Positions 1 through 64,000 of a stretch of DNA of 64,000 bases are shown here, in pieces. The stretch is from Erysipelotrichales bacterium (lineage in GTDB: Bacteria; Bacillota_I; Bacilli_A; RF39; UBA660). Under the pieces are notes generated by a model. The model worked only from the letters and a program-made list of their open reading frames with translations. It was not told the origin of the DNA and did no database searches. The stretch's first letter is position 1, and each line of letters opens with the position of its first letter. The translations under genes and the position numbers were made by a program. Where the stretch lies: contig JAFLUY010000005.1 of NCBI GenBank assembly GCA_022508565.1, forward strand, positions 62,001-126,000. Direction: 5' to 3'.

Positions 1-158
1 ATAATATCTAAAATAGCTTTTATAGTAGTAGTTTTGCCTGCACCATTTTCACCAATTAGTCCCATAATCATACCCTTAGGTAAATTAAAGCTAATGTTTT
101 TTAATTCAAAATCATCATATCTTTTTGATAAATCTTTTACTTCTAATATATCTCCCAT
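1..158 (-). CDS. ABC transporter ATP-binding protein (N-terminal part, cut by window edge)
   Basis: Only the first 52 codons are inside the window. They read as the start of an ABC ATPase, with Walker A GENGAGKTTT after a LPKGMIMGLI strand. They closely resemble the N-terminus of the ABC ATPase at 17276-18124, so the two are probably paralogs of the drug/bacteriocin-export type (BcrA/YtrB-like). The start ATG (158-156) shares its first base with the stop of the upstream GntR regulator (TAATG), so the genes are co-transcribed and translationally coupled, as in ytrAB-type operons. The substrate is unknown. Confidence 0.9.
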   Translation of the reverse strand, partial: MGDILEVKDLSKRYDDFELKNISFNLPKGMIMGLIGENGAGKTTTIKAILDI

Positions 159-535
159 TACTTATCCTCCTCATAAAATATGTCTAACATGTCACTTATC
201 GTATCTTTAGAAATATTGTTAACTTTAGCAATATTAACAATTGTATCTAAAAGATTTTCTATTTTCTTTAGTTGTTCTTCTCTTGCTAAATCAATATTTA
301 TTTCTGCAACATAAAATCCCTTAGCAGGAATAGTAACTACATAACCTTCCTTAACTAATTCTTCATAAGCATTTTTAGTAGTTATAACACTACATCTTAA
401 ATCCTTAGCTAATGATCTTATAGATGGCAACATCTCTCCAGATTCGAGTTCTCTTGAGATTATTTTGTTCTTAATTTGTTCTTTTATTTGTTCATATATT
501 GGAACACCACTTGAATTACTAATAATAATTTCCAT
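158..535 (-). CDS. GntR-family (YtrA-type) transcriptional repressor
   Basis: This 125-residue protein has an N-terminal winged HTH (about residues 10-75: PIYEQIKEQI, SGEMLPSIRSLAKDL, VITTKNAYEELVKEGYV) and only a short helical tail of about 45 residues. That is the layout of the YtrA subfamily, which lacks a large effector domain and usually controls a downstream ABC transporter. The ABC ATPase gene follows with a one-base overlap. The ATG at 535 has a GAGGTG ribosome site just upstream. The gene sits behind a consensus promoter that contains a palindrome (561-575), so autorepression is likely. Confidence 0.92.
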   Translation of the reverse strand: MEIIISNSSGVPIYEQIKEQIKNKIISRELESGEMLPSIRSLAKDLRCSVITTKNAYEELVKEGYVVTIPAKGFYVAEINIDLAREEQLKKIENLLDTIVNIAKVNNISKDTISDMLDIFYEEDK

Positions 536-558
536 AATACACCTCGTTGTATATATTT

Positions 559-587
559 ATTATATACAGTATATACACATATGTCAA
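559..587 (-). promoter_or_regulatory. Consensus sigma-A promoter for gntR-ABC operon
   Basis: Read on the minus strand, TTGACA (582-587), a 17-bp spacer and TATAAT (559-564) lie just upstream of the GntR start. It is one of only two perfect -35/-10 pairs I noticed in the window. Confidence 0.85.
561..575. promoter_or_regulatory. Palindromic operator, probably bound by the GntR/YtrA-type regulator
   Basis: TATATACAGTATATA is a perfect 7-bp inverted repeat around one central base. It overlaps the -10 box of the gntR promoter, where bound repressor would block RNA polymerase. Assigning it to the adjacent regulator is inference. Confidence 0.6.
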
Positions 588-608
588 TTTATTTAAATTA
601 ACTAGACA

Positions 609-636
609 CAAAAAAAGCAAACCATAATGATTTGCT
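609..636 (-). terminator. Intrinsic terminator after the SanA/YdcF-like gene
   Basis: On the minus strand AGCAAA...TTTGCT forms a hairpin followed by seven T. Confidence 0.8.
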
Positions 637-653
637 CTGAAAATTGCAATTTG

Positions 654-1325
654 TTAATCATTTTGATTCTGATCATTTGTAATATCGCCATTGCCGCTTA
701 CAGGAATTATATGACCTAAGTAAGTTGGTTTAGGTTTAAATATACATTTTATAAAATCTTTATCTCTTGCTAATATTTCTCTTAATTCTCTATAGGTTGC
801 TCCTGCATATTGTCTAGGATTTGCTCCAACTCCATAAGCTTCTAAACCTAGCTTATTTGCTATATATAAAGCTCGATATAAATGATACTTTTGTGTTACA
901 ATTATAACTTTCTTCGCCTTAAAAATTTCTTTAGCTCTATAAATACTATCATAAGTAGAGAAGCCTGCATGGTCCATGAAAATATCTTCTGAAGGTATTT
1001 CTTTTTCAATTGCATAATTTTTCATTATATTTACTTCACCATATTCTTTTCTTCCATGATCTCCACTCATTATTATTTTATTTGATATGTTATCTTGATA
1101 TAAATCTATTCCTTTTTGTAATCTATCTTTTAACATGGGACTAGGTTTTTCTCCCCATACCCCAGCCCCTAAAATAAGAATGCAATCTATATCTTTTAGA
1201 CTAGAATAATCTTTTTCAGTAATAATTTGATTACTTGTAGAAATTCTTACGTACAAGTTTATTCCAAAAACAAATATTATGATTAACATAATAACAGTAA
1301 ATATACATTTAAACACTTTCTTCAT
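654..1325 (-). CDS. SanA/YdcF-like DUF218 membrane-anchored protein
   Basis: This is a DUF218 (SanA/YdcF) family protein of 223 residues. An N-terminal membrane helix (about residues 3-25) is followed by one alpha/beta domain with ILILGAGV, a PSPMLKDRL segment and the later IIVTQKYHLYRA segment. SanA of E. coli is linked to envelope barrier function; the reaction is not established. I start it at ATG 1325, which has an AAGGATG ribosome site. An upstream in-frame ATG at 1391 would overlap the neighbouring lipoprotein gene and adds an implausible leader. The C-terminus ends in an Asn/Asp/Gln-rich tail. Confidence 0.82.
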   Translation of the reverse strand: MKKVFKCIFTVIMLIIIFVFGINLYVRISTSNQIITEKDYSSLKDIDCILILGAGVWGEKPSPMLKDRLQKGIDLYQDNISNKIIMSGDHGRKEYGEVNIMKNYAIEKEIPSEDIFMDHAGFSTYDSIYRAKEIFKAKKVIIVTQKYHLYRALYIANKLGLEAYGVGANPRQYAGATYRELREILARDKDFIKCIFKPKPTYLGHIIPVSGNGDITNDQNQND

Positions 1326-1354
1326 AAAACATCCTTCTTGATTAGTAATAGCTA

Positions 1355-1729
1355 TCATTCTACATAACCTGCAGTAGTAAAATCTTTGCATCTTAGATAT
1401 GTTTTATAAACTAACTCATCGCCATCACAATCAGTTTCAGCATAAGCTTTACAATATGATTTTTTATCAACATCAAGCATATCCGACTTTTTTAAATAAC
1501 CATTATCAATTAAAACATCATCTAGTATTTTAAATCTATGAGCTATTTCTACATCGCCTTGTTCATTATTCTTACAAGCGCTAGGATCAGTAACTTTTAA
1601 CTGCCAGTCTACTGCATCTTTAAAAGATTTTAATATCTCATCATATCTTTCGGTAGAGTTTTTGTTGCCACATCCAGATAATCCTAAAATTATTACTGAT
1701 AAAAAAATAAACAAAAATATTTTTTTCAT
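1355..1729 (-). CDS. Putative lipoprotein of unknown function
   Basis: The 124-residue product starts with a lipoprotein signal (MKK, hydrophobic core, lipobox LSGC with Cys20). The rest is acidic and soluble with several cysteines (SACKN, YCKAY, DCDGD, LRCKD) that could form disulfides outside the membrane. I do not recognise a family. It lies in a same-strand run of small envelope proteins between the SanA-like gene and another lipoprotein gene. Confidence 0.75.
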   Translation of the reverse strand: MKKIFLFIFLSVIILGLSGCGNKNSTERYDEILKSFKDAVDWQLKVTDPSACKNNEQGDVEIAHRFKILDDVLIDNGYLKKSDMLDVDKKSYCKAYAETDCDGDELVYKTYLRCKDFTTAGYVE

Positions 1730-1750
1730 AAGTTTCTCCTATTAATTATT

Positions 1751-2506
1751 TTATTTGATTTCAAATTCAACAGTTATATGGTGTTCTGTACCTTCCCCTG
1801 GTTCAGAAGTTTTTTTAACTAAACGGTACTTACCATCTTCTAACTTTCCATATAACCATTCCCAATCTACATTCATTTCTAATTTATTGTTTTTATCAAC
1901 CATATATCCTTTAGATGTCCAAGCATAATTTCCATCAAATATGATTTCCATTTCTTGCCATCTGTCATTTTCTTTCTTATCTAATTTAAATTCAGAACCA
2001 TATATGTTATCCCTGCTAGTAGTATCGGTAATTATAATAGTGGCACCTGATCTTGTTAGTGTTCCTTCCTTTATTGTCATAGAAACTCCTTCTAGATCAT
2101 CAATTTTAGTACTACAAATGTTAATTAAATTTTCTTTATATTTTGCAACATAAATATTTCTATTTCTATCTAAAGTATTACAAACAATTACATAAAAAGG
2201 CTCATTACCAAATTCATTATCTATCTTATTATACTTATATAGTGTTGAGCCACCATCTTTATAAGTTGCAGTATATTCTAACTTATTTACGAAATCTTCT
2301 ACAGAAATTTCATTATTAAGTAAAGAATCGTTTAAACTATTTCCATTATATGGAACATCAATTGCAAAATTAATTAATCTGCCATCATCCAATGTTGTAC
2401 CAAACAAAAATTTTTCCTCTTGATGTTCTACAACTTCTTTCTTACCACATGCAGTTAATCCAAGACATAAAAAACATAATAGAATAATAAGTATTTTCTT
2501 TTTCAT
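1751..2506 (-). CDS. Putative lipoprotein of unknown function
   Basis: The 251-residue product has a clear lipoprotein signal peptide (MKKKILIILL, lipobox LTAC, Cys20) and a soluble extracytoplasmic part with alternating beta-like segments. No enzyme motif is visible. The start at ATG 2506 leaves a standard signal peptide and has a GGAG ribosome site 9 bases upstream; the longer reading from 2527 would put seven extra residues before the signal. The gene is 21 bases upstream of the 1355-1729 lipoprotein gene and probably co-transcribed with it. Confidence 0.78.
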   Translation of the reverse strand: MKKKILIILLCFLCLGLTACGKKEVVEHQEEKFLFGTTLDDGRLINFAIDVPYNGNSLNDSLLNNEISVEDFVNKLEYTATYKDGGSTLYKYNKIDNEFGNEPFYVIVCNTLDRNRNIYVAKYKENLINICSTKIDDLEGVSMTIKEGTLTRSGATIIITDTTSRDNIYGSEFKLDKKENDRWQEMEIIFDGNYAWTSKGYMVDKNNKLEMNVDWEWLYGKLEDGKYRLVKKTSEPGEGTEHHITVEFEIK

Positions 2507-2531
2507 AAACCATTCTCCATTAACCAAATTA

Positions 2532-2749
2532 TTATTTAGTTTTATTATCCAATAGTGTTGCTATTCCATATAAAGTTCCAGAAAACCCTAATACTGATAT
2601 AGGAAAGAAATATAACTCAGCACTATTAACTCGAGCTCTTGCATCCCATAAACGAAGTTCATAAAACATTTCTGCCCCTATTATAATAATTAATACTGCT
2701 ATCACTTTTAAAGCAACTGAAATAACTTTATTCTTTTTTCATTTTTCAT
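2532..2749 (-). pseudogene. Small two-helix membrane protein, apparently frameshifted
   Basis: A good ribosome site (AAGGAAGG) precedes ATG 2749, which encodes MKNEK and then runs into an A6 tract (2734-2739). In the present frame translation ends after 13 codons. One extra A would join it to a long frame that encodes two hydrophobic helices (KVISVALKVIAVLIIIIGAE and SVLGFSGTLYGIATLL) and ends at TAA 2534-2532, giving about 72 residues. The N-terminus resembles that of the next gene upstream (MKKENK). Either the gene is broken, or the homopolymer was miscounted, or slippage restores the frame. Confidence 0.6.
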
Positions 2750-2764
2750 TTTTTCTAACCTTCC

Positions 2765-2950
2765 TTATTTTTTATTACCCTTGTTTTTATTCATATATAA
2801 AGCTGATAAACATATGAAAGTTGAACCTAAACACAAATCAAGAATTCCCATGCTGCTTTCATCACTAATAAAGCATATAGCAGCACTAATATAAAAACAT
2901 ATTGAAGCAACAATATAACAAGTCATAGTAATTTTATTTTCTTTTTTCAT
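2765..2950 (-). CDS. Small membrane protein, two predicted helices
   Basis: 61 residues with two hydrophobic stretches (about 9-27 and 34-52) between lysine-rich ends (MKKENK and KNKGNKK). It is co-oriented with, and 15 bases upstream of, the frameshifted two-helix gene, which it resembles in layout. Function unknown. Confidence 0.65.
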   Translation of the reverse strand: MKKENKITMTCYIVASICFYISAAICFISDESSMGILDLCLGSTFICLSALYMNKNKGNKK

Positions 2951-2991
2951 TTCCGTACCTCACATTCAAATCACTATTTGTAATTATATTT

Positions 2992-3000
2992 ATTATACCA
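2992..3000 (-). promoter_or_regulatory. Extended -10 promoter (TGGTATAAT)
   Basis: TGGTATAAT on the minus strand lies about 40 bases upstream of the 2765-2950 gene. No convincing -35 is visible. Confidence 0.6.
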
Positions 3001-3006
3001 CAAAAG

Positions 3007-3027
3007 AAAAAAGGCTTAATGCCTTTT
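3007..3027 (-). terminator. Intrinsic terminator after PH-domain gene
   Basis: AAAGGC-ATTAA-GCCTTT followed by T-rich sequence on the minus strand, directly at the 3' end of the 3026-3460 gene. Confidence 0.75.
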
Positions 3028-3460
3028 ATACTTTATCAAAATAATTTATACCACGTTCCACAACATCAGCTTCTATATAATCTCTAAGTAATTTTCGTAC
3101 TTCATAACATTTTTTTATATTTTTTATTTCAATATATCTTCCTGCTTGGAAAGAATTTGAATGACTATCAACTTTTACACCAATAGTTCCTACTTTAAAT
3201 AATCTTTGCCATAAAGTTTCTCTTAAATCAGGATCTTTAAGTAAATATAATTCTACAGTATCTGTTCTTCTGCTAAAGAAACCTTTTGTTATAATAAGTT
3301 CATCTTTACTTATTTGATACTTAGTGAAATTTAAATGTAGAGTTGAAAGAATAGTTCCAAGTAATCCATCAGGTTGTCCTTCCCACACTATATTAAATTC
3401 AGGATTATCTACTGTTGTCTTTCTTTTTTCGTCAATTATTTTTTGTTTTTCTTCATTCAT
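3026..3460 (-). CDS. Bacterial PH-domain (bPH2/DUF304-like) protein
   Basis: The 144-residue soluble protein reads as a single pleckstrin-homology-like domain of the bacterial bPH2 type. It has the strands YQISKDELIITKGFFSRRTDTVELYLL interrupted by turns, then DPDLRETLWQRLFKVGTIGVKV and a C-terminal helix CYEVRKLLRDYIEA. That pattern matches YdbS/YdbT-like bPH2 proteins, but this one has no membrane helices. Its role is not known. It has its own extended -10 promoter and a terminator, so it is probably monocistronic. Confidence 0.7.
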   Translation of the reverse strand: MNEEKQKIIDEKRKTTVDNPEFNIVWEGQPDGLLGTILSTLHLNFTKYQISKDELIITKGFFSRRTDTVELYLLKDPDLRETLWQRLFKVGTIGVKVDSHSNSFQAGRYIEIKNIKKCYEVRKLLRDYIEADVVERGINYFDKV

Positions 3461-3479
3461 AATATCATTCCTTACTTCG

Positions 3480-3488
3480 ATTATACCA
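3480..3488 (-). promoter_or_regulatory. Extended -10 promoter (TGGTATAAT)
   Basis: TGGTATAAT on the minus strand, 20 bases upstream of the PH-domain gene start. Confidence 0.6.
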
Positions 3489-3495
3489 TAACTAA

Positions 3496-4677
3496 TTAAT
3501 CAATATATAAAATATCGCCAATACTTAATAGATTGCTAGTCATATTATTAATTTTTTTAATATTATCAACGGTTGTATTATACTTCTTTGCAATACTATA
3601 TAATGTGTCCCCTTTAACTACTGTATGAGTTGTTCTTGAAGTGCCAGGTATTTTTAAAACCTGTCCTATATTTAAATTATTACTTGTTAAACTGTTTAAA
3701 CTTTTAATTGCATCTACTGTTGTTCCAAATTTGTTTGCTATAGCATAAAGTGTGTCCCCTTTTACAACCGTATAAGTAGTTTGAGAAGCACCTTCACTAG
3801 TTGATGAAGTTGGAAGTTTTAATACTTGACCAACGCTCAATGTATTACTCGTTAAGTTATTTAATTTCTTTAATTCATCTACTGTTGTTTTATATTTATT
3901 TGCTATCGCATATAAAGTATCTCCCTTTACTACTGTATATGTGTTTGTTTTAGTTGATGTCGAAGGGGGTGTTGGTTTTGTTTCTGTAGTAGGTATTTTT
4001 AATTTTTGATTTATACTTAAACTATTGCTTGTTAAATTATTAAGTTTCTTTATTGCATCAACAGAGACTCCAAATTTATTTGCTATAGCATAAAGTGTAT
4101 CTCCTGCTTTTACTATGTAATAATCTCCATCTAAGATACCAATATAATCTAAAAGTGAATTAGCTACAGCAGATGCTATACCTTCAATATTATTTCTGAT
4201 AATTGCTGCATCACTAGCATTATCAGCATATCCATATCTAACTATAATTGTTTCATACCCTGGAGTATTTCTTGTAATATAGTAATAATCTTTTGTTGTA
4301 TCACTAGGATATCTCAATTGATAATATCTGCTATCATTAAAATAATTTAGATTATTATTTATCTTACTAGCAAGATTGTCATTGTTGTTTAATGCATAAA
4401 TAATTTCCGCACCAGTACCTCCACCAGAGTTTAAAGTATTAGATAAAACAATGACGTCTTTACTATTTGGATATTTATTTTTTAAATCTTTTATTCGATC
4501 ATCATAAGAAATAGTTTCATCACCATTTCTTAACATATATACTTCTACACCTTTTGATTCTAAAATATTTTTAATTATATTTGATATTTCTAAAGTTGTA
4601 TTTTTTTCTGTAAGTCCGTTCCCAGTGACACCAATATCTGTGCCACCGCCAGCAGCATTTATTACAACTTTTTTCAT
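3496..4677 (-). CDS. LysM-repeat protein with a degenerate N-acetylmuramoyl-L-alanine amidase domain
   Basis: The 393-residue product has an Amidase_3-like domain (about residues 1-180) and four LysM repeats (each with a GDTLYAIANK-type motif and a LNNLTSN turn). The amidase fold is recognisable, but three of the four active-site positions are changed relative to the intact paralog split at 30.9/40.6 kb. The zinc histidine in DPGHGG is NAAGGG here, the second histidine in SNHINAGG is SNTLNSGG, and the catalytic Glu of IEYGF is Arg in VRYGY. Only the Glu of TEKN remains. It is therefore expected to bind peptidoglycan without cleaving it. There is no signal peptide. Confidence 0.88.
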   Translation of the reverse strand: MKKVVINAAGGGTDIGVTGNGLTEKNTTLEISNIIKNILESKGVEVYMLRNGDETISYDDRIKDLKNKYPNSKDVIVLSNTLNSGGGTGAEIIYALNNNDNLASKINNNLNYFNDSRYYQLRYPSDTTKDYYYITRNTPGYETIIVRYGYADNASDAAIIRNNIEGIASAVANSLLDYIGILDGDYYIVKAGDTLYAIANKFGVSVDAIKKLNNLTSNSLSINQKLKIPTTETKPTPPSTSTKTNTYTVVKGDTLYAIANKYKTTVDELKKLNNLTSNTLSVGQVLKLPTSSTSEGASQTTYTVVKGDTLYAIANKFGTTVDAIKSLNSLTSNNLNIGQVLKIPGTSRTTHTVVKGDTLYSIAKKYNTTVDNIKKINNMTSNLLSIGDILYID

Positions 4678-4701
4678 ACTATCACCTAATAAAATAGTAT
4701 G

Positions 4702-4725
4702 AAAAAAAAGACAAATAATGTCTTT
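4702..4725 (-). terminator. Intrinsic terminator after enolase
   Basis: AAAGACA-TTATT-TGTCTTT and eight T on the minus strand, overlapping the end of the enolase gene. Confidence 0.8.
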
Positions 4726-5944
4726 ATTTGCCTAACTTTTCTTCTATTCTAATTAATTGATTATATTTAGCCATTCTATCACTTCTACTCATTGAGCCAG
4801 TTTTAATTTGACCTAGATTTAATCCAACAACTAAATCTGCAATTGTTGTATCTTCAGTTTCACCAGATCTATGAGATAAAACTGTTTTATAGCCATATGT
4901 CTTTGCAAGACCAATAGTTTCTAATGTTTCAGTTACTGTACCAATCTGATTAACTTTCAAAAGTATCGAATTGGCAGCTCCTTTATCAATTCCCATTTGT
5001 AGGCATTCCTTATTTGTTACAAATAAGTCATCACCTATAATTTGAATCTTGTCTCCCATTAACTGAGTAAGTTTAACAAAACCATCCCAGTCATTTTCAT
5101 CAAACGGATCTTCAATTGAAATAATTGGATAAGTATTAACTAAATCTTTATAGTATTCAATTAAATCATCAGTTGTTAAGGTGTTCCCATCCATGTGATA
5201 AAGCCCATCTTCATAAAACTCTGAAGCTGCTACATCTATTCCAATAGATACTTCCTTACCAGGAGTATATCCAGCACGAGTGATTGCTTCCATTATAAGA
5301 TCAAAACCTTGCTTATTTGATTCAAGGTTAGGAGCAAATCCACCTTCATCTCCAACTCCGGTTGAATAATTTTTCTCATTTAATACTTTTTTTAAACTGT
5401 GGAATACTTCAGCACCAATACGAATTCGCTCCTTTACTGTGCTTGCATCAGTAATAATTTGATATTCTTGGAAATCAACATTATTATCAGCATGTGCTCC
5501 ACCATTTAAAATATTTATAAATAATTTTGGTAAAACATTGCCATTACCAATATATTCAAATAATTCTTTTCCAGCATTATTAGCAGCTGCTCTTAATACA
5601 GCTAAAGATACACCTAATATAGCATTAGCTCCAAGTTTAGATTTATTTGGAGTTCCATCAAGTTCAATCATTTTGTAGTCAATTTCTTTTTGGTTTTCAA
5701 CTTCCATTCCAATGATAACAGGTTTAATTATATTATTAACATTACTAACAGCAAGTAAAACACCTTTACCGTTATAGCGGTCATCACCATCGCGAAGTTC
5801 TAAAGCTTCTCTTTCTCCTGTACTTGCTCCACTTGGAACAGCAGCTCTGCCCAGCACACCATTTTCTAATATGCAATCAACTTCAACAGTTGGGTTACCT
5901 CTTGAATCTAATATTTCTCTTGCTTTTATATCTAGTATTTTCAC
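4724..5944 (-). CDS. eno: Enolase (phosphopyruvate hydratase)
   Basis: Enolase converts 2-phosphoglycerate to phosphoenolpyruvate in glycolysis. The 406-residue sequence is colinear with the family. It shows the N-terminal domain [14 protein letters not shown], the mobile loop [21 protein letters not shown], the metal-binding [10 protein letters not shown] and GDDLFVTN, the catalytic-Lys region LLKVNQIGT, and [10 protein letters not shown] followed by [10 protein letters not shown]. It is slightly shorter than the usual ~430 residues, with no key motif missing. A TGTTATAAT extended -10 lies just upstream and a terminator follows, so it is a stand-alone unit rather than part of a glycolytic operon. 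Confidence 0.97.
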
Positions 5945-5964
5945 ATTTTCACCATCCTAAATTA

Positions 5965-5973
5965 ATTATAACA
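5965..5973 (-). promoter_or_regulatory. Extended -10 promoter for eno (TGTTATAAT)
   Basis: TGTTATAAT on the minus strand, about 20 bases upstream of the enolase start, with only a T-rich stretch at the -35 position. Confidence 0.6.
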
Positions 5974-6015
5974 CGTGGATTATTTAGAAAAAATATTTGG
6001 AGCAATTATTTACAC

Positions 6016-6044
6016 AAAAAATAGTTCATTACTGAACTATTTTA
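6016..6044 (-). terminator. Intrinsic terminator after PrsA-like gene
   Basis: AAATAGTTCA-GTAA-TGAACTATTTTTT on the minus strand. Confidence 0.8.
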
Positions 6045-7031
6045 CTTATAAGTCTTAACTGTATCATCATATAATTTTTTTAATTCTGTATCATAAATAT
6101 TAAGACCATAATCACTCCTTAATTTTATGAATGCTTGATAATAAAGTACTCCATCACTTTCTTGTTTTTGAGCAACCATTGTTTCAACAATTGTGTCTCT
6201 TATATCATCAAGTGATTCTTTTTTCTTTTCATCTACTACAAAAACAACAACATGTCCATAGGTATCATCATCAAATACACTTGAGTATTTTCCTTTTTTA
6301 GTTGAACCAATTTTATCTAACACAGTTTGAGTTAAAGTATCAGTATCAGTAAACTTAATTGATTCATATGAATATGAGTAAACATTTGAATATTTTTCTT
6401 TAATCTTATTAAATGTTTTTCCAGCTTTCAAATCCTTACGAACACTTTCTAAATCATTATCGTCAGTGCTAGCAGTAAAAACATAAACACTTTTTTCGCC
6501 AAATACATGATCTTTGTAATATTCTTTTATATCTTTTTCTTTTATTGTAGATTCAACATATTCGTCATAATATTTTTGATAATAATATTCATCGTTTAGT
6601 CTTCTCAAAAAAGTTCCCTCATCTTTAAATCCATTAGTTGCTAAAAATTCTTCTTTTGTGTAACCATAATATGATTGATATGAAGTATATATTTCTTCAC
6701 TTTGACTCTTAGCATATTCTTCTGCTTCTTCTTCTAAATTAGGATATTTATCTTTTAATATAGCTAAGTCTACCATATTAAATAATGCTTCATTACCGTT
6801 AGATATTTTCATCTCCTTGTATAAATCATTAGCTGTGAATTTTTTACCTTTGATTTCTACAAGAACTTCTTCTCCATTTTCTAAAGTCACAATTCTTTCT
6901 GGCCAAAATATTAACATGATAAGTAAGCCAATAATAACTCCAACTACTAAGTAACAAATTTCTGTTTTTTTATTTTGAATTGATTCAATCACTTTATTAC
7001 CACTTTTATTCTTTTTGCTATTCTTTTTCAT
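6042..7031 (-). CDS. Membrane-anchored PrsA/SurA-like foldase (parvulin-type)
   Basis: The 329-residue protein has a lysine-rich cytoplasmic start, one membrane helix (about residues 24-41, LVVGVIIGLLIMLIFW) and a long helical extracytoplasmic part. The layout matches SurA_N followed by a weak PPIC/parvulin-like domain (KSVYVFTAST, then LDKIGSTKKGKYSSVF and GHVVVFVVDEKKK). PrsA proteins help secreted proteins fold outside the membrane. Unlike classical PrsA it has no lipobox Cys. The start ATG 7031 has AGGAGG upstream. The parvulin catalytic residues are not obvious, so isomerase activity is uncertain. Confidence 0.6.
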   Translation of the reverse strand: MKKNSKKNKSGNKVIESIQNKKTEICYLVVGVIIGLLIMLIFWPERIVTLENGEEVLVEIKGKKFTANDLYKEMKISNGNEALFNMVDLAILKDKYPNLEEEAEEYAKSQSEEIYTSYQSYYGYTKEEFLATNGFKDEGTFLRRLNDEYYYQKYYDEYVESTIKEKDIKEYYKDHVFGEKSVYVFTASTDDNDLESVRKDLKAGKTFNKIKEKYSNVYSYSYESIKFTDTDTLTQTVLDKIGSTKKGKYSSVFDDDTYGHVVVFVVDEKKKESLDDIRDTIVETMVAQKQESDGVLYYQAFIKLRSDYGLNIYDTELKKLYDDTVKTYK

Positions 7032-7090
7032 AACAAGCCTCCTAATAAAAATTATAAAATAGATACACAAAAATTTAAAGAAAAAGATTT

Positions 7091-8185
7091 CTACTTTTTT
7101 TGATAAATTTTTATTATTTCATCACAATGTCTTTTTATATCATCTCTCATAAAACTTAAATCATAACCATTAATTATATCTTTTTCTAACTTATCTGGAT
7201 CTTGCAAAGATATTAAATAATTATTAATTATATTTTTATCACCATTATCACTTTGTTCTAAAAGTTTATAAGCATCTAATAAGCTCATAGCATATACAAA
7301 TGGATTAAGTGATCCTTTTTCGTAATTAGAGGAATAAGTAAATACTGGATTGTTTGTTTCAATTTCTAAGGAAGTATTTCCACTAATCTCATATTTGGCA
7401 TCAAAAAAAGTAACGTTTGCATCATCTCTTCTAGCCATCTCAACTATATATTTTATTCTTTTATAATAAGACAAACGAATATAATCATTATAGTTGGCAT
7501 TAAAATGTTTACTATCTCCACACAAATGATTATTAACCAAAAATTTGTAAAATTCAAGCTCTGAATACATTGGAATAGTTTCTGCATAAAATCCATCCAT
7601 AGAATTGAAGGTTGCTGTATATCTATAATTTTTTAAAAAGAACTCAACATAAATATGCATTAACTCGTGAACCATTGTTGCTAATGGAAATAAAGTATTA
7701 GCTAACTCATGATCATTTTTGCCAATAAAAGCCAAATTAGATTCAGTTAGTATATAAGCTTCACCAGCTAAATATTTTTTTTCGAAGTCAAATACTCTTT
7801 TTTCACGAATTAAATCTTCGTAAAGTTTATAAGCATCGGCAGAAAAGCCAAGTAAAAACTCTTTAGATATATCATCGAGATCTTTTTTCGAAAAATTTAT
7901 AGCCCCTGCATTTCTTGCTAGAAAAAAGTTTGTTTCTTTGAACATATCAATAACTTCATCAGCTATAACTTCAAAATCTTCTAAATATTCATATACTCTA
8001 TAAGCAAAACAATTAGCCTCATCATAAATCTCTATAGGTATTACTAAATTTGGAAATCCAGAAACTAATACAAGTTGATTAAAATTACTAAAATCATATG
8101 CCATTCTTTTCTTTTTGTATTTATCAGCATATTTATAAATATTAAGTAATTTACTTCTAATTTTTTTTAAATAGTTATAGTCCAT
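7091..8185 (-). CDS. Putative zinc metallopeptidase (M3/oligoendopeptidase-like)
   Basis: The 364-residue protein is soluble and has no signal peptide. It carries an HExxH motif (ATMVHELMHIYVEF, about residue 171) followed some 25-35 residues later by FYAETIPMYSELEF, which could supply the third zinc ligand Glu as in M3 peptidases. The rest is helical, with no recognised N-terminal domain. It is shorter than oligoendopeptidase F (about 600 residues), so it may be a compact relative or a different zincin family. It lies 60 bases upstream of the PrsA-like gene and may share its transcript. Confidence 0.6.
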   Translation of the reverse strand: MDYNYLKKIRSKLLNIYKYADKYKKKRMAYDFSNFNQLVLVSGFPNLVIPIEIYDEANCFAYRVYEYLEDFEVIADEVIDMFKETNFFLARNAGAINFSKKDLDDISKEFLLGFSADAYKLYEDLIREKRVFDFEKKYLAGEAYILTESNLAFIGKNDHELANTLFPLATMVHELMHIYVEFFLKNYRYTATFNSMDGFYAETIPMYSELEFYKFLVNNHLCGDSKHFNANYNDYIRLSYYKRIKYIVEMARRDDANVTFFDAKYEISGNTSLEIETNNPVFTYSSNYEKGSLNPFVYAMSLLDAYKLLEQSDNGDKNIINNYLISLQDPDKLEKDIINGYDLSFMRDDIKRHCDEIIKIYQKK

Positions 8186-8227
8186 AACTCCATCCCCTGA
8201 TTTCCAATTATTATAAATTAATATTAT

Positions 8228-8262
8228 AAAAAAAGGAAGATTAAGTTAATTTTAAATCTTCC
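8228..8262 (-). terminator. Intrinsic terminator after LtaS-like gene
   Basis: GGAAGATT...AATCTTCC and a T7 run on the minus strand. The stem overlaps the last codons of the LtaS-like gene. Confidence 0.8.
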
Positions 8263-10337
8263 AAAGAACATGTTATATCTTCTAGAGTTTCAACTTCAAT
8301 TTCATCTAATGAACAAATTGTTTCATATTTTTGTCTCACTAGTTCTTCATATTCTACTAATTTTTTCTCTAAATATTTAAAGTAATTATTCTTAATTATC
8401 TTACTACTTACTTTAATCTTTTCTTCAATATCATCATTGATTGCTTTAATTTCTTCGTCGCGATATTCAAATGAAGAATAATACTTTATTTTAACTTTAG
8501 ATGCATTATAATAAGCATTTTCATTTTTCCATGAACCATCTGCAAATACAGTTAAAGACTCATGATCTTTACTAAACAAATCTGTCCCTAAATAAAGTCT
8601 TGGATCATAATCCAAATTAAATAGATTTGCTAGTGTTGGTAAGATATCCATATAAGATGTATATTGAGAGAATGCTTGACTTTCAACAGTTGGATTATAA
8701 ATAACTAAAGGTACTCTTTCAGCATTCATATCTTTAGAGGTATTATAATCTAATACTTTGTTTAAATTCTTGGTACTAATTCCATATGGATAATGATCTC
8801 CATACATAACAATTACTGTATCATCAAGTATTCCACGTTTCTCTAAACCTTCTAAAAGTACACCTAAACCATTATCTAGTATTTTTAATTTAGACATATA
8901 TCTTCTAACATCGGTTGGATACTTTTCGCCTTTAGTCATACTATAATATTTATCACCTTGAATTGATGCATAGCTATAAGGTTGATGTGAGGAAACTGTT
9001 GTTAACCAAGTCATGAAGTTTTGTCCATTACTTGTTTTCTTATCAATGATTTTTAAGACCGATTTCATAAAGTCATCATCATTACTCCAGTTTCTATATT
9101 CATTTGAATATTTAATACCTAACTTTTCAACACCATAATACTCTCCACTACCCATATTAGTATGAATTTTCTTTCTTGGATAATATGCCTGAGTATAATT
9201 ATGAGCTGAGAAAGTTATGTAATTATCTTGTTTATTAAATAAATTAAACACACTTTCAAAATATGAATTACTCTTATATTTACTAGCTGTACAAGTATTA
9301 TAGATAGAATAAAGAGAAGTCATTCCACTAAATTCATTATTCATAGTTGCACATGAGTTACGTGGTGAATAGTTATTTTCAAAATACCATCCATTTGATA
9401 ACATTTTATAAAAATTTGGATAATAATCTGGATCAATAAGAATATCATTAGCTGATTCCATCATGATTATTATTAGGTTTTTACCTTCAAACATTCCTGT
9501 GTAACTATTTTTATCAGTTGCTTTTCTATTAATTAAATATTTATTAATATAATTTAAATCTTCGTTTGTTTCATTTTCAATTAACATTTCCCAAGCTTCA
9601 TCATCAAATACTCGAGAGTTTTCATTAACTTTATGTTTATTATCATGATTAACTATATACTCTTCTTTTATTACAACTGGGAATAGCATCGCTTTGATAT
9701 CTAAAAAGCAAAAACCTAACTCACCAAATTGATCAATTGTAACTGATGGATTACTAGCTGTTAAAAATAATTCTTTATTTGAAACCGATTGAAAACTATT
9801 TTGAAATAATGGAATTACAATTGATATGTAATAAAGTAAACCAATAAAAACTAAAGTTATCAATGTAACTATAATGTGTAACTTATTCTTAATTGATTTA
9901 GCTATAACATCAATTTTCTTATCGATAAATATGTAATAAATTAAAAGTAAAAAGAATGGAATAAATACGATAAAATACAATGGTTTAAAACTAGCAAAAA
10001 AATCTTTTATATAAGATTTAACTGCACCCAATTGACTAGATGTTTGAAAACTAATATAAACACCTAAAAAATTGTGAAAACCAGCTTGTAAAAATGAATA
10101 AAAACAAAAAGCAAACACTAAAATTGGTATACCAATTTTAGATATTAATCTTTTACCTAAACTAAATAAACTACTTATTATTATAGAAATAAACACTATA
10201 CCTAGTAAAATTCTAATAATTGAAAAATCAATTAAAGAAGAACCACTAATAATCTTATTTAATATTTCAATACTAAATAAAGATATAACTAAGACCAACA
10301 TGTTATAAACAAAATCCCTTTTTATAACCTTTTTCAT
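8241..10337 (-). CDS. LTA synthase (LtaS)-like sulfatase-family phosphoglycerol transferase
   Basis: The 698-residue protein has about five N-terminal membrane helices (to residue ~215) and an extracellular sulfatase-like domain. Signature positions fit LtaS: the metal site IIIMMESAND, the nucleophile Thr in NSCATMNNEFSG, and the metal-binding MYGDHYPYG. LtaS moves glycerol-phosphate from phosphatidylglycerol onto lipoteichoic acid. A C-terminal helical extension (about 60 residues) follows the catalytic domain. The ATG at 10337 is taken as start. A TTG three bases upstream is better spaced from the AGGAG site and cannot be excluded. The gene diverges from the HerA-like gene. Confidence 0.88.
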   Translation of the reverse strand: MKKVIKRDFVYNMLVLVISLFSIEILNKIISGSSLIDFSIIRILLGIVFISIIISSLFSLGKRLISKIGIPILVFAFCFYSFLQAGFHNFLGVYISFQTSSQLGAVKSYIKDFFASFKPLYFIVFIPFFLLLIYYIFIDKKIDVIAKSIKNKLHIIVTLITLVFIGLLYYISIVIPLFQNSFQSVSNKELFLTASNPSVTIDQFGELGFCFLDIKAMLFPVVIKEEYIVNHDNKHKVNENSRVFDDEAWEMLIENETNEDLNYINKYLINRKATDKNSYTGMFEGKNLIIIMMESANDILIDPDYYPNFYKMLSNGWYFENNYSPRNSCATMNNEFSGMTSLYSIYNTCTASKYKSNSYFESVFNLFNKQDNYITFSAHNYTQAYYPRKKIHTNMGSGEYYGVEKLGIKYSNEYRNWSNDDDFMKSVLKIIDKKTSNGQNFMTWLTTVSSHQPYSYASIQGDKYYSMTKGEKYPTDVRRYMSKLKILDNGLGVLLEGLEKRGILDDTVIVMYGDHYPYGISTKNLNKVLDYNTSKDMNAERVPLVIYNPTVESQAFSQYTSYMDILPTLANLFNLDYDPRLYLGTDLFSKDHESLTVFADGSWKNENAYYNASKVKIKYYSSFEYRDEEIKAINDDIEEKIKVSSKIIKNNYFKYLEKKLVEYEELVRQKYETICSLDEIEVETLEDITCSLEDLKLT

Positions 10338-10364
10338 CAACTACCCCACTCCTGACAGTTGACT

Positions 10365-10394
10365 ATAATACCACAAAATAGTTCCAAAATTCAA
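10365..10394 (-). promoter_or_regulatory. Promoter for LtaS-like gene
   Basis: TTGAAT (10389-10394), an 18-bp spacer and TATTAT (10365-10370), preceded by TG (TGGTATTAT), on the minus strand. Confidence 0.6.
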
Positions 10395-10498
10395 CTTTTT
10401 TCGACATTTTTTGCAATTAACTTCAAATCATTTAATAATGACTTTAAAAATACCCGATTTTTTGGTATTCTAATAGTATAGAATAAAAGGTGATTATC

Positions 10499-12262
10499 AT
10501 GTTTGGAAAAATACTTAGTTTAGTAGGTAATAAAATATTTGTTGAGAATGCATCAGGTGTTGCCGATACCAATTATATCGGTTATCACATTGTATTTGCA
10601 GAACAAGAACATAAAATAGTTGGAGAAATAGTTTCTCTAGACAGCAAACAAATTGAAATACTTTTAATTGGTGAAATATCTGGTGGAGTATTCTCTAATG
10701 GTGTACTTAAAAAACCAGGTATTAATACAATTCCAAGAATTATTTATAAATCTGAACTAGAATTAATCTTAGGTAGTCAAAACTATTTAGATAAGAAGAA
10801 TCTTTTATTTGGTGCATCACCTATTTATAAAGATTATGTAGTAACCAGTGATATATCAGGATTCTTTGCAAATCATTTTGCAATACTTGGTAACTCTGGT
10901 GCTGGTAAATCTTGTGGTGTAGCTAGAATATTACAAAATGTTTTCTATACATCAACAAATGATATACCGGCCTCTGCTCATGTATGTTTATTCGACGTTT
11001 ATGGTGAATACTATAACACTTTTGAAGAAATGAATAATTTTCCAAATCTTCATTTTAAAAAATATACAACTCAATTAGAATTCGGTAATGCTGATTTACT
11101 AACTATTCCAGCTTACCTTCTAGGTGTTGATGATTTAGCTATTCTTTTAGGAGCTACTGACCCAGGGCAAATTCCAGTATTACAAAAAGCAATTGATTTA
11201 GCAAAAATATTTACATCACAAGATCCTAAAGCTGAAGATTATAAAAATAATATTATTGCTAACTGTATTCTAGAAATATTATCTAGTGGTAAAACTTCTA
11301 GTATTATAAGAGACCAAATAATTTCTGTATTAACTTCTTATAATACTCCAACACTAAATCTCGATACTTTAATTCATCAACCAGGCTATGATAGAACTGT
11401 AAGACAATGTTTAAATATAGATGATCAAGGAAAACTAAATGCTATTAATTTGGTTGTTGATTTTTTCCAAGCTTATGCAAAACTTAAGATTGAACAAATA
11501 AAACTTGAAACAGAAAATCCTTATACATTAAAAGATTTATATTATGCCTTAGAATTTGCGCTTATTAATGAAGGTTCATTAGTAAGTGAAGCTGTCTTTG
11601 AAAGAAGTAATATTTTAAAATCAAGACTTGCAACAATTATTAATTCAGACAAAATTCATTACTTTGAATTTACTGAATACTTATCGAGAAATGACTTTGT
11701 TGAACAATTCTTCTTAACTGGACCAAATGGAGATACTTGCCAATTAATAGATGTTAACCTATCATTTATTGATGATAAATTTGCTAAAAGCTTAGTTAAG
11801 ATATTTACTAAATTGTTCTTCGATTATACGACTAGTTTAGAAAACCGTGGTACTTATCCAATTCATGTTCTACTTGAAGAAGCACATAGATATGTTCAAA
11901 ACGATACAGACTTACACGTTCTAGGTTACAATATATTTGATCGTATCACTAAAGAAGGTCGTAAATATGGTATGATCTTAGGATTCATTACTCAAAGACC
12001 TAACGAATTATCTAAAACTGCATTATCTCAATGTTCTAACTTCGTAGTATTTAGATTATTCTATCCAGATGATTTAGAAATAGTTAAAGGTATATCATCA
12101 AATGTTACTGATGATACAATTGAAAAAATTAAAACATTGCATCCTGGTATGGGATTAGTATTTGGTACAGCATTTAAAATTCCATTATTGGTTAAATTCT
12201 CGCTACCAAATCCATTACCAGTTTCAACAAGCTTACAAATTGATAATGTTTGGTATCAATAA
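10499..12262 (+). CDS. HerA-like DNA-translocating ATPase (DUF87)
   Basis: This is a hexameric-type FtsK/HerA-superfamily ATPase of 587 residues. An N-terminal beta-barrel (HAS-barrel-like, residues 1-~85) precedes the ATPase core with Walker A GNSGAGKS (~residue 137), Walker B IHVLLEEAHRY (~460) and the C-terminal GFITQRPNELSKTALSQ and GMGLVFG segments typical of HerA. HerA normally works with the nuclease NurA in end resection or with defence effectors. No NurA gene is adjacent. The ATG at 10499 is preceded by AAAGGTG; the track-length GTG at 10490 lies in that ribosome site. The next gene follows 11 bases after the stop. Confidence 0.88.
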   Translation: MFGKILSLVGNKIFVENASGVADTNYIGYHIVFAEQEHKIVGEIVSLDSKQIEILLIGEISGGVFSNGVLKKPGINTIPRIIYKSELELILGSQNYLDKKNLLFGASPIYKDYVVTSDISGFFANHFAILGNSGAGKSCGVARILQNVFYTSTNDIPASAHVCLFDVYGEYYNTFEEMNNFPNLHFKKYTTQLEFGNADLLTIPAYLLGVDDLAILLGATDPGQIPVLQKAIDLAKIFTSQDPKAEDYKNNIIANCILEILSSGKTSSIIRDQIISVLTSYNTPTLNLDTLIHQPGYDRTVRQCLNIDDQGKLNAINLVVDFFQAYAKLKIEQIKLETENPYTLKDLYYALEFALINEGSLVSEAVFERSNILKSRLATIINSDKIHYFEFTEYLSRNDFVEQFFLTGPNGDTCQLIDVNLSFIDDKFAKSLVKIFTKLFFDYTTSLENRGTYPIHVLLEEAHRYVQNDTDLHVLGYNIFDRITKEGRKYGMILGFITQRPNELSKTALSQCSNFVVFRLFYPDDLEIVKGISSNVTDDTIEKIKTLHPGMGLVFGTAFKIPLLVKFSLPNPLPVSTSLQIDNVWYQ

Positions 12263-12273
12263 AAGGAGAAAAT

Positions 12274-12708
12274 ATGAAGAGATTATTTAAGGAACACAGT
12301 CCATATCTACTAATATTAACACTAGCTGAAATTATTCTTTCAATAATTTCAATTGAAGCATTTGTTTATTCTGATTCACTAACCTACAGTGATTCCCTAA
12401 TCTACAATGCCATTGGTATTGAAACATTACTTGAAACAATGTATTCATCAACCTTCTGGGCTCTTATACTTTTTACAATTGCTTTTATTACAATTTGTTC
12501 AATTACAACAATTGTATATCAAAAATTAGATTACTTATTTATGGGAATACTTGGATGGTGTATTTTACTTATACTTGGAATAAATGTAGGTAATCCACTT
12601 AAAGATATCCTAACAGTATTATTACTATTTATTCCAATCATCGCAATAAATATAATTGCTTATAAAACTGAAAAGAAAAAATTAGAAAAAAAGCGTTTAA
12701 AAAAATAA
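12274..12708 (+). CDS. Membrane protein, about four helices, unknown
   Basis: 144 residues with about four hydrophobic helices (starting LLILTLAEIILSIIS, TFWALILFTIAFITI, LFMGILGWCILLILG and ILTVLLLFIPIIAIN) and a lysine-rich C-terminus (KTEKKKLEKKRLKK). AAGGAGA sits just before ATG 12274, 11 bases after the HerA-like gene, so the two are probably an operon. There is no nuclease motif, so it is not a NurA substitute. No family recognised. Confidence 0.7.
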   Translation: MKRLFKEHSPYLLILTLAEIILSIISIEAFVYSDSLTYSDSLIYNAIGIETLLETMYSSTFWALILFTIAFITICSITTIVYQKLDYLFMGILGWCILLILGINVGNPLKDILTVLLLFIPIIAINIIAYKTEKKKLEKKRLKK

Positions 12709-12720
12709 ACGCTTTTTTTT
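12686..12720 (+). terminator. Intrinsic terminator after HerA operon
   Basis: AAAAAAGCGTTTA and TAAACGCTTTTTTTT form a long stem with a T8 tail. The stem begins inside the last lysine codons. Confidence 0.88.
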
Positions 12721-12759
12721 ATCAGAAAAATAAATTATAATAAAGCTAGAGGTGAGGAA

Positions 12760-13521
12760 ATGGTTGAATATAGAGCTGATATGCATATCCACAGTGAATA
12801 TTCATTTGATTCAGATATGACTATCAAAGACATTATAAAAACGTTAGAAGAAAAGAAGATTAAATACTTAGCTTTAACAGATCATATTGAATTTGGTCAT
12901 GACTCGGTTTCTAAAGTCATTGATACAATTAAAAGACGTAACTACTCAATCGATAAGTTACAAGAGACAACTCAGATAAAAATAATAAAAGGTGTAGAAA
13001 TATCAGAACCTCACCATTATAAAAAAGAAACTGATACACTATTATCAAGTATAAATGATATAGATGTTGTTTTAGGAAGCATTCACCACCTTTATGATAA
13101 ATTATTAAGCAATTTGGCAAACACTGAAGATAATATGTATCTTTATCTAGTACAACTTTTTATCATGATAAATGAATCTCCAATTGATGTAGTAGCACAT
13201 CTAGATTACATTAAGAGATACTTTAATCGCTTTTATGCAGACCCTGAACTTTTAAATAAAATATTAAATACTATTATAGAAAAAGATATTACAATGGAGA
13301 TTAATACAAGCGGAGTAAGAAGAGGAGTGTCGATTTTTCCAAATTCACAAATAATAAAAATATACACTGAACTAGGTGGTTCTAAAGTAACATTTGGAAG
13401 TGACGCACATAAGTTAAATGAACTTTATGATAATATAGAAGAAAAATATAATGAATTAAAAGAATTAAAACTAACTCCAGGCGTTATTATTGGCCACAAA
13501 TTTAAAAGCATAAAAAAATAA
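12760..13521 (+). CDS. PHP-domain phosphoesterase (HisK-type histidinol-phosphatase family)
   Basis: The 253-residue protein is a complete PHP domain with all metal-binding motifs: DMHIHSEYSFDS, LTDHIEFGH, VEISEPHHY, LGSIHHLYD, VVAHLDYIKRY, TSGVRRG and FGSDAHKLNELY. Histidinol-phosphatases of the HisK type look like this, but no histidine-biosynthesis genes are nearby, so the substrate may be another phosphomonoester. It has its own GAGGTGAGG ribosome site and ends in a hairpin shared with the convergent membrane protein gene. Confidence 0.85.
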   Translation: MVEYRADMHIHSEYSFDSDMTIKDIIKTLEEKKIKYLALTDHIEFGHDSVSKVIDTIKRRNYSIDKLQETTQIKIIKGVEISEPHHYKKETDTLLSSINDIDVVLGSIHHLYDKLLSNLANTEDNMYLYLVQLFIMINESPIDVVAHLDYIKRYFNRFYADPELLNKILNTIIEKDITMEINTSGVRRGVSIFPNSQIIKIYTELGGSKVTFGSDAHKLNELYDNIEEKYNELKELKLTPGVIIGHKFKSIKK

Positions 13522-13543
13522 GTTCATAAGAACTTATTTTTTT
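13512..13543. terminator. Bidirectional terminator between convergent genes
   Basis: AAAAAAATAAGTTC-ATAA-GAACTTATTTTTTT is symmetrical and serves the PHP gene (+) and the membrane protein gene (-). Confidence 0.85.
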
Positions 13544-13544
13544 A

Positions 13545-15395
13545 TTACTTATTTTTATTTTGAGATCTATAAATCATTAAAGATACAACTATTATTAATA
13601 TAATTGATATTACAAGTAAGTATATAGCTGTAGGCACATTTTCTAAAAATGATAATAATTTAAGAAGTGAAATAATACCGGCTATTATACCTACGTAGTA
13701 AAGTGATTTATAATCAGTTTTTTTAATTGATAATAATATAATTACTAAAGATAAAATTAATGAATAAATAAGTATTAATAAAGTTGGATTATTATCAAAT
13801 ATCCACAAGAATCCTAAAGCAAATACAATAGTAGAAAAAATATTCTTTGATTTGGCTGTTTCAAATACCAACTCTGATGTTATTCCTGATAGTAAGAAAT
13901 ACATTAAAGATATTAAAATCACATAAGTTGTATAATCAGCAATAACTGTATTAAAAAATTGATTTATCACAATTAATAAATAACCAATTGATAAAACTAA
14001 GTTAAATTTATCTTCTCTATTTATATAAGCAACTAATCCTGCGAGTATTATCATAATTAATAAAGGTGCGAAACTTACATAACCTAATTCTAGTAAACCA
14101 AGCATTAATAAGATATAAACAACAAATATAAGTGAATCAACACTTTTGCGTTCTCTTATTAATATATAAACTAGTGTTGATATAACTATAGAAGCTATTA
14201 TTTCAATTATTGAATTATTGATATAAGCAAACATGCATAGAATTGAAACTAAACCAAATATTAAATAAAAAGTTTTAATTCTTTTAGTTTTAGCCTTTTT
14301 ATAAATTGCTATATCAGTAAGACCAAGTAAACCAAATAAAGTGGATAAGATATTTATTTCTACTAAATTATGAACATAATATAATATAAAGAAGAATTTT
14401 ATTGGCAATACATATTCTTCATAATCTTCATTATGTAAGGCATATGAACTAATTAATGAACTTAAAATAATAAATACTGTTGCAATTAAATGAGCTATAT
14501 TATCAGCTGGAAGATACATTACAACCACAATCAAGAATATTAATACAAATACTTTATGAAGTATTTTTACAAAAGTATTATTAAATAATCTAAATGTATT
14601 TAAACATAAATCAACAGCACATGTTAAACTAATAATTAATACTAAAACCACATTAGACGATATATGAGTTATTAAAGCATTATTGTAATAACTTATTAAA
14701 AGTAAAGAAGTTAAAATAAATGATAATAATTGATATTCAAACCCTTTATTTTTATGAAGCAAATAAAGAATTGAAAACGAATTAATAATAACTAAAATAG
14801 AAGCAGACATAAATCGTGTACCTGCTATCAATATTCCAATAACGATTAAAGCATTAATATAAATTGCTACACAACTAAATTTATATAAATATTTATTAAT
14901 CTTAAATATATTAGTAATAAGTAAGAATAAACTGATAATTATATATGTCGTTGTAATACTAAAATTACAAATCAAAACAAATGTCTCTATAATTGATAAA
15001 AAAGTTATATAAATAATATTATATTTTTTGTAAAACACTATGGCTAATATTGAAAATATAGCAACTAGAAAAGTAACACTTGCTAAGAACACATGTGAGC
15101 CGCCACCAGAAACACTAAACCAATTACCAAAAAGTTTGTTAGCACCAGCTACATAATAAGCTACTAATAAAATTAACGAACCAAGAGTATACGATACTTT
15201 ATTACTAGCACTTACTTTTAATTGATATTTAAATATTAAAGCTAACATATAAAATATAAATGAAATTAATGCAAGTCCTGAGCATTTTAATAATGCAGAA
15301 CCAAATATTTCATTATTCATAAGTGAAATGCTTGCAAAAAATAAAATAAAAACTCCAAAGCTTAATAAGTAATCTAAGCTCTTTATCTTCTTCAT
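13545..15395 (-). CDS. Large polytopic membrane protein, unknown (DUF2157-like layout)
   Basis: The 616-residue protein is almost wholly hydrophobic, with roughly 18-20 membrane helices separated by one- to ten-residue loops. It ends in a short basic tail (MIYRSQNKNK). No transporter or enzyme motif is visible. The pattern resembles DUF2157/DUF2339-type membrane proteins, a weak similarity by layout only. It is followed on the complementary side by the PHP gene in convergent orientation. Confidence 0.65.
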   Translation of the reverse strand: MKKIKSLDYLLSFGVFILFFASISLMNNEIFGSALLKCSGLALISFIFYMLALIFKYQLKVSASNKVSYTLGSLILLVAYYVAGANKLFGNWFSVSGGGSHVFLASVTFLVAIFSILAIVFYKKYNIIYITFLSIIETFVLICNFSITTTYIIISLFLLITNIFKINKYLYKFSCVAIYINALIVIGILIAGTRFMSASILVIINSFSILYLLHKNKGFEYQLLSFILTSLLLISYYNNALITHISSNVVLVLIISLTCAVDLCLNTFRLFNNTFVKILHKVFVLIFLIVVVMYLPADNIAHLIATVFIILSSLISSYALHNEDYEEYVLPIKFFFILYYVHNLVEINILSTLFGLLGLTDIAIYKKAKTKRIKTFYLIFGLVSILCMFAYINNSIIEIIASIVISTLVYILIRERKSVDSLIFVVYILLMLGLLELGYVSFAPLLIMIILAGLVAYINREDKFNLVLSIGYLLIVINQFFNTVIADYTTYVILISLMYFLLSGITSELVFETAKSKNIFSTIVFALGFLWIFDNNPTLLILIYSLILSLVIILLSIKKTDYKSLYYVGIIAGIISLLKLLSFLENVPTAIYLLVISIILIIVVSLMIYRSQNKNK

Positions 15396-15427
15396 ATCAT
15401 CACCTAATATAATTATATATCACTAAA

Positions 15428-15464
15428 AGAAAAAAAGAAAGAAGTCATTATTATTTGACTTCTT
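15428..15464 (-). terminator. Intrinsic terminator after HdeD-like gene
   Basis: GAAGTCA...TGACTTC then a T-rich tail on the minus strand. Confidence 0.75.
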
Positions 15465-16038
15465 CTTTTATCTTATCTTCAAAAGGTAATTCTTTTGCAT
15501 CATCTATAGTTTTTAAAACCATTAAGGTTTCAATTAGTTCGAGTATAGAACCAAGAGCTAAAAGTATACCAACTATTCTTAAGAATATTGTTGCTGATTC
15601 AAAAGGGTTTATTAGTAAAACAATTCCTAAAATAGATCCTAATATACCAACTATTAAATTATAAAACCATTTTTCTGATATACCTTTAAGATTAAAAGCA
15701 AATTGTAATTTAAATAATGATTTAACAAGTATTGATACTCCTATAATAGTTGTAATAAAGTTTACAAGAGACTCAATATTTAAAAATAAGAATACTCCAA
15801 TACCAGATAAGACTAAACCTAGTATTAATGATAAACTCATCATCTTTTCTAACTTACTTTGCTTTAAATAATCAATTAATTGTAATATTCCAATAAGTAA
15901 AAATAACGTTGCAATAAGTCCAGTAATAACTTTTATCGAACCACTTGGTTCAAAAGCTAAAACAATCCCTAATACCAAAGTAACTACGGTACTAACTAGC
16001 ATATTCTTTTCACATCTTTTTGCATACTCTAAAACCAT
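15451..16038 (-). CDS. HdeD-like DUF308 membrane protein
   Basis: The 195-residue protein has six hydrophobic helices arranged as repeated pairs (LVLGIVLAFEPSGSIKVITG, LVLSGIGVFLFL, LGIVLLINPFESATIFLRIV). That is the internal repeat of HdeD/DUF308 proteins, including the LxNP-like turns after each first helix. It ends with a charged tail. The start is ATG 16038, which has GGAAGTGAT upstream; the longer in-frame reading from 16086 overlaps the terminator region. Function in Gram-positives is unknown. Confidence 0.78.
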   Translation of the reverse strand: MVLEYAKRCEKNMLVSTVVTLVLGIVLAFEPSGSIKVITGLIATLFLLIGILQLIDYLKQSKLEKMMSLSLILGLVLSGIGVFLFLNIESLVNFITTIIGVSILVKSLFKLQFAFNLKGISEKWFYNLIVGILGSILGIVLLINPFESATIFLRIVGILLALGSILELIETLMVLKTIDDAKELPFEDKIKEEVK

Positions 16039-16075
16039 TCTATCACTTCCTAAATTAATTATATAAATAATCACT

Positions 16076-16100
16076 AAAAAAGACAAGATACCTTGTCTTA
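16076..16100 (-). terminator. Intrinsic terminator after MBL-fold gene
   Basis: AAGACAAGGTATCTTGTCTT and T-run on the minus strand. Confidence 0.8.
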
Positions 16101-16691
16101 TAAATTTATTTCTTCACCTGCTTTTATAATTAATCTTGAGTCATGCACAAACTTCAATGCACTTTCCATATCAAATAATTCCATAGGTTTCATATGAATC
16201 GGAATTGTGTGCTTAGCTTTTATATAATCTGCACAAATAATTGCTTCTTTGACATCCATATTATATATTCCATCTATTGGTAAAAGAGCATAATCAATAT
16301 TATATGAAGGAAGTTTGTTTTTCATATCATCAGTTAATGAAGTATCTCCAGATGCGTATAAAGATATTCCATCAAATCTTAAGATGTAACCAACACAGTT
16401 AGACACATCGTGGTTTTTGTTATAAGCTTGAACTGCTTCAATTTCAACACCTAGTAGTGATGTCTTATTATAAATAGTACCATTCTTTAAATTGTTTTGA
16501 CGTATTATAATTGTTGATTCTTTTTTCTTAGGTAATTCAACTTTATTATGGTCATGATGTTCATGTGTAACTAAAATAATATCAGCTTCCACATCATAAC
16601 CATCACCTAAAAATGGATCAACATAAATAACTACTCCATCATTTGTTGTAATCCTGTAACTTCCATGTCCTTGAAATAATAATTTGCCCAT
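16098..16691 (-). CDS. Metallo-beta-lactamase-fold hydrolase (UlaG-like)
   Basis: This 197-residue protein is a minimal MBL-fold hydrolase. It has GHGSYRI near the start, VDPFLGDGY, the metal motif THEHHDHNKVE (~residues 43-53), the Asp of YASGDTSLTDDM and a C-terminal His in HTIPIHMKPM. That order fits the UlaG/UPF0173 branch of small MBL hydrolases. The physiological substrate cannot be read from sequence. It lies between two small membrane or soluble genes and appears to be its own transcription unit. Confidence 0.88.
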   Translation of the reverse strand: MGKLLFQGHGSYRITTNDGVVIYVDPFLGDGYDVEADIILVTHEHHDHNKVELPKKKESTIIIRQNNLKNGTIYNKTSLLGVEIEAVQAYNKNHDVSNCVGYILRFDGISLYASGDTSLTDDMKNKLPSYNIDYALLPIDGIYNMDVKEAIICADYIKAKHTIPIHMKPMELFDMESALKFVHDSRLIIKAGEEINL

Positions 16692-16706
16692 ATAAACTCC
16701 TTAAAT

Positions 16707-16732
16707 AAAAAAATGCAGTAGGCACTGCAATT
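16707..16732 (-). terminator. Intrinsic terminator after 16747-16950 gene
   Basis: TGCAGTGCCTACTGCA and seven T on the minus strand. A -10 element for the next gene overlaps its upstream edge. Confidence 0.8.
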
Positions 16733-16734
16733 AA

Positions 16735-16743
16735 ATTATAACA
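16735..16743 (-). promoter_or_regulatory. Extended -10 promoter (TGTTATAAT) for MBL gene
   Basis: TGTTATAAT on the minus strand. Transcription would start inside the terminator stem of the upstream gene, so the new transcript cannot fold the full hairpin. Confidence 0.5.
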
Positions 16744-16746
16744 CAA

Positions 16747-16950
16747 TTATTCTATCGTGCCAATATTTTCTATCTCAATTAAGTGAATATTTTTAAATTT
16801 ATTATCATCTACCCTTATAACTAAAGTTATAAAGCCAGCCGTTTCTTCACTATCTTCTTGGTCAAGTATATCAATTAAGATACCTTCTATTTTTTTACCA
16901 TCCTTTTTTTCAACAACTATATATTTATTTAAAAAATAGTCTAGTTTCAT
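16747..16950 (-). CDS. Small soluble protein, unknown
   Basis: 67 residues with a beta-rich look (YIVVEKKDGKKIEGILIDIL, then FITLVIRVDDNKFKNIHLIEI). It could be an Sm-like or other small beta-barrel, but no motif settles this. The start ATG 16950 has GGAGGT upstream and overlaps the DUF1294 stop by four bases (ATGA), so the two genes are translationally coupled. Confidence 0.7.
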   Translation of the reverse strand: MKLDYFLNKYIVVEKKDGKKIEGILIDILDQEDSEETAGFITLVIRVDDNKFKNIHLIEIENIGTIE

Positions 16951-17207
16951 AAATACCTCCACATACTATAAAGGAATATTGTATAAGCAATAAAACATAT
17001 AACATTAACTTTTTTAAATATTCTCTTTCTTGTCTTATGATGAAATATAAGCATACCTAAAATACTTCCATATACTCCACCAAATAAAGATACACGAAGT
17101 AATATTCTTTCTGGAATGCGTCCCTCTCCAAATTTAGAATTAAGTTTATCAATTCCATAAAGCAAAAAAGATAAAATATTAATAGCTAAAAAGTAATACC
17201 TTAACAT
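16947..17207 (-). CDS. DUF1294 small membrane protein
   Basis: 86 residues with about three helices: FLAINILSFLLYGIDKLNS, then GRIPERILLRVSLFGGVYGS, LGMLIFHHKTRK and VICFIAYTIFLYS. The R(I/V)PExxLhxhsxxGGxxG and hHKT(R/K)K motifs are diagnostic of DUF1294. Start chosen at ATG 17207, which has GAGGTAT upstream. It ends in TGA, one of the clear TGA stops in this window. Function unknown. Confidence 0.85.
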   Translation of the reverse strand: MLRYYFLAINILSFLLYGIDKLNSKFGEGRIPERILLRVSLFGGVYGSILGMLIFHHKTRKRIFKKVNVICFIAYTIFLYSMWRYL

Positions 17208-17236
17208 AATATACCTCATATAAATTATAATATATA

Positions 17237-17259
17237 TGATATAATGTTGTAAATACAAC
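17237..17259 (+). promoter_or_regulatory. Extended -10 promoter with adjoining palindrome for ABC operon
   Basis: TGATATAAT (17237-17245) is directly followed by the inverted repeat GTTGTA-AA-TACAAC (17246-17259), which would cover the transcription start. The palindrome may be a repressor site; the protein is not encoded nearby. It differs from the GntR operator at 561-575. Confidence 0.5.
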
Positions 17260-17275
17260 TAGAAAGGATAACGAC

Positions 17276-18124
17276 ATGAATATAGAAGTTAATAAATTAA
17301 ATAAAAGCTTTGATGAATTTACTTTGAGTGACATTTCTATTAAACTACCTAAAGGCAAAATAGTTGGTCTTATAGGTGAAAATGGTGCTGGTAAAACAAC
17401 ACTTATTAAATGCATATTAAATGTTATGCATAAGGATTCAGGTGAAGTTAAATTATTTGGACATCCTTATGATGATGCTTTAAAAGAAAATATTGGCGTA
17501 GTATTTGATGATTCATTCTTAAATGAAACATTTACAATTATGGATATAAATTTAATAATGAAAAATATTTATAAGAAATGGGATTCGCGTCTATTCTTTA
17601 AATATATAAAATCATTTAAGATACCAAAAAATAAAGAAATTAAAAAACTATCCACAGGTATGAAAAAGAAGATTGAAATAGCTTCTTGCATTTCAAGACA
17701 TCCAAGAATATTAATTCTAGATGAGCCTACAAGTGGACTTGATCCTGTTATGAGAAGTGAAGTATTAGATATGTTTCAAGACTTTGTTTCCAATAATGAA
17801 AATTCAATTCTTTTATCAACTCATATAACAAGTGACTTAGAACACATCGCTGACGATGTAATATTTATTTCAAATGGCAAATTAATATTTGATAAACCGT
17901 TAAAAGAAGTAAAAGACTCATATGTTGTATTAGAGTTAACAAAAGATGAATTTAAAAAGTTTAATAAAAAAGATATTATTAGATATAAAGAAAATAGATT
18001 AGACTATCAAGTATTAATAAATAAAAAGAATATGAAAAGTGACTATAAAAAGTATATCAAAGATTTAACTAGATTAGATGATATTATGCTTTTATATATT
18101 AGGGGGCAAATATGCGAGGATTAA
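17276..18124 (+). CDS. ABC transporter ATP-binding protein (YtrB/BcrA-like)
   Basis: The 282-residue protein is a complete ABC ATPase: Walker A GENGAGKTTLI (~36-46), Q-loop replaced by VVFDDSF, signature LSTGMKKK (~127), Walker B ILILDEPTSGLD (~148) and H-loop STHITS, followed by a ~70-residue C-terminal domain. The LSTGMKKK signature is common in BcrA-type exporters of antimicrobial peptides or lipids. The permease gene overlaps its end by 13 bases. It is a paralog of the truncated gene at the window start but lacks an adjacent GntR gene. Confidence 0.93.
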   Translation: MNIEVNKLNKSFDEFTLSDISIKLPKGKIVGLIGENGAGKTTLIKCILNVMHKDSGEVKLFGHPYDDALKENIGVVFDDSFLNETFTIMDINLIMKNIYKKWDSRLFFKYIKSFKIPKNKEIKKLSTGMKKKIEIASCISRHPRILILDEPTSGLDPVMRSEVLDMFQDFVSNNENSILLSTHITSDLEHIADDVIFISNGKLIFDKPLKEVKDSYVVLELTKDEFKKFNKKDIIRYKENRLDYQVLINKKNMKSDYKKYIKDLTRLDDIMLLYIRGQICED

Positions 18125-18771
18125 TAATAAAAGATTTCTTATATTTAAAAAACACTTGGAAGAACTTAGTAATTATATTTATTGGTTCACTACTAATAAG
18201 TATTGCTTTAGGTAATTTCTTACTAGCTATATGTGCATTACCATTAACACTTCTTGCAAGTACGATTAATACTTTCCAAACTGATGAATTCTTTAATACT
18301 GAGAGTTATACTTTATCACTTCCATTATCAAGGATTAAAATAGTAACAGCAAGATTTTTATATACAATTCTTATGTTGTTTATATCGTTCTTTATAGGTC
18401 TTGTATTATATTACTTAATACGTTTTACTATTAGGCCTGGAAGAAATGGATTAAATACAGATATGTTAAAATACTTAATCATGCTAGAATCAGCTAGTTT
18501 ACTTGTTGACTCAATATTCTATCCAATTATTTATAAAGTTGGATGCGAAAAATCAAGATTGGTACTTCTAAGTATAGTAATGCTTCTATTAGGTATTGGC
18601 TCTATACTAAGTGTGTATGTTAATGTCTTTGATAATGACTTTATTGATTTTGTAAGTATTATCAATTTTATTCAAAATAATGGAGTTATGGTCTTAGGCA
18701 TAATAGTTACGATAACAACAATTATATCTTACTTCCTATCAATATTATTTTATCGACATAGAGATTTTTAA
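18112..18771 (+). CDS. ABC-2 type transporter permease
   Basis: The 219-residue membrane protein has six predicted helices (for example NLVIIFIGSLLISIALGNF, LYTILMLFISFFIGLVLYYL, LGIIVTITTIISYFLSI) and the ABC-2 permease layout. It starts inside the ATPase gene (ATG 18112 after GGGGG) and so forms the transport partner of that ATPase. Loops are short, with no large extracellular domain. The substrate is unknown. Confidence 0.85.
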   Translation: MRGLIIKDFLYLKNTWKNLVIIFIGSLLISIALGNFLLAICALPLTLLASTINTFQTDEFFNTESYTLSLPLSRIKIVTARFLYTILMLFISFFIGLVLYYLIRFTIRPGRNGLNTDMLKYLIMLESASLLVDSIFYPIIYKVGCEKSRLVLLSIVMLLLGIGSILSVYVNVFDNDFIDFVSIINFIQNNGVMVLGIIVTITTIISYFLSILFYRHRDF

Positions 18772-18787
18772 TCTATGTCTTTTTTTT
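18757..18787 (+). terminator. Intrinsic terminator after ABC operon
   Basis: GACATAGA-GATTTTTAA-TCTATGTC and eight T. Confidence 0.87.
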
Positions 18788-19284
18788 GTAAATTTTTATG
18801 TCTAATTGAAATTATTTTTGGTAATTTTAAGACAATTAAATTATTTTATAGTATAGTTATTTTAGACGATACAAGAATTAAATTTATTCACGATTAGGTT
18901 ATTTTTTAACTGCTGAATAATATAGTTTGGAAGTTTGGAAATAATTCTTATAGATTTAACATCAAAGAAAATACAACTCGTCAGTACTAATAAAGAGTTA
19001 GCAGGATGCAATTCTTTATTACCTAGTGTCACATACTTTTATTTTCGGATATTAGTGCTAGATTTAAAAGGCTCGCACCCTTTAAAGAAATGTGAATTAA
19101 AACATATTATATTTTTAATTTTACTTTTTTAACTTATTTATGACTAAATGTCTATATTTATTATGATTATCTCATACAGATGAGATCGAATTTAAGTTAA
19201 GTGTCAAAATCTATTTTTAATGAACCTAAAAAACATTTCTTTCCCCCTAACTTTTTTAGGACACTTACTTAAAAGAAAAAAGAG
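18788..19284. other. Gene-free spacer, possible IS remnant or small RNA
   Basis: About 500 bases hold no convincing gene. A 65-codon frame at 18935-19132 has no ribosome site and an unconvincing protein. Toward the end, 19195-19270 folds strongly: TAAGTGTC pairs with GACACTTA, enclosing CCTAAAAAA and TTTTTTAGG. The outer edges (AAGTGTCAAAA and, reversed, AAGTGTCCTAA) resemble the inverted ends of IS3/IS150-type elements, so this may be a decayed insertion. A small RNA is an alternative. Confidence 0.4.
19195..19273. repeat. Nested inverted repeat
   Basis: Outer arms TTAAGTGTC and GACACTTA with inner arms CCTAAAAAA and TTTTTTAGG. The arms share a G, so inner and outer stems compete by one pair. 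Confidence 0.65.
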
Positions 19285-19320
19285 AAAAGAGCTACTATAA
19301 TAGCTCTTTTATTTTTGTTT
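19285..19320. terminator. Bidirectional terminator at rdgB 3' end
   Basis: AAAAGAGCTA-CTATAA-TAGCTCTTTT with T-rich flank on both sides. Confidence 0.8.
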
Positions 19321-19860
19321 TAAATACTCGACTAACTCCATATAGGCTTTTGTATCGAAAGTTGCAAGTTGTTCATCAACTGTCATTTCTGCAAAAGTTC
19401 TGGTATCCCCTTCTGGTATATAAATCTTATCATAAGGATAACCTCTATTACCTCGAATGTCTTCGCTTAAAATTCCATGACTAATGGACTCAAAAACCAC
19501 TGGTTCACTCCCAGGTTCACAGTAGGCAAGTGCTTCAACCCAGTAGCATTTGCGGTTTTTCTTTCCTTCCATAAGTTTTATAAAGCCTTCAGCTCCTAAC
19601 ATCTCTTCAGCATATTTAGCAAAAGCACCAGGAAAACCATTTAATGTTTCTATCACCAAACCTGAATCATTTTTTAAAACAGGTTTATTAAGTAACTCTG
19701 CTGCATACTTGGCACTGTATTTAGCAACTTCCTTACAATCAGCATCCTGTATCTCTGGTGTTTCTATATCTTCTTGAATAACGTTAATACCTAAGTCTTT
19801 ATAGATTAGATTAATTAATTCTACTTTACCTTTATTTCCTGTTACATAACTTATTTGCAT
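19309..19860 (-). CDS. rdgB: Non-canonical purine NTP pyrophosphatase (RdgB/HAM1 family)
   Basis: The family hydrolyses dITP/XTP/ITP to monophosphates and keeps damaged purines out of DNA. The 183-residue protein shows the expected order: SYVTGNKGKVE at the N-terminus (SxNxxK-type phosphate loop), then LKNDSGLVIETLNGFPGAFAK, WVEALAYC, RGYPYDKIYIPEG and the closing RTFAEMTVDEQ. It is a little divergent from E. coli RdgB (GFGYDP is GYPYDK). It overlaps the upstream lipoprotein gene by one base (TAATG), so the two are coupled. Confidence 0.87.
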   Translation of the reverse strand: MQISYVTGNKGKVELINLIYKDLGINVIQEDIETPEIQDADCKEVAKYSAKYAAELLNKPVLKNDSGLVIETLNGFPGAFAKYAEEMLGAEGFIKLMEGKKNRKCYWVEALAYCEPGSEPVVFESISHGILSEDIRGNRGYPYDKIYIPEGDTRTFAEMTVDEQLATFDTKAYMELVEYLKQK

Positions 19861-20345
19861 TATTTAACCTCACATTCGTAGCCTTCGAGTTCAATCGATT
19901 CAAATTCGCTTAGTTTTATTGGCAACTCATCAACTATGCCTAAAATACTTTCTTCATCAAGTAAATCACCCATAAACTTTCTAAATTCACTCAAATCTAA
20001 TTTCTCGTATTCATAAGTTATCTCTAAAACTAATTTATCATCAACTATATAATACTCTCCACTGATGCCTTCAATTTCCTTATACTCATTTATTATAGAA
20101 TCTAAAGATTCTAAATAATAATCATTATAGTTAGCAAGATCACTTATACTTTGGTAAATTGCTTTTGTAACATATTCTTGCTTATCATAATCAATATAAA
20201 TATTACTTGTTGATTCATATATATAATCATCTATATTCTCATTAAAATCGAGTCTACAAACCATTTTAGTATCAAATGAATTGATATTAGAACTACAACC
20301 TGGGAGCAATAAACAAATAAATAATATCAAAATGATTTTTTTCAT
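19860..20345 (-). CDS. Putative lipoprotein
   Basis: 161 residues beginning with a lipoprotein signal (MKKIILILFICLLLPGC, Cys17). The mature part is acidic. It has a conserved-looking beginning KMVCRLDFNENIDDYIYES and matched ends (MVC near the start, GYECEVK at the end) that could form a disulfide. The layout recalls DUF1307/YehR lipoproteins, without proof. It is coupled to rdgB by a one-base overlap and has its own extended -10 promoter. Confidence 0.72.
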   Translation of the reverse strand: MKKIILILFICLLLPGCSSNINSFDTKMVCRLDFNENIDDYIYESTSNIYIDYDKQEYVTKAIYQSISDLANYNDYYLESLDSIINEYKEIEGISGEYYIVDDKLVLEITYEYEKLDLSEFRKFMGDLLDEESILGIVDELPIKLSEFESIELEGYECEVK

Positions 20346-20368
20346 AGTATCAACTACTTCCTTTAAAT

Positions 20369-20377
20369 ATTATAACA
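20369..20377 (-). promoter_or_regulatory. Extended -10 promoter (TGTTATAAT)
   Basis: TGTTATAAT on the minus strand, 24 bases upstream of the lipoprotein-rdgB pair. Confidence 0.6.
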
Positions 20378-20391
20378 TCACTTTCTTATAG

Positions 20392-20417
20392 AAAAAAAGA
20401 AGATTGCTCTTCTTAAT
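20392..20417 (-). terminator. Intrinsic terminator after GT2 gene
   Basis: AAGAAGAGCAATCTTCTT and T-run on the minus strand. Confidence 0.75.
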
Positions 20418-21414
20418 TAAATTTAACTAAACAATGTGAGAAATTGTATCCCTTTAAAGCAATAAATCTACCAACAGGAGTTGGCAAACTAACACCCAAA
20501 GCAATTGTAAAACGACGCATCTCTTTATATAGTTTAGGATTTGCTTTCTTTACCCTTCTCCATAAATCTTTATATTGCTTTTCTCCCTCTTTAGTTTTTG
20601 ATAAACGAGAGAATACAGTGGCAATAGTCATAAGGAAAATACATTCTCTTAACATAACCTTACGAAGTTTTTTGTTTTCTATTTTATCTAAATCATATTT
20701 AGTTACTACTTCTTCTGCAATAGTAACATGATTCATGCTCCTACTTATTTGTTGACAATTTTGTACAGATTGATCTGGTCTTCCAATAAAATAACGGTAA
20801 AAGTCTATATCTAGATAATAAATTGTCTTTGTATAAGGAAGTGGCAGATAGATAAATAAATTATCTTCATAAAATACGTGTTTTGGCAATTTTATTTTAG
20901 CTTGATCTAAAACACTTTTTTTGTACATCAATGAATGAAGTGATGGATATTGAGTTATTTTCCATTTACCCGTTTCATCCCAAGTAATCTCATTATCAGA
21001 TTTAAAAACATTAGAAAAGTTAATTGTTTGATCTTTTCTTACACCATTAAAACTATAAACATAGTTAGTGACTATTAAGTCTGAATCAATCTTTTTAATT
21101 TTCTTTAATAATTCTTTATATGCTTTAGGATCAACCCAATCATCACTATCAACAACTTTAAAGTATTTGCCAATTGCATGCTTTAAACCAGTGTTTATAC
21201 CTTCTCCATGACCACCATTCTTTTGATGAATAGCTTTAACAATATTTGGATACTTTTTTTGATAATTATCGGCTATCTTCCCGGTGGAATCAGTAGATCC
21301 ATCATCTATAATAATGATTTCTATATCATCTTTTCCAAGAAGTAAAGAATCAATGCATTTTTCCATATAAGCTTCTGAATTGAAACATGGAACAACAAAT
21401 GATATATATTTCAT
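20413..21414 (-). CDS. Family 2 glycosyltransferase
   Basis: This 333-residue protein is a GT-A fold transferase: ISFVVPCFNSEAYMEKC at the N-terminus, IEIIIIDDGSTDST (nucleotide binding), KNGGHGEGINTGL, and the DxD site VVDSDDWVDP (~residues 94-103). The second half carries a conserved-looking HKSVLDQ-like acceptor region (MYKKSVLDQAKI, FYEDNLF). It has no membrane helix and probably adds a sugar to a wall polymer, glycolipid or polysaccharide. It is a single-gene unit with an extended -10 promoter and a terminator, so no pathway partner can be named. Confidence 0.92.
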   Translation of the reverse strand: MKYISFVVPCFNSEAYMEKCIDSLLLGKDDIEIIIIDDGSTDSTGKIADNYQKKYPNIVKAIHQKNGGHGEGINTGLKHAIGKYFKVVDSDDWVDPKAYKELLKKIKKIDSDLIVTNYVYSFNGVRKDQTINFSNVFKSDNEITWDETGKWKITQYPSLHSLMYKKSVLDQAKIKLPKHVFYEDNLFIYLPLPYTKTIYYLDIDFYRYFIGRPDQSVQNCQQISRSMNHVTIAEEVVTKYDLDKIENKKLRKVMLRECIFLMTIATVFSRLSKTKEGEKQYKDLWRRVKKANPKLYKEMRRFTIALGVSLPTPVGRFIALKGYNFSHCLVKFN

Positions 21415-21443
21415 AATAAAAACTCACTCTCTACACAAAAAAA

Positions 21444-21452
21444 ATTATACCA
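21444..21452 (-). promoter_or_regulatory. Extended -10 promoter for GT2 (TGGTATAAT)
   Basis: TGGTATAAT on the minus strand, 30 bases upstream of the GT2 start. Confidence 0.6.
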
Positions 21453-21499
21453 CTAATGCATAAAATATGCTAGAATATTCATCTAAAGAGGTAGGTTGT

Positions 21500-22465
21500 A
21501 TGGAAAAAGTATTAACTGACAAAATCGAAAAATGGAAAGAAGCCAGCAATACAGTTACTGAAATGTATATAAAATTAATAGGTCATGAACAAGATGATAA
21601 TCTTGATGAAGAGTATGAAGCAATTAAATATTTATTATCAAAAGCTATTGAATTTGAAAATAAAGCATTTGATGATATGAACATTACACCAGCTAATTTC
21701 GATGAAACAAGAAGAATGATTGCTATAGATCATCAATATGAATTAGAAGTAGAACAAGGAAATATTATTGACATAGGTGAAGTAAGAAGAAGTAGATTCT
21801 TTTATAATAATATACTTTCTTTATCTAATTATGAAACAGGTTCTGAAATAGCTGAAGCAATAAAAAGAATGCTTGCTGGAATATTTGATAGTATTTATTC
21901 AACAAGTGTATATGAAAGTGTTTTAGAAGGAAGAATTAGATTAAATCAAATATCAATAATAGAAGATTTAATAAAAACTATAAAAGAAGAAAAATTAAAA
22001 TTATATCTTATATATTTAAAATATTTTTATATTTCTACAAATCCTTTATGCGAAGATACATGGATGGGATATCGACAAAAGATTTTACCAACAATAAATA
22101 TCTTAACTAATTTTCCTACACTACCAACTATCGATGAATTATCATTATTGACACGTGCTAAATTAGATATTATTAGAGAGATTCAAAATAGAGTAAGTGA
22201 AATATCAGATATTAATGATTTTGAAATGAATTCACTAACTAATGGCTTTTATATTGTAACTATACGTATTAAAGCTCTATTGGTGTCTTTTCAAGATATA
22301 TCATTTATAAATTATGTTGAAACAATAGTTGATGAACAACTTAAAGATAGTATTATTTATACACAAATAAAAATATATATTAAAAATATATTTGAAGAAG
22401 CTAGAGAACTAGTAAAAAAAGAACTAAACAGACAAAAAAGAAGAACAAAAAAGAATGGTAAATAA
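21500..22465 (+). CDS. Soluble helical protein, unknown
   Basis: 321 residues, almost all alpha-helical and charged, with no membrane helix, signal peptide or known motif. It ends in a strongly basic tail (KKELNRQKRRTKKNGK) that could bind nucleic acid or membrane. ATG 21500 is chosen because GAGGTAGG precedes it; an ATG at 21467 lacks a site. The gene stands alone between divergent and convergent neighbours and ends in a bidirectional terminator. Confidence 0.72.
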   Translation: MEKVLTDKIEKWKEASNTVTEMYIKLIGHEQDDNLDEEYEAIKYLLSKAIEFENKAFDDMNITPANFDETRRMIAIDHQYELEVEQGNIIDIGEVRRSRFFYNNILSLSNYETGSEIAEAIKRMLAGIFDSIYSTSVYESVLEGRIRLNQISIIEDLIKTIKEEKLKLYLIYLKYFYISTNPLCEDTWMGYRQKILPTINILTNFPTLPTIDELSLLTRAKLDIIREIQNRVSEISDINDFEMNSLTNGFYIVTIRIKALLVSFQDISFINYVETIVDEQLKDSIIYTQIKIYIKNIFEEARELVKKELNRQKRRTKKNGK

Positions 22466-22478
22466 CCATTCTTTTATT
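22446..22478. terminator. Bidirectional terminator between convergent genes
   Basis: AAAAGAATGGT-AAATA-ACCATTCTTTTA, serving the helical protein (+) and the 22474-22947 gene (-). Confidence 0.82.
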
Positions 22479-22947
22479 CTTCTACTTCAATTAAACTACC
22501 TGGAACAGATACTTCAGCATCAACTTGTCCATTTACTATTCCAATAAAGACACTAGCTGGGTTTTCTTCAAAGTTTGAAACTATTAGTTCATATTGTTGA
22601 ACTTCTTTTGATTTTATTATTTCATCCATTTCTAAGGTACTTAATACTTTAACATCATTATCTGATTTATAATATAAAGCATATTTACTATCATAACTAT
22701 TATTACTCATAATATTTACAGTAATAGTTTTTGTTTCATGAGGTGCAAGAGCAACAATGCCATCAGTTAAATCATCACTTTGTAATCTATTATCAACACC
22801 CTTAACCGTTAATAAACCATTTGTGCTAGATTCATCAATATAATAAGAAAATGATATAGAAAACAAACCTGTTACTAAAGTAAGCATTAAAATAATACTA
22901 AAGTAAATATTTCTAGGCTTTTTAACAAATGTTTGAATTTTACTCAT
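22474..22947 (-). CDS. Membrane-anchored surface protein, unknown
   Basis: 157 residues with an N-terminal signal or anchor (NIYFSIILMLTLVTGLFSISFSYYI, about residues 14-38) and a beta-rich exported part (TVKGVDNRLQSDDL, APHETKTITVNIMSNN, YALYYKSDN). The PHETKTITV pattern resembles an Ig-like or pilin-type strand. The start is ATG 22947, with GGAGAGGG upstream; the track's longer reading lacks a site. No sortase signal is seen. Confidence 0.72.
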   Translation of the reverse strand: MSKIQTFVKKPRNIYFSIILMLTLVTGLFSISFSYYIDESSTNGLLTVKGVDNRLQSDDLTDGIVALAPHETKTITVNIMSNNSYDSKYALYYKSDNDVKVLSTLEMDEIIKSKEVQQYELIVSNFEENPASVFIGIVNGQVDAEVSVPGSLIEVEE

Positions 22948-22969
22948 AACTACCCTCTCCTTCATGCTT

Positions 22970-22978
22970 ATTATACCA
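22970..22978 (-). promoter_or_regulatory. Extended -10 promoter (TGGTATAAT)
   Basis: TGGTATAAT on the minus strand, 23 bases upstream of the membrane-anchored protein start. Confidence 0.6.
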
Positions 22979-23067
22979 CACAAGTATTTTTTTGTAATCA
23001 ACTTTATTAAATATTAATATATATTATAAAATATAAAAATAAATGATATAATTATATAGGTGATTAA

Positions 23068-23820
23068 ATGGAAATGTTTTATAAACTTCTATTAATCTTC
23101 TTCTTTTACTCATTTATGGGTTGGTTGATAGAAAGTACATGTAAATTAATTGAACTAAGAAGATTTGTGAATCGTGGTTTCTTAACTGGACCAATATGCC
23201 CAATATATGGAGTTGGAGGAGTTATTATCTTACTAACTCTATCCAAATACAATAATGATCCAGTAGTATTATATTTTATGTCTATTGTAATAGCAGCTAT
23301 ATTAGAATACTTCACATCATTTGCAATGGAAAAGATATTTAAAAACAGATGGTGGGATTATTCCAATTGGAAATTTAATATTAATGGAAGAATATGTTTA
23401 GAAACAATGATTCCTTTTGGATTCTTATCATTACTAATGATATATATAGTTAATCCTTGTTTATTAAATGCCATTTCATTAATGAATTATAATATAATGC
23501 GCATTACAGCTATTACATTATCATTATTAACGATAATTGATATAATTATATCATTTAATATAATAATAACTTTAGAAAATGTTTCAAACTCACTTAGAAC
23601 TGACTCAACTGAAGTTATAACTAAAAAAGTTAGAAATATCTTACATAGTAAGACAATACTTCATAGAAGACTTATTGAATCATTCCCAAACATGCAAATA
23701 TTTAATAAGTCAGTAGTTATAAAAAGAAAGATAAATAAACAAAAAGAAAAACTAAAAAGACAAAAACTTAAGAACAAGGGAAAAATTAAAAAAGTAGAAA
23801 AGAAAAAGAAGAATAAATAA
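23068..23820 (+). CDS. CmpB-like putative ABC-transporter type IV membrane protein (PF06541-type)
   Basis: The 250-residue protein has six helices. Its conserved start (FFFYSFMGWLIESTCKLIE, FVNRGFLTGPICPIYGVGG) and middle (NRWWDYSNWKFNINGRICLE) are the hallmark of PF06541, annotated as putative ABC-transporter type IV. No ATPase is adjacent and the transport function is unproven. The C-terminal 60 residues are extremely lysine-rich. The promoter is a TGATATAAT extended -10 at 23044-23052. Confidence 0.85.
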   Translation: MEMFYKLLLIFFFYSFMGWLIESTCKLIELRRFVNRGFLTGPICPIYGVGGVIILLTLSKYNNDPVVLYFMSIVIAAILEYFTSFAMEKIFKNRWWDYSNWKFNINGRICLETMIPFGFLSLLMIYIVNPCLLNAISLMNYNIMRITAITLSLLTIIDIIISFNIIITLENVSNSLRTDSTEVITKKVRNILHSKTILHRRLIESFPNMQIFNKSVVIKRKINKQKEKLKRQKLKNKGKIKKVEKKKKNK

Positions 23821-23833
23821 TTCTTCTTTTTTT
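23803..23833. terminator. Bidirectional terminator
   Basis: AAAAAGAAGAATAAATAATTCTTCTTTTTTT shape (GAAGAAT/ATTCTTC stem) between convergent genes. Confidence 0.78.
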
Positions 23834-24602
23834 AACACTTTTGAGCATCTATTTCACATACTTCAACATCATCATTTAAAGTATCAAATAAACATTTAAA
23901 TATTTCTTTCATCTCACAAGTCATTTCATTTGTAAGTTCCATATAAGGATCAACTAATGAATCAACTATAGCAGTCTCCATACTAACCGCTTCGCCATTT
24001 TTAACTGTTACAATATTAGGTGCATAAATTCTTTTTTCACCTATCTTAACTTCTTTTGTTTTATTCTTACTAGTTTTATAAGTTAATGGACTATAATCAT
24101 CTAACACACTACCAAGTCTATCAAGTAATGCATAATAGCCTTCTGTTCCTTCAACAGTTCTAATAGCTTTATTCTTATCATTTAATTCATATTTATCACG
24201 AATGTCTAAAACATTAACGTAGTATATTTTAGTAATATTATTTTCCTTTGCTGATGTTATTAATGATTCTAATATACTTCTACACCAAGGACATGCTGTA
24301 AATCCAAAATAAACAACAAATGTTTCTTTATTATCAATCATTTTAACAATATCATCTTCTGTTGCATAAATAAAAGGATTGTCCTCATCAATAGTTATTG
24401 AACGAATAGTTCGATCATTTGCATTCTTTGTACCATTTAAAGATTCATATTCTTCTTTAAATTTAACTGCATCAGTAATAACTGGATCAGTTGGTACTTC
24501 ATTTTCTGAATATAGTTCACTAAATATATAAACAACTTCAAGTGCTACTATCATAAATAAAAATATGGCAATCGCAGTTGCTAGTTTTCTCTTCTTGTTC
24601 AT
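23832..24602 (-). CDS. Membrane-anchored thioredoxin-like protein (CPWC)
   Basis: The 256-residue protein is anchored by an N-terminal helix (ATAIAIFLFMIVALEVVYIF) and has an extracytoplasmic thioredoxin fold. It shows FVVYFGFTACPWCRSIL with the redox CPWC at ~residue 101, a long insert, and IYAPNIVTVKNGEAV as the cis-Pro-like region (APNIV). It may oxidise or reduce thiols of secreted proteins. The tail has four more cysteines (TCEMKEIFKC, VCEIDAQKC), which is unusual. A second thioredoxin-like surface protein is at 47868-48638. Confidence 0.82.
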   Translation of the reverse strand: MNKKRKLATAIAIFLFMIVALEVVYIFSELYSENEVPTDPVITDAVKFKEEYESLNGTKNANDRTIRSITIDEDNPFIYATEDDIVKMIDNKETFVVYFGFTACPWCRSILESLITSAKENNITKIYYVNVLDIRDKYELNDKNKAIRTVEGTEGYYALLDRLGSVLDDYSPLTYKTSKNKTKEVKIGEKRIYAPNIVTVKNGEAVSMETAIVDSLVDPYMELTNEMTCEMKEIFKCLFDTLNDDVEVCEIDAQKC

Positions 24603-24626
24603 ATTTTTTGCCTCGCTTCTAGAACA

Positions 24627-24635
24627 ATTATATCA
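24627..24635 (-). promoter_or_regulatory. Extended -10 promoter (TGATATAAT)
   Basis: TGATATAAT on the minus strand, 25 bases upstream of the thioredoxin-like gene. Confidence 0.6.
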
Positions 24636-24666
24636 AAAATAAGATTAAAAATAAATAAAAAATCAA

Positions 24667-24695
24667 TTGTGGTTTACTTAGTAATGTAGTATAAT
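24667..24695 (+). promoter_or_regulatory. Promoter for LCP gene
   Basis: TTGTGG (24667-24672), a 17-bp spacer and TATAAT (24690-24695), then GGAAGGTG before the ATG. Confidence 0.65.
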
Positions 24696-24717
24696 TTTAA
24701 AATAGGAAGGTGCTAGT

Positions 24718-26655
24718 ATGAAGATCCTACTAAAAAAGTTTAAAAAAACTAAACTAAGCATTAGATTAATATATATATTTGTACTACTATTATTCTTAGT
24801 TAGTTATGTATTCTTATTTAGGTCATTACTACTATTAAATAATGTAGAGACAGTATTAAGAATTATTGTTCTAACTATTTTAGGATTATTACTTTTATTG
24901 TACTCATTCTTTGATTTATTATTACTATTATCAAAAAAACATAAAATAGTAGTAATATCATCATTGATAATATTAGTGATTTCAAGTTTTTCAATGATTG
25001 GTTCACTTGCCATCAATAAAGTTTATGGATTACTTGCATCTATTAGTAAAGAAACAGTTATTTATACAACTAATTTGATTTCTTTAAATTCAAGTGAATT
25101 TATAAATGATGGAACTTTCAGTGTTGGTATTATCAATAATGAAACCGATATTGAAGGTAATATCTTAGCTTATGAATTAATAGATAAAGAAAAACTAAAT
25201 GTTAAAATTGAAAAATACGATACATATTTTGAATTATTAGAAAAGCTATATAATGGTGAAGTAAATGGAATATTCATAACATCAAACTATGCAGCTATGT
25301 ATGAATCTTATGATGCCTATGAAAATATAGCAAGTGATGTAAAAGTATTATTTGATTATTCAAAAGAAATGAAGAATCAAGACTATATTGAATCAAATGC
25401 CAGTGTTGAAAATCCATTTACTGTTCTAATCATGGGAGTTGACTCTCAATATGATGGATTAAATGCTAATGCAGCATTTAATGGAGATACTTTAATGATA
25501 ATTTCATTTAATCCTCATACTTTAAATGCAACAGTGTTCTCAATTCCAAGAGATACTTATGTACCAATAGCGTGCTTAAAAAATGAATCAAGTAAAATTA
25601 ATTCATCAGCAGCTTATGGAACTAAATGTGTAATTAATACAGTAGAAAATTTAGTAGATATTAATATAGATTACTATGTTAAGATCAACTTTAAAGGTGT
25701 AGTTGACTTAGTTAATACCTTAGGTGGCATTGATGTCACTGTACCAGATGGAATAAAATTCTGTGAACAAGATTCAAATAGATCACATGCTGCAGAAGTC
25801 TTACAATGTATTGAATCAGGTTATCAACATATGGACGGTGAAAAAGCATTAGCTTTTGCAAGACACAGAAAAACACTTCCAGCTGGAGACTTCCAAAGAG
25901 TTCAACATCAACAATTAGTTGTTGAAGGTATTGCAAACTCAGCTAAGAATTTAAAAAGTATTAATGACTTCTATGCTGTATTAGATGCCATATCTAGAAA
26001 TATGGATACTAATATGACAACCAAAGAAATGATGAACCTTTATAATGTTGGTAAATCAGTAATCTTTGGAGCTAATAAGGGATCACTAATTAATATTCAA
26101 AAGACATATCTTACAGGTTATGACTTAACAATGTATGTTAATAACTTAAGAGGTAATGTTTATACATTCCAATATTATGAACAATCTCTAGAAGAAATAA
26201 AAGATGCATTAAAAATAACTTTAGAAACTAAAAAAGCAACACCAACAAAAACATTTAACTTCTCAGTAAATGATGAATATGAGCCTGTGATAGTTGGTAA
26301 GAAGTACTATACAGTACAAAGAAATGAAACAATACCTAACTTCCATGGTCAAACTCTACAATATGCAAAGAGTTGGTGTGAAGCAAGAAATATTACAGTT
26401 TATATAAATTATATTACTCCTGGAGCTACTGGATATGATGATACTCTTGCAAATGAAACAGTAGTTAATCAAAGTGTAGCTAGAGGTAGACTAACAAAAG
26501 ATGTAAGTCATATAACAATAGACATTATAAGTAAACCAACAAGTGTTGTTGAGAACATTACTACAACACCAGTTACATCTGAAGGAGAAAATACTGAACA
26601 AACTACCACAACAGAAAGAGTTGAAGAAGGACCAGCAGAAAACATAGAAGAATAA
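24718..26655 (+). CDS. LytR-CpsA-Psr (LCP) family cell-wall ligase with PASTA-like domain
   Basis: LCP proteins attach anionic or capsule polymers to peptidoglycan. The 645-residue protein has three to four N-terminal membrane helices, then an LCP core with GVDSQYDG, FNGDTLMIISFNP, FSIPRDTYVPI, VDLVNTLGGIDVTVP and ARHRKTLPAGDFQRVQHQQ, including the conserved Arg residues. A C-terminal PASTA-like domain follows (TIPNFHGQTLQYAKSWCEAR, TVVNQSVARG), then a Thr/Glu-rich tail. The PASTA fusion suggests that it senses or docks on uncross-linked peptidoglycan. It is monocistronic. Confidence 0.93.
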   Translation: MKILLKKFKKTKLSIRLIYIFVLLLFLVSYVFLFRSLLLLNNVETVLRIIVLTILGLLLLLYSFFDLLLLLSKKHKIVVISSLIILVISSFSMIGSLAINKVYGLLASISKETVIYTTNLISLNSSEFINDGTFSVGIINNETDIEGNILAYELIDKEKLNVKIEKYDTYFELLEKLYNGEVNGIFITSNYAAMYESYDAYENIASDVKVLFDYSKEMKNQDYIESNASVENPFTVLIMGVDSQYDGLNANAAFNGDTLMIISFNPHTLNATVFSIPRDTYVPIACLKNESSKINSSAAYGTKCVINTVENLVDINIDYYVKINFKGVVDLVNTLGGIDVTVPDGIKFCEQDSNRSHAAEVLQCIESGYQHMDGEKALAFARHRKTLPAGDFQRVQHQQLVVEGIANSAKNLKSINDFYAVLDAISRNMDTNMTTKEMMNLYNVGKSVIFGANKGSLINIQKTYLTGYDLTMYVNNLRGNVYTFQYYEQSLEEIKDALKITLETKKATPTKTFNFSVNDEYEPVIVGKKYYTVQRNETIPNFHGQTLQYAKSWCEARNITVYINYITPGATGYDDTLANETVVNQSVARGRLTKDVSHITIDIISKPTSVVENITTTPVTSEGENTEQTTTTERVEEGPAENIEE

Positions 26656-26672
26656 CTTCTATGTTTTTTTAT
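26641..26672 (+). terminator. Intrinsic terminator after LCP gene
   Basis: AACATAGAAG-AATAA-CTTCTATGTTTTTTT. Confidence 0.85.
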
Positions 26673-26686
26673 GAAAAAAATAATTG

Positions 26687-27058
26687 CTATCTAGCAATTA
26701 CTTCTTTCTTTAAATTAAATTCTTGTTTTTTGTACCAAACTATAATTGAATCTTTCATAACACTTCTCAAATAAAGTTCAGTATCATCACCATCAATAAC
26801 AAACTTACCCGTTCTATTATCTACACTATAGGTTTTATTATTAATTATAGTTTCACCATCAATGATAAATATTAATCTATTATTTCTTAAATCTAATGAA
26901 GCATCATCGTTGATCCAATTAGCATTATTGATATCTGTTATATTAAATGATATCTTAGATTTTTCATTTCTTCTATAAATATAAAATACATTTATTAAAA
27001 TAACTAATAAAACAATACCTATTAAACCAAATATAATATTAAACTTTGTATTATTCAT
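26687..27058 (-). CDS. Small membrane-anchored protein, unknown
   Basis: 123 residues: one N-terminal helix (FNIIFGLIGIVLLVILINVFYIY) and a beta-rich extracytoplasmic part (LRNNRLIFIIDGETI, DDTELYLRSVM). No known motif. It follows the 27067-27864 gene by eight bases, so the two are probably one operon. Confidence 0.7.
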   Translation of the reverse strand: MNNTKFNIIFGLIGIVLLVILINVFYIYRRNEKSKISFNITDINNANWINDDASLDLRNNRLIFIIDGETIINNKTYSVDNRTGKFVIDGDDTELYLRSVMKDSIIVWYKKQEFNLKKEVIAR

Positions 27059-27066
27059 ATTAACCT

Positions 27067-27864
27067 CTAATCTACTAATGGGTATTTAAACTCATTAATC
27101 TTCCATCTGCCATATTCATATATCATTTTAAAAGTCATTTTTTGATATACAGGAGATGTATAGCCTTCTTCTTTATAATTACTCTTATAATAAAGTAAAT
27201 TTGCTGTAATAGTGCTTCCTAATACACTAGAAACAGATAAATCATTAACAACTACTTCAACATTATCTAACTTATTTTCTACACGATAGTAATTATCTTT
27301 ATTTTCTCTTATTACTCGATTGCCTGCAATTTTAATATTATAAAATTCATATATATAATATTGAGTAAAACACTTTTCTAATAAGCTCTTACCATTATAG
27401 ATAATACCATATTTAGTTCCATCAATCGTGATGGCATCTATTTCTCCCTCTTTAGCATAATCAATAGTTGTTTCAATATCTAATAAGCTATTATCACTAG
27501 TATTAAATATCTTACTAGCTATATCAAATAAAGACTTAGATACTTCTAACGCTTCTTCATTAGTTAAATTCTTTTTAGTTAGTAATTCACTTGTTAAAAG
27601 TGAGTCTACATCCACATCATAATATGGAGAATTTAAATTTCTTCTAGTTGTTGTAGTAGTTGTAGTAGTAGTTTCCTCTGTAGTAGTTCTTATAAAACTT
27701 GTACTAGTTCTTTCTTTAGTTACTTCTAGATTTGGCAATCTACTTTCATCTTTAAATGAATTAACTAAAAGTATAATTGAAATAATAACTAATACAAATA
27801 GAACTATATCAACTATTAAAACTATTATGTTAGTTTTATTTATTTTGAATTTTTCATCATCCAT
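27067..27864 (-). CDS. Membrane-anchored protein with poly-Thr stalk, unknown
   Basis: 265 residues: a short basic cytoplasmic part, one membrane helix (VDIVLFVLVIISIILLVNSF), a Thr-rich linker with ten threonines in a row or nearly so (about residues 60-80), and a globular domain (DSLLTSELLTKK to the C-terminus). The start is ATG 27864, which follows GGGTGAT; the longer reading from 27978 overlaps the upstream zinc-ribbon gene. The globular domain is not recognised. Similar Thr stalks occur in three other proteins here. Confidence 0.72.
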   Translation of the reverse strand: MDDEKFKINKTNIIVLIVDIVLFVLVIISIILLVNSFKDESRLPNLEVTKERTSTSFIRTTTEETTTTTTTTTRRNLNSPYYDVDVDSLLTSELLTKKNLTNEEALEVSKSLFDIASKIFNTSDNSLLDIETTIDYAKEGEIDAITIDGTKYGIIYNGKSLLEKCFTQYYIYEFYNIKIAGNRVIRENKDNYYRVENKLDNVEVVVNDLSVSSVLGSTITANLLYYKSNYKEEGYTSPVYQKMTFKMIYEYGRWKINEFKYPLVD

Positions 27865-27889
27865 ATTATCACCCTTGATATTCATGATT

Positions 27890-28231
27890 TTATTTATTAA
27901 CTTTATTTCCGCACTCTGGACATTCTTTAATGTCTTTACTAAATTTTGTACCACACTTTTGACAAACTCTAGAATCATTTAATGTATCCAATTCATCTCT
28001 AAGTTTTTTTACTTCACTTTCTAATTCAAGAATATTATTATAATTAGCTTTCTCTTTCTTAGTTAATTTATCAAAGTAATCTTTACCTAATTTAGCATAT
28101 TCTTTTGTTAATACATCTTCTTTAGATTTTAAATTAAGTTTTATATTTGCCTTTGATGTGGCAATACTTGCATTTTGAGATACATATTTACCTGCAGAAA
28201 CAATTGAATCTTTAATATCATCTAAACTCAT
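27890..28231 (-). CDS. Coiled-coil protein with C-terminal zinc ribbon
   Basis: 113 residues: an N-terminal helical part, a coiled coil (NNILELESEVKKLRDELDTL) and a zinc ribbon (VCQKCGTKFSKDIKECPECGNK, two CxxC pairs). Zinc-ribbon coiled-coil proteins of this size are common in gut Bacilli and of unknown role. It sits upstream of the poly-Thr stalk gene on the same strand. Confidence 0.75.
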   Translation of the reverse strand: MSLDDIKDSIVSAGKYVSQNASIATSKANIKLNLKSKEDVLTKEYAKLGKDYFDKLTKKEKANYNNILELESEVKKLRDELDTLNDSRVCQKCGTKFSKDIKECPECGNKVNK

Positions 28232-28272
28232 AATCAAATCTCCTTATAGTATTATTATATATTTAAATAAAT

Positions 28273-28299
28273 AAAAAAACAACTTACTATGCAAGTTGT
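28273..28299 (-). terminator. Intrinsic terminator after HEPN-type gene
   Basis: ACAACTTGCATAGTAAGTTGT and T7 on the minus strand. Confidence 0.8.
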
Positions 28300-28314
28300 G
28301 ATAGTAAATAAAAA

Positions 28315-30144
28315 TTACATTTTTCTTATCGAATCATGAACTATTGATATTTTTCTAATAACATTTTCCTCATCAAATATTAATGTTTCTTTTATTATAT
28401 TTATGTTAGAAATAATATTAAATAAAGAAGAACATGATGTTGTATCATTTTTATAAACATCCAAGTAGTCAATATAAAAAGAAATAGTATCATTAACAAT
28501 ATCATAAAGAAAGCCCACCATATTCTCAAGTTGAAAATCTTTAGGTCCGTGAAATTGTTTATTTCTCATTCTATAAGCATTATCTAACAATTCTTTTGAT
28601 TCATTAAGATATTCTTTAAAACAATTGTCATAATTATTAACTCTATGCAAAATTTTCTTATATTTCCAATCAATGTAATCACAATCATTGCTAGATAATT
28701 TTGAATAATTAAAAAATAAATTTTCAACATTGTTATTACTATATTTTTGATTCATTTTATAAATTTTACTTATTTGAGTCGCTGTCACGTAAATATAACC
28801 AGAAAACATTCTATCGGCTACCAAAAAACTAGCATAATCTTCCAAAGATTTGACTATTTTATTTGAAGCTTTTCTAAATAAAGTTTCTAAAGCAAACCAA
28901 GTATTTGTAAATCTTGTTAAAATTGAATCTGATGTTGTGTAATAAGGCAATAATTGAACTGCTTCATCAATAATTTCATTTATATCGTTCTGCGAATTAT
29001 CAATTATATGTCTTTTAAATACATCAGAATAGTCAATTGTAAATTGTGACAGCGGTTTAAAAATATCGTCATAATAATTGTAATCATTAATAAATGATTT
29101 TTGACCTTTTCGTTCAATAATTAGATATTTTCCTTGAGAATTAACTTTAATTCCGGAGTATAACATGGATCCAATAAAAGGTTGTAATGTGTTTTGTCGA
29201 AACTTTTTAATTGCATACCAAATATCTTTAGAATCAATAGTTGATGAAAGAAAATAATTATTATCGTTAGAACTCCTAATATATTTTTCTAAAATCTCAT
29301 TTAAAGTTGTTTTATTATTAATTTTATACTCGTTAATCTTTTTCTCAAGTCCAGATTTACTAAATATTGTATAATTAGCATTATTTGACTGTCTTAAGGA
29401 TGTTACTAATTTTTCATCAAAAGTTTTATCCATTTTAACAAATAAAATATACTGATTATACTTATTATACATTTCAGCAAAATTTTGAAATAATTCAAAA
29501 AATATATTCTCCTTTTTTATTTTAAAAAACTTTCTAAAGGTGTCTTTTATTACTCTTTTTATTTCAAAGACACTTATGCCAATATAATCCATAAGTAAAG
29601 AAAAATATTCATTACTTGTATCAACAATTTTATCACAGATGTTATCATCAAAAGGTTCAGACAATAAATTATATAGTTCATCTGAAACAAACTCAAAATA
29701 TTGATTATCGATTAAGCTGTTTCTTATAAATTTTACATTTTCTATAAAAATTTTATCTTCTGTGGTTTTTAATAACTTTGCATACTTATTCTTGTCTTTT
29801 TCTTTTAACAAAGTACTATTTTTTATACTATATCGTATGTAATCAATTTTTTGACTTGGAATTTTTTTCTCTTCACCTTCATATTGACGTATCATATTAT
29901 CATAATAATTAATAATATTTTGCAATTTCCCTAGTAATGATATGCCAAAATTACGACACCCTAACATTGAAACACTACTCAAACTGTCAATTATATGATT
30001 TAAAAAAAACATAAGACATCTATTTTGCATTTTATACTTTTTAAAATCTGAATTTTTTATTAATTTGTTATTTGCATATAGAAGATTTTTTAAAAAACTT
30101 TCTTCATTATCAAAAAGACTATAATCATAAACTTCGTAATCCAT
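28315..30144 (-). CDS. ApeA/HEPN-type protein with Rx4H motif, possible abortive-infection nuclease
   Basis: The 609-residue protein has no signal or membrane helix. The C-terminal ~200 residues look like an Apea-like HEPN domain: a leading NTWFALETLFRKASNK helix, a second helical pair, and RMRNKQFHG (about residues 524-532), which contains the Rx4H motif of HEPN ribonucleases. The N-terminal ~400 residues are helical and unrecognised and may be the sensor. HEPN-Apea proteins occur in phage defence, but this assignment is inference. It sits directly downstream of the disrupted amidase gene, outside the island, with its own AGGAGG site. Confidence 0.68.
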   Translation of the reverse strand: MDYEVYDYSLFDNEESFLKNLLYANNKLIKNSDFKKYKMQNRCLMFFLNHIIDSLSSVSMLGCRNFGISLLGKLQNIINYYDNMIRQYEGEEKKIPSQKIDYIRYSIKNSTLLKEKDKNKYAKLLKTTEDKIFIENVKFIRNSLIDNQYFEFVSDELYNLLSEPFDDNICDKIVDTSNEYFSLLMDYIGISVFEIKRVIKDTFRKFFKIKKENIFFELFQNFAEMYNKYNQYILFVKMDKTFDEKLVTSLRQSNNANYTIFSKSGLEKKINEYKINNKTTLNEILEKYIRSSNDNNYFLSSTIDSKDIWYAIKKFRQNTLQPFIGSMLYSGIKVNSQGKYLIIERKGQKSFINDYNYYDDIFKPLSQFTIDYSDVFKRHIIDNSQNDINEIIDEAVQLLPYYTTSDSILTRFTNTWFALETLFRKASNKIVKSLEDYASFLVADRMFSGYIYVTATQISKIYKMNQKYSNNNVENLFFNYSKLSSNDCDYIDWKYKKILHRVNNYDNCFKEYLNESKELLDNAYRMRNKQFHGPKDFQLENMVGFLYDIVNDTISFYIDYLDVYKNDTTSCSSLFNIISNINIIKETLIFDEENVIRKISIVHDSIRKM

Positions 30145-30183
30145 TTTTCCTCCTATTTATAGCAACATATTACATATATATGC

Positions 30184-30216
30184 AAAAAAAAGTAAGAGCC
30201 TCTCTCGCCCTCACTT
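30184..30216 (-). terminator. Intrinsic terminator at the amidase 3' end
   Basis: AAGTGAG...CTTACTT stem with inner GC pairs, followed by eight T on the minus strand. Confidence 0.8.
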
Positions 30217-30233
30217 AAAAAACAATTAACTAA

Positions 30234-31064
30234 CTATGGAATTAACAATTCTTGATTAATACTTAATAGATTACTTGTTAGATTATTTAATTTCATTAAA
30301 TTATCTACAGTAGTATTATATTTCTTAGCTATACCATATAATGTGTCTCCTGCTTTTACTACATAAACATTCATAGAAGGTACAGTTAGCTTTTGTCCTA
30401 TACTTAGTAGATTAGATGTTAAGTCATTTAATGCTTTTAAATTTTCAACAGTAGTATTGTGTTTCTTAGCAATGCTATAAAGTGTATCACCAGCTTTTAC
30501 TACATAGATATTACTAATTGATTCACTAATATCCGGTTTTTCTCCAGATACTTTAAGTTTTTGGCCGACAGATAAGAAACTATTAGATAAATTGTTTAAT
30601 TGCATTAACTTTTCAACACTTATATTAAATTTTTTACCTATACTGTATAAAGTATCTCCCGCTTTAACAGTATAATATTCTAAATCAGGTACTATACCTT
30701 TATAATTTAATACTGCTTCTACTACATCTTGAGCATATTGTTTGTAATTATTTTTAAGTTTATTAGCATCTTTAGTATTATCTAAAAAACCATATTCAAT
30801 TATTACTGCCTCATATGGAGTAGTATCTCGTAACATATAATAATAATCTTGATTTGGATTAGCTGTTCCTCTTTTTTGATAATACTTTCTTATCTTTTGT
30901 CCAGAGCCAGCAAGTTCATTTAAAATATTCTGACTTAACTTTTCATTATTACGAAGTGCATATATTACTTCGGCACCTTCGCCACCTGGCGATAGATGGT
31001 ATTGTAAAGATATTCTTCCATAAGACATCAACTGTGAGGATAAAAAAGTATATAGAAAATACAT
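30234..31064 (-). pseudogene. C-terminal half of a LysM amidase, split by the island
   Basis: The real amidase part is 30234-30987: GGEGAEVIYAL, then ...EAVIIEYGFLDN carrying the catalytic Glu, then three LysM repeats (each VKAGDTLYSI-type). The N-terminal half with the first zinc-binding motifs lies across the island at 40585-40857. The open frame continues 77 bases into the island and starts at ATG 31064 two bases after the helicase stop, adding a foreign start segment (MYFLYTFLSSQL...). This chimera lacks two zinc ligands. Joining the two halves at the AGG core gives a continuous 336-residue amidase. Confidence 0.9.
30975..31000. other. Left attachment junction of the serine-recombinase island
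   Basis: On the minus strand the junction reads CTATCGCCAGGTGGCGAAGG. The sequence left of position 30984 is amidase; the rest belongs to the island. CGCC-AGGT-GGCG is a short inverted repeat. The three-base core AGG (30985-30987) is shared with the right junction. Confidence 0.75.
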
Positions 31065-31065
31065 A

Positions 31066-33795
31066 TTATATATGAATTTTTTTCATTTTTTGATTTAGTA
31101 TCCCTAAATCTCTTTTGCTTTCCTTTTCATTAAAGCTCTCAAATATTTTTTCTTGACTATCAGAACCCCAATATATTTTCAAGTATTTTTTTGCTCTAGT
31201 AATTGCTGTGTAAAATATATTTTTTGTTATTCTATCCTCAATATTTTGTGTTATTACTATTTTTACACTATCATATTCAAGTCCTTGTGCCTTGTGAATT
31301 GATATAGCATATGATAAATTAAATGGAATAATATGATCATACTCGTTTTCATCATCATCTTCATCTCGAAATTCATTTACTTTAAATTTTATTATGATTT
31401 TATCTTCTTTATCACTGCCAATCAACTCTATGTCACTAGGTATAAAAGGCGTATTTATTACATTTCTATCTATCTCTATTGAGAACCAAATGCAATTTTC
31501 ACCTTCTTCAATATTCTTTATTATACCTTTTAAATTATTATGAAGAAATCCATTAAATCTTGGGCAATTATTAAATAAAACAGGATCTTCTATTTTAAAA
31601 ACATCGACTCCAAAATTATATTCTTTGTTTGAATTTGTACTTTGCATAACTCTATTAATATTATTAATACCATACATTCCGTCATAGTTTAAGCACAATA
31701 TTATTTCTTCTTCTGTTGTTTTGGTAAATACATCTTTAGACAATATTTCAGAATATTCTTTATTGCTCATAATAGAAATAGCACGTTTATCATTCTTCCT
31801 AACACAATTCCAAAAATCCAACAAGTCTTTATCTGATGTTCTATGTGTCATTTCTAATTCATAGGATATTCCTTTCTTAAAATATCTACTGCATATTTGA
31901 AACCAATTTCCATATCTAATTGACTCTATTTGATATATGTCACCAACCATAACAATTGCTTTATATTTGAACTTATCTAGCACTTTTAACATATCTATAT
32001 TGCTTACCATACTACTTTCATCTATTATTAATAAATCACATCCATCATTATAATTATCTATAAAATTTTTAACTGTCATTATTATTAGCTTTTCATCTTC
32101 TTGCAATCTAGAACTTAGGTTAGTAACAGCAGTATTTGTATTTGCTATAAAGCACTTATTATAATTTTCAAATGCATTAGATAATAGTTCTATCATTTTT
32201 GTCTTACCTGTACCTGCCGGACCATATATAAATGCAATTGAGCCTTTTTTAAAAATATCTTTTAATATTTTTTCTTTATCTTCTGATACAGAATTGTTAT
32301 ATATTAGATTTAGATAGAAATCAACGATGTCTCTTAGTGATGGATCAATGTTGAGAGAATACTCTTCTAATTTTTTTATAATATTGATAGAATTCTTTTC
32401 ATATTCATTAATGTAAAGAAAATTATTCTCTATGACTAATATACTATCACTATTTTTTAGTTTTGATTTTATTTTATTATTATATGTTTCGACAAGTTGC
32501 GGGATATTATTAAAAAATCCTATTTCATCAATTGGAGTATATAATTGGTAATTACTCTCTGTATTATTCTTGATATAAGAATATAACAGTTCATCATCTT
32601 TTCCTTCTACCTCAATTGCTTTAATTAAATCATAAAAACTAGGATTATGATTATGTAAAGACATTGCATATGGCATAGAATCAAACAATCCACTTTTTTT
32701 ATGTAAGTACAAATTACTTAAATATGGATGCTGATAATCAGATAATTGATTTCTAATTACTGTATTTACCATTTTAGTAGTTAAATATCTAATTATATTA
32801 CATCCACTTTTGTTTTGCTTAACCACTTCTCTCATTTTATTTAACATTAAACTAATATAATGATTTTCAGCGCCTTCTTGAACAAATTCTATTGTATCTT
32901 TAAAGTCATCATCTGATGAACATAAAATTTCGTTTATTGTACATTCATTATTTGTTAAATAATCCATTAAATTTCTATATTCTCTATATTTTTCTCCAAA
33001 ATTATTTGTGTTTCCAAAAATCTTAAATAGATTTTTTAACTCACATATTCTTATTGCAATTTTATATGAAACCAACACTTTAATCTTTACTTTTCCAACA
33101 TTTAATTCTACTGTATCATCAACAGACGTGATATTTACTGAATAATTATCTGGAATATATTCTTTTGAATAAAATGTTAAACGCTCAAATTTATTATTAA
33201 AGTCCGTGGCTTTAGAAAGTGTTAGCTCATAATATATATTTCCTTTAGAATAAATTGTAGTACATTTTTCAACATAGAATTTTCCTTTTATTAGTTTCTT
33301 TTTATCTCGATTTATACTTTCAATTTTTTTACAAATTATATCATAATTTTCTTTCATTGATTTGTCATCATATATTGGAAATAAATCTATATTATTAATT
33401 ATGTCTATATCAAATTCATCTTTTAATAATTTTTTAATTAGACAGATATATCTAAAATAATGCTTAACTAATCTTTCAGCACTATCTTCATTAGGAGTAT
33501 AATGTGATGCAGTACCTTTTAAATACTCATAAAAATCATACAAAAACTTATACTGATTTTTTCCTTTTATTGCATCAAAAGATTCATGAATATTATCATA
33601 GTGTGTATCAAGAGTTAAATTGTTTATTTTATTATTTAAAAGAATTGCAACATCTTCAACTAAGTTTCTTAACTGAGACAAAATATTTTCAGACAAAAAA
33701 CCTTTATCTTTAAGACAGGAATCATAATAATAAATGTTCTTTTCAATAACTTTTGATATATAAGATATTTCTTTTTCAGGTGATATTCTTGACAT
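31066..33795 (-). CDS. SF1 (RecD2/UvrD-like) DNA helicase with large unknown N-terminal region
   Basis: The 909-residue protein has a ~500-residue N-terminal part I do not recognise, followed by an SF1 helicase core: motif I GPAGTGKTK (~residue 525), motif II LLIIDESSMVS, motif III GDIYQIES, then an OB/SH3-like insert, motif V YAISIHKAQGLEYD and motif VI FYTAITRAKKYL. That is the RecD2/AAA_30-UvrD_C_2 type. Its position downstream of a methyltransferase and a nuclease suggests it is the motor of a restriction-like system. A terminator-like hairpin lies 24 bases before the start codon. RBS AAAGGA. Confidence 0.85.
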   Translation of the reverse strand: MSRISPEKEISYISKVIEKNIYYYDSCLKDKGFLSENILSQLRNLVEDVAILLNNKINNLTLDTHYDNIHESFDAIKGKNQYKFLYDFYEYLKGTASHYTPNEDSAERLVKHYFRYICLIKKLLKDEFDIDIINNIDLFPIYDDKSMKENYDIICKKIESINRDKKKLIKGKFYVEKCTTIYSKGNIYYELTLSKATDFNNKFERLTFYSKEYIPDNYSVNITSVDDTVELNVGKVKIKVLVSYKIAIRICELKNLFKIFGNTNNFGEKYREYRNLMDYLTNNECTINEILCSSDDDFKDTIEFVQEGAENHYISLMLNKMREVVKQNKSGCNIIRYLTTKMVNTVIRNQLSDYQHPYLSNLYLHKKSGLFDSMPYAMSLHNHNPSFYDLIKAIEVEGKDDELLYSYIKNNTESNYQLYTPIDEIGFFNNIPQLVETYNNKIKSKLKNSDSILVIENNFLYINEYEKNSINIIKKLEEYSLNIDPSLRDIVDFYLNLIYNNSVSEDKEKILKDIFKKGSIAFIYGPAGTGKTKMIELLSNAFENYNKCFIANTNTAVTNLSSRLQEDEKLIIMTVKNFIDNYNDGCDLLIIDESSMVSNIDMLKVLDKFKYKAIVMVGDIYQIESIRYGNWFQICSRYFKKGISYELEMTHRTSDKDLLDFWNCVRKNDKRAISIMSNKEYSEILSKDVFTKTTEEEIILCLNYDGMYGINNINRVMQSTNSNKEYNFGVDVFKIEDPVLFNNCPRFNGFLHNNLKGIIKNIEEGENCIWFSIEIDRNVINTPFIPSDIELIGSDKEDKIIIKFKVNEFRDEDDDENEYDHIIPFNLSYAISIHKAQGLEYDSVKIVITQNIEDRITKNIFYTAITRAKKYLKIYWGSDSQEKIFESFNEKESKRDLGILNQKMKKIHI

Positions 33796-33818
33796 AATTT
33801 TTCTTTCCTTTATCTACT

Positions 33819-33859
33819 AAAAAAACTAATACAGAAGCTTATAACTAAGCTTGTACTAG
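33819..33859 (-). terminator. Terminator-like hairpin between nuclease and helicase genes
   Basis: On the minus strand CTAGTACAAGCTTA pairs with TAAGCTTCTGTATTAG (14 pairs, 2-nt bulge, GTTA loop), followed by seven T. The T-run ends 24 bases before the helicase ATG, leaving no room for a promoter after it, so the helicase needs read-through or antitermination. Confidence 0.7.
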
Positions 33860-33892
33860 CACCATTTTTTATTAAAAATAATATATCATATC

Positions 33893-35083
33893 TTATTCTA
33901 TATTATCTGCAAAATATGTTTTTAATTCATTTTTATTAGCATTTATCTTTATATGCATGGAAATTGATGGTTTTAATTGTTCAACATTATTTATATCAAA
34001 TATAACTTTTTCATTTTCTATTTCAGCATTTTTAATATCTATAAAGAATACCTTATTAAATTTAATTCTACTTGGGATACTTGTTCCTCTTCCATTAACA
34101 ATTTCTACTAACTCATTATTCAATTCAACTTCATATTTATTGGAACCAACTTTAATAGCATTCATATTTTTTAATACTTTTTCAAATAAATCCATAGTAA
34201 ATATTTTTCTATGATTTCTTCCTGATGTTCTTATTTCACTATTCTCAGTTGTAATAATTCTTCTTCCATCTGGTAATTCTATTTTTACACATTCAGGTGT
34301 TAAAACAATTAACTCATTATCTATAGTAGAAGATATAATTACATCTATATCATGTCTAGCAAAATATTCCATTATAGACATAACTTTAGTTTCATCATCA
34401 AAATTATTGTAATTATGTCCTATTTGTTCAATAACATTTGTTTCGTTATTAAACTTTTCAATTAACGGAATATATTCAGGTGTATTCTTTCTAAAATCAT
34501 CAGATATTAATAATTTTCCCTCATCGTTATATAAACCAGTAATATCATATTCTCCAGCCTTAGCATTTCTTTCTTTAAATTCTATCCTAACTTTATTACC
34601 ATTAATTATGATTTCAGCATCACCATTTGCAGGGTTTCCATATTGAAAAATAAATATATCAGGATTTTTTGTACTATAATAAAGATATCTAGCAGCAGAA
34701 AAAGTTTGATATCCAGAATTTAAATAATTTCTACATTCAATTGGGACTTTATTCATTGGAGTTCTATCAAAATCAAGACATTTATTTAATTTAAATATTT
34801 TTGCTAATGTCTCTATATAATTACATTCAGAAAGTATACCTGGTTGTAAAGCTTTGCTTTGATTATATTGTTTTTCTATTTCATATTTTCCACTTTTTAG
34901 TTTTGATATTTCATTTAATTCTTCTTTATATTCATTACAAAAATCATCAAATTCTTTATTAAAATCATCAACTGTTTTAAAAAAATCATTTAATTTTTTT
35001 ATATCTATTTCAGAAAGTATTAAATCAGAATTTGTATTATAAATTGTTTTTATTAATTCATCAACTGCTTCTTTTTTATTCAT
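33893..35083 (-). CDS. Putative restriction endonuclease (PD-(D/E)XK-like)
   Basis: The 396-residue protein has an N-terminal helical/coiled part and a central region FQYGNPANGDAEIIINGNKVRIEFKERNAKAG. The spacing GDAE-x10-EFK fits the D...ExK metal site of PD-(D/E)XK nucleases (~residues 154-170). No family name can be assigned. It overlaps the methyltransferase gene by eight bases (ATGAATAA), the normal arrangement of a modification-restriction pair. Start ATG 35083 is preferred over a TTG at 35107. The C-terminal part is beta-rich, perhaps DNA recognition. Confidence 0.62.
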   Translation of the reverse strand: MNKKEAVDELIKTIYNTNSDLILSEIDIKKLNDFFKTVDDFNKEFDDFCNEYKEELNEISKLKSGKYEIEKQYNQSKALQPGILSECNYIETLAKIFKLNKCLDFDRTPMNKVPIECRNYLNSGYQTFSAARYLYYSTKNPDIFIFQYGNPANGDAEIIINGNKVRIEFKERNAKAGEYDITGLYNDEGKLLISDDFRKNTPEYIPLIEKFNNETNVIEQIGHNYNNFDDETKVMSIMEYFARHDIDVIISSTIDNELIVLTPECVKIELPDGRRIITTENSEIRTSGRNHRKIFTMDLFEKVLKNMNAIKVGSNKYEVELNNELVEIVNGRGTSIPSRIKFNKVFFIDIKNAEIENEKVIFDINNVEQLKPSISMHIKINANKNELKTYFADNIE

Positions 35084-36611
35084 AATCTTCACTCTCACTT
35101 TCTTCAAATAATGAACTACTATGTATCTTATTTAAAATAGATATATCTTCATGTATATTTAATATTTCGAAAAATAACTTATTAATCTCATCTCTATACT
35201 TTTTAGGAAACTTAATATTTTCTTGTTTTTTCCCAGCATTAACTTTATATACTAAATAATCTTTTTCTTTGCTTTGCATTTCTTCTGCTATTTTATTTAA
35301 TTTTTTTAATTGATTTTCATTCATTATATCAAAAAACACAGGAATAGTATTAATTATAGTTAGCGGACAATTTATACCACCATCATATAATCTCCAATAC
35401 CAATATGCAAAAGTAGAATTCATCATGCAATAAACATAATTGTATTTATTTTTATCTTTAATTCTAACCACTCTTTTACCATCTCTAGACAAGTTTTTCT
35501 TTGATCCAACAGTAAAATATCTACAAGTTGTGGGCAAATATAATTCAGCGCCATCATTAGCACTTAATAATTTACTCATTTTTTTATTTGATTTTTGTTC
35601 CCAAATATCTAGGATATCTAGCAAATCACTATGGCATTTATAAAACGCCTTTCTTCTTGCATCAACTAATTGATATCTATCATTGACCATACCATATAAA
35701 AATTCATTATTAAGCATTTTTATTCTTTCTTCATTTTTAAATCTTATTAGAGGACTAAATCTAAAACCTTTTTTATTTTCTTTATTTTCTACAACTGTAA
35801 TAGCAGCCCTAACGGAATTACCCTTATTAGAATTAAAAATGCCATGTTTTCTACCATTAAATATATTTCCTGGAACATTATCAAATGACACAACATATCC
35901 ATTGTATTTATTCATAATTTTTCTTAATGAATAAAACTTTCCACTACCAATAAAACTATATGGAGTAATAATTACGGAAGCACTACTTTGATTAATTATC
36001 TTCTCTATAAAAGCAGAATACAATTCTTTAGAATCAGATATAACTTTTGTCAACTTCCAATCGAAACCTGCTTCAATTATTTTATAATATGGAGGATTAG
36101 ATATTACCTTAGAGTTTTTAGGTAATTTTACATTTTTACTTAAGAAATCACACTTTTTAGCATGAATTTTTTTTAAATATTCTTTTCCATACTTAATAGC
36201 AATAGAATATTTACATATTTCTAATGCTATTTCATCAAGATCAAATAAATATATTTTTCCATTATTAATTAGGTTAATTGCTTCTCCCTTTCCAACAGTA
36301 TCCAAATAAGATAATATGAGATTACCTGCTCCACAACCTACATCACATACATTTTCACCTTTAAGAGATTTTAACCAATTTGACATTACATTTGCTACAT
36401 CTCGAGGTGTATAATATTTTCCCATTTCTTTCTTACTTATTTTATTTACATGTTCTAAACCAATTTCATACAATTCACCATAATTATCAACATTAAAAAT
36501 CTCAGATATAAATTTATTATTTAAAGTTTTAGATAGTATTGAATGCCATGTTTTTTTTAGACCATATTTATCAATATCAATTATATAATCATCAATTGTA
36601 TACTTCTTCAT
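35076..36611 (-). CDS. N6-adenine DNA methyltransferase (type II-like)
   Basis: The 511-residue protein carries the SAM-binding motif I VCDVGCGAGNLI (~residue 85) and the catalytic motif IV SNPPYYKI of N6-adenine methyltransferases, in the gamma-class order (FxGxG before NPPY). The C-terminal ~250 residues (NSTFAYWYWRLYDGG and following) look like a target-recognition domain. GKYYTPRDVANVM at ~residue 63 is the usual segment before motif I of these enzymes. It is upstream of and overlaps the nuclease gene. The start is ATG 36611 (a TTG at 36617 is closer to the GGAAGG site). Confidence 0.88.
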   Translation of the reverse strand: MKKYTIDDYIIDIDKYGLKKTWHSILSKTLNNKFISEIFNVDNYGELYEIGLEHVNKISKKEMGKYYTPRDVANVMSNWLKSLKGENVCDVGCGAGNLILSYLDTVGKGEAINLINNGKIYLFDLDEIALEICKYSIAIKYGKEYLKKIHAKKCDFLSKNVKLPKNSKVISNPPYYKIIEAGFDWKLTKVISDSKELYSAFIEKIINQSSASVIITPYSFIGSGKFYSLRKIMNKYNGYVVSFDNVPGNIFNGRKHGIFNSNKGNSVRAAITVVENKENKKGFRFSPLIRFKNEERIKMLNNEFLYGMVNDRYQLVDARRKAFYKCHSDLLDILDIWEQKSNKKMSKLLSANDGAELYLPTTCRYFTVGSKKNLSRDGKRVVRIKDKNKYNYVYCMMNSTFAYWYWRLYDGGINCPLTIINTIPVFFDIMNENQLKKLNKIAEEMQSKEKDYLVYKVNAGKKQENIKFPKKYRDEINKLFFEILNIHEDISILNKIHSSSLFEESESEDYE

Positions 36612-36635
36612 ATCCAAAACTACCTTCCTATAACA

Positions 36636-36644
36636 ATTATAACA
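36636..36644 (-). promoter_or_regulatory. Extended -10 promoter for methyltransferase operon (TGTTATAAT)
   Basis: TGTTATAAT on the minus strand, 25 bases upstream of the methyltransferase start. Confidence 0.6.
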
Positions 36645-36685
36645 TATTTTCTAATTTTACCCTATTAATTTATCTAATATTGTCA

Positions 36686-36721
36686 AAAAAGATACTCAAA
36701 AAGATACACAAAAAGACACAT
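36686..36721. repeat. Three tandem 12-bp direct repeats between divergent promoters
   Basis: AAAAAGATACTC, AAAAAGATACAC and AAAAAGACACAT follow each other without gap. They lie between the methyltransferase promoter (36636) and the rightward promoter (36731). Repeated sites at this position suggest a regulator (control protein) or iterons bound by the nearby HTH protein. Confidence 0.75.
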
Positions 36722-36730
36722 AAAAGCATA

Positions 36731-36758
36731 TTGACTTAGTAATTCAATATGTTAGAAT
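36731..36758 (+). promoter_or_regulatory. Rightward island promoter
   Basis: TTGACT (36731-36736), a 16-bp spacer and TAGAAT (36753-36758), ten bases downstream of the direct repeats. Confidence 0.65.
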
Positions 36759-37100
36759 ATGTTTAAATAGAAATAATTGGCGAAGGAGATAGCAATATTT
36801 TCTTTTTTCGCGTGACCCACTATAAGGAGATGATATAAATGAATATAATGTAGTTGTCCCATTATTAATCACATTATAAACACTTATAAAATAGGAGTTT
36901 AATAATATTTTCATCCCACTCTGGTGGGATAATTTTGCAAGTGCAAAATAAGTTTGATATCACGCTAAAGTCTTATGCATTAAGGCTTTTTTTAATGTGA
37001 TGATATCAACTTCTTATGCTCTTCAATTATTTTTATTAATAATTTATATAAATATGGGTTAATATAGCCCATTTTATCCCACTACGAAAGGAGAAAGTTG
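36759..37100 (+). promoter_or_regulatory. Structured leader with mini-ORF and attenuator-like hairpins
   Basis: The 340-base leader contains AAGGAG then ATG 36839 encoding Met-Asn-Ile-Met-stop. Two stable hairpins follow (ATCCCAC-TCTG-GTGGGAT at 36913-36930 and ATTTTGCA-AG-TGCAAAAT at 36932-36949). Then comes an outer stem TTGATATCA/TGATATCAA (36954-37009) enclosing AAGTCTTA-TGCA-TTAAGGCTT and a T-run (36968-36993), which is terminator-shaped. AATCACATT at about 36870 can pair with AATGTGAT in the last stem. This fits attenuation control of the rightward genes; unproven. Confidence 0.55.
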
Positions 37101-37373
37101 ATGAATAATAGTTACGGAAAATTTTACTTTGATTTATTAAAAAACAAAATGAATAAAAGTGCTTATATTCTCTTTACCATATTAATATCTAACTCACAGC
37201 AAAAAGGATTTGCTTATGGCTCAAATAAATATTATGCCAACATTTTAAATTGTTCTACTAGAACCATTTCTAATTTACTAAAGATATTAGTAGATAAAAA
37301 ATATATAAGAATTGAAAAACCAAAAAGCTTTAAAAGAAAAATATATATTGAAGAAAATATTCTAACTAAGTAG
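37101..37373 (+). CDS. Small HTH protein (winged helix, HTH_36-like)
   Basis: 90 residues containing a helix-turn-helix: SAYILFTILISNSQQKGFAYG, YYANILNCSTRTISNLLKIL (recognition helix SCTRTISNLL type), then wing KKYIRIEKPKSFKRK. This resembles the N-terminal HTH of replication initiators/HTH_36 proteins and could be the regulator that binds the direct repeats at 36686. The ATG at 37101 follows AAAGGAG by seven bases. Confidence 0.72.
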   Translation: MNNSYGKFYFDLLKNKMNKSAYILFTILISNSQQKGFAYGSNKYYANILNCSTRTISNLLKILVDKKYIRIEKPKSFKRKIYIEENILTK

Positions 37374-37481
37374 AAAAGTAATTCTATGAACATAGAAATA
37401 TATTTCTAACATAATAAATAAATTTAATAAAAGAAAGAATAAATAATATTAAGGCCTTAATAAGACCTAGGGAGGTTAAAA

Positions 37482-37922
37482 ATGAATAATTTTGATTTTA
37501 TAAGTTATCATGGTACTATAACTAGCATTAGAGATAACGTTGATGACAAATATATTTGGTTTGATATTGTTAAATATGAAATATATACAGACAAAGATGG
37601 TACTGTTAAAACAAATCCATCTTTTTTTAGTGCCAGGATTTATAAACACACCAAATATAAATTAAAGGTAAATAATGAAGTTTATGTTAAAGGAATTCCT
37701 AAAGGTTATATAGATAAAAAAGGATATAGACAAAACTATATTCATGTGAATAAAATTGATGGAATAATGATAAACGAAGATAACTTTGAAAAAATAATTA
37801 GCTATGACACCGATGGTGTCCAATTATGGCACGGAAAAAGATGTGAAGATTTTGATTTACCTCAAAATGAATATGATGAACTAAAAAATATGCTTGACAA
37901 AATTACAGGTGATAAAAAATGA
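37482..37922 (+). CDS. Putative OB-fold (SSB-like) protein of the island
   Basis: 146 residues, beta-rich: SYHGTITSIRDN, IWFDIVKYEIY, FFSARIYKHT, NEVYVKGIPKGYIDKKGYRQN, YIHVNKIDGI. A strand order ending in VKG-x-PKG-YIDKKGY-x-YIHVNKI resembles the ssDNA-binding OB fold. It lacks the acidic SSB tail, so it is a candidate only. Preceded by GGGAGG. It overlaps the next small ORF by four bases. Confidence 0.55.
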   Translation: MNNFDFISYHGTITSIRDNVDDKYIWFDIVKYEIYTDKDGTVKTNPSFFSARIYKHTKYKLKVNNEVYVKGIPKGYIDKKGYRQNYIHVNKIDGIMINEDNFEKIISYDTDGVQLWHGKRCEDFDLPQNEYDELKNMLDKITGDKK

Positions 37923-38032
37923 ATAACCTATTAAAGGAAAACATAAATTTAAATATGAGCAAGGACAAACAGGAAATATTTAAAGAATTAATAATCAAAT
38001 ATTTAATTAAGCAAATTGTTGAAGAAAATTAA
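37919..38032 (+). CDS. 37-residue ORF upstream of recombinase
   Basis: MNNLLKENINLNM..., helical and charged, starting inside the OB-fold-like gene (ATGA overlap) and ending in TAA 38030-38032. Small coupled ORFs before serine recombinases are common in integrative elements, and this may assist recombination or be regulatory. It is too short for family assignment. Confidence 0.5.
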   Translation: MNNLLKENINLNMSKDKQEIFKELIIKYLIKQIVEEN

Positions 38033-38042
38033 TATCGCACAT

Positions 38043-38071
38043 TTGCTTATTTTTTTTGAATCTAATATAAT
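38043..38071 (+). promoter_or_regulatory. Promoter for serine recombinase
   Basis: TTGCTT (38043-38048), a 17-bp spacer and TATAAT (38066-38071), upstream of AAGGAGG and ATG 38116. Confidence 0.65.
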
Positions 38072-38115
38072 GCTCTTGTCTTATGGAAGATAAGTAGCAA
38101 AAAAGGAGGAATAAA

Positions 38116-39768
38116 ATGAACTATAGTTACTTATCTAACTTAGATTATAATGCTGGTATTTATATCAGACTTTCACAAGAAGATAAAGATAAGAAATATG
38201 AATCAGATAGTGAAAGTGTTTCTAACCAAAAAGATATACTAAAGAATTACTGTAAAAATAATGGATTTAATTTAGTTGGAGAATATGTTGATGATGGATA
38301 CTCTGGAACTAATTTTGATAGACCTGGATTTGTTCAAATGATTGAAGATATCAAAGCAAAAAAAATAAATCTAGTAATCGTTAAAGATTTATCTAGACTT
38401 GGTCGAGATCATGTCATGACTGGTTATTATATTGAAACATATTTTCCTGAAAATAAAGTTAGATTTATATCCATTGTAGAAAATTATGATAGCATGAAAA
38501 ATCAAGCTAGTAATGATTCATCTACTTTCATAATTGCATGTAATGATTATTATAGTAAACAAAACTCCTTAAAAGTTAGAAATGTATTAGATTCAAAAAG
38601 AAAAGCTGGTAAATTTATAGGTAGTAAACCATGTTATGGTTATATGAGAGATCCAGATGATAAAGGACATTTAATACCAGATCCTAAAGTATGTGAATAT
38701 GTTAAGAAAATATTTGATTGGAGAAGTAATGAAATAGGTGTTAGTGAAATAGCTACAAGACTTACCAAAATGGGAGCTCCTACTCCAGCAGGATATAAAA
38801 ATTTACCTATATCATCTAGGTTAAAAGAAAAAGATGAATGGTCTATTCATGCTGTTAATAAGATACTTAAAAATAGAATGTATACTGGTGATATGGTTCA
38901 ACATACACAAACTAATGTAAGTTATAAATCAAAAAAGAAAATTACTCTAGATGAAAATATGTGGATAATAGTTGAGAATACCCATGAACCTCTAGTTGAT
39001 AAAGAAACATTTATGTTAATAAATAGAAAGAAGAAAAACAAAAATAGAACATATCAGAAAAGAACTAGACCAGAAAGATTACTTGAAGGATTATTATTCT
39101 GCAAAGAATGTGGTAATAGACTTGGAGTTCTTTATAGAAAGAAGCAAGACTACTGGTGTATTAATTGTAATAAATATACTAGAGATCCAGTTAGAAGAAT
39201 GTGTGTATCTCATTTTTTTGCTTATGATTATTTTGAAGAATTAGTTCTTAAACAAATAAAAAAATGTTTAGACGATTTATTTAAAGATTTAGATTATAAA
39301 GAACTAAATGATGAAATAATTAAAAGGACTAAAAGTAATTCAAATGATTATGTTAAAAGAAAAGAAAATATAGAGAAAGAACAAAACAAAATATACGAAT
39401 CTATACATACGCTATATCAAGATAGATTAGATGAAAATATCACACCAGATCAATATAAACTTCTATCTAAACCTTTTGAAGATAAATTAAAAGATTTAAA
39501 AATACAATTAGAAGATATAAATATAGAAATTATAAAAAGAAAACATAATGCTGATAAAATACCAAAATATATAACTAAAATAAAAAAGTTGCTTAATTTA
39601 AGTAATCCTAACAGAGATTTATTATTTTCTTTAATTGAAAGAATTGAAGCAGATAAAGATAGAAATATTACTATTACTTTTAAGTATGACATTTTAGATA
39701 CTCATACATTTAAATATGTTGATAATAGAGTTCGCAATCCATACGGAAGAAATGGAAAAAACTCTTGA
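38116..39768 (+). CDS. Large serine recombinase (site-specific integrase)
   Basis: The 550-residue protein catalyses integration and excision through a serine-DNA link. The resolvase domain has GIYIRLSQED (catalytic Ser ~19), NLVIVKDLSRLGRD (Arg pair) and DDGYSGTNFDRPGF. The recombinase domain (GKFIGSKPCYGY...) and a zinc ribbon (LLFCKECGNRLG, CINCNKYTRDPVRRMC) follow. A coiled coil of ~100 residues (DLKIQLEDINIEIIKRK) ends it, the usual large serine recombinase layout. It lies at the right end of the island it presumably mobilises. Strong AAGGAGG site. Confidence 0.95.
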   Translation: MNYSYLSNLDYNAGIYIRLSQEDKDKKYESDSESVSNQKDILKNYCKNNGFNLVGEYVDDGYSGTNFDRPGFVQMIEDIKAKKINLVIVKDLSRLGRDHVMTGYYIETYFPENKVRFISIVENYDSMKNQASNDSSTFIIACNDYYSKQNSLKVRNVLDSKRKAGKFIGSKPCYGYMRDPDDKGHLIPDPKVCEYVKKIFDWRSNEIGVSEIATRLTKMGAPTPAGYKNLPISSRLKEKDEWSIHAVNKILKNRMYTGDMVQHTQTNVSYKSKKKITLDENMWIIVENTHEPLVDKETFMLINRKKKNKNRTYQKRTRPERLLEGLLFCKECGNRLGVLYRKKQDYWCINCNKYTRDPVRRMCVSHFFAYDYFEELVLKQIKKCLDDLFKDLDYKELNDEIIKRTKSNSNDYVKRKENIEKEQNKIYESIHTLYQDRLDENITPDQYKLLSKPFEDKLKDLKIQLEDINIEIIKRKHNADKIPKYITKIKKLLNLSNPNRDLLFSLIERIEADKDRNITITFKYDILDTHTFKYVDNRVRNPYGRNGKNS

Positions 39769-39775
39769 CTTAATG

Positions 39776-39784
39776 TGATATAAT
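39776..39784 (+). promoter_or_regulatory. Extended -10 promoter for 39810 gene (TGATATAAT)
   Basis: TGATATAAT, 25 bases before AAGGAA and ATG 39810. A nearby TTGACT is too close (8 bp) to be its -35. Confidence 0.5.
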
Positions 39785-39809
39785 ATTAAGTTAAGAAAGA
39801 AGGAATAGT

Positions 39810-40565
39810 ATGAAGACATTTGAACTAATATTAAATATTATTATCGCACTTGGAGGTTTAGGAGCATTCATAACATACTTTTGGCAGAAAAAAGCCAGAA
39901 CTAGAGATGCAGCTGCTCTTGTTGTAACTCAAATTGAAGAATTAAAAGACAAAATATTAGAAATAAATGACATTGCTGTAGATGGAAAACTAAATGAAAC
40001 TGAATTTTATGAAACACTAGATATAATAACTGATAATCAATGGGAAAAATATAGACACGTTTTCATAAAGAAAATTGATTCATATAGTTATAGAACAATA
40101 AATAAATTCTATGATTGTGCCTTAGGCATTAGAGAACAACTGCTTTTTGTTAAACAACTTCAACATAATCAATATTTCAATATACAAGGCATGTTAGATA
40201 CTAATTGTAATAAATTTATTCTAGATGGGATGTCTTATGTTGAACCTAATTTATCTGATTTAAAAAAATACATAGATCAAATCGAAACTAAAAATGATGA
40301 AGATAAAAAGATTAAAGATATTGTTAATAGCATGCTTTTAGAATCATTAAAAATAAATATAACTCAAGATATGAAACATTTTTTCGAAATATATAATTCT
40401 CAAAAATCAAAGATAGTTGAAATTACTAATTCTAATGTTTATATCAACTATATTCCTACCCAAGTATATTTAACAATATCTAAATTAATAAACAACATAA
40501 ACTCTATTGAAGTAATAGGATGTACAGGATATAAAAAATTAAAAAAAATAGCTAGAATAAAATAA
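39810..40565 (+). CDS. Membrane-anchored protein at the island end, unknown
   Basis: 251 residues: one N-terminal helix (ELILNIIIALGGLGAFITYFW), then a basic KKARTRDA and a mostly helical soluble part, with no catalytic motif. It lies between the recombinase and the right attachment junction with its own extended -10 promoter. It may be accessory cargo such as an immunity or membrane effector. Not recognised. Confidence 0.65.
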   Translation: MKTFELILNIIIALGGLGAFITYFWQKKARTRDAAALVVTQIEELKDKILEINDIAVDGKLNETEFYETLDIITDNQWEKYRHVFIKKIDSYSYRTINKFYDCALGIREQLLFVKQLQHNQYFNIQGMLDTNCNKFILDGMSYVEPNLSDLKKYIDQIETKNDEDKKIKDIVNSMLLESLKINITQDMKHFFEIYNSQKSKIVEITNSNVYINYIPTQVYLTISKLINNINSIEVIGCTGYKKLKKIARIK

Positions 40566-40584
40566 TATTTAATTCCTTATAATA

Positions 40585-40857
40585 CTAGCTGTCGGACCCT
40601 CCCGCATTTATGTGATTAGATAGAACTACTACATCATCGCCACTACTTATATATTTTTTTACTCTATTAATTCTTTCTGTTGGAGATAATGTTTCATCTG
40701 TATCTCTAGTCATATATACAGGTATACCTAATTTTTTAAATTCATCATACATAGTTTTACTTATATCTAAAGTCATATTTTTTTCTATTATATTATTACC
40801 ACTAGCTCCAGGATCAGTTCCTCCATGACCTGGATCTATAATTACTTTTAAAGACAT
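40585..40857 (-). pseudogene. N-terminal half of the LysM amidase, split by the island
   Basis: Codons 1-86 are intact amidase: VIIDPGHGGTDPGA (first zinc His), NNIIEKNMTLDIS (Glu ligand), PVYMTRDTDETLS and VVLSNHINAGG (second zinc His). After Gly87 the frame runs three codons into the island and stops (SDS, TAG). The catalytic Glu and LysM repeats are at 30234-30987. There is no signal peptide (MSLKVIIDPGHGG). A good GAGGTGA ribosome site precedes ATG 40857, so a truncated, probably inactive product could be made. Confidence 0.9.
40586..40615. other. Right attachment junction of the serine-recombinase island
   Basis: On the minus strand the junction reads AATGCGGGAGGGTCCGACAG. AATGCGGG and beyond is amidase; from GTCCGAC on is island. 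Joining AATGCGGGAGG to TGGCGAAGG restores the amidase (attB); joining ATCGCCAGG to GTCCGACAG gives the predicted attP. Confidence 0.75.
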
Positions 40858-40938
40858 AAAATCACCTCTAAAATATTATATGAAAAAAATAATTAGTGGT
40901 TAATTATTAATATGTCATAATTAATATATATTTATAAA

Positions 40939-40972
40939 TAAAAAAACAAAAATCAATTAATTTGATTTTTGT
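40939..40972 (-). terminator. Intrinsic terminator after MFS gene
   Basis: AACAAAAATCAA-ATTAA-TTGATTTTTGTTTTTTT on the minus strand. Confidence 0.8.
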
Positions 40973-41001
40973 TCCAATTAACTATTTACGTATTTTATTG
41001 A

Positions 41002-42177
41002 TTATTCTTGAACTTTACTTAATCTAGCAACAATAATACCTTCTAATAATAATGAAACAGCAGGTATTATCATAAGATAATTAATATATTCCTTACCCAA
41101 GAATAAACACATTAATAATAACATTGAATAACCGAAGCATCTTGAAATAGTAAATAATACTTCTCTAGTAAAATAATATTCTGGTTTAAAGTTTTCTTTT
41201 AATTCTTTACAATTTGATAAATTAACTATTACATTATCAGAAATTAGATTAATAGTTAAAATAAATGAAAATCTAACTATCAAATAAGTTATAAGTACCC
41301 ATACTTTTGGATAAAAGGCAAATAGAATTAACGTAAAGAATGATATAACACTAGAAATATGTAAAAGTGAACTATATCTTTCTTTTTTTACTTTAATTGT
41401 ATATAAAGTACAAATTATTAAAGATAAAAAGGCACATAAACTATCTACAAAACCTAAGTTAAGATTAGTTTTAAAAATATTAATCTTAGATAGAGTTATT
41501 ATTGTTCCCATAACCCCTGAAGAATAAGTAAATCCAGCCAAAAAAGGAACAGCTAAAGAATGTCTAACTTTTTTATTCTTCTTTATTAAATTCATAAAAT
41601 TTTTAAATTGAAAACTCTTAACACAATATTTTTCATCTTTTAAAAAGAATGAAACAATAAACATAATTACAAATAGAGAAAAGAAAACTTTACCTAAATT
41701 AATATAACTAATAAATGTTAGAGCTACTCCCATGCACAATGGTATAATAATATTCATTATTTTATTAATAATATTTATTATTCCATTAAAAGTTTTTCTA
41801 TCTTCATTAGTGACTTTTTCTGTATTCAATATATTTTTAGGAAAATGGTAAAAGCCATCTGCCATACCTTTTATAAATCCAATCAAAAAAATATGATTTA
41901 TAATATCTTCTTTTAATAACATAATTAAAGAAATATAAAGTGCTTGTAGTGAAATCCCCATCCTAAAATAAGGAACTTTTACATTTCTTTTCATAAAATT
42001 TCTAATAATGAAGAATCCTATAGAAATAAAGAAATAAAAAGTTAAATAATATTTTGCTAATGGTAACACTTCATAATTTGCTACCTTAAAAAAATACATT
42101 ACAAAAAAAGTATCAAAATAAACATTTATAATATTCTTTAATATGTCAATAGTAAAAACTGCTTTTTTTTCATTCAT
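41002..42177 (-). CDS. MFS-type transporter, unknown substrate
   Basis: 391 residues with about 12 helices in two halves and a charged central loop (KKDEKYCVKS and KKNKKVRHSL). The fold pattern is that of the major facilitator superfamily. The A-motif GxxxDRxGRR is not conserved, and the nearest resemblance is to divergent gut-Firmicutes MFS proteins. It is monocistronic, with a terminator, just outside the right island junction and unrelated to it. Confidence 0.72.
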   Translation of the reverse strand: MNEKKAVFTIDILKNIINVYFDTFFVMYFFKVANYEVLPLAKYYLTFYFFISIGFFIIRNFMKRNVKVPYFRMGISLQALYISLIMLLKEDIINHIFLIGFIKGMADGFYHFPKNILNTEKVTNEDRKTFNGIINIINKIMNIIIPLCMGVALTFISYINLGKVFFSLFVIMFIVSFFLKDEKYCVKSFQFKNFMNLIKKNKKVRHSLAVPFLAGFTYSSGVMGTIITLSKINIFKTNLNLGFVDSLCAFLSLIICTLYTIKVKKERYSSLLHISSVISFFTLILFAFYPKVWVLITYLIVRFSFILTINLISDNVIVNLSNCKELKENFKPEYYFTREVLFTISRCFGYSMLLLMCLFLGKEYINYLMIIPAVSLLLEGIIVARLSKVQE

Positions 42178-42275
42178 AATAGTACAACCTTATCTTATTA
42201 AAATATAACATCTAAAAAAAATAATGTAAATACTTATCCAAATATAATAAGAAATCATCATAAAATTTTACATAT

Positions 42276-42303
42276 AAAAACCTTCAATTGATATTGAAGG
42301 TTA
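42276..42303 (-). terminator. Intrinsic terminator after 42306-42785 gene
   Basis: AACCTTCAAT-ATCA-ATTGAAGGTTTTT on the minus strand. Confidence 0.8.
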
Positions 42304-42305
42304 TT

Positions 42306-42785
42306 TTATCTTAAATGTTTATTACCTTGATTTTGTTGACGCATGGTGTAATTAATCATTTCAATAACTTTTTGAACAGCTGCCTCTGTTTCTGGTTTTT
42401 CTTCTTTATTTGTGTAATAGCGTTTTAAGTCTGCTAAAGCCTTACTATCTAAGTGACTTAAGAATGATAGACAAGTTCCAGGATTTTCACCTTCAGCAAC
42501 TAAGGCAGTTAAAAAGTTTTTAAAAGTACTACTTTTTTCAATTCTATACATATCTGCTTCAATATGTAATTTTACATCATGTACTAATTGTTTTAATCTT
42601 CTATAATCATCTAATGGTACTTTAACAACAACATCTTGAAGAAACATTGCTAGTTCTGGAATTGTTAATGCCGATAATACTTGCGTAAGTGCTTCATCAG
42701 TAAATGCACTTAAACCATTTTTTTCAATTGCTTTAAATATTGTATCAAATCTTTTTTCTGCATATTTAAGAGATAATGCATCCAT
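42306..42785 (-). CDS. Soluble helical protein, unknown
   Basis: 159 residues, all helical, no membrane segment or metal motif. It has a regular leucine/alanine pattern (LTQVLSALTIPELAMFLQDVV) and a charged C-terminus. It is unusually rich in alanine and less lysine-asparagine biased than its neighbours, which suggests a well-conserved protein. The function cannot be named. It has its own TGATATAAT promoter and a terminator. Confidence 0.72.
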   Translation of the reverse strand: MDALSLKYAEKRFDTIFKAIEKNGLSAFTDEALTQVLSALTIPELAMFLQDVVVKVPLDDYRRLKQLVHDVKLHIEADMYRIEKSSTFKNFLTALVAEGENPGTCLSFLSHLDSKALADLKRYYTNKEEKPETEAAVQKVIEMINYTMRQQNQGNKHLR

Positions 42786-42819
42786 ACTATCACCATCCTA
42801 GTATATTATATCTATAATT

Positions 42820-42828
42820 ATTATATCA
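42820..42828 (-). promoter_or_regulatory. Extended -10 promoter (TGATATAAT)
   Basis: TGATATAAT on the minus strand, 35 bases upstream of the 42306-42785 gene. Confidence 0.6.
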
Positions 42829-42844
42829 CTAAATAATAAAATAA

Positions 42845-44554
42845 TCATTTATTTTGTAAAGTTTGATAATATTTATTGTTCTTAATTAATTCTTCATGAG
42901 TACCCTTACCTACTAATCTTCCATGATCAATTACAATTATTTGATCAGCTATTTTCATTAATGCAGGTTTATGTGTAATCATTAATATTGTATGATCTTG
43001 TTTAAGTTTTTTAAGTATCTTCATAATTTGTTTTGATGTGTTCATATCAAGAGTTGATGTGACTTCATCAAATAACAATACTTCCGAATTTGATAGCAAT
43101 GTTCTAGCTAAAGCAATTAATTGCTTTTGACCACTAGAGATATTTTCTGCATCTCTTACTAACTTAGTGTTATAGCCATCTTTTAAACTCATTATGTAAT
43201 CGTGTATTCCAACTTTTTTACATGCTTCAATATGATGCTCATGATTTGTATCAACTAAATTAAAATTCTCTTTTATACTCATATCAAATATAAAAGGCTT
43301 TTGAGTAACTATGGATACATTAGTTGAATAGACTTCTTTAGTATAATCATAAATACTTTCTTCATCTAATAGAATTGAACCTTTGTTAGCTTTATAAAGT
43401 CTTAATAATAATCTAAATATAGTTGATTTACCTGATCCACTTTTACCAACTATAGCAGTAAAACTATTTGGTTCAAGTTTAAAACTAACATCTTTTAATA
43501 CTTCATTTTTTTCATAAGTGAAAGAAACATTTTTAAACTCAATTTTCCCACTTATAAAATCATTGTCGTTTTCTCCAAACTTTAACATATTTTTATTCTT
43601 ATAATTTAATACATTATGGATTCTATCTAATCTTGTAGAATTACTAGACATATTATTCATTGAAGAATAGAATTTTAAATATTTAGACTCAATATTTTCA
43701 TAATATCCAATTACAAGTATTAAAGTTGCTACTTCAAATCGTCCATCTAATATTAGATATAATAGAATAAAATAAACAACTAATTTACCTGCTCCTAATA
43801 TTGATGGAACTAATACATCAATGCTATTATCATAAGTTCTTTTCTTAAAATAACTCTTCTTACGTTTTTCTTGGTATTGAGTTAATATCTTATTCAAATC
43901 TTCTTTCATATTAAATGATTTAATTTCTTTATTACCATCTAATATTTGTCCCATTAAACCAGATATATTATCCTGTTCTAATCTAGATTTAGAAAGATAA
44001 AAATCTCTTTTTTTCATATTTCTTCCTAATGCATAAATAGAAATAATAGTTAATACAGCAGCAATTAAACCGACATAAATATTAACTGATGATAAAACAC
44101 CTATTGCAATAACCATTGCAATTAATTCAGTTAACGCATCAAATAATTGATCTGGTATTTGCATAACCTTCCCAACATCATTAAATGCTGTATTAATAAT
44201 ATAAGATGTCGAAATATTCTTTGAGAAATTTTCATCATATGATGTTACTTTATTTAAGATAAGCTCTTGTAATTTGTTATGAGTATAGACAGAATTATTA
44301 GCATATGAAACAAAGTTATAATGATGACATAATACATAAAGTGCACTAGAAGATAAGAATAACAAAGTAGATACAAGTGTTAATCTTAAATCATATGCTG
44401 TAACATATTCAATAATCTTTGATGCCATTAATGGTATAAGTAATATTGATATACTTCTTAGTAAAGCTGATAAAAATAAATGAAATAATAATTTTTTATT
44501 ATTAGCACCTAAACTAAAATATTTTTTAACTAATAAATAATATCTTTTAATCAT
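42845..44554 (-). CDS. Heterodimeric ABC exporter subunit (ATPase-competent half)
   Basis: 569 residues: six helices (to ~330) and an ABC ATPase with Walker A GKSGSGKS, Walker B EVLLFDEVTSTLD and H-loop MITHKP. The signature is ISSGQKQL instead of LSGGQ. It pairs with the partner at 44547-46289 (8-base overlap ATGATTAA), whose Walker B and H-loop are degenerate. Together they make one normal and one degenerate ATP site, as in TM287/288 and BmrCD-type drug or lipid exporters. Start ATG 44554, not the longer reading from 44614. Confidence 0.9.
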   Translation of the reverse strand: MIKRYYLLVKKYFSLGANNKKLLFHLFLSALLRSISILLIPLMASKIIEYVTAYDLRLTLVSTLLFLSSSALYVLCHHYNFVSYANNSVYTHNKLQELILNKVTSYDENFSKNISTSYIINTAFNDVGKVMQIPDQLFDALTELIAMVIAIGVLSSVNIYVGLIAAVLTIISIYALGRNMKKRDFYLSKSRLEQDNISGLMGQILDGNKEIKSFNMKEDLNKILTQYQEKRKKSYFKKRTYDNSIDVLVPSILGAGKLVVYFILLYLILDGRFEVATLILVIGYYENIESKYLKFYSSMNNMSSNSTRLDRIHNVLNYKNKNMLKFGENDNDFISGKIEFKNVSFTYEKNEVLKDVSFKLEPNSFTAIVGKSGSGKSTIFRLLLRLYKANKGSILLDEESIYDYTKEVYSTNVSIVTQKPFIFDMSIKENFNLVDTNHEHHIEACKKVGIHDYIMSLKDGYNTKLVRDAENISSGQKQLIALARTLLSNSEVLLFDEVTSTLDMNTSKQIMKILKKLKQDHTILMITHKPALMKIADQIIVIDHGRLVGKGTHEELIKNNKYYQTLQNK

Positions 44555-46289
44555 TATCAAACACCCCAATTCTACTTGGTGATTTTCTTGATTGTAACGT
44601 TTGATATATTTCATTACGTTTAATTAAATCTTTATGTGTACCAACATCATTAATACGGCCATTATCTAATACTACAATTCTATCAGCAACTTTCATAAGT
44701 TCTGGCTTTTTAGTAATCATAATTATTGTATGGTCTTCTTTTAAGTTCTTTATTAATTTTGGAACAAATAAAGCAGTATCAGGATCCAAAGATGTTGTTA
44801 TGTCATCTAGAAGTAATACTTCAGCGTTAGAAAGTAAAGTTCTAGCAATTGAGATCATTTGTTTTTGACCTCCAGAGATATTACTTCCATTCTCTCTTAA
44901 AACTGTATTATATCCATTTGGTAAAGTCTCAATAAAATCATGAATGCCAACTCTTTTACATGCATCTATTTGATGTTCAATATTAGTATCAACAAAATTT
45001 AGATTCTTACGAATACTCATATTAAAGATAAATGGTTTTTGATTAGCAACAGCTACTATATCAGAATAAACATCTTTTGAAAATGATAATATATTTGTAT
45101 TATCAAGTTTTATTGTTCCTTTTGTAGGTTCATAAAGTCTTAAAAGTAAATTAATCATCATTGTTTTTCCTGAACCTGCTTCACCAACAATAGCTAAAAC
45201 TTCATTATGATTGATTTTCAAATTAATATTGTGAAGTATTTCTTTTTTCTTAACACTTAAAGAAACATTTTTAAATTCAAGCATGCTGTAGTAATCTAAA
45301 GCATCTAAAACTCCAAATTGAATTTCCTCAGAGTTATAGTTTAATATATCATTAATTCTTGTAACAGCTATATTAGTTTCTCTAATCGAGCATGTTGAAC
45401 TTACTAAATCATTAATATAATCTACTAAATATTCATGATATGAAATAACTAATACCAAAACACTTACATCTATTTTGTGTGTAAATACTAAATAGATTAA
45501 GAATAAATAAAGAATAAATCTAAAAATATAGATAACTATTTTTACATCATTATCTCTAGTATTATAGTATCTTCTTTTTGTTAAATAATTCTTAGTAAAA
45601 TTCTTTTGAATTACATGCATTTTACTCTTTAATTTTTCTACCATATTAAATGTTTTTATTTCTTGTAAACCAGATATTATTTGAGTAAGAAGTGTGCTAT
45701 ATCTATCATCATCATTTTTTGATTTGTCATAGTAATAATTAATTTTTCTATCTGCTACATTTCTTACCATAATATATGCAAAAGTAAAAATAACAAATAT
45801 AAGTGATAAATAAATATTAACTGTTCCAATAATTACAAGTACAGCTGCTACTTGAAGAAGGCCCATAAAAAACTCGGATAATTGGTCATTCATATCACCT
45901 ATCTCAACAATATCAGAGTTTATTGAATTCATAAGTTTTCCCTTACTAATAAAACGTGTAAAATTACTATCTACGTCTATTAACTTATTTAATACTTTAG
46001 TTGTCATTTTATTGTAACAATAATCCATATTAAAACCATATATTAAATAATTAATATATAATGATATAGCATATAAAAGATACACTACAAAAAGCGCTAT
46101 TAAACATATATATGTCATTTTAGCATCTTGTAAAGTTAAATATTTAACTATTAGAGATCCTACAATTGGTAATAAAAGTGAAAAACCTTTATAAAAAAAT
46201 GCAGATAAAATATTTATTACTAAATACTTGATTTTAAGTTCTGCTAATATTAAATAATCTCTAATAAATGAATAATACTCCTTTATCAT
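44547..46289 (-). CDS. Heterodimeric ABC exporter subunit (degenerate half)
   Basis: 580 residues: six helices and an ABC ATPase with Walker A GEAGSGKT and signature ISGGQKQM. The catalytic Glu after Walker B is Asp (LLLDDITTSLD) and the H-loop His is Lys (MITKKP). This is the non-catalytic partner of the 42845-44554 subunit; its canonical signature completes the partner's active site. It is translated first, ending inside the partner gene. The substrate is unknown. Confidence 0.9.
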   Translation of the reverse strand: MIKEYYSFIRDYLILAELKIKYLVINILSAFFYKGFSLLLPIVGSLIVKYLTLQDAKMTYICLIALFVVYLLYAISLYINYLIYGFNMDYCYNKMTTKVLNKLIDVDSNFTRFISKGKLMNSINSDIVEIGDMNDQLSEFFMGLLQVAAVLVIIGTVNIYLSLIFVIFTFAYIMVRNVADRKINYYYDKSKNDDDRYSTLLTQIISGLQEIKTFNMVEKLKSKMHVIQKNFTKNYLTKRRYYNTRDNDVKIVIYIFRFILYLFLIYLVFTHKIDVSVLVLVISYHEYLVDYINDLVSSTCSIRETNIAVTRINDILNYNSEEIQFGVLDALDYYSMLEFKNVSLSVKKKEILHNINLKINHNEVLAIVGEAGSGKTMMINLLLRLYEPTKGTIKLDNTNILSFSKDVYSDIVAVANQKPFIFNMSIRKNLNFVDTNIEHQIDACKRVGIHDFIETLPNGYNTVLRENGSNISGGQKQMISIARTLLSNAEVLLLDDITTSLDPDTALFVPKLIKNLKEDHTIIMITKKPELMKVADRIVVLDNGRINDVGTHKDLIKRNEIYQTLQSRKSPSRIGVFDND

Positions 46290-46342
46290 TGTGACTACTC
46301 CAAACTATTATACAATATAAGAATAGCACTTTTTAGGCAAAT

Positions 46343-46382
46343 AAAAAAGAGTTAAAGCCCTTAGTTTACTTTAAAAACTCTT
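46343..46382 (-). terminator. Intrinsic terminator after mgtE
   Basis: AAGAGTTTTTAAAG...AACTCTTTTTT stem and T-run on the minus strand. Confidence 0.7.
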
Positions 46383-46401
46383 AATTTGTCGCATATTTTT
46401 G

Positions 46402-47736
46402 CTATAATCCTAAAATTAAACTTGCTATTTGGAAATACACAAGTAAGCTACAAGCATCAACTACAGTAGTTATAAATGGACTAGCCATAACTGCTGGGTC
46501 AAAGCCAAGCTTTTTTGCAAGCATTGGAAGTAAACATCCAAAAGACTTAGCAATTAAAACCGTTATACATAATGTTACACAAACAGTTGCTGCTACAAAC
46601 ACGGTTACTTTATCAATTATAAGCATTTTAATGAAATTAGCTATAGCTAATACTAAAGAACATAAAAGTGCTACCCTAACTTCCTTGAACCATACCTTAA
46701 ATAAATCTTTAAACTCAATATCATGAAGTGATAGTGCTCTTATTATACTAACACTTGCTTGTCCTCCTGCATTACCACCTGTGTCCATTATCATTGGGAT
46801 AAATGCAGTAAGTATTGTATAAGTTGCAAGCTGTGATTCAAAACTTTGAATAATACCACCTGTGAAAGTTGCTGATACCATTAATAGTAATAGCCAAGGT
46901 ATTCTTGCTTTAAATAAAGAGAATACTCCTACTTTAGAATAAGGCTTATCTACCGGAATGATAGCTGCCATCTTCTTCATGTCCTCTGTTGCTTCTTCTT
47001 CAAATACGTCTAACACATCATCAACTGTAATGATTCCAACTAATCTATTTTCGGAATCAACTACTGGCATAACTGTAACATCGTACTTTTGGAATATTGC
47101 AGCAACTTGCTCTTGGTCAGTTGAGGTATGAACATATACAATATCATCATTATATATATCTTTGATTAATAAGTTATTATCGTTAAATAGTAAATCTTGC
47201 AATCTTAGACTACCAAGTAATACTCTTTTATGATCAACTACATAACAAGTATTGATAGTTTCATATTCGTCTTCTTCTTCTTTTAATCTTTTTATTGCGT
47301 CTTTAACCGTCATATTCTCTTTAAATGAAGAATATTCAACTGTCATGATTGATCCTGCTGAGTCTTCTTCATAGTTAAGCAAACGATTTACATCTTTTCT
47401 TGTTTCTACACTACAATTCTTAAGTATCTTATCAACAATGTTAGCAGGCATCTCTTCAAGTACATCGGCTGCATCATCGGCTGCCATTTCATCAATTAAA
47501 CTTACAGCTTCTTTATCAGATAGAAAATTCAATAATTGAGATGCTACATCAACATCTAATTCAGCAAATACTAAAACAGCATTATCTTTCTTTATTAAGC
47601 GAAATACCGTAGCAATTTCACTTATTGATAAATCACTTAGGATTTCACCTAAATCTTTTTCATTTATATCATTTAATTCCATTTTTAATGTTTTATAATC
47701 TTTTTCTTCAATTAAACTTCTTATTCTTTCTTCCAT
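46402..47736 (-). CDS. mgtE: Magnesium transporter MgtE
   Basis: MgtE is a Mg2+ channel gated by cytoplasmic Mg2+. The 444-residue protein has the N domain (FAELDVDVASQLLNFLSDKE, DDAADVLEEMPANIV), two CBS domains (SSFKENMTVKDAIK and TVDDVLDVFEEEATEDM), a connecting helix, and five membrane helices with MDTGGNAGGQAS and a terminal PFITTVVDACS pore signature. All parts are present. Upstream a short ORF overlaps the start codon (47708-47794). A TGTTATAAT promoter lies 85 bases upstream. Confidence 0.95.
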   Translation of the reverse strand: MEERIRSLIEEKDYKTLKMELNDINEKDLGEILSDLSISEIATVFRLIKKDNAVLVFAELDVDVASQLLNFLSDKEAVSLIDEMAADDAADVLEEMPANIVDKILKNCSVETRKDVNRLLNYEEDSAGSIMTVEYSSFKENMTVKDAIKRLKEEEDEYETINTCYVVDHKRVLLGSLRLQDLLFNDNNLLIKDIYNDDIVYVHTSTDQEQVAAIFQKYDVTVMPVVDSENRLVGIITVDDVLDVFEEEATEDMKKMAAIIPVDKPYSKVGVFSLFKARIPWLLLLMVSATFTGGIIQSFESQLATYTILTAFIPMIMDTGGNAGGQASVSIIRALSLHDIEFKDLFKVWFKEVRVALLCSLVLAIANFIKMLIIDKVTVFVAATVCVTLCITVLIAKSFGCLLPMLAKKLGFDPAVMASPFITTVVDACSLLVYFQIASLILGL

Positions 47737-47794
47737 AATTTACCTCCAAAAACAATATATTATTATTACTCTGACTCGGTTCCATAATATACAT
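47708..47794 (-). CDS. 28-codon upstream ORF overlapping mgtE start
   Basis: ATG 47794 has the strongest Shine-Dalgarno-like run in the leader (GAAGGAAG) and encodes MYIMEPSQSNNNILF..., ending in TGA 47710-47708, 29 bases inside mgtE in another frame. Its translation would run over the mgtE ribosome site and start codon. The MEPSQ start recalls MgtL-type leader peptides in enteric bacteria, which may be chance. Regulatory rather than structural if real. Confidence 0.4.
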   Translation of the reverse strand: MYIMEPSQSNNNILFLEVNYGRKNKKFN

Positions 47795-47819
47795 CACTTC
47801 CTTCAGTTTTTACGAATTA

Positions 47820-47828
47820 ATTATAACA
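47820..47828 (-). promoter_or_regulatory. Extended -10 promoter for mgtE (TGTTATAAT)
   Basis: TGTTATAAT on the minus strand; the transcript would have a leader of about 78 bases. Confidence 0.6.
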
Positions 47829-47840
47829 ATAAATTAGTCA

Positions 47841-47869
47841 AAAAAAAAGATTCAGTGTAAACTGAATCT
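47841..47869 (-). terminator. Intrinsic terminator after thioredoxin-like surface gene
   Basis: AGATTCAGTTTACACTGAATCT with nine T on the minus strand. Confidence 0.85.
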
Positions 47870-48638
47870 ATTTCTTATTAGTTTTTGTTGCTTTTGTGTT
47901 CTTTGATGTACTAGTCTTACTCTTTGTTGTTGTAGTCTTACTAGATGAAGCTTTACTAGCAGTTTTCTTTGGAGCTGCTTTTTTAGGAGCAGATTTTTTG
48001 ACTACTTCTTTTGGTTGTTCTTCTACTTCTTCTTCATCATAGTACTTATTTTTACTACTGCATACGATTAAAGCAATTATAATTACTACACAGATTCCTA
48101 AAACTACCATACCAACAATGTCGCTCGATTTATCATCATATAATGAATCAACATCACCACTAACTACAGCAGCTACAACGTCTTGATAATTTTTTGAAGT
48201 ATATGCATCTTCAATTGCACTCACTAATGTTGCTTTAGATGATTCTCCAAAGCCATTGAAATATTGATCACCAATTACATAGAATGGTACTCCTTTAACA
48301 TTAGCATTAAAATATTCAATTACTTCTTGCATTAACTCATTGTTATCTGAATTAGTAACTTCATAATCTACTACATTAAATTTATCTTTAATATCTTTAT
48401 CTTCTTTTAATTCTGCTAAATATTCATGTAATTCCTTACAATGTGAACAAGCAGACCAATAGAAAACATAAACGTTTATTGCTCCTTCATCTTGAGATTT
48501 TGCAAATGTTGTAATTTCTGTTGTAGTAGTCTTAGTTGTTGTTGTCTTCTTTGTAGTTTTTGCAGCATTAACATTAAAAGGCATAACTAACATTAAAGCA
48601 ACCATTAATACACAAAATAACTTACTTAATCTTTTCAT
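47868..48638 (-). CDS. Secreted thioredoxin-like protein with membrane anchor and Lys/Ser/Thr tail
   Basis: 256 residues: signal peptide (MKRLSKLFCVLMVALMLVMP...), a Thr-rich stalk (TTKKTTTTKTTTTEITT), a thioredoxin fold with VFYWSACSHCKELHEYL (CSHC) and KGVPFYVIGDQYF, one membrane helix (IVGMVVLGICVVIIIALIVC), and a cytoplasmic tail of Lys, Ala, Ser and Thr. It probably handles thiols outside the membrane. The start is ATG 48638, with GGAGG upstream. The extra TM near the C-terminus makes it a two-pass topology if the signal is not cleaved. Confidence 0.82.
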   Translation of the reverse strand: MKRLSKLFCVLMVALMLVMPFNVNAAKTTKKTTTTKTTTTEITTFAKSQDEGAINVYVFYWSACSHCKELHEYLAELKEDKDIKDKFNVVDYEVTNSDNNELMQEVIEYFNANVKGVPFYVIGDQYFNGFGESSKATLVSAIEDAYTSKNYQDVVAAVVSGDVDSLYDDKSSDIVGMVVLGICVVIIIALIVCSSKNKYYDEEEVEEQPKEVVKKSAPKKAAPKKTASKASSSKTTTTKSKTSTSKNTKATKTNKK

Positions 48639-48666
48639 TAACCTTTCCTCCTTATGCACTATATAT

Positions 48667-48675
48667 ATTATAACA
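48667..48675 (-). promoter_or_regulatory. Extended -10 promoter (TGTTATAAT)
   Basis: TGTTATAAT on the minus strand, about 30 bases upstream of the thioredoxin-like gene. Confidence 0.6.
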
Positions 48676-48705
48676 CAATATCAAAAAGATAGTATTAAAA
48701 TTTAA

Positions 48706-48732
48706 AAAAATAAGGCTTAAAGCCTTATTTTA
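48706..48732 (-). terminator. Intrinsic terminator after abgT-like gene
   Basis: AATAAGGCTTTAAGCCTTATTTTTTT on the minus strand. Confidence 0.8.
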
Positions 48733-50271
48733 TAATACAGAACCACTTGATAAACCTAATGGTATACCAATTACGTACCAAAGTAGTAATAATATAAACC
48801 ACATTCCTAACATAATTAGACAATATGGAATCATATATCTAATACTTCTTGCAACTCCAATACCTTCTTTATCATACTTTTCTAAGAAAGATATATAAAT
48901 AACGAAGTAAGCCATAACTGGAGTTAATGGATATATCAAACTACTTCCTACAGTAAATACTAATTGTGCAAATTCTGCACTAAATCCACTACTCATCATA
49001 ACTGGTACAATACTTCCGCTTAAGATATTCCAACGACTCACAAATGAAGGAAGTAATATTGCCGATATAATACTAACAAATAATACTAATATTAAAAGTG
49101 GAATATTAGTAAATGAACTATTAAATATTATATTAGCAAAGTAAGCAGTAATTAATGTACCAATATTTGTATATTTAAGAAGTGATATAAATGTACTTGC
49201 GCAAAATAGTAATACGATTACTTTACCAATACCATCTAATGAATGTGATAAGTAATCACATATATCACGATGATTCTTAACTGTCTTTGTCCCTATTCCA
49301 TATAATAATCCACATAAGAAGAATAAAAATGTTATAACGAATACAAATCCACTATTGAAAAATGAATCATATCCAAATAGTTTATCAATATATCTATTTT
49401 GTGAATAATCTAAAAGATTACCACCTAATGGTGCATTAGGAATAATATTATAAATAAATATTATCAAATAAATTAAAGCACCAATACCTGCAAATAATAA
49501 ACCTTTAACTTCTCTTCTAGTTAATTTTTCTTTGTCTTGAATTATTTCTTCTTCGTCTTCATACTTGCCTAGCTTAGGAGCAATAATTCTTTCTGTAACA
49601 TAAGTAATAAGTGCTGCTCCAATTAAAGTTGCTGGAATCATTATAAAGATAAAACAAGAACTATTAATTGAATATAAAGTAGATATTATTCTTGCAGCTT
49701 GTTCAGTTGAAGTAATCATAGTTGAATCTGTACTACTTATCAAAATATTCATTCCATATCCTAGTGATAATGCAGCAAATGCAGAAATTATTCCAACCTT
49801 AGGATTTCTTTTACCATATTTAAATAAAAGTGCTTCTAGTGGAATCATAACAACAAAGCATAAATCACCAGTAATACTTGTCATAATACAGATTAATGTA
49901 AAAATAAATGTTACTGCCGTTTTAGGCATATTCTTTGTTAATAGAAAAAATATTGTATCTAAAAACCCACTTCTATCCATTATGCTTATACCAATTAAGA
50001 CAATTAGTAACATACTAAGTGGAGTAAAACTAACAAAGTTACTTACTGTATTAGAAAATATATACTTTATTCCCGATAAATTAAGCAATGACTCAACAGT
50101 TACTAATGTTGATTCATACCCTCCAGTTTTTAAGTTAACTTTATTATAAGTAACAGATGCATCAAATACATCTAAGATACCACTTAAGACAATTACAAAC
50201 GCTGTCATAATTAGAAAAGCCATAATAGGATGCATTTTTATTTTTTCACCAATTCTTTTAAACCTTTTCAT
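48730..50271 (-). CDS. AbgT-family transporter
   Basis: The 513-residue membrane protein has the AbgT family pattern: HPIMAFLIMTAFVIVLSGIL near the start, then FTPLSMLLIVLIGISIMDRSG, SITGDLCFVVMIPLEALLF, GYGMNILISSTDSTMITST and FLLCGLLYGIGT. AbgT proteins import p-aminobenzoyl-glutamate or, in some bacteria, export sulfonamides. It overlaps the DUF951 gene upstream by 14 bases, so it is the last gene of the parAB-mscS operon. Confidence 0.92.
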   Translation of the reverse strand: MKRFKRIGEKIKMHPIMAFLIMTAFVIVLSGILDVFDASVTYNKVNLKTGGYESTLVTVESLLNLSGIKYIFSNTVSNFVSFTPLSMLLIVLIGISIMDRSGFLDTIFFLLTKNMPKTAVTFIFTLICIMTSITGDLCFVVMIPLEALLFKYGKRNPKVGIISAFAALSLGYGMNILISSTDSTMITSTEQAARIISTLYSINSSCFIFIMIPATLIGAALITYVTERIIAPKLGKYEDEEEIIQDKEKLTRREVKGLLFAGIGALIYLIIFIYNIIPNAPLGGNLLDYSQNRYIDKLFGYDSFFNSGFVFVITFLFFLCGLLYGIGTKTVKNHRDICDYLSHSLDGIGKVIVLLFCASTFISLLKYTNIGTLITAYFANIIFNSSFTNIPLLILVLFVSIISAILLPSFVSRWNILSGSIVPVMMSSGFSAEFAQLVFTVGSSLIYPLTPVMAYFVIYISFLEKYDKEGIGVARSIRYMIPYCLIMLGMWFILLLLWYVIGIPLGLSSGSVL

Positions 50272-50449
50272 CTATGACTCCTTTTAACTTTTTCTTAAAT
50301 TCCAATCTATCCATCATTATTTCACGATTACATTTAATACATTTGATTTTTATATCAACACCTAGTCTCGTAATTATCCACTCATTTGTTCCACACGCAT
50401 GAGGTTTTTTCATAATTACTTTATCATTTAAATTAAACGTTTTTTCCAT
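50258..50449 (-). CDS. DUF951 protein (YyzM-like)
   Basis: 63 residues with NDKVIMKKPHACGTNEWIITRLG and CIKCNREIMMDRLEF, which is the DUF951 signature. In Bacillus, yyzM sits between spo0J-yyaD and engD; here it also follows ParB and MscS, so the gene order is conserved. Start ATG 50449 has GAGG upstream and overlaps the mscS stop by 17 bases. Possible zinc binding through the cysteines; role unknown. Confidence 0.9.
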   Translation of the reverse strand: MEKTFNLNDKVIMKKPHACGTNEWIITRLGVDIKIKCIKCNREIMMDRLEFKKKLKGVIDEKV

Positions 50450-51275
50450 TGTGAACCTCAACTTGTGGATATGGAATTTTAATTTTATTTTTATCTAGTT
50501 CTCTTTTTACTATATTAAGAATCATTCTTCTAAAATCATATTGATCACCAGCTTTGCAATAAGCCCTAATTAAATAATTAACTGAAGAATCACCAAAAGA
50601 ATCAATACCTAAGTATACTGTTTTATCAGTTGATACTTTTAACTCATCAACCATTTTACAAACACTTTCTAATACTTTAGCTACCTTTTCTTCTTTCTCT
50701 TCATAAGCAATTGGTACTGTTATTGCAACTGAAGAACTCTTTTGACTTAAATTATAAATAGCTGATATTTCACGGTTTGAAACAACTAGTACAACACCAT
50801 CAACATTTTTTATCTTAGTGTTCTTAAGTCCAAATTCAATTACTTCACCTGTAAAATCATTAAAGCGAACCAAGTCACCTACTACATAATAGTTATCCAT
50901 TATTATATTAAGTCCCATGATGATATCTTTTAAGGCATCTTGTAAGGCAAGACCACCAACTACTCCGACAATTCCTAAACCAGCTAGGAAGCCAGATACA
51001 TCAAGACCCCAGACACTCAATATAATTAAAACTGCGATAATTATAATCAAATATTTGATAATATTTTGTACTAATACAACTACTGTATTTTTTCTTTTAG
51101 TTTCTAAAGATTTTGAATCTTTATTTATAAGCTTTTTTACAAGTCTTTGAGAAAATCTTATAACTAGAAATGCAATACATATAGTCATTACTGGAACGTA
51201 AAACTTATAAGATGATAATGCATTATAAAGAGTTTCTAGGATACCATCAAATACAGTTACATCGTTCATACCCAT
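50433..51275 (-). CDS. MscS-family mechanosensitive channel
   Basis: 280 residues: three N-terminal helices, then TM3/pore FLAGLGIVGVVGGLALQDAL, followed by the beta domain VVGDLVRFNDFTGEVIEFGLK and the C-terminal alpha/beta domain. MscS protects against osmotic downshock. The ATG at 51275 follows AGGTGA by five bases; the GTG at 51284 is in the ribosome site. It lies between parB and the DUF951 gene. Confidence 0.92.
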   Translation of the reverse strand: MGMNDVTVFDGILETLYNALSSYKFYVPVMTICIAFLVIRFSQRLVKKLINKDSKSLETKRKNTVVVLVQNIIKYLIIIIAVLIILSVWGLDVSGFLAGLGIVGVVGGLALQDALKDIIMGLNIIMDNYYVVGDLVRFNDFTGEVIEFGLKNTKIKNVDGVVLVVSNREISAIYNLSQKSSSVAITVPIAYEEKEEKVAKVLESVCKMVDELKVSTDKTVYLGIDSFGDSSVNYLIRAYCKAGDQYDFRRMILNIVKRELDKNKIKIPYPQVEVHNGKNV

Positions 51276-51276
51276 T

Positions 51277-52167
51277 TTATTCACCTATTTCTATATTTAA
51301 GATTTCCATTATACGATCTAAATCAGAATCGCTGTCAAAAGTAATTGTTACTTTATTTTTACTTACAACTACTTTAGAACCAAGAACTTCTCTTAAAGTA
51401 CTTTCATATACTTTATGTCTAGTTGAGACTTCTTTAACTTTTATTTCATGTCTTCTTTTTAATGAATCATCTTCTTTAGACATATTTTCTAAGTCTCTAA
51501 CACTTATACCATCATCAATTATTTTCTTACTTAAAGAAAGTATTTCTTCTTCATCTGCAAGCTTTGATAATACTCTTGCATGACTCATTGAAATTCTGCC
51601 TTTAACTACATCATCTTGAACAGAAGAAGGTAAATTTAAAAGACCTAAAGTATTTGTAATATAACTTCTACTCTTACCAAATCTTTTTGCAAGTTCCTCT
51701 TGCGTAATTCCTGTTTTAAACATGTAGTTTTTATAAGCCTTAGCTTCCTCAATTGGACTTAAATCTTCTCTTTGAATATTTTCAATTAAAGCAATTTCCA
51801 TCATTGCTTGATCATCAAAGTCTTTTACAATTGCAGGTATTTTATCTAAGCCAGCAAGTTTTGATGCTTTAGTTCTTCTTTCACCTGCTATAAGTTCATA
51901 ACCTTTAATACTTTTTTTAACAATGATTGGTTCAAATACTCCGTGAATTTTGATTGAATCAGCTAACTCTTGTAGAGCTTCTTCATCAAAATGAATTCTT
52001 GGTTGATAAGGATTACTTCTGATTTCATCAATTGGAATCATTTTAACTTCTGATTCTGGAGTAGTTGAAACTATTTCTTTTTCAAATGCTTGAAAATCTA
52101 ATTGTTCACTGTTGAATAGTTGTTCCAAACCTTTTCCTAAAGCTTTTCTGTTATTAATTTGATTCAT
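51277..52167 (-). CDS. parB: ParB/Spo0J chromosome-partitioning protein
   Basis: 296 residues: ALGKGLEQLF start, a ParB/Srx domain with IPIDEIRSNPYQPR, the CTPase motifs ELIAGERRTKASKLAG and MMEIALIENIQREDLSPIEEAKAY, then the HTH TQEELAKRFGKSRSYITNTLGL, and a C-terminal dimer helix. It loads at parS sites and recruits SMC. It overlaps parA by 14 bases. No perfect parS is in the window. Confidence 0.96.
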   Translation of the reverse strand: MNQINNRKALGKGLEQLFNSEQLDFQAFEKEIVSTTPESEVKMIPIDEIRSNPYQPRIHFDEEALQELADSIKIHGVFEPIIVKKSIKGYELIAGERRTKASKLAGLDKIPAIVKDFDDQAMMEIALIENIQREDLSPIEEAKAYKNYMFKTGITQEELAKRFGKSRSYITNTLGLLNLPSSVQDDVVKGRISMSHARVLSKLADEEEILSLSKKIIDDGISVRDLENMSKEDDSLKRRHEIKVKEVSTRHKVYESTLREVLGSKVVVSKNKVTITFDSDSDLDRIMEILNIEIGE

Positions 52168-52942
52168 CTCTTTCAATAACCTCCTTAGCTAAGTTATTAT
52201 AAGCTTCTGCAGCACGGCTAGTTGGATCATATTCATTAATAGGTTCACCATGCGAAGGTGCTTCAACTAATCTAATTAACCTTGGTATTATTGTATTGAA
52301 TACTTTTTCATTGAAGAATTTTCTAACTTCTTCAACAACTTCTAATCCTAAATTTGTTCTTGAATCTAGTAATGTTAATAATACTCCTTCAATTTGTAAT
52401 CTAGGATTTAATCTTGTTTGAGTCATAATTATTGTATTTAGTAATTGAGTTATACCTTCAAGTGCAAAAAATTCACATTGAACAGGAATAATAACTGAAT
52501 CACTAGCAACCAAAGCATTTGTAGTTAATAGTCCTAAACTAGGTGGACAATCAATAATGATATAATCAAACTTATCTCTAATTGGTGCTATAACATTTCT
52601 TAATTGTTCATTCATTTTAAAATCTGCATTATCATGAGTCATCTCTAATAATTCTATGTCAATACCAGCTAAATTAATTGTAGCAGGCATTATATAAAGA
52701 TTTGTAAACTTAGTTTTAATAACTGCTTCTTTTCCTTCTTTACTGCCATTTAAACAATCATAGATACTAGCAGTAATATCACCTTTGTTAATACCTAAAC
52801 CTGTAGATGTATTTCCTTGAGGGTCTAAATCAATAAGCAAAGTTTTCTTACCTAATTTTCCCAATGATGCTGATAAGTTAATACTAGATGTGGTCTTGCC
52901 TACACCACCTTTTTGATTAACTAAAGATATTACTCTTGCCAT
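52154..52942 (-). CDS. parA: ParA/Soj ATPase
   Basis: 262 residues: the deviant Walker A KGGVGKTTSSINLSA with the signature Lys, LLIDLDPQGNTSTGLG, IIIDCPPSLGLLT (Walker B) and the C-terminal PRLIRLVEAPSHGEPI typical of Soj. It drives or regulates chromosome segregation with ParB and is upstream of and overlaps parB. Start at ATG 52942 (a GTG nine bases upstream is in frame). Confidence 0.96.
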   Translation of the reverse strand: MARVISLVNQKGGVGKTTSSINLSASLGKLGKKTLLIDLDPQGNTSTGLGINKGDITASIYDCLNGSKEGKEAVIKTKFTNLYIMPATINLAGIDIELLEMTHDNADFKMNEQLRNVIAPIRDKFDYIIIDCPPSLGLLTTNALVASDSVIIPVQCEFFALEGITQLLNTIIMTQTRLNPRLQIEGVLLTLLDSRTNLGLEVVEEVRKFFNEKVFNTIIPRLIRLVEAPSHGEPINEYDPTSRAAEAYNNLAKEVIERDESN

Positions 52943-52979
52943 AAAAATCACTGCTTTCTATAATTCGTCTACATACTTA

Positions 52980-52988
52980 ATTATACCA
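52980..52988 (-). promoter_or_regulatory. Extended -10 promoter for parAB operon (TGGTATAAT)
   Basis: TGGTATAAT on the minus strand, about 40 bases upstream of parA. Confidence 0.6.
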
Positions 52989-53017
52989 TATATATTATTT
53001 AAAAATAAACAAATATC

Positions 53018-53785
53018 TTAATAACATGAGCCTTCAACAGTCTCTAAAATTTGTTCATTTGCATTGCTTCCAAGCTCTGCAGATTTTATTACAACTTGAT
53101 TATTCTCACATGAATAATAATATATTGTATTTTCTTCAATGTTTGGATAAATCTTTTTATATAATACTCCTTCATAAACATATGAAGATAAAGTATTAGT
53201 TAACTTGCCAATAGAATTACCATTTCTATCAAATATTCTAGCATCTCCCGCACTTACACCAGAGTTACTTGTATATAAAATAACCATATCATCATTTAAA
53301 ATAATGTAATAGTCATAACCACGAAGTAAATAATTTTCAGTATCATTAGAATATGTATATAAAGGATACAAAGCATTATCAACTTTCATAAGTGCACTAC
53401 CATCAAGGCACTTTTTTTGGCCTTCATCAAAATTAGTACATTTAAAAGTAAATTCAACGCCATGGAAATAAGTTGTAATGCTGTAATTATTTATAAATAC
53501 TAAGCCATAAGTAATATCATCTAAAGATGCTTTGAAGTTACTAACACTTTCGATATTTATTGGAATTGTTGAGTCTTCATTATTATCAACTACTACAGTT
53601 GTAGTTGTTGTACCGTTTTCTTCGCTTTTTGATTCTTTTGTTGTAGCTTCAACTTTATTAGTCATAGGTTTTGGTTTTCTATCTTCTTTTTCACTATTTA
53701 ATAAATAAAATATGAAAAATAATGCTAGTATTAACACTACTATTAAAAAGATATATGATTTTATACTTGAACCCTTTTTATTCAT
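53018..53785 (-). CDS. Membrane-anchored protein with Thr-rich stalk, unknown
   Basis: 255 residues: an N-terminal helix (YIFLIVVLILALFFIFYLL), a linker with TTTTTVVV (about residue 60), and a beta-rich globular part (FNASLDDITYGLVFINN, GVEFTFKCTN, CLDGSALMKVDNALYPLYTY). Cysteines in pairs (FKCTNFDEGQKKCLDG and YSCENN with a final GSCY) may form disulfides. Not recognised. It has its own promoter, which overlaps the ftsH terminator. Confidence 0.72.
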   Translation of the reverse strand: MNKKGSSIKSYIFLIVVLILALFFIFYLLNSEKEDRKPKPMTNKVEATTKESKSEENGTTTTTVVVDNNEDSTIPINIESVSNFKASLDDITYGLVFINNYSITTYFHGVEFTFKCTNFDEGQKKCLDGSALMKVDNALYPLYTYSNDTENYLLRGYDYYIILNDDMVILYTSNSGVSAGDARIFDRNGNSIGKLTNTLSSYVYEGVLYKKIYPNIEENTIYYYSCENNQVVIKSAELGSNANEQILETVEGSCY

Positions 53786-53802
53786 ATTCTCACCTATTAT
53801 AA

Positions 53803-53811
53803 ATTATAACA
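53803..53811 (-). promoter_or_regulatory. Extended -10 promoter (TGTTATAAT) next to ftsH terminator
   Basis: TGTTATAAT on the minus strand, starting two bases after the T-run of the ftsH terminator. Confidence 0.55.
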
Positions 53812-53812
53812 T

Positions 53813-53840
53813 AAAAAATTCTACTTTTCAGTAGAATTTT
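53813..53840 (-). terminator. Intrinsic terminator after ftsH
   Basis: AAAAATTCTACTGAAAAGTAGAATTTTTT on the minus strand. Confidence 0.82.
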
Positions 53841-55782
53841 TAATAGCTTCTTCTAGTTCTTCTTTAGTCATTTTACTATAACCTTTAATTCCTAATTCTC
53901 TAGCTTCATCTTTTAAAGTTTTTAAAGAACTTTCAGATTCATGAGAACTTATTTTACCAGTACTAACCAATTCTTCAATTTCTTCCTTAGTAATAGTTTC
54001 CCTTTCAACTAAAGTATCAGCAATTAATAATACTAGTTTTTTATTCTCTTTTAATATTTTAACTGTTTCTTTATAACATTCATTAATTATTTTTCTAACT
54101 TCTTGATCAATTTCTAAAGCTACTGCATCAGAGAAGTTCTTAGATTTATTATAATCTCTTCCTAAGAATACTCCTTCACTTCTTTCTTCAAGTTGAACAG
54201 GTCCTAAATCTGACATACCAAATTCTGTAACCATTGAACGAGCAATCTTAGTAGCTCTTTTGAAGTCATCACTTGCACCAGTAGTAGTTTCACCTAAGAA
54301 TAGTTCTTCAGCTACACGACCACCAAGTAATCCAGTGATTTGAGCAATAAGTTCTTTTTTAGTTGTTACTGCCATTTTTTCTTCGCTTGGTAACATCATT
54401 GTATATCCGCCAGCTTGGCCACGTGGAATGATTGTTATTTTATGAACATCATTAGCATCTTCTAATTTTAATCCAACAACAGCATGTCCTGATTCATGAA
54501 CGGCAACCAATCTTTTTTCTTTATCTGTAATTTTTCTAGTCTTCTTAGCAGGTCCCATGATTACACGATCAGTTGCTTCATCAATTTCTGTCATTGTAAT
54601 TGAACTCTTATTAGCTCTTACAGCTAAAAGAGCTGCTTCATTTAGTAAGTTTTCTAAATCTGCTCCACTAAATCCTGGAGTACGTTTAGATAAGTTTTCT
54701 AAATTAACGGATGATGCAAATATTTTATCCCTTGCATGTACTTTAAGAATAGCAAGTCTTTCTTTTTGATCTGGTAGACTAACTGTAACTTGTCTATCAA
54801 ATCTTCCTGGTCTTAATAATGCTGGATCTAAAACGTCAGGTCTATTAGTTGCAGCAATAATAATAATTCCTTCATTTGCTCCAAATCCATCCATTTCAGT
54901 AAGTAATTGGTTTAGAGTTTGTTCTCTTTCATCATGTCCTCCACCTAAACCAGTTCCTCTTTGACGACCAACTGCATCAATTTCATCTATAAATATTAAA
55001 CAAGGCGCAGTATGTTTAGCTTGTTTAAACATATCCCTAACACGGCTAGCACCAACACCTACAAATAATTCAACAAAGTCTGAACCACTTATGTAGTAGA
55101 ATGGTACATTTGCTTCTCCTGCAACAGCTTTGGCAAGTAATGTTTTACCTGTTCCTGGAGGCCCTACTAATAAGACACCTTTAGGAATTCTTGCTCCTAA
55201 TTTTTGGAATTTTTTAGGATTTTTTAAGAAGTCTATTAATTCTGCAACTTCTTCTTTTTCTTCTTCTAATCCGGCAACATCTTTAAATCTAACTTTGCCA
55301 CCATCTTCATTAAGTTTAGCTCTACTTCTTCCAAAGTCCATACTAGATTTATTTGATCCACTTAATTTATTAAACATAACAAATACGATTACACCAACTA
55401 ATAAAATTGGAACTAATTGTACTACTATATATAGAATACTGCTTCCTTCTGGAGCTTTTTTTACTTCCCATTTAAATTCATTAGTAGTTTGATAAGTTTC
55501 AAGTGTTTCGATAGTTTTATCTGATAACTGAGCATCTACCTTAAAATATTCATTATTTTTATAACTCTTTAATTTACCTGTTATAGCATAAATACCATAA
55601 CTTTCTTTTTCAGTGGTAGTTATTTCAGTTACTTCATTAGTACTTAATTTGTCTAAGAATTGATCATAAGTAAGTGTATTAACTTTTTTATCACCAATAC
55701 TTGTCATGACTAAAACAGCTGCTATAAATATAAAAAGAATTATATACGGCATAGATTGCTTAGTTTTACTTTTTTTATTCAT
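53821..55782 (-). CDS. ftsH: ATP-dependent zinc metalloprotease FtsH
   Basis: 653 residues: two N-terminal helices with a periplasmic-side domain, AAA+ with Walker [12 protein letters not shown], Walker [13 protein letters not shown] and [22 protein letters not shown], and a zinc protease domain with HESGH ([11 protein letters not shown]) and the later Asp ligand in ASDDFKRAT. FtsH degrades misfolded membrane proteins and regulators. It overlaps tilS by eight bases (ATGAATAA), as in many Firmicutes. Confidence 0.98.
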
Positions 55783-57103
55783 AATCTTTCTCTCCTTTTT
55801 TTTGATACTTTATTATTATATCATATTCCTCACTAATTGGAATATCAAATTGACTTTTTTTAAGGCCTGGAATCCAAATAATTTCATTATTTGCATCAAC
55901 AACAATTGGCCATGAATCTCTTTTCATTTTATTCATTTTCATATCAATAAATATATCATTTAATTTTTTGGTCCCATCCATATTCTTAACTTTGATCTTA
56001 TCTCCATTTTCACGAGTTCTCACACTAAGTGGTAGCTTGATATCTTTTGAGTTTAATCTTATAACATAGTTAGAATTTGATTCAGTTTCAACAAATTCAA
56101 AAACATGATCATTAATAGTAAGCCCATCAACTAATTCATAACAATAGTTGGTAGCTTCACTATTATTCTTATTAAATATTAATTTGTTATATTCTCTAAT
56201 AACATTAATATTATTAGGTAATTTTATAGAAATATTAGGTTTATCGCTTTCAATTACCTTATTTATTTCATCAATATGATTACTATCTACCAAATAAAGA
56301 TTATCCGGATATAACTCTCTTAAAATAAATAATAAAATTTGTTTTTTAATAAAGTTATCTTCTTGATTAAATTTGTTAATATCTAATGAGTTATCAACAT
56401 AAAGTTCAATGATTTTATTTTCAACAATATCATTTACATACTCATAAACTTCATCTAATTCTTCACTAAACTTTAAGAATTTTTCATGAACAAGAGTATC
56501 TTCTTCTTTTAGACTAGGTAAGACATTGTGTCTAAATCTATTTCTAGTATAATAATCAGCTTCATTACTATTATCAACAACATATGGATTATTATGTTCT
56601 TTATTATAATCAATAATAAAATCTTTTGTTAAATAAACTAATGGTCTAATTATAGTATAGTTATTTCTTTTCGTTTCAATAGAAAAACCTTTATAACCTT
56701 TTAAAGAAGAACCTCTAACTAGACGCATAAGAATGGTTTCTACTAAATCATCTCCATGATGTGCAGTAAACAAATATTTAGAATTATATTTTTTTAAAAT
56801 TGATTCAAAAAATGAGTAACGAAAGTTTCTAGCAAAATGTTCAAAGTTACCAGTTGAATACCCAGTTAGTTCTGTTCCTTCAAAAATAATATCATTTTTT
56901 TCACAATAGTCTTTAACAAAAAGATATTCATCATCACTTTCGCATCTCACTTTATGGTTAACATGAGCACATATTACTTTATACTTTAAACTATTTAATA
57001 AAGCAAGTAAAAACATACTATCTGGACCACCAGAACATGCAACTACTAATGTCTCCTTTTTATCAAGATTAAGTTTTTTAATATAGCTAAGAACATTATC
57101 CAT
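55775..57103 (-). CDS. tilS: tRNA(Ile)-lysidine synthase TilS
   Basis: 442 residues: PP-loop VACSGGPDSMFLLALL (SGGxDS) near residue 24, FTAHHGDDLVETILMRLVRG, and the C-terminal TilS substrate-binding domains (RTRENGDKIKVKNM and KLNDIFIDMKMNK). It makes lysidine at the wobble position of tRNA-Ile(CAT), so AUA is read as Ile. It is essential with ftsH as the usual partner gene. Promoter 57127-57155. Confidence 0.96.
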   Translation of the reverse strand: MDNVLSYIKKLNLDKKETLVVACSGGPDSMFLLALLNSLKYKVICAHVNHKVRCESDDEYLFVKDYCEKNDIIFEGTELTGYSTGNFEHFARNFRYSFFESILKKYNSKYLFTAHHGDDLVETILMRLVRGSSLKGYKGFSIETKRNNYTIIRPLVYLTKDFIIDYNKEHNNPYVVDNSNEADYYTRNRFRHNVLPSLKEEDTLVHEKFLKFSEELDEVYEYVNDIVENKIIELYVDNSLDINKFNQEDNFIKKQILLFILRELYPDNLYLVDSNHIDEINKVIESDKPNISIKLPNNINVIREYNKLIFNKNNSEATNYCYELVDGLTINDHVFEFVETESNSNYVIRLNSKDIKLPLSVRTRENGDKIKVKNMDGTKKLNDIFIDMKMNKMKRDSWPIVVDANNEIIWIPGLKKSQFDIPISEEYDIIIKYQKKGEKDYE

Positions 57104-57126
57104 GAATATCCCTCAAATCAATGAAT

Positions 57127-57155
57127 AGTATACCTTATAAGTGTAAAAATAACAA
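57127..57155 (-). promoter_or_regulatory. Promoter for tilS-ftsH operon
   Basis: TTGTTA (57150-57155), a 17-bp spacer and TATACT (57127-57132) on the minus strand. Confidence 0.7.
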
Positions 57156-57177
57156 GAAAAAGCCAAATTACTTAACA

Positions 57178-57208
57178 CAAAAAAAGCAAATGATTATTTG
57201 CTTTTTTT
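57178..57208 (-). terminator. Intrinsic terminator after YgjV-like gene
   Basis: AAAAAGCAAAT-AATC-ATTTGCTTTTTTT on the minus strand. Confidence 0.83.
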
Positions 57209-57700
57209 ATCATATTTAATTACTGCATTTGTACCTGATATTACTTCTAATAGATTTCCAGCTAAAATTGTGTATGCACCAACACTAAAATTATAATACA
57301 TGAATAGTAATGCTGCCAAAATAAAGCATATTCTCAACCACTTTGCATCTTTTACCCAAGTACTTATGACATACATTGATGTATTAATTATTGGAATTAA
57401 TGCCAAATAGCCATTCCAAGTAAATATTGCAAATAATAAAGTAATAGATAAGAATATAAATAACCAGAATATTGGAATAGTTTTATTATTTTTAGTGTAT
57501 CCTCTAAAAATAAAACTACGAATAGATGTCGATACATTAAGTGATGCTGGTGTATATACACCTAACAAAAAATATTGTAATGAAATAAACATGAATGCAA
57601 CACCTTGATATGCAAGTATTTCGGATTTTTCTTTCTTTTGGATACTCACAACTTTAATTAATATTCCAATTGTTCCAATAACTTGTATTAATATATTCAT
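57194..57700 (-). CDS. YgjV-family inner-membrane protein
   Basis: 168 residues with about five to six helices. GIRIDVVS-like start (ILIQVIGTIGILIKVVS), ILAYQGVAFMFISLQYFLLG and SLNVSTSIRSFIFR fit the YgjV (Imp-YgjV) family. Role unknown. TGTTATAAT promoter upstream. Confidence 0.78.
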   Translation of the reverse strand: MNILIQVIGTIGILIKVVSIQKKEKSEILAYQGVAFMFISLQYFLLGVYTPASLNVSTSIRSFIFRGYTKNNKTIPIFWLFIFLSITLLFAIFTWNGYLALIPIINTSMYVISTWVKDAKWLRICFILAALLFMYYNFSVGAYTILAGNLLEVISGTNAVIKYDKKSK

Positions 57701-57722
57701 AACTCTACCTCAAATTAACAAC

Positions 57723-57731
57723 ATTATAACA
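57723..57731 (-). promoter_or_regulatory. Extended -10 promoter (TGTTATAAT)
   Basis: TGTTATAAT on the minus strand, 23 bases upstream of the YgjV-like gene. Confidence 0.6.
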
Positions 57732-57756
57732 TATATAGTATTAAATAAAATACTTA

Positions 57757-58416
57757 TTAAATTTCAAACCATTCACCTTCGCTAATGATTTTGAAGTCAT
57801 CATTATTAAGAAATAATGCACCATTATCATCAACAACATATAGTTTTTTACCATCTTCATCTTTTAAATCTTTACTAGCATTTTCAATATTTTCTCTTGT
57901 TATACTTGGAAAAAATTCATTATTAAAATGTGGCATGAATTGAAAATCAACAATGTCTAATCCATCGATTGGATAACCTTCAAGAGTTTCATCATATAAA
58001 TCTTGGCATGAATTACACAAAGTCGGGCATAAGACACAACTACCAGCACTTGCACCAATCCAAACTCTAGTTTCAAGTAATCTTCTTAAATGACTTTCTA
58101 ACCCAGAATCTTTAATACATTTTCTTAACCATTGAGTATTACCACCTTCGAAAAATAAAACATCGGCTGCTTCAAATCTTGGTAAAAGATTATCAATGCC
58201 AATTCCATTGATATCGCATATATCAATTTTAAAACCTAAGTTTTTAAAAGTTTCAATATCTTTAATTAACCAGTCATTCATATCTCCACCTTCATAATTA
58301 GATGCAGTAGTACAAAATAACATGTTTAAACCATTAAGATCACAACCAATTATACTCCTTAATTCATCTTCAATACTCTTATTAGCAATTCCACTAGAAG
58401 TTAAAACTAATCTCAT
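57757..58416 (-). CDS. Peptidase S51 (dipeptidase E/cyanophycinase-like)
   Basis: 219 residues in the S51 layout: LVLTSSGIANKSIEDELRSI, the FFEGGNTQWLRKC turn, the nucleophile in WIGASAGSCVL (GxSAG, ~residue 116) and FMPHFNNEFFPS (His). PepE-type enzymes cleave Asp-X dipeptides. The Ser nucleophile and His motifs are intact. It is probably co-transcribed with the unknown genes at 58438-59285, 21 bases upstream. Confidence 0.85.
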   Translation of the reverse strand: MRLVLTSSGIANKSIEDELRSIIGCDLNGLNMLFCTTASNYEGGDMNDWLIKDIETFKNLGFKIDICDINGIGIDNLLPRFEAADVLFFEGGNTQWLRKCIKDSGLESHLRRLLETRVWIGASAGSCVLCPTLCNSCQDLYDETLEGYPIDGLDIVDFQFMPHFNNEFFPSITRENIENASKDLKDEDGKKLYVVDDNGALFLNNDDFKIISEGEWFEI

Positions 58417-58437
58417 AAATTATATCCTCTCTTTTTA

Positions 58438-58833
58438 TTAATTAATTCCTATAAAATCATCATATTTTAGACTAATAAAATCATCGTTAAGTTTAATAAT
58501 AACTCTAACTTTATTATCAAAAATTTCACTTATTTTAAGTGTAATCTTACTTTCAATTTGAGTATCTAAAAATTTTTCTGTATCAAATATTTCAAAATAT
58601 ATATATTGATTATCATTTTCAAAAGGAATTCCAATGTATTCTCTATTGACAAATGTTTTTATATCATCACTTTTTTCAAAACCAGCATCTAAATGTAGAT
58701 AACCTGTTATGTTATTATAAGTGAATTTGAGGCCAATAGTTATATCATAACCTTTATCTCCGTTAACAGTTAAACTACCAACTTTAATTTCGCTCTCAGT
58801 TATCTCAAATTCTTTATCATCAATTATTAACAT
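58438..58833 (-). CDS. Small beta-rich protein, unknown
   Basis: 131 residues, alternating polar-hydrophobic strands (YDITIGLKFTYNNITGYLHL, ESKITLKISEIF), acidic, no signal. It looks like a beta-sandwich or immunity-like fold. Coupled to the gene upstream by a seven-base overlap (ATGTTAA). Confidence 0.65.
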   Translation of the reverse strand: MLIIDDKEFEITESEIKVGSLTVNGDKGYDITIGLKFTYNNITGYLHLDAGFEKSDDIKTFVNREYIGIPFENDNQYIYFEIFDTEKFLDTQIESKITLKISEIFDNKVRVIIKLNDDFISLKYDDFIGIN

Positions 58834-59285
58834 GATCCATCATCTTTCTTTTTTTCTAAACTTTCTATGTATTTATTTAGACTAGGATGCTTTTTAACAT
58901 CTGAAACCCAATCCGGCTTAAACCCCTCTAAATAATCTAAAATTACATCAGCATATTTATCTAAATTAGGGTCATCTACTAACTTTAATAAATACTTACT
59001 TATATTTTTTTCAGTATTAACTCTATCTATATAGAAAGCAAGTAAATTGCTAGTTCCAACTTTTTCTTTTGCAAGTAAAACTATAGACTCTAAAGTTTCT
59101 CTTGAGCAACTATATTTAGGTTTAAACAAACCATTTAAGTGAGTAAACAATATAACTACACAACCGATAAATAATTGGGCAGTTCCATCACTAGGAAATG
59201 TCTTCTCAGCAAATTCAATAACTGCATCAAAGTTTTTATTCTTTTCATAATCTTCAAATAGTTCTGCTAAAATTCTATTAATCAT
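58827..59285 (-). CDS. Small helical protein, unknown
   Basis: 152 residues, helical with alternating acidic/aromatic segments (AELFEDYEKNKNFDAVIEFA, LIGCV-type QLFIGCVVILFTHL). No membrane anchor or motif. First gene of the 59285-57757 run, with its own TGGTATAAT promoter. Confidence 0.65.
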   Translation of the reverse strand: MINRILAELFEDYEKNKNFDAVIEFAEKTFPSDGTAQLFIGCVVILFTHLNGLFKPKYSCSRETLESIVLLAKEKVGTSNLLAFYIDRVNTEKNISKYLLKLVDDPNLDKYADVILDYLEGFKPDWVSDVKKHPSLNKYIESLEKKKDDGSC

Positions 59286-59314
59286 ATTTACATCACCATA
59301 ATTTCTTTTTTTAT

Positions 59315-59323
59315 ATTATACCA
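59315..59323 (-). promoter_or_regulatory. Extended -10 promoter (TGGTATAAT)
   Basis: TGGTATAAT on the minus strand, 30 bases upstream of the 58827-59285 gene. Confidence 0.6.
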
Positions 59324-59333
59324 TAGCAAACAA

Positions 59334-59356
59334 AAAGTCTGAATAATTCAGACTAA
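59334..59356 (-). terminator. Intrinsic terminator after 59362-59961 gene
   Basis: AGTCTGAATTATTCAGACT and T5 on the minus strand. Confidence 0.75.
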
Positions 59357-59361
59357 ATAAT

Positions 59362-59961
59362 TTATATCGTTTTTTCATTAGCACAGATCTCATCATGGCA
59401 ATTTAATAGTGTATCATCATTCTTAACAAAAACTTTCTTTTTAAAACCATTTTTCAATAATATTTCTTCTAATATTTTTCTAGTTTCACAAACTGAACCC
59501 ATCTCTGATTCATCAGTAATAAGTATATGTTGATTTGGATTTATATGATTTACTAATTCCTCACACATTTTTTTATAAATTCCTTTTCTCCAAAAGTATT
59601 TATTAACTTCTGTAAAAGTTAGAAAAGTCATAGGTGTTTTTTGATCTTCAAAAAGATAATATTCATCAGCAAACATTATATCGGCAATTATCGTCTTTTT
59701 TCCAATGTTATTATTGGCAACTCCCAATAAATAATTATACTCCCTATCAATAGCATCAAAAGATAGATATTGCATACCAAAAACCACATTATAATCTAAA
59801 GTTTCATCAGCAGCTAAATCCCAATCTATGTCACTATAAACGTTATAATAATTATTCATTAAGAAATTATATAACTGTATTCCAGGAATAACTAACCACT
59901 CTATATTTTCAAGATTAACATCTTCTATATAATCATGTATCCATTTATTATTTTTTTCCAT
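59362..59961 (-). CDS. Soluble protein, unknown
   Basis: 199 residues, no signal or membrane helix, mixed alpha/beta. ITDESEMGSVCETRKILEEILLKNGF and the preceding FTEVNKYFWRKGIYKKMCEELV weakly recall GNAT acetyltransferases, where a V-x-x-x-RG-G-I-[YG]-loop precedes a helix; the usual acetyl-CoA motif is not clear. AGAGGA precedes ATG 59961. Treat the function as unknown. Confidence 0.6.
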   Translation of the reverse strand: MEKNNKWIHDYIEDVNLENIEWLVIPGIQLYNFLMNNYYNVYSDIDWDLAADETLDYNVVFGMQYLSFDAIDREYNYLLGVANNNIGKKTIIADIMFADEYYLFEDQKTPMTFLTFTEVNKYFWRKGIYKKMCEELVNHINPNQHILITDESEMGSVCETRKILEEILLKNGFKKKVFVKNDDTLLNCHDEICANEKTI

Positions 59962-59970
59962 ATTATCCTC

Positions 59971-60042
59971 TTACAATTTTTTTAATTCAATCATTAATTT
60001 GTCTGCCATATCTAACCACAAAACTCTCGTTATATCGTTCAT
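59971..60042 (-). other. 23-codon ORF, probably a gene remnant
   Basis: ATG 60042 to TAA 59973-59971 encodes MNDITRVLWLDMADKLMIEL..., without a ribosome site, just before the 59362-59961 gene. It may be the tail of a lost gene or noise. Confidence 0.2.
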
Positions 60043-60082
60043 CGTTCAAGTTAATTATATTTTAACATAGATTAATAAACCT

Positions 60083-60108
60083 AAAAAAGTCTCTAAGATT
60101 CAGACTTT
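60083..60108 (-). terminator. Intrinsic terminator after methyltransferase gene
   Basis: AAAGTCTGAATCTTAGAGACTTTTTT on the minus strand. Confidence 0.7.
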
Positions 60109-60112
60109 ACAA

Positions 60113-60952
60113 TTATAAATATTTATCAAATGGATAAGAAGCAATTAATTCTTCTTTACCTACGTGATTAGTTGCCTCTTCAGCAAGTTGATTTAAATCT
60201 TTTAATTTTAATTCTTCTAAGCTTAACTTAGTCATACCATAAATAAATGCTAATATTCCAACTTTTGGAGACACTAGAGGAATAACATTTAAATTATCGC
60301 CATTACAACTATTAATTGAATTAATAATTAATGAAATAGTTGATGGAGTATCTTCGCCTTTAATTATACCTGCCCATTCTTTTGCAACTTCGGAAGAATT
60401 ATAATTCTTTGTCCATGCTTCAAAAGCTAATCTTACTTGTTCATCTCTTTTTTGAGTATCATCACCTAAATAATTATCTAAACAGATAAATGTGCCATCT
60501 TCTTTTAAAGAATTAGCTATTTTTAAATAAACAATCTTAAGATCACTTATTTTACGAATATGATGTAATGCATAAGATGAAATTACTAAATCATATTTTT
60601 CATTTGGAAATTCATCTGTAATAAAGTTTTTAACAACACTTTTAATGTTAGTTGTTGGCACATTGTTGGTTTCAAATATAGCTTGAGCAGACTCCAACAT
60701 TTCTGAAGAAAAATCTAGCATAGTAACTTCTGCATTTGGTAATACAGATAAAATTAACTCTGTTAACATACCATTTCCAGCACCAATATCTAGTATTTTT
60801 AATCTTAAAGAATTATCAGGATATAAATTATTAACCATTCTTTTAAATTCTTGAAAAAGCATTTCTGCATCAATATTAATTAACCAAGCATCTCGTCTAT
60901 ATGTTTCTGCTTCTTTAGCATATCTTTCTCTTATTTCATTACTTGAATCCAT
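60113..60952 (-). CDS. Class I SAM-dependent methyltransferase
   Basis: 279 residues: motif I LKILDIGAGNGMLTELIL, the acidic loop VTMLDFSSEML, FDLVISSYALHHI (motif IV-like) and EDGTFICLDNYLG. The substrate is unknown. The C-terminal 80 residues, with GEDTPSTISLIINS, have no recognised partner domain. It lies 32 bases downstream of the CYTH gene. Confidence 0.86.
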   Translation of the reverse strand: MDSSNEIRERYAKEAETYRRDAWLINIDAEMLFQEFKRMVNNLYPDNSLRLKILDIGAGNGMLTELILSVLPNAEVTMLDFSSEMLESAQAIFETNNVPTTNIKSVVKNFITDEFPNEKYDLVISSYALHHIRKISDLKIVYLKIANSLKEDGTFICLDNYLGDDTQKRDEQVRLAFEAWTKNYNSSEVAKEWAGIIKGEDTPSTISLIINSINSCNGDNLNVIPLVSPKVGILAFIYGMTKLSLEELKLKDLNQLAEEATNHVGKEELIASYPFDKYL

Positions 60953-60984
60953 AACAATTTCTCCTCTATTTATATATTCTAATT

Positions 60985-61551
60985 TTACAAATTATTATTT
61001 AATTCATACAACATATAACCATAACCTTTATATGATCTCATTTCTTCTTTTAAATCAAATTCTTTAACAATTTTATTTCTTAATTCAATAGCAGATTCTA
61101 ATTCAGTTTCTGAACTAATTATTTCAATTTCTATAAAGTATCCTAAATCTTTTACATCATCTAAAGCAACTTCTAGTATATCATCAATAATATATTTCTT
61201 TCTTCTTTTTATTAAAGTAAATACTTCTTCTATTCTTACATCATTTAATATTTGTTTAAACATTTCTACATCTTGAATTTCCATTTCATGTTCAATATTA
61301 AAAGCTTCAGTTGTTTCAGTTTTATCAATAAATTTTTTATAGTTTAAAATATTCTTATCTTCTAAAACTCTAATTCTTAAAGCTTCATTGTTGATCTCTC
61401 CACCAAAGAATGGAACATATGTAGGAGAAAAATAAATATCATGTTGATTTTCTTCTTTATAATCATAACCATTATTTTCAAAATATTTTTCTATCTCTAA
61501 AATAGTTTTCTCATCTATTTTATATTTTGCTTCAATTTCTATGTTTTTCAT
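60985..61551 (-). CDS. CYTH-domain protein (class IV adenylate cyclase / triphosphatase-like)
   Basis: 188 residues forming one CYTH domain: NIEIEAKYKIDEK (ExExK motif at residues 4-8), LRIRVLEDKNILNYKKFI, IEHEMEIQDVEMFKQIL and ALDDVKDLGYFIEIEII. CYTH proteins hydrolyse triphosphates (thiamine triphosphate or polyphosphate) or make cAMP. No partner domain. TGATATAAT promoter. Confidence 0.88.
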   Translation of the reverse strand: MKNIEIEAKYKIDEKTILEIEKYFENNGYDYKEENQHDIYFSPTYVPFFGGEINNEALRIRVLEDKNILNYKKFIDKTETTEAFNIEHEMEIQDVEMFKQILNDVRIEEVFTLIKRRKKYIIDDILEVALDDVKDLGYFIEIEIISSETELESAIELRNKIVKEFDLKEEMRSYKGYGYMLYELNNNL

Positions 61552-61596
61552 AAACTACACCTGCTTTTCTAAAAACATTATTAATTTCTTAATTAA

Positions 61597-61605
61597 ATTA
61601 TATCA
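61597..61605 (-). promoter_or_regulatory. Extended -10 promoter for CYTH gene (TGATATAAT)
   Basis: TGATATAAT on the minus strand, directly after the rpsI terminator. Confidence 0.6.
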
Positions 61606-61607
61606 CA

Positions 61608-61635
61608 AAAAAAGCCCGAATAATTCGGACTTTGA
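61608..61635 (-). terminator. Intrinsic terminator after rpsI
   Basis: AGTCCGAATTATTCGGGCT with seven T on the minus strand. Confidence 0.85.
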
Positions 61636-61645
61636 AATCTGTATA

Positions 61646-62062
61646 TTAACGTTTTGAGAATTGTGGTGCTCTACGAGCTTTCTTAAGACCATATTTCTTA
61701 CGTTCTTTAACTCTTGGATCCCTTGTAATAAATCCAGCTTCTTTTAAGATTCTTCTATAAGAAGTTTCTGAAGAAGCATCAGTACCTTCATCATAAATAA
61801 GTAATGCTTTAGTAATTGCTAATCTAATTGCTCCAGTTTGACCAGAGTATCCACCGCCTCTAACAACTACATCTATATCAAAAGTAGATTCATTGTTGGT
61901 AGCAACTAATGGTTGTTTTAAATCCATTACTAATACTTCAAATGGTAAGTATTCATTTACATCTCTTCCATTAACTGTAATTTTTCCAGTTCCTGGAACC
62001 ATTTTAACTTGAGCAGTTGAAGATTTTCTTCTTCCGCTTGCTATAATAACTTTCTTATTCAT
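61646..62062 (-). CDS. rpsI: 30S ribosomal protein S9
   Basis: 138 residues with the S9 signature [30 protein letters not shown] and the C-terminal ...RRAPQFSKR that reaches into the P site. It follows rplM by 14 bases, the universal L13-S9 pair. Confidence 0.98.
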
Positions 62063-62076
62063 AACTTACCCTCCTA

Positions 62077-62508
62077 CTATAAACTTATGCTTTCTGGCTT
62101 TTGAGCTTGTTTATTATGTTCAGGACCAGCAAATACAAATAATTTTTTGTACATTTGTCTTCCTAAACGTCCTTTAGGTAACATACCTTTAACAGCTCTT
62201 TCTACCATTTCTTCAGGATATTTTTCAATCATTTCTTTAGCATTACGTTCTCTTAACCCTCCTGGGTATCCAGAATGATTATAATACATCTTATCATTTA
62301 TTTTATTACCAGTTAATTTAACTTTACTAGCATTTGTAATGATAATATAGTCTCCACAATCTACGTGAGGTGTATAAGTAACTTTATGTTTACCTCTTAA
62401 CATATGAGCAGCTTTAGTAGCAACTCTACCTAAAGGTAAATCAGTAGCATCTAATACATACCAATTACGTTTAACAGTTTCCTTTTTTTCCATGAATGTA
62501 TTTTTCAT
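62077..62508 (-). CDS. rplM: 50S ribosomal protein L13
   Basis: 143 residues: [78 protein letters not shown]. The ATG at 62508 is chosen; an in-frame ATG lies in the leader (62553), but it would add a basic segment atypical of L13. Promoter 62593-62621. Likely autoregulated via the leader. Confidence 0.98.
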
Positions 62509-62586
62509 AAATATATTTCCCTTTCTTAATCCTTTATCTAATAGACTTCCCACATCTACTTCGAATCAAGAATAAAAAATGTACCA
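62509..62586 (-). promoter_or_regulatory. Candidate L13 leader (ribosomal-protein autoregulatory RNA)
   Basis: The rplM 5' UTR (about 78 bases from the predicted start) contains GATGTGGGAAGTCTA followed by a GATAAAGGATTAAG segment, which resembles the L13_leader family in Firmicutes. Assignment is from memory of the motif and needs a covariance-model search. Confidence 0.45.
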
Positions 62587-62592
62587 TTTAAA

Positions 62593-62621
62593 ATTATAAG
62601 TTAAGTGCCATTATTTGTCAA
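62593..62621 (-). promoter_or_regulatory. Consensus sigma-A promoter for rplM-rpsI
   Basis: TTGACA (62616-62621), a 17-bp spacer and TATAAT (62593-62598) on the minus strand, the second perfect promoter in this window. Confidence 0.85.
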
Positions 62622-62675
62622 ACAAATTCAGCCCTTTTCTTTAAAATTCAGCAATTTTACAGCAATTTTAAGGAT

Positions 62676-63398
62676 TTAGTAGTCAATTTTTACTAAATAT
62701 AGGCCATTTGCCGGTACAGTTGTGTAATGAATACTTGCCTTTTCATCAGTTAAGTAAGCCAAAATATCTCGGTTTTCAAGTTTCCCTTCACCAACTGATA
62801 TTAAAGTACCAACCATATTTCTTACCATATATCTATAAAAACTCTTACCTACAAAGGTAATATAAAGATAACCTCTTTTTTTCTTAAATTTTATTTTATA
62901 GATTATTGAATTATAATTAGCCCTTGCACCTGAAGTAAAAGCATGAAAACTATGAGGTCCAAGTAAGAGCTTTGCTGATTTCTTCATAGCTCTAATATTA
63001 AGACATCTATTATAATTATATAAATAATTATCTTTAATAGTATCAAATTTTCCTAAATTTATTACATAAGTGTAAGTTTTTCTTAAAACATTAAATCTTG
63101 CATGAAAATCATCTGATACTATACTTACAGAATTTACAAATATGTCCGGTTTAACAATTGAATTAATTGCATTAACTAATCTCTCTGGTGGAACAAAAAC
63201 ATCCAAATCAAAGTGAACAGCTTGATCTAATGCATGAACACCTCTATCAGTTCTACCAGCACCCTTAACTAATACTTCACTTTTATTTATCTTAGTTAAG
63301 GCTCTTTCTAATTCGCCTTGAACAGACTTTTTCTCACCAAGCCTTTGAAAACCATAAAATTTTGATCCATCATAACTTACACTAGCTTTATATCTCAC
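62676..63398 (-). CDS. truA: tRNA pseudouridine(38-40) synthase TruA
   Basis: 240 residues: YDGSKFYGFQRL, the catalytic Asp in AGRTDRGVHALDQAVHF, and the C-terminal FYRYMVRNMVGTLISVGEG motif. It modifies positions 38-40 of the anticodon arm. It overlaps the upstream ABC ATPase gene by one base. In Bacilli truA follows ecfA-ecfT; here the preceding gene is a degenerate ATPase. Confidence 0.97.
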   Translation of the reverse strand: MRYKASVSYDGSKFYGFQRLGEKKSVQGELERALTKINKSEVLVKGAGRTDRGVHALDQAVHFDLDVFVPPERLVNAINSIVKPDIFVNSVSIVSDDFHARFNVLRKTYTYVINLGKFDTIKDNYLYNYNRCLNIRAMKKSAKLLLGPHSFHAFTSGARANYNSIIYKIKFKKKRGYLYITFVGKSFYRYMVRNMVGTLISVGEGKLENRDILAYLTDEKASIHYTTVPANGLYLVKIDY

Positions 63399-64000
63399 TA
63401 ATAAACACTCCTATATATATCCTTTAATAATTCTTTTGAATCTAATGTATAATCAAGTTTAGCGTTCTTACTATTTGCTAACTTAATAAATTTAGTAATA
63501 TTTTCATCTATAACGATATCTAACTTTGTTAAATCATTTATATTGCCATTATAGATGATTTCTCCATCTTTATATACTATTATTGATTCAGCAATATGAC
63601 TTAAGAAAACCAAATCTTTACTTACTATTACAATTGTTTTACCATCTTTTTTTAATGTTCTAATTATTCTAATTAATCTCTTTTGATCTTTGTATGCAAG
63701 TCCAACATCAAAATAATCAAACACGATTATATTTTTATTTAAAAGTAAGGTTTTTGCAAGTAATACAAACTTAAAATCTGTTTTACTTAAATCACATAAC
63801 TTAACTTTAATTATTTCGGGATTTAATTCTAAATATTTAAATATAGAATCAATTCTTGAATTATTTGATAAAAACTTGCCTTTTAAAAATCTTTTAACTG
63901 TCCATTTATCATCATATGTAATACCATCAATAGCTATATCCAATTTATATAAATCTAAAACATCACCATAGAAGCCAGTAATCCCATTCTTTTTAAAATA
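63398..64000 (-). CDS. Degenerate ABC ATPase (EcfA-like), N-terminus outside the window
   Basis: The frame is open to the window edge, so the start codon and Walker A are not visible; a TTG at 63943 is not a convincing start. The visible 200 residues follow the ABC order, with GFYGDVLDLY, then CDLSKTDFKFVLLAKTLL in place of the LSGGQ signature, NIIVFDYFDVGL in place of the LxLDEPTxGLD Walker B (Glu is Tyr), and IVIVSKDLVF in place of the H-loop (His is Lys). It is an ECF-type neighbour of truA but looks catalytically dead. The partner may be a second ATPase upstream. Confidence 0.72.
   Translation of the reverse strand, partial: YFKKNGITGFYGDVLDLYKLDIAIDGITYDDKWTVKRFLKGKFLSNNSRIDSIFKYLELNPEIIKVKLCDLSKTDFKFVLLAKTLLLNKNIIVFDYFDVGLAYKDQKRLIRIIRTLKKDGKTIVIVSKDLVFLSHIAESIIVYKDGEIIYNGNINDLTKLDIVIDENITKFIKLANSKNAKLDYTLDSKELLKDIYRSVY

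What the first reader, a model, noticed from the sequence alone, without database searches (positions are those of the whole stretch)
31066..36611. Candidate defence cassette: adenine methyltransferase, PD-(D/E)XK-like nuclease and SF1 helicase
Three genes in one direction, the first two overlapping by eight bases: an N6-adenine methyltransferase with a probable target-recognition domain, a nuclease with a GDAE-x10-EFK site, and a 909-residue helicase whose first ~500 residues are unrecognised. Simple type II systems need no helicase; types I and III and BREX/DISARM do, but their other subunits are missing. This could be a minimal translocating restriction system not matching a named type.
Basis: partly seen in the sequence, partly recalled or inferred. 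Interest (0 to 1): 0.78.

Follow-up and report, generated by a model that had tools for sequence, protein, structure and literature searches.

The report
R-M pair plus separate helicase cargo
A small mobile element carries an ordinary two-gene restriction-modification system followed by a separate helicase gene of a known but untested candidate defence family; relatives show that the pair and the helicase travel independently, so the three genes are not one new kind of restriction enzyme.

Summary
The three genes are real: methyltransferase 35076-36611, nuclease 33893-35083 (8-base overlap) and helicase 31066-33795, all on the minus strand. They are two modules. The methyltransferase+nuclease pair recurs in three other genomes (70-72% / 34-71% identity) without the helicase, so it is most simply a self-sufficient two-gene type II R-M system; its PD-(D/E)XK-like nuclease belongs to no family searched. 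The helicase matches PADLOC candidate family PDC-S53 end to end (E 3e-289). It has a RecD/Pif1-type 5'-3' motor behind a ~500-residue region predicted as helical - SSB-like OB fold - helical, with no nuclease fold found. Its relatives never carry this R-M pair but sit beside unrelated type I, II and III R-M genes, Gabija-like genes or nothing: 21 of 49 non-redundant loci have a methyltransferase-motif gene within 6 kb, against 2 of 20 control windows. Among the closest relatives (at least 49% identity) all eight with readable flanks have restriction or methylation genes nearby. All three genes are cargo of a ~9.6-kb serine-recombinase element splitting an amidase gene. The 'minimal translocating restriction system' is not supported; a defence cargo is. 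Open: does the helicase act alone or help its neighbouring R-M system?

The parts
35076..36611 (-). N6-adenine DNA methyltransferase, 511 aa from ATG (513 from TTG at 36617); motifs DVGCGAG and NPPY; C-terminal part presumably the target-recognition region (inferred)
   Evidence: PADLOC MTase_II 1.6e-44; N6_Mtase 3e-18
33893..35083 (-). PD-(D/E)XK-like nuclease, 397 aa from ATG; overlaps the MTase stop by 8 nt; probable cognate restriction endonuclease
   Evidence: conserved D163-A-(E/D)-x10-E176-F-K178 in homologues; no hit in Pfam, PADLOC, NCBIfam or PDB
31066..33795 (-). PDC-S53 helicase, 909 aa: residues 1-160 helical, 166-246 OB fold, 250-500 helical, 505-876 SF1B RecD/Pif1-like motor
38116..39768 (+). 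Large serine recombinase (Resolvase + Recombinase + zinc ribbon; nearest NCBIfam models CcrB/XisF), probable integrase of the element
30987..40590 (.). Whole integrated element, about 9.6 kb (ends approximate to a few bases), inserted in an amidase gene
   Evidence: amidase homologous to L008 is split at codon ~107; joining the flanks gives one open frame of 341-343 codons
40591..40905 (-). 5' part of the split N-acetylmuramoyl-L-alanine amidase gene (residues 4-108 of the intact homologue)
30237..30986 (-). 3' part of the split amidase gene with LysM repeats (residues 106-355 of the intact homologue)
37098..37373 (+). Small HTH_36 protein, 91 aa, cargo or regulator of the element
39810..40565 (+). 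251-aa membrane-anchored-looking protein of unknown family inside the element

Best explanation
Two independent defence modules are carried as cargo on one serine-recombinase element. Module 1 is a self-sufficient two-gene type II R-M system: the MTase methylates adenine in the target site, and the overlapping PD-(D/E)XK-like nuclease cuts unmethylated sites without needing the helicase. Module 2 is a PDC-S53 helicase: a 5'-3' SF1B DNA motor whose N-terminal region, built around an SSB-like OB fold, is inferred to load it on single-stranded DNA. I think it most likely acts on phage DNA by itself or together with host nucleases, for example unwinding ends or replication intermediates, and is selected to sit beside restriction systems because cut ends are good entry points. 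Shown: gene content, module independence, fold of the motor, element boundaries. Inferred: R-M activity, substrate, polarity and antiphage effect of the helicase.
For: The MTase+nuclease pair is found in L126 (72/71%), L127 (70/34%) and L128 (72/34%) with no helicase beside it; those three genomes hold only an ordinary ~730-740 aa RecD2-like helicase, E about 1e-6 to 1e-8. The helicase is PDC-S53 over 7-905 of 909. No relative of the nuclease or MTase turned up beside helicase relatives. Helicase neighbours belong to unrelated systems: 2x C5 MTase + HNH (L005), HSDR_N (L008), N6_N4 MTases (L009), N6_N4 MTase + ResIII (L010), EcoRI-type methylase + GmrSD/HNH (L012), C5 MTase (L013), D12 MTase + HNH + Mrr (L014), McrBC and a PLD-ResIII gene further off (L004); type I M/S/R-like operons in L062, L063, L067, L073; Gabija-like genes in L064, L074; C5 MTase in the later-fetched L159. 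MTase-motif ORFs lie within 6 kb at 21/49 non-redundant loci versus 2/20 control windows (Fisher p 0.007). Motor matches RecBCD-RecD, RecD2, Pif1 (E to 1.5e-17); OB fold by repeated SSB matches. Split amidase and recombinase.
Against: No activity was measured. The nuclease call rests on one conserved motif and gene order; no family or solved structure matched and it was not folded. The SSB-like matches have weak E-values (0.05-1) although high probability. Many PDC-S53 loci (28 of 49) have no MTase-motif gene within 6 kb of the sequence held, and some sit on plasmids with no defence gene beside them, so a plasmid or phage housekeeping role is not excluded. The control windows came from a subset of host genomes and were longer (15 kb) than the flanks tested.
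Confidence: 0.8

Rival explanations
1. The helicase is a type-agnostic R-M helper: it does not take part in recognition or cutting, but loads on the ends made by whichever restriction enzyme lies next to it and unwinds or hands the DNA to nucleases, stopping repair of cut phage DNA.
For: Among helicases at least 49% identical to this one, all eight loci with readable flanks carry restriction or methylation genes of different types nearby; in L005, L008, L010, L012, L013 and L014 and in the window they are co-directional and the helicase lies downstream. In the prophage clade a unit of ~280-aa gene + helicase + ~70-aa HTH gene recurs, often with an R-M system close by, e.g. AlwI-like, LlaJI-like, SacI-like enzymes with MTases.
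Against: Not universal across the family; defence genes cluster in general; in L009 the MTases are on the opposite strand and in L004 the restriction genes are not adjacent.
Confidence: 0.4
2. The three proteins form one ATP-dependent restriction machine in which the helicase translocates before cleavage, as first proposed.
For: Same strand, close spacing; precedent of three-gene ATP-dependent systems CglI/NgoAVII (PMC4267653).
Against: Pair occurs without helicase in three genomes and helicase without the pair everywhere else seen; homology between the window and L126 stops at the end of the nuclease gene.
Confidence: 0.04
3. The helicase is a replication or mobility function of mobile elements rather than a defence gene.
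For: Occurs on plasmids, e.g. next to a replication protein in L. plantarum, and in prophages.
Against: Frequent adjacency to restriction and Gabija-like genes; flagged as a defence candidate by PADLOC; sporadic presence in about 3% of genomes sampled.
Confidence: 0.15

Closest known systems
PADLOC candidate PDC-S53
   Same: Helicase matches the model end to end (E 3e-289, residues 7-905)
   Different: No difference detected; the family is catalogued as a one-gene candidate and I found no paper describing it
Two-gene type II R-M systems with an N6-adenine MTase and PD-(D/E)XK endonuclease
   Same: Overlapping MTase and nuclease genes conserved as a pair in four genomes
   Different: Nuclease belongs to no family in Pfam, PADLOC, NCBIfam or PDB
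CglI / NgoAVII ATP-dependent R-M systems
   Same: MTase, nuclease and helicase genes in a row (PMC4267653)
   Different: Those use a C5 MTase, PLD nuclease with B3 domain and an SF2 DEAD-Z1 ATPase; here N6 MTase, PD-(D/E)XK-like nuclease and an SF1B motor, and the helicase is dispensable to the pair by gene content
RecD2 / RecD / Pif1 / Dda SF1B helicases
   Same: Motor domain fold and motifs
   Different: Large N-terminal region with OB fold not found in PDB; scores far below the RecD and RecD2 equivalog cut-offs
Gabija (GajA/GajB)
   Same: Defence genes found beside some PDC-S53 helicases
   Different: This helicase matches GajB models only weakly (E 5e-6) and no GajA is present in the window locus

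Membership tests
PDC-S53 (PADLOC-DB 2.0) | Full-length match to the PDLC05035 model | tested here: met
   E 3.2e-289, 960 bits, residues 7-905, model 5-895 of 900
PDC-S53 (PADLOC-DB 2.0) | Antiphage activity | not testable with these tools
   No experimental report found
Type II R-M system | DNA methyltransferase with SAM and catalytic motifs | tested here: met
   DVGCGAG, NPPY, N6_Mtase
Type II R-M system | Cognate endonuclease gene kept with the MTase | tested here: met
   pair conserved in L126, L127, L128
Type II R-M system | Endonuclease of a recognised family or with a conserved active site | tested here: inconclusive
   conserved DA(E/D)...ExK; no family or structure match
Type II R-M system | Cleavage without ATP-driven translocation | not testable with these tools
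   Inferred from absence of the helicase beside the pair elsewhere
CglI/NgoAVII-type system | PLD-family nuclease and DEAD-Z1 SF2 helicase | tested here: not met
   SF1 RecD-like motor, no PLD domain in the nuclease
BREX / DISARM / types I and III R-M | Their further subunits near these genes | tested here: not met
   none of the proteins scanned beside the three genes (28315-31064, 38116-42177) matches such a subunit
RecD2 | Score above the NCBIfam equivalog cut-off | tested here: not met
   TIGR01448 105 bits against cut-off 500

The most novel reading that the evidence does not exclude
PDC-S53 helicases, at least in the clade of this one, are a general R-M booster: a helicase that is kept next to restriction systems of every type while the restriction system itself is swapped, and that acts on restricted DNA ends whatever enzyme cut them.
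Probability: 0.35. Interest if true: 0.72.

Novelty: new member of a known kind. Interest (0 to 1): 0.4.

Why it matters
It corrects a tempting reading (a new three-part restriction machine) and replaces it with a testable one: a portable helicase from a candidate defence family that recurs beside restriction systems of every type. If the helper role is true, it would explain how restriction, which only makes breaks, is turned into irreversible destruction of phage DNA in hosts that carry it.

Tried and rejected
Obligate triplet: rejected by two-way independence. Helicase as RecD2 housekeeping copy: rejected, the genome has a separate weak match elsewhere (G000:C1) and equivalog cut-offs are not met. 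Nuclease domain hidden in the helicase N-terminus: no support in Foldseek against PDB or BFVD. Naming the nuclease family by profile from four homologues: no match; plasmid, phage and viral-contig searches for it were empty. Direct repeats at the element ends: none beyond short matches; only a GG-rich core is shared.

Full report
Observation. The MTase is an N6-adenine type by Pfam and PADLOC.

The pair. A search of 370 genomes of the same order with the nuclease gave three other genomes. In all three the nuclease lies directly behind a 70-72% identical MTase. None has the helicase: the only matches in those genomes are ~730-740-residue RecD2-like proteins at E about 1e-6 to 1e-8. DNA similarity between the window and L126 runs through MTase and nuclease and stops at the end of the nuclease gene. 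The pair is therefore a unit that needs no helicase, as a simple type II system should. The nuclease keeps D163, A164, E176 and K178 down to 33% identity but matches no known family. In L127 and L128 the MTase is 70-72% identical but the nuclease only 33-34%.

The helicase. It matches PADLOC family PDC-S53 over its whole length. PDC names are phage defence candidates added in PADLOC-DB 2.0 from a 'guilt-by-embedding' screen (PMC10855318, PMC12988326; the source preprint, Payne et al. 2024, is cited in PMC12255303, and was not itself held). No paper in the library names PDC-S53. AlphaFold gives pLDDT 84 for the whole protein and 88 for residues 1-518. The motor matches RecBCD-RecD, RecD2 and Pif1. 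In the N-terminal part the repeated matches are SSB-type OB folds, with weak E-values, lying presumably on the beta segment 166-246.

Its neighbours. Homologues were gathered from genome contigs, viral contigs, plasmids, phages and related genomes, giving 49 non-redundant loci with flanks. None holds this MTase or nuclease next door. Upstream and downstream neighbours include type I subunits, ResIII proteins, several MTase classes, GmrSD, Gabija-like proteins, Schlafen-type proteins, and restriction enzymes of the AlwI, SacI and LlaJI families. 21 of 49 loci (the window included) have an MTase-motif ORF within 6 kb; 2 of 20 windows of 15 kb from related genomes do, one of them likely the protein methyltransferase PrmC (Fisher p 0.007). 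In the nearest clade (at least 49% identity) all eight relatives with readable flanks have restriction or methylation genes, of different types; L004 and L009 are the loosest cases. L159, fetched after the tally, has a C5 MTase directly downstream. The family is sporadic, about 3% of genomes sampled.

The element. A cell-wall amidase gene that is intact in the related genome G101 (L008) is split in the window: residues 4-108 at 40905-40591 and 106-355 at 30986-30237. Between them lie a large serine recombinase, small genes and the three-gene cassette. Joining the flanks in a script gives one open frame of 341-343 codons. This explains why the helicase stop nearly abuts a truncated amidase.

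Interpretation. Two defence modules on one mobile element. What remains open is whether the helicase works alone or with R-M systems; the data fit both, and they need a bench test.

Noticed in passing
30237-40905: About 9.6-kb serine-recombinase element splits a LysM amidase gene; the two halves lie on either side and excision would restore the frame.
   Followed up: yes
3646-4716: A second amidase, 43% identical to the split one over its length, lies elsewhere in the window and may cover for it.
   Followed up: no
L127:3750-6459 and L128:356-3050: MTase is 70-72% identical to the window's, nuclease only 33-34%; a small ORF of unknown family (203 aa in L127, shorter in L128) follows where the helicase sits in the window.
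   Followed up: partly
L029, L030, L085-L091, L093, L094: Prophage-type loci share a unit of ~280-315-aa gene of unknown family, PDC-S53 helicase and ~70-aa HTH gene, with R-M or Vsr-type genes of different kinds near several of them: possible defence hotspot in Firmicute prophages.
   Followed up: partly
L048 (G790), L049 (G730), L045-L046 (G399), L050 and L052 (G750): PDC-S53 relatives in small genomes, several with in-frame TGA: L048 and L049 look intact if TGA is read as an amino acid, the others are broken into pieces.
   Followed up: no
39810-40565: 251-aa protein with an N-terminal membrane-like segment and no family, inside the element next to the recombinase.
   Followed up: no
42845-46289: Two overlapping ORFs of 589 and 580 aa just outside the element; the first is an ABC exporter by Pfam, the second was not scanned.
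   Followed up: no
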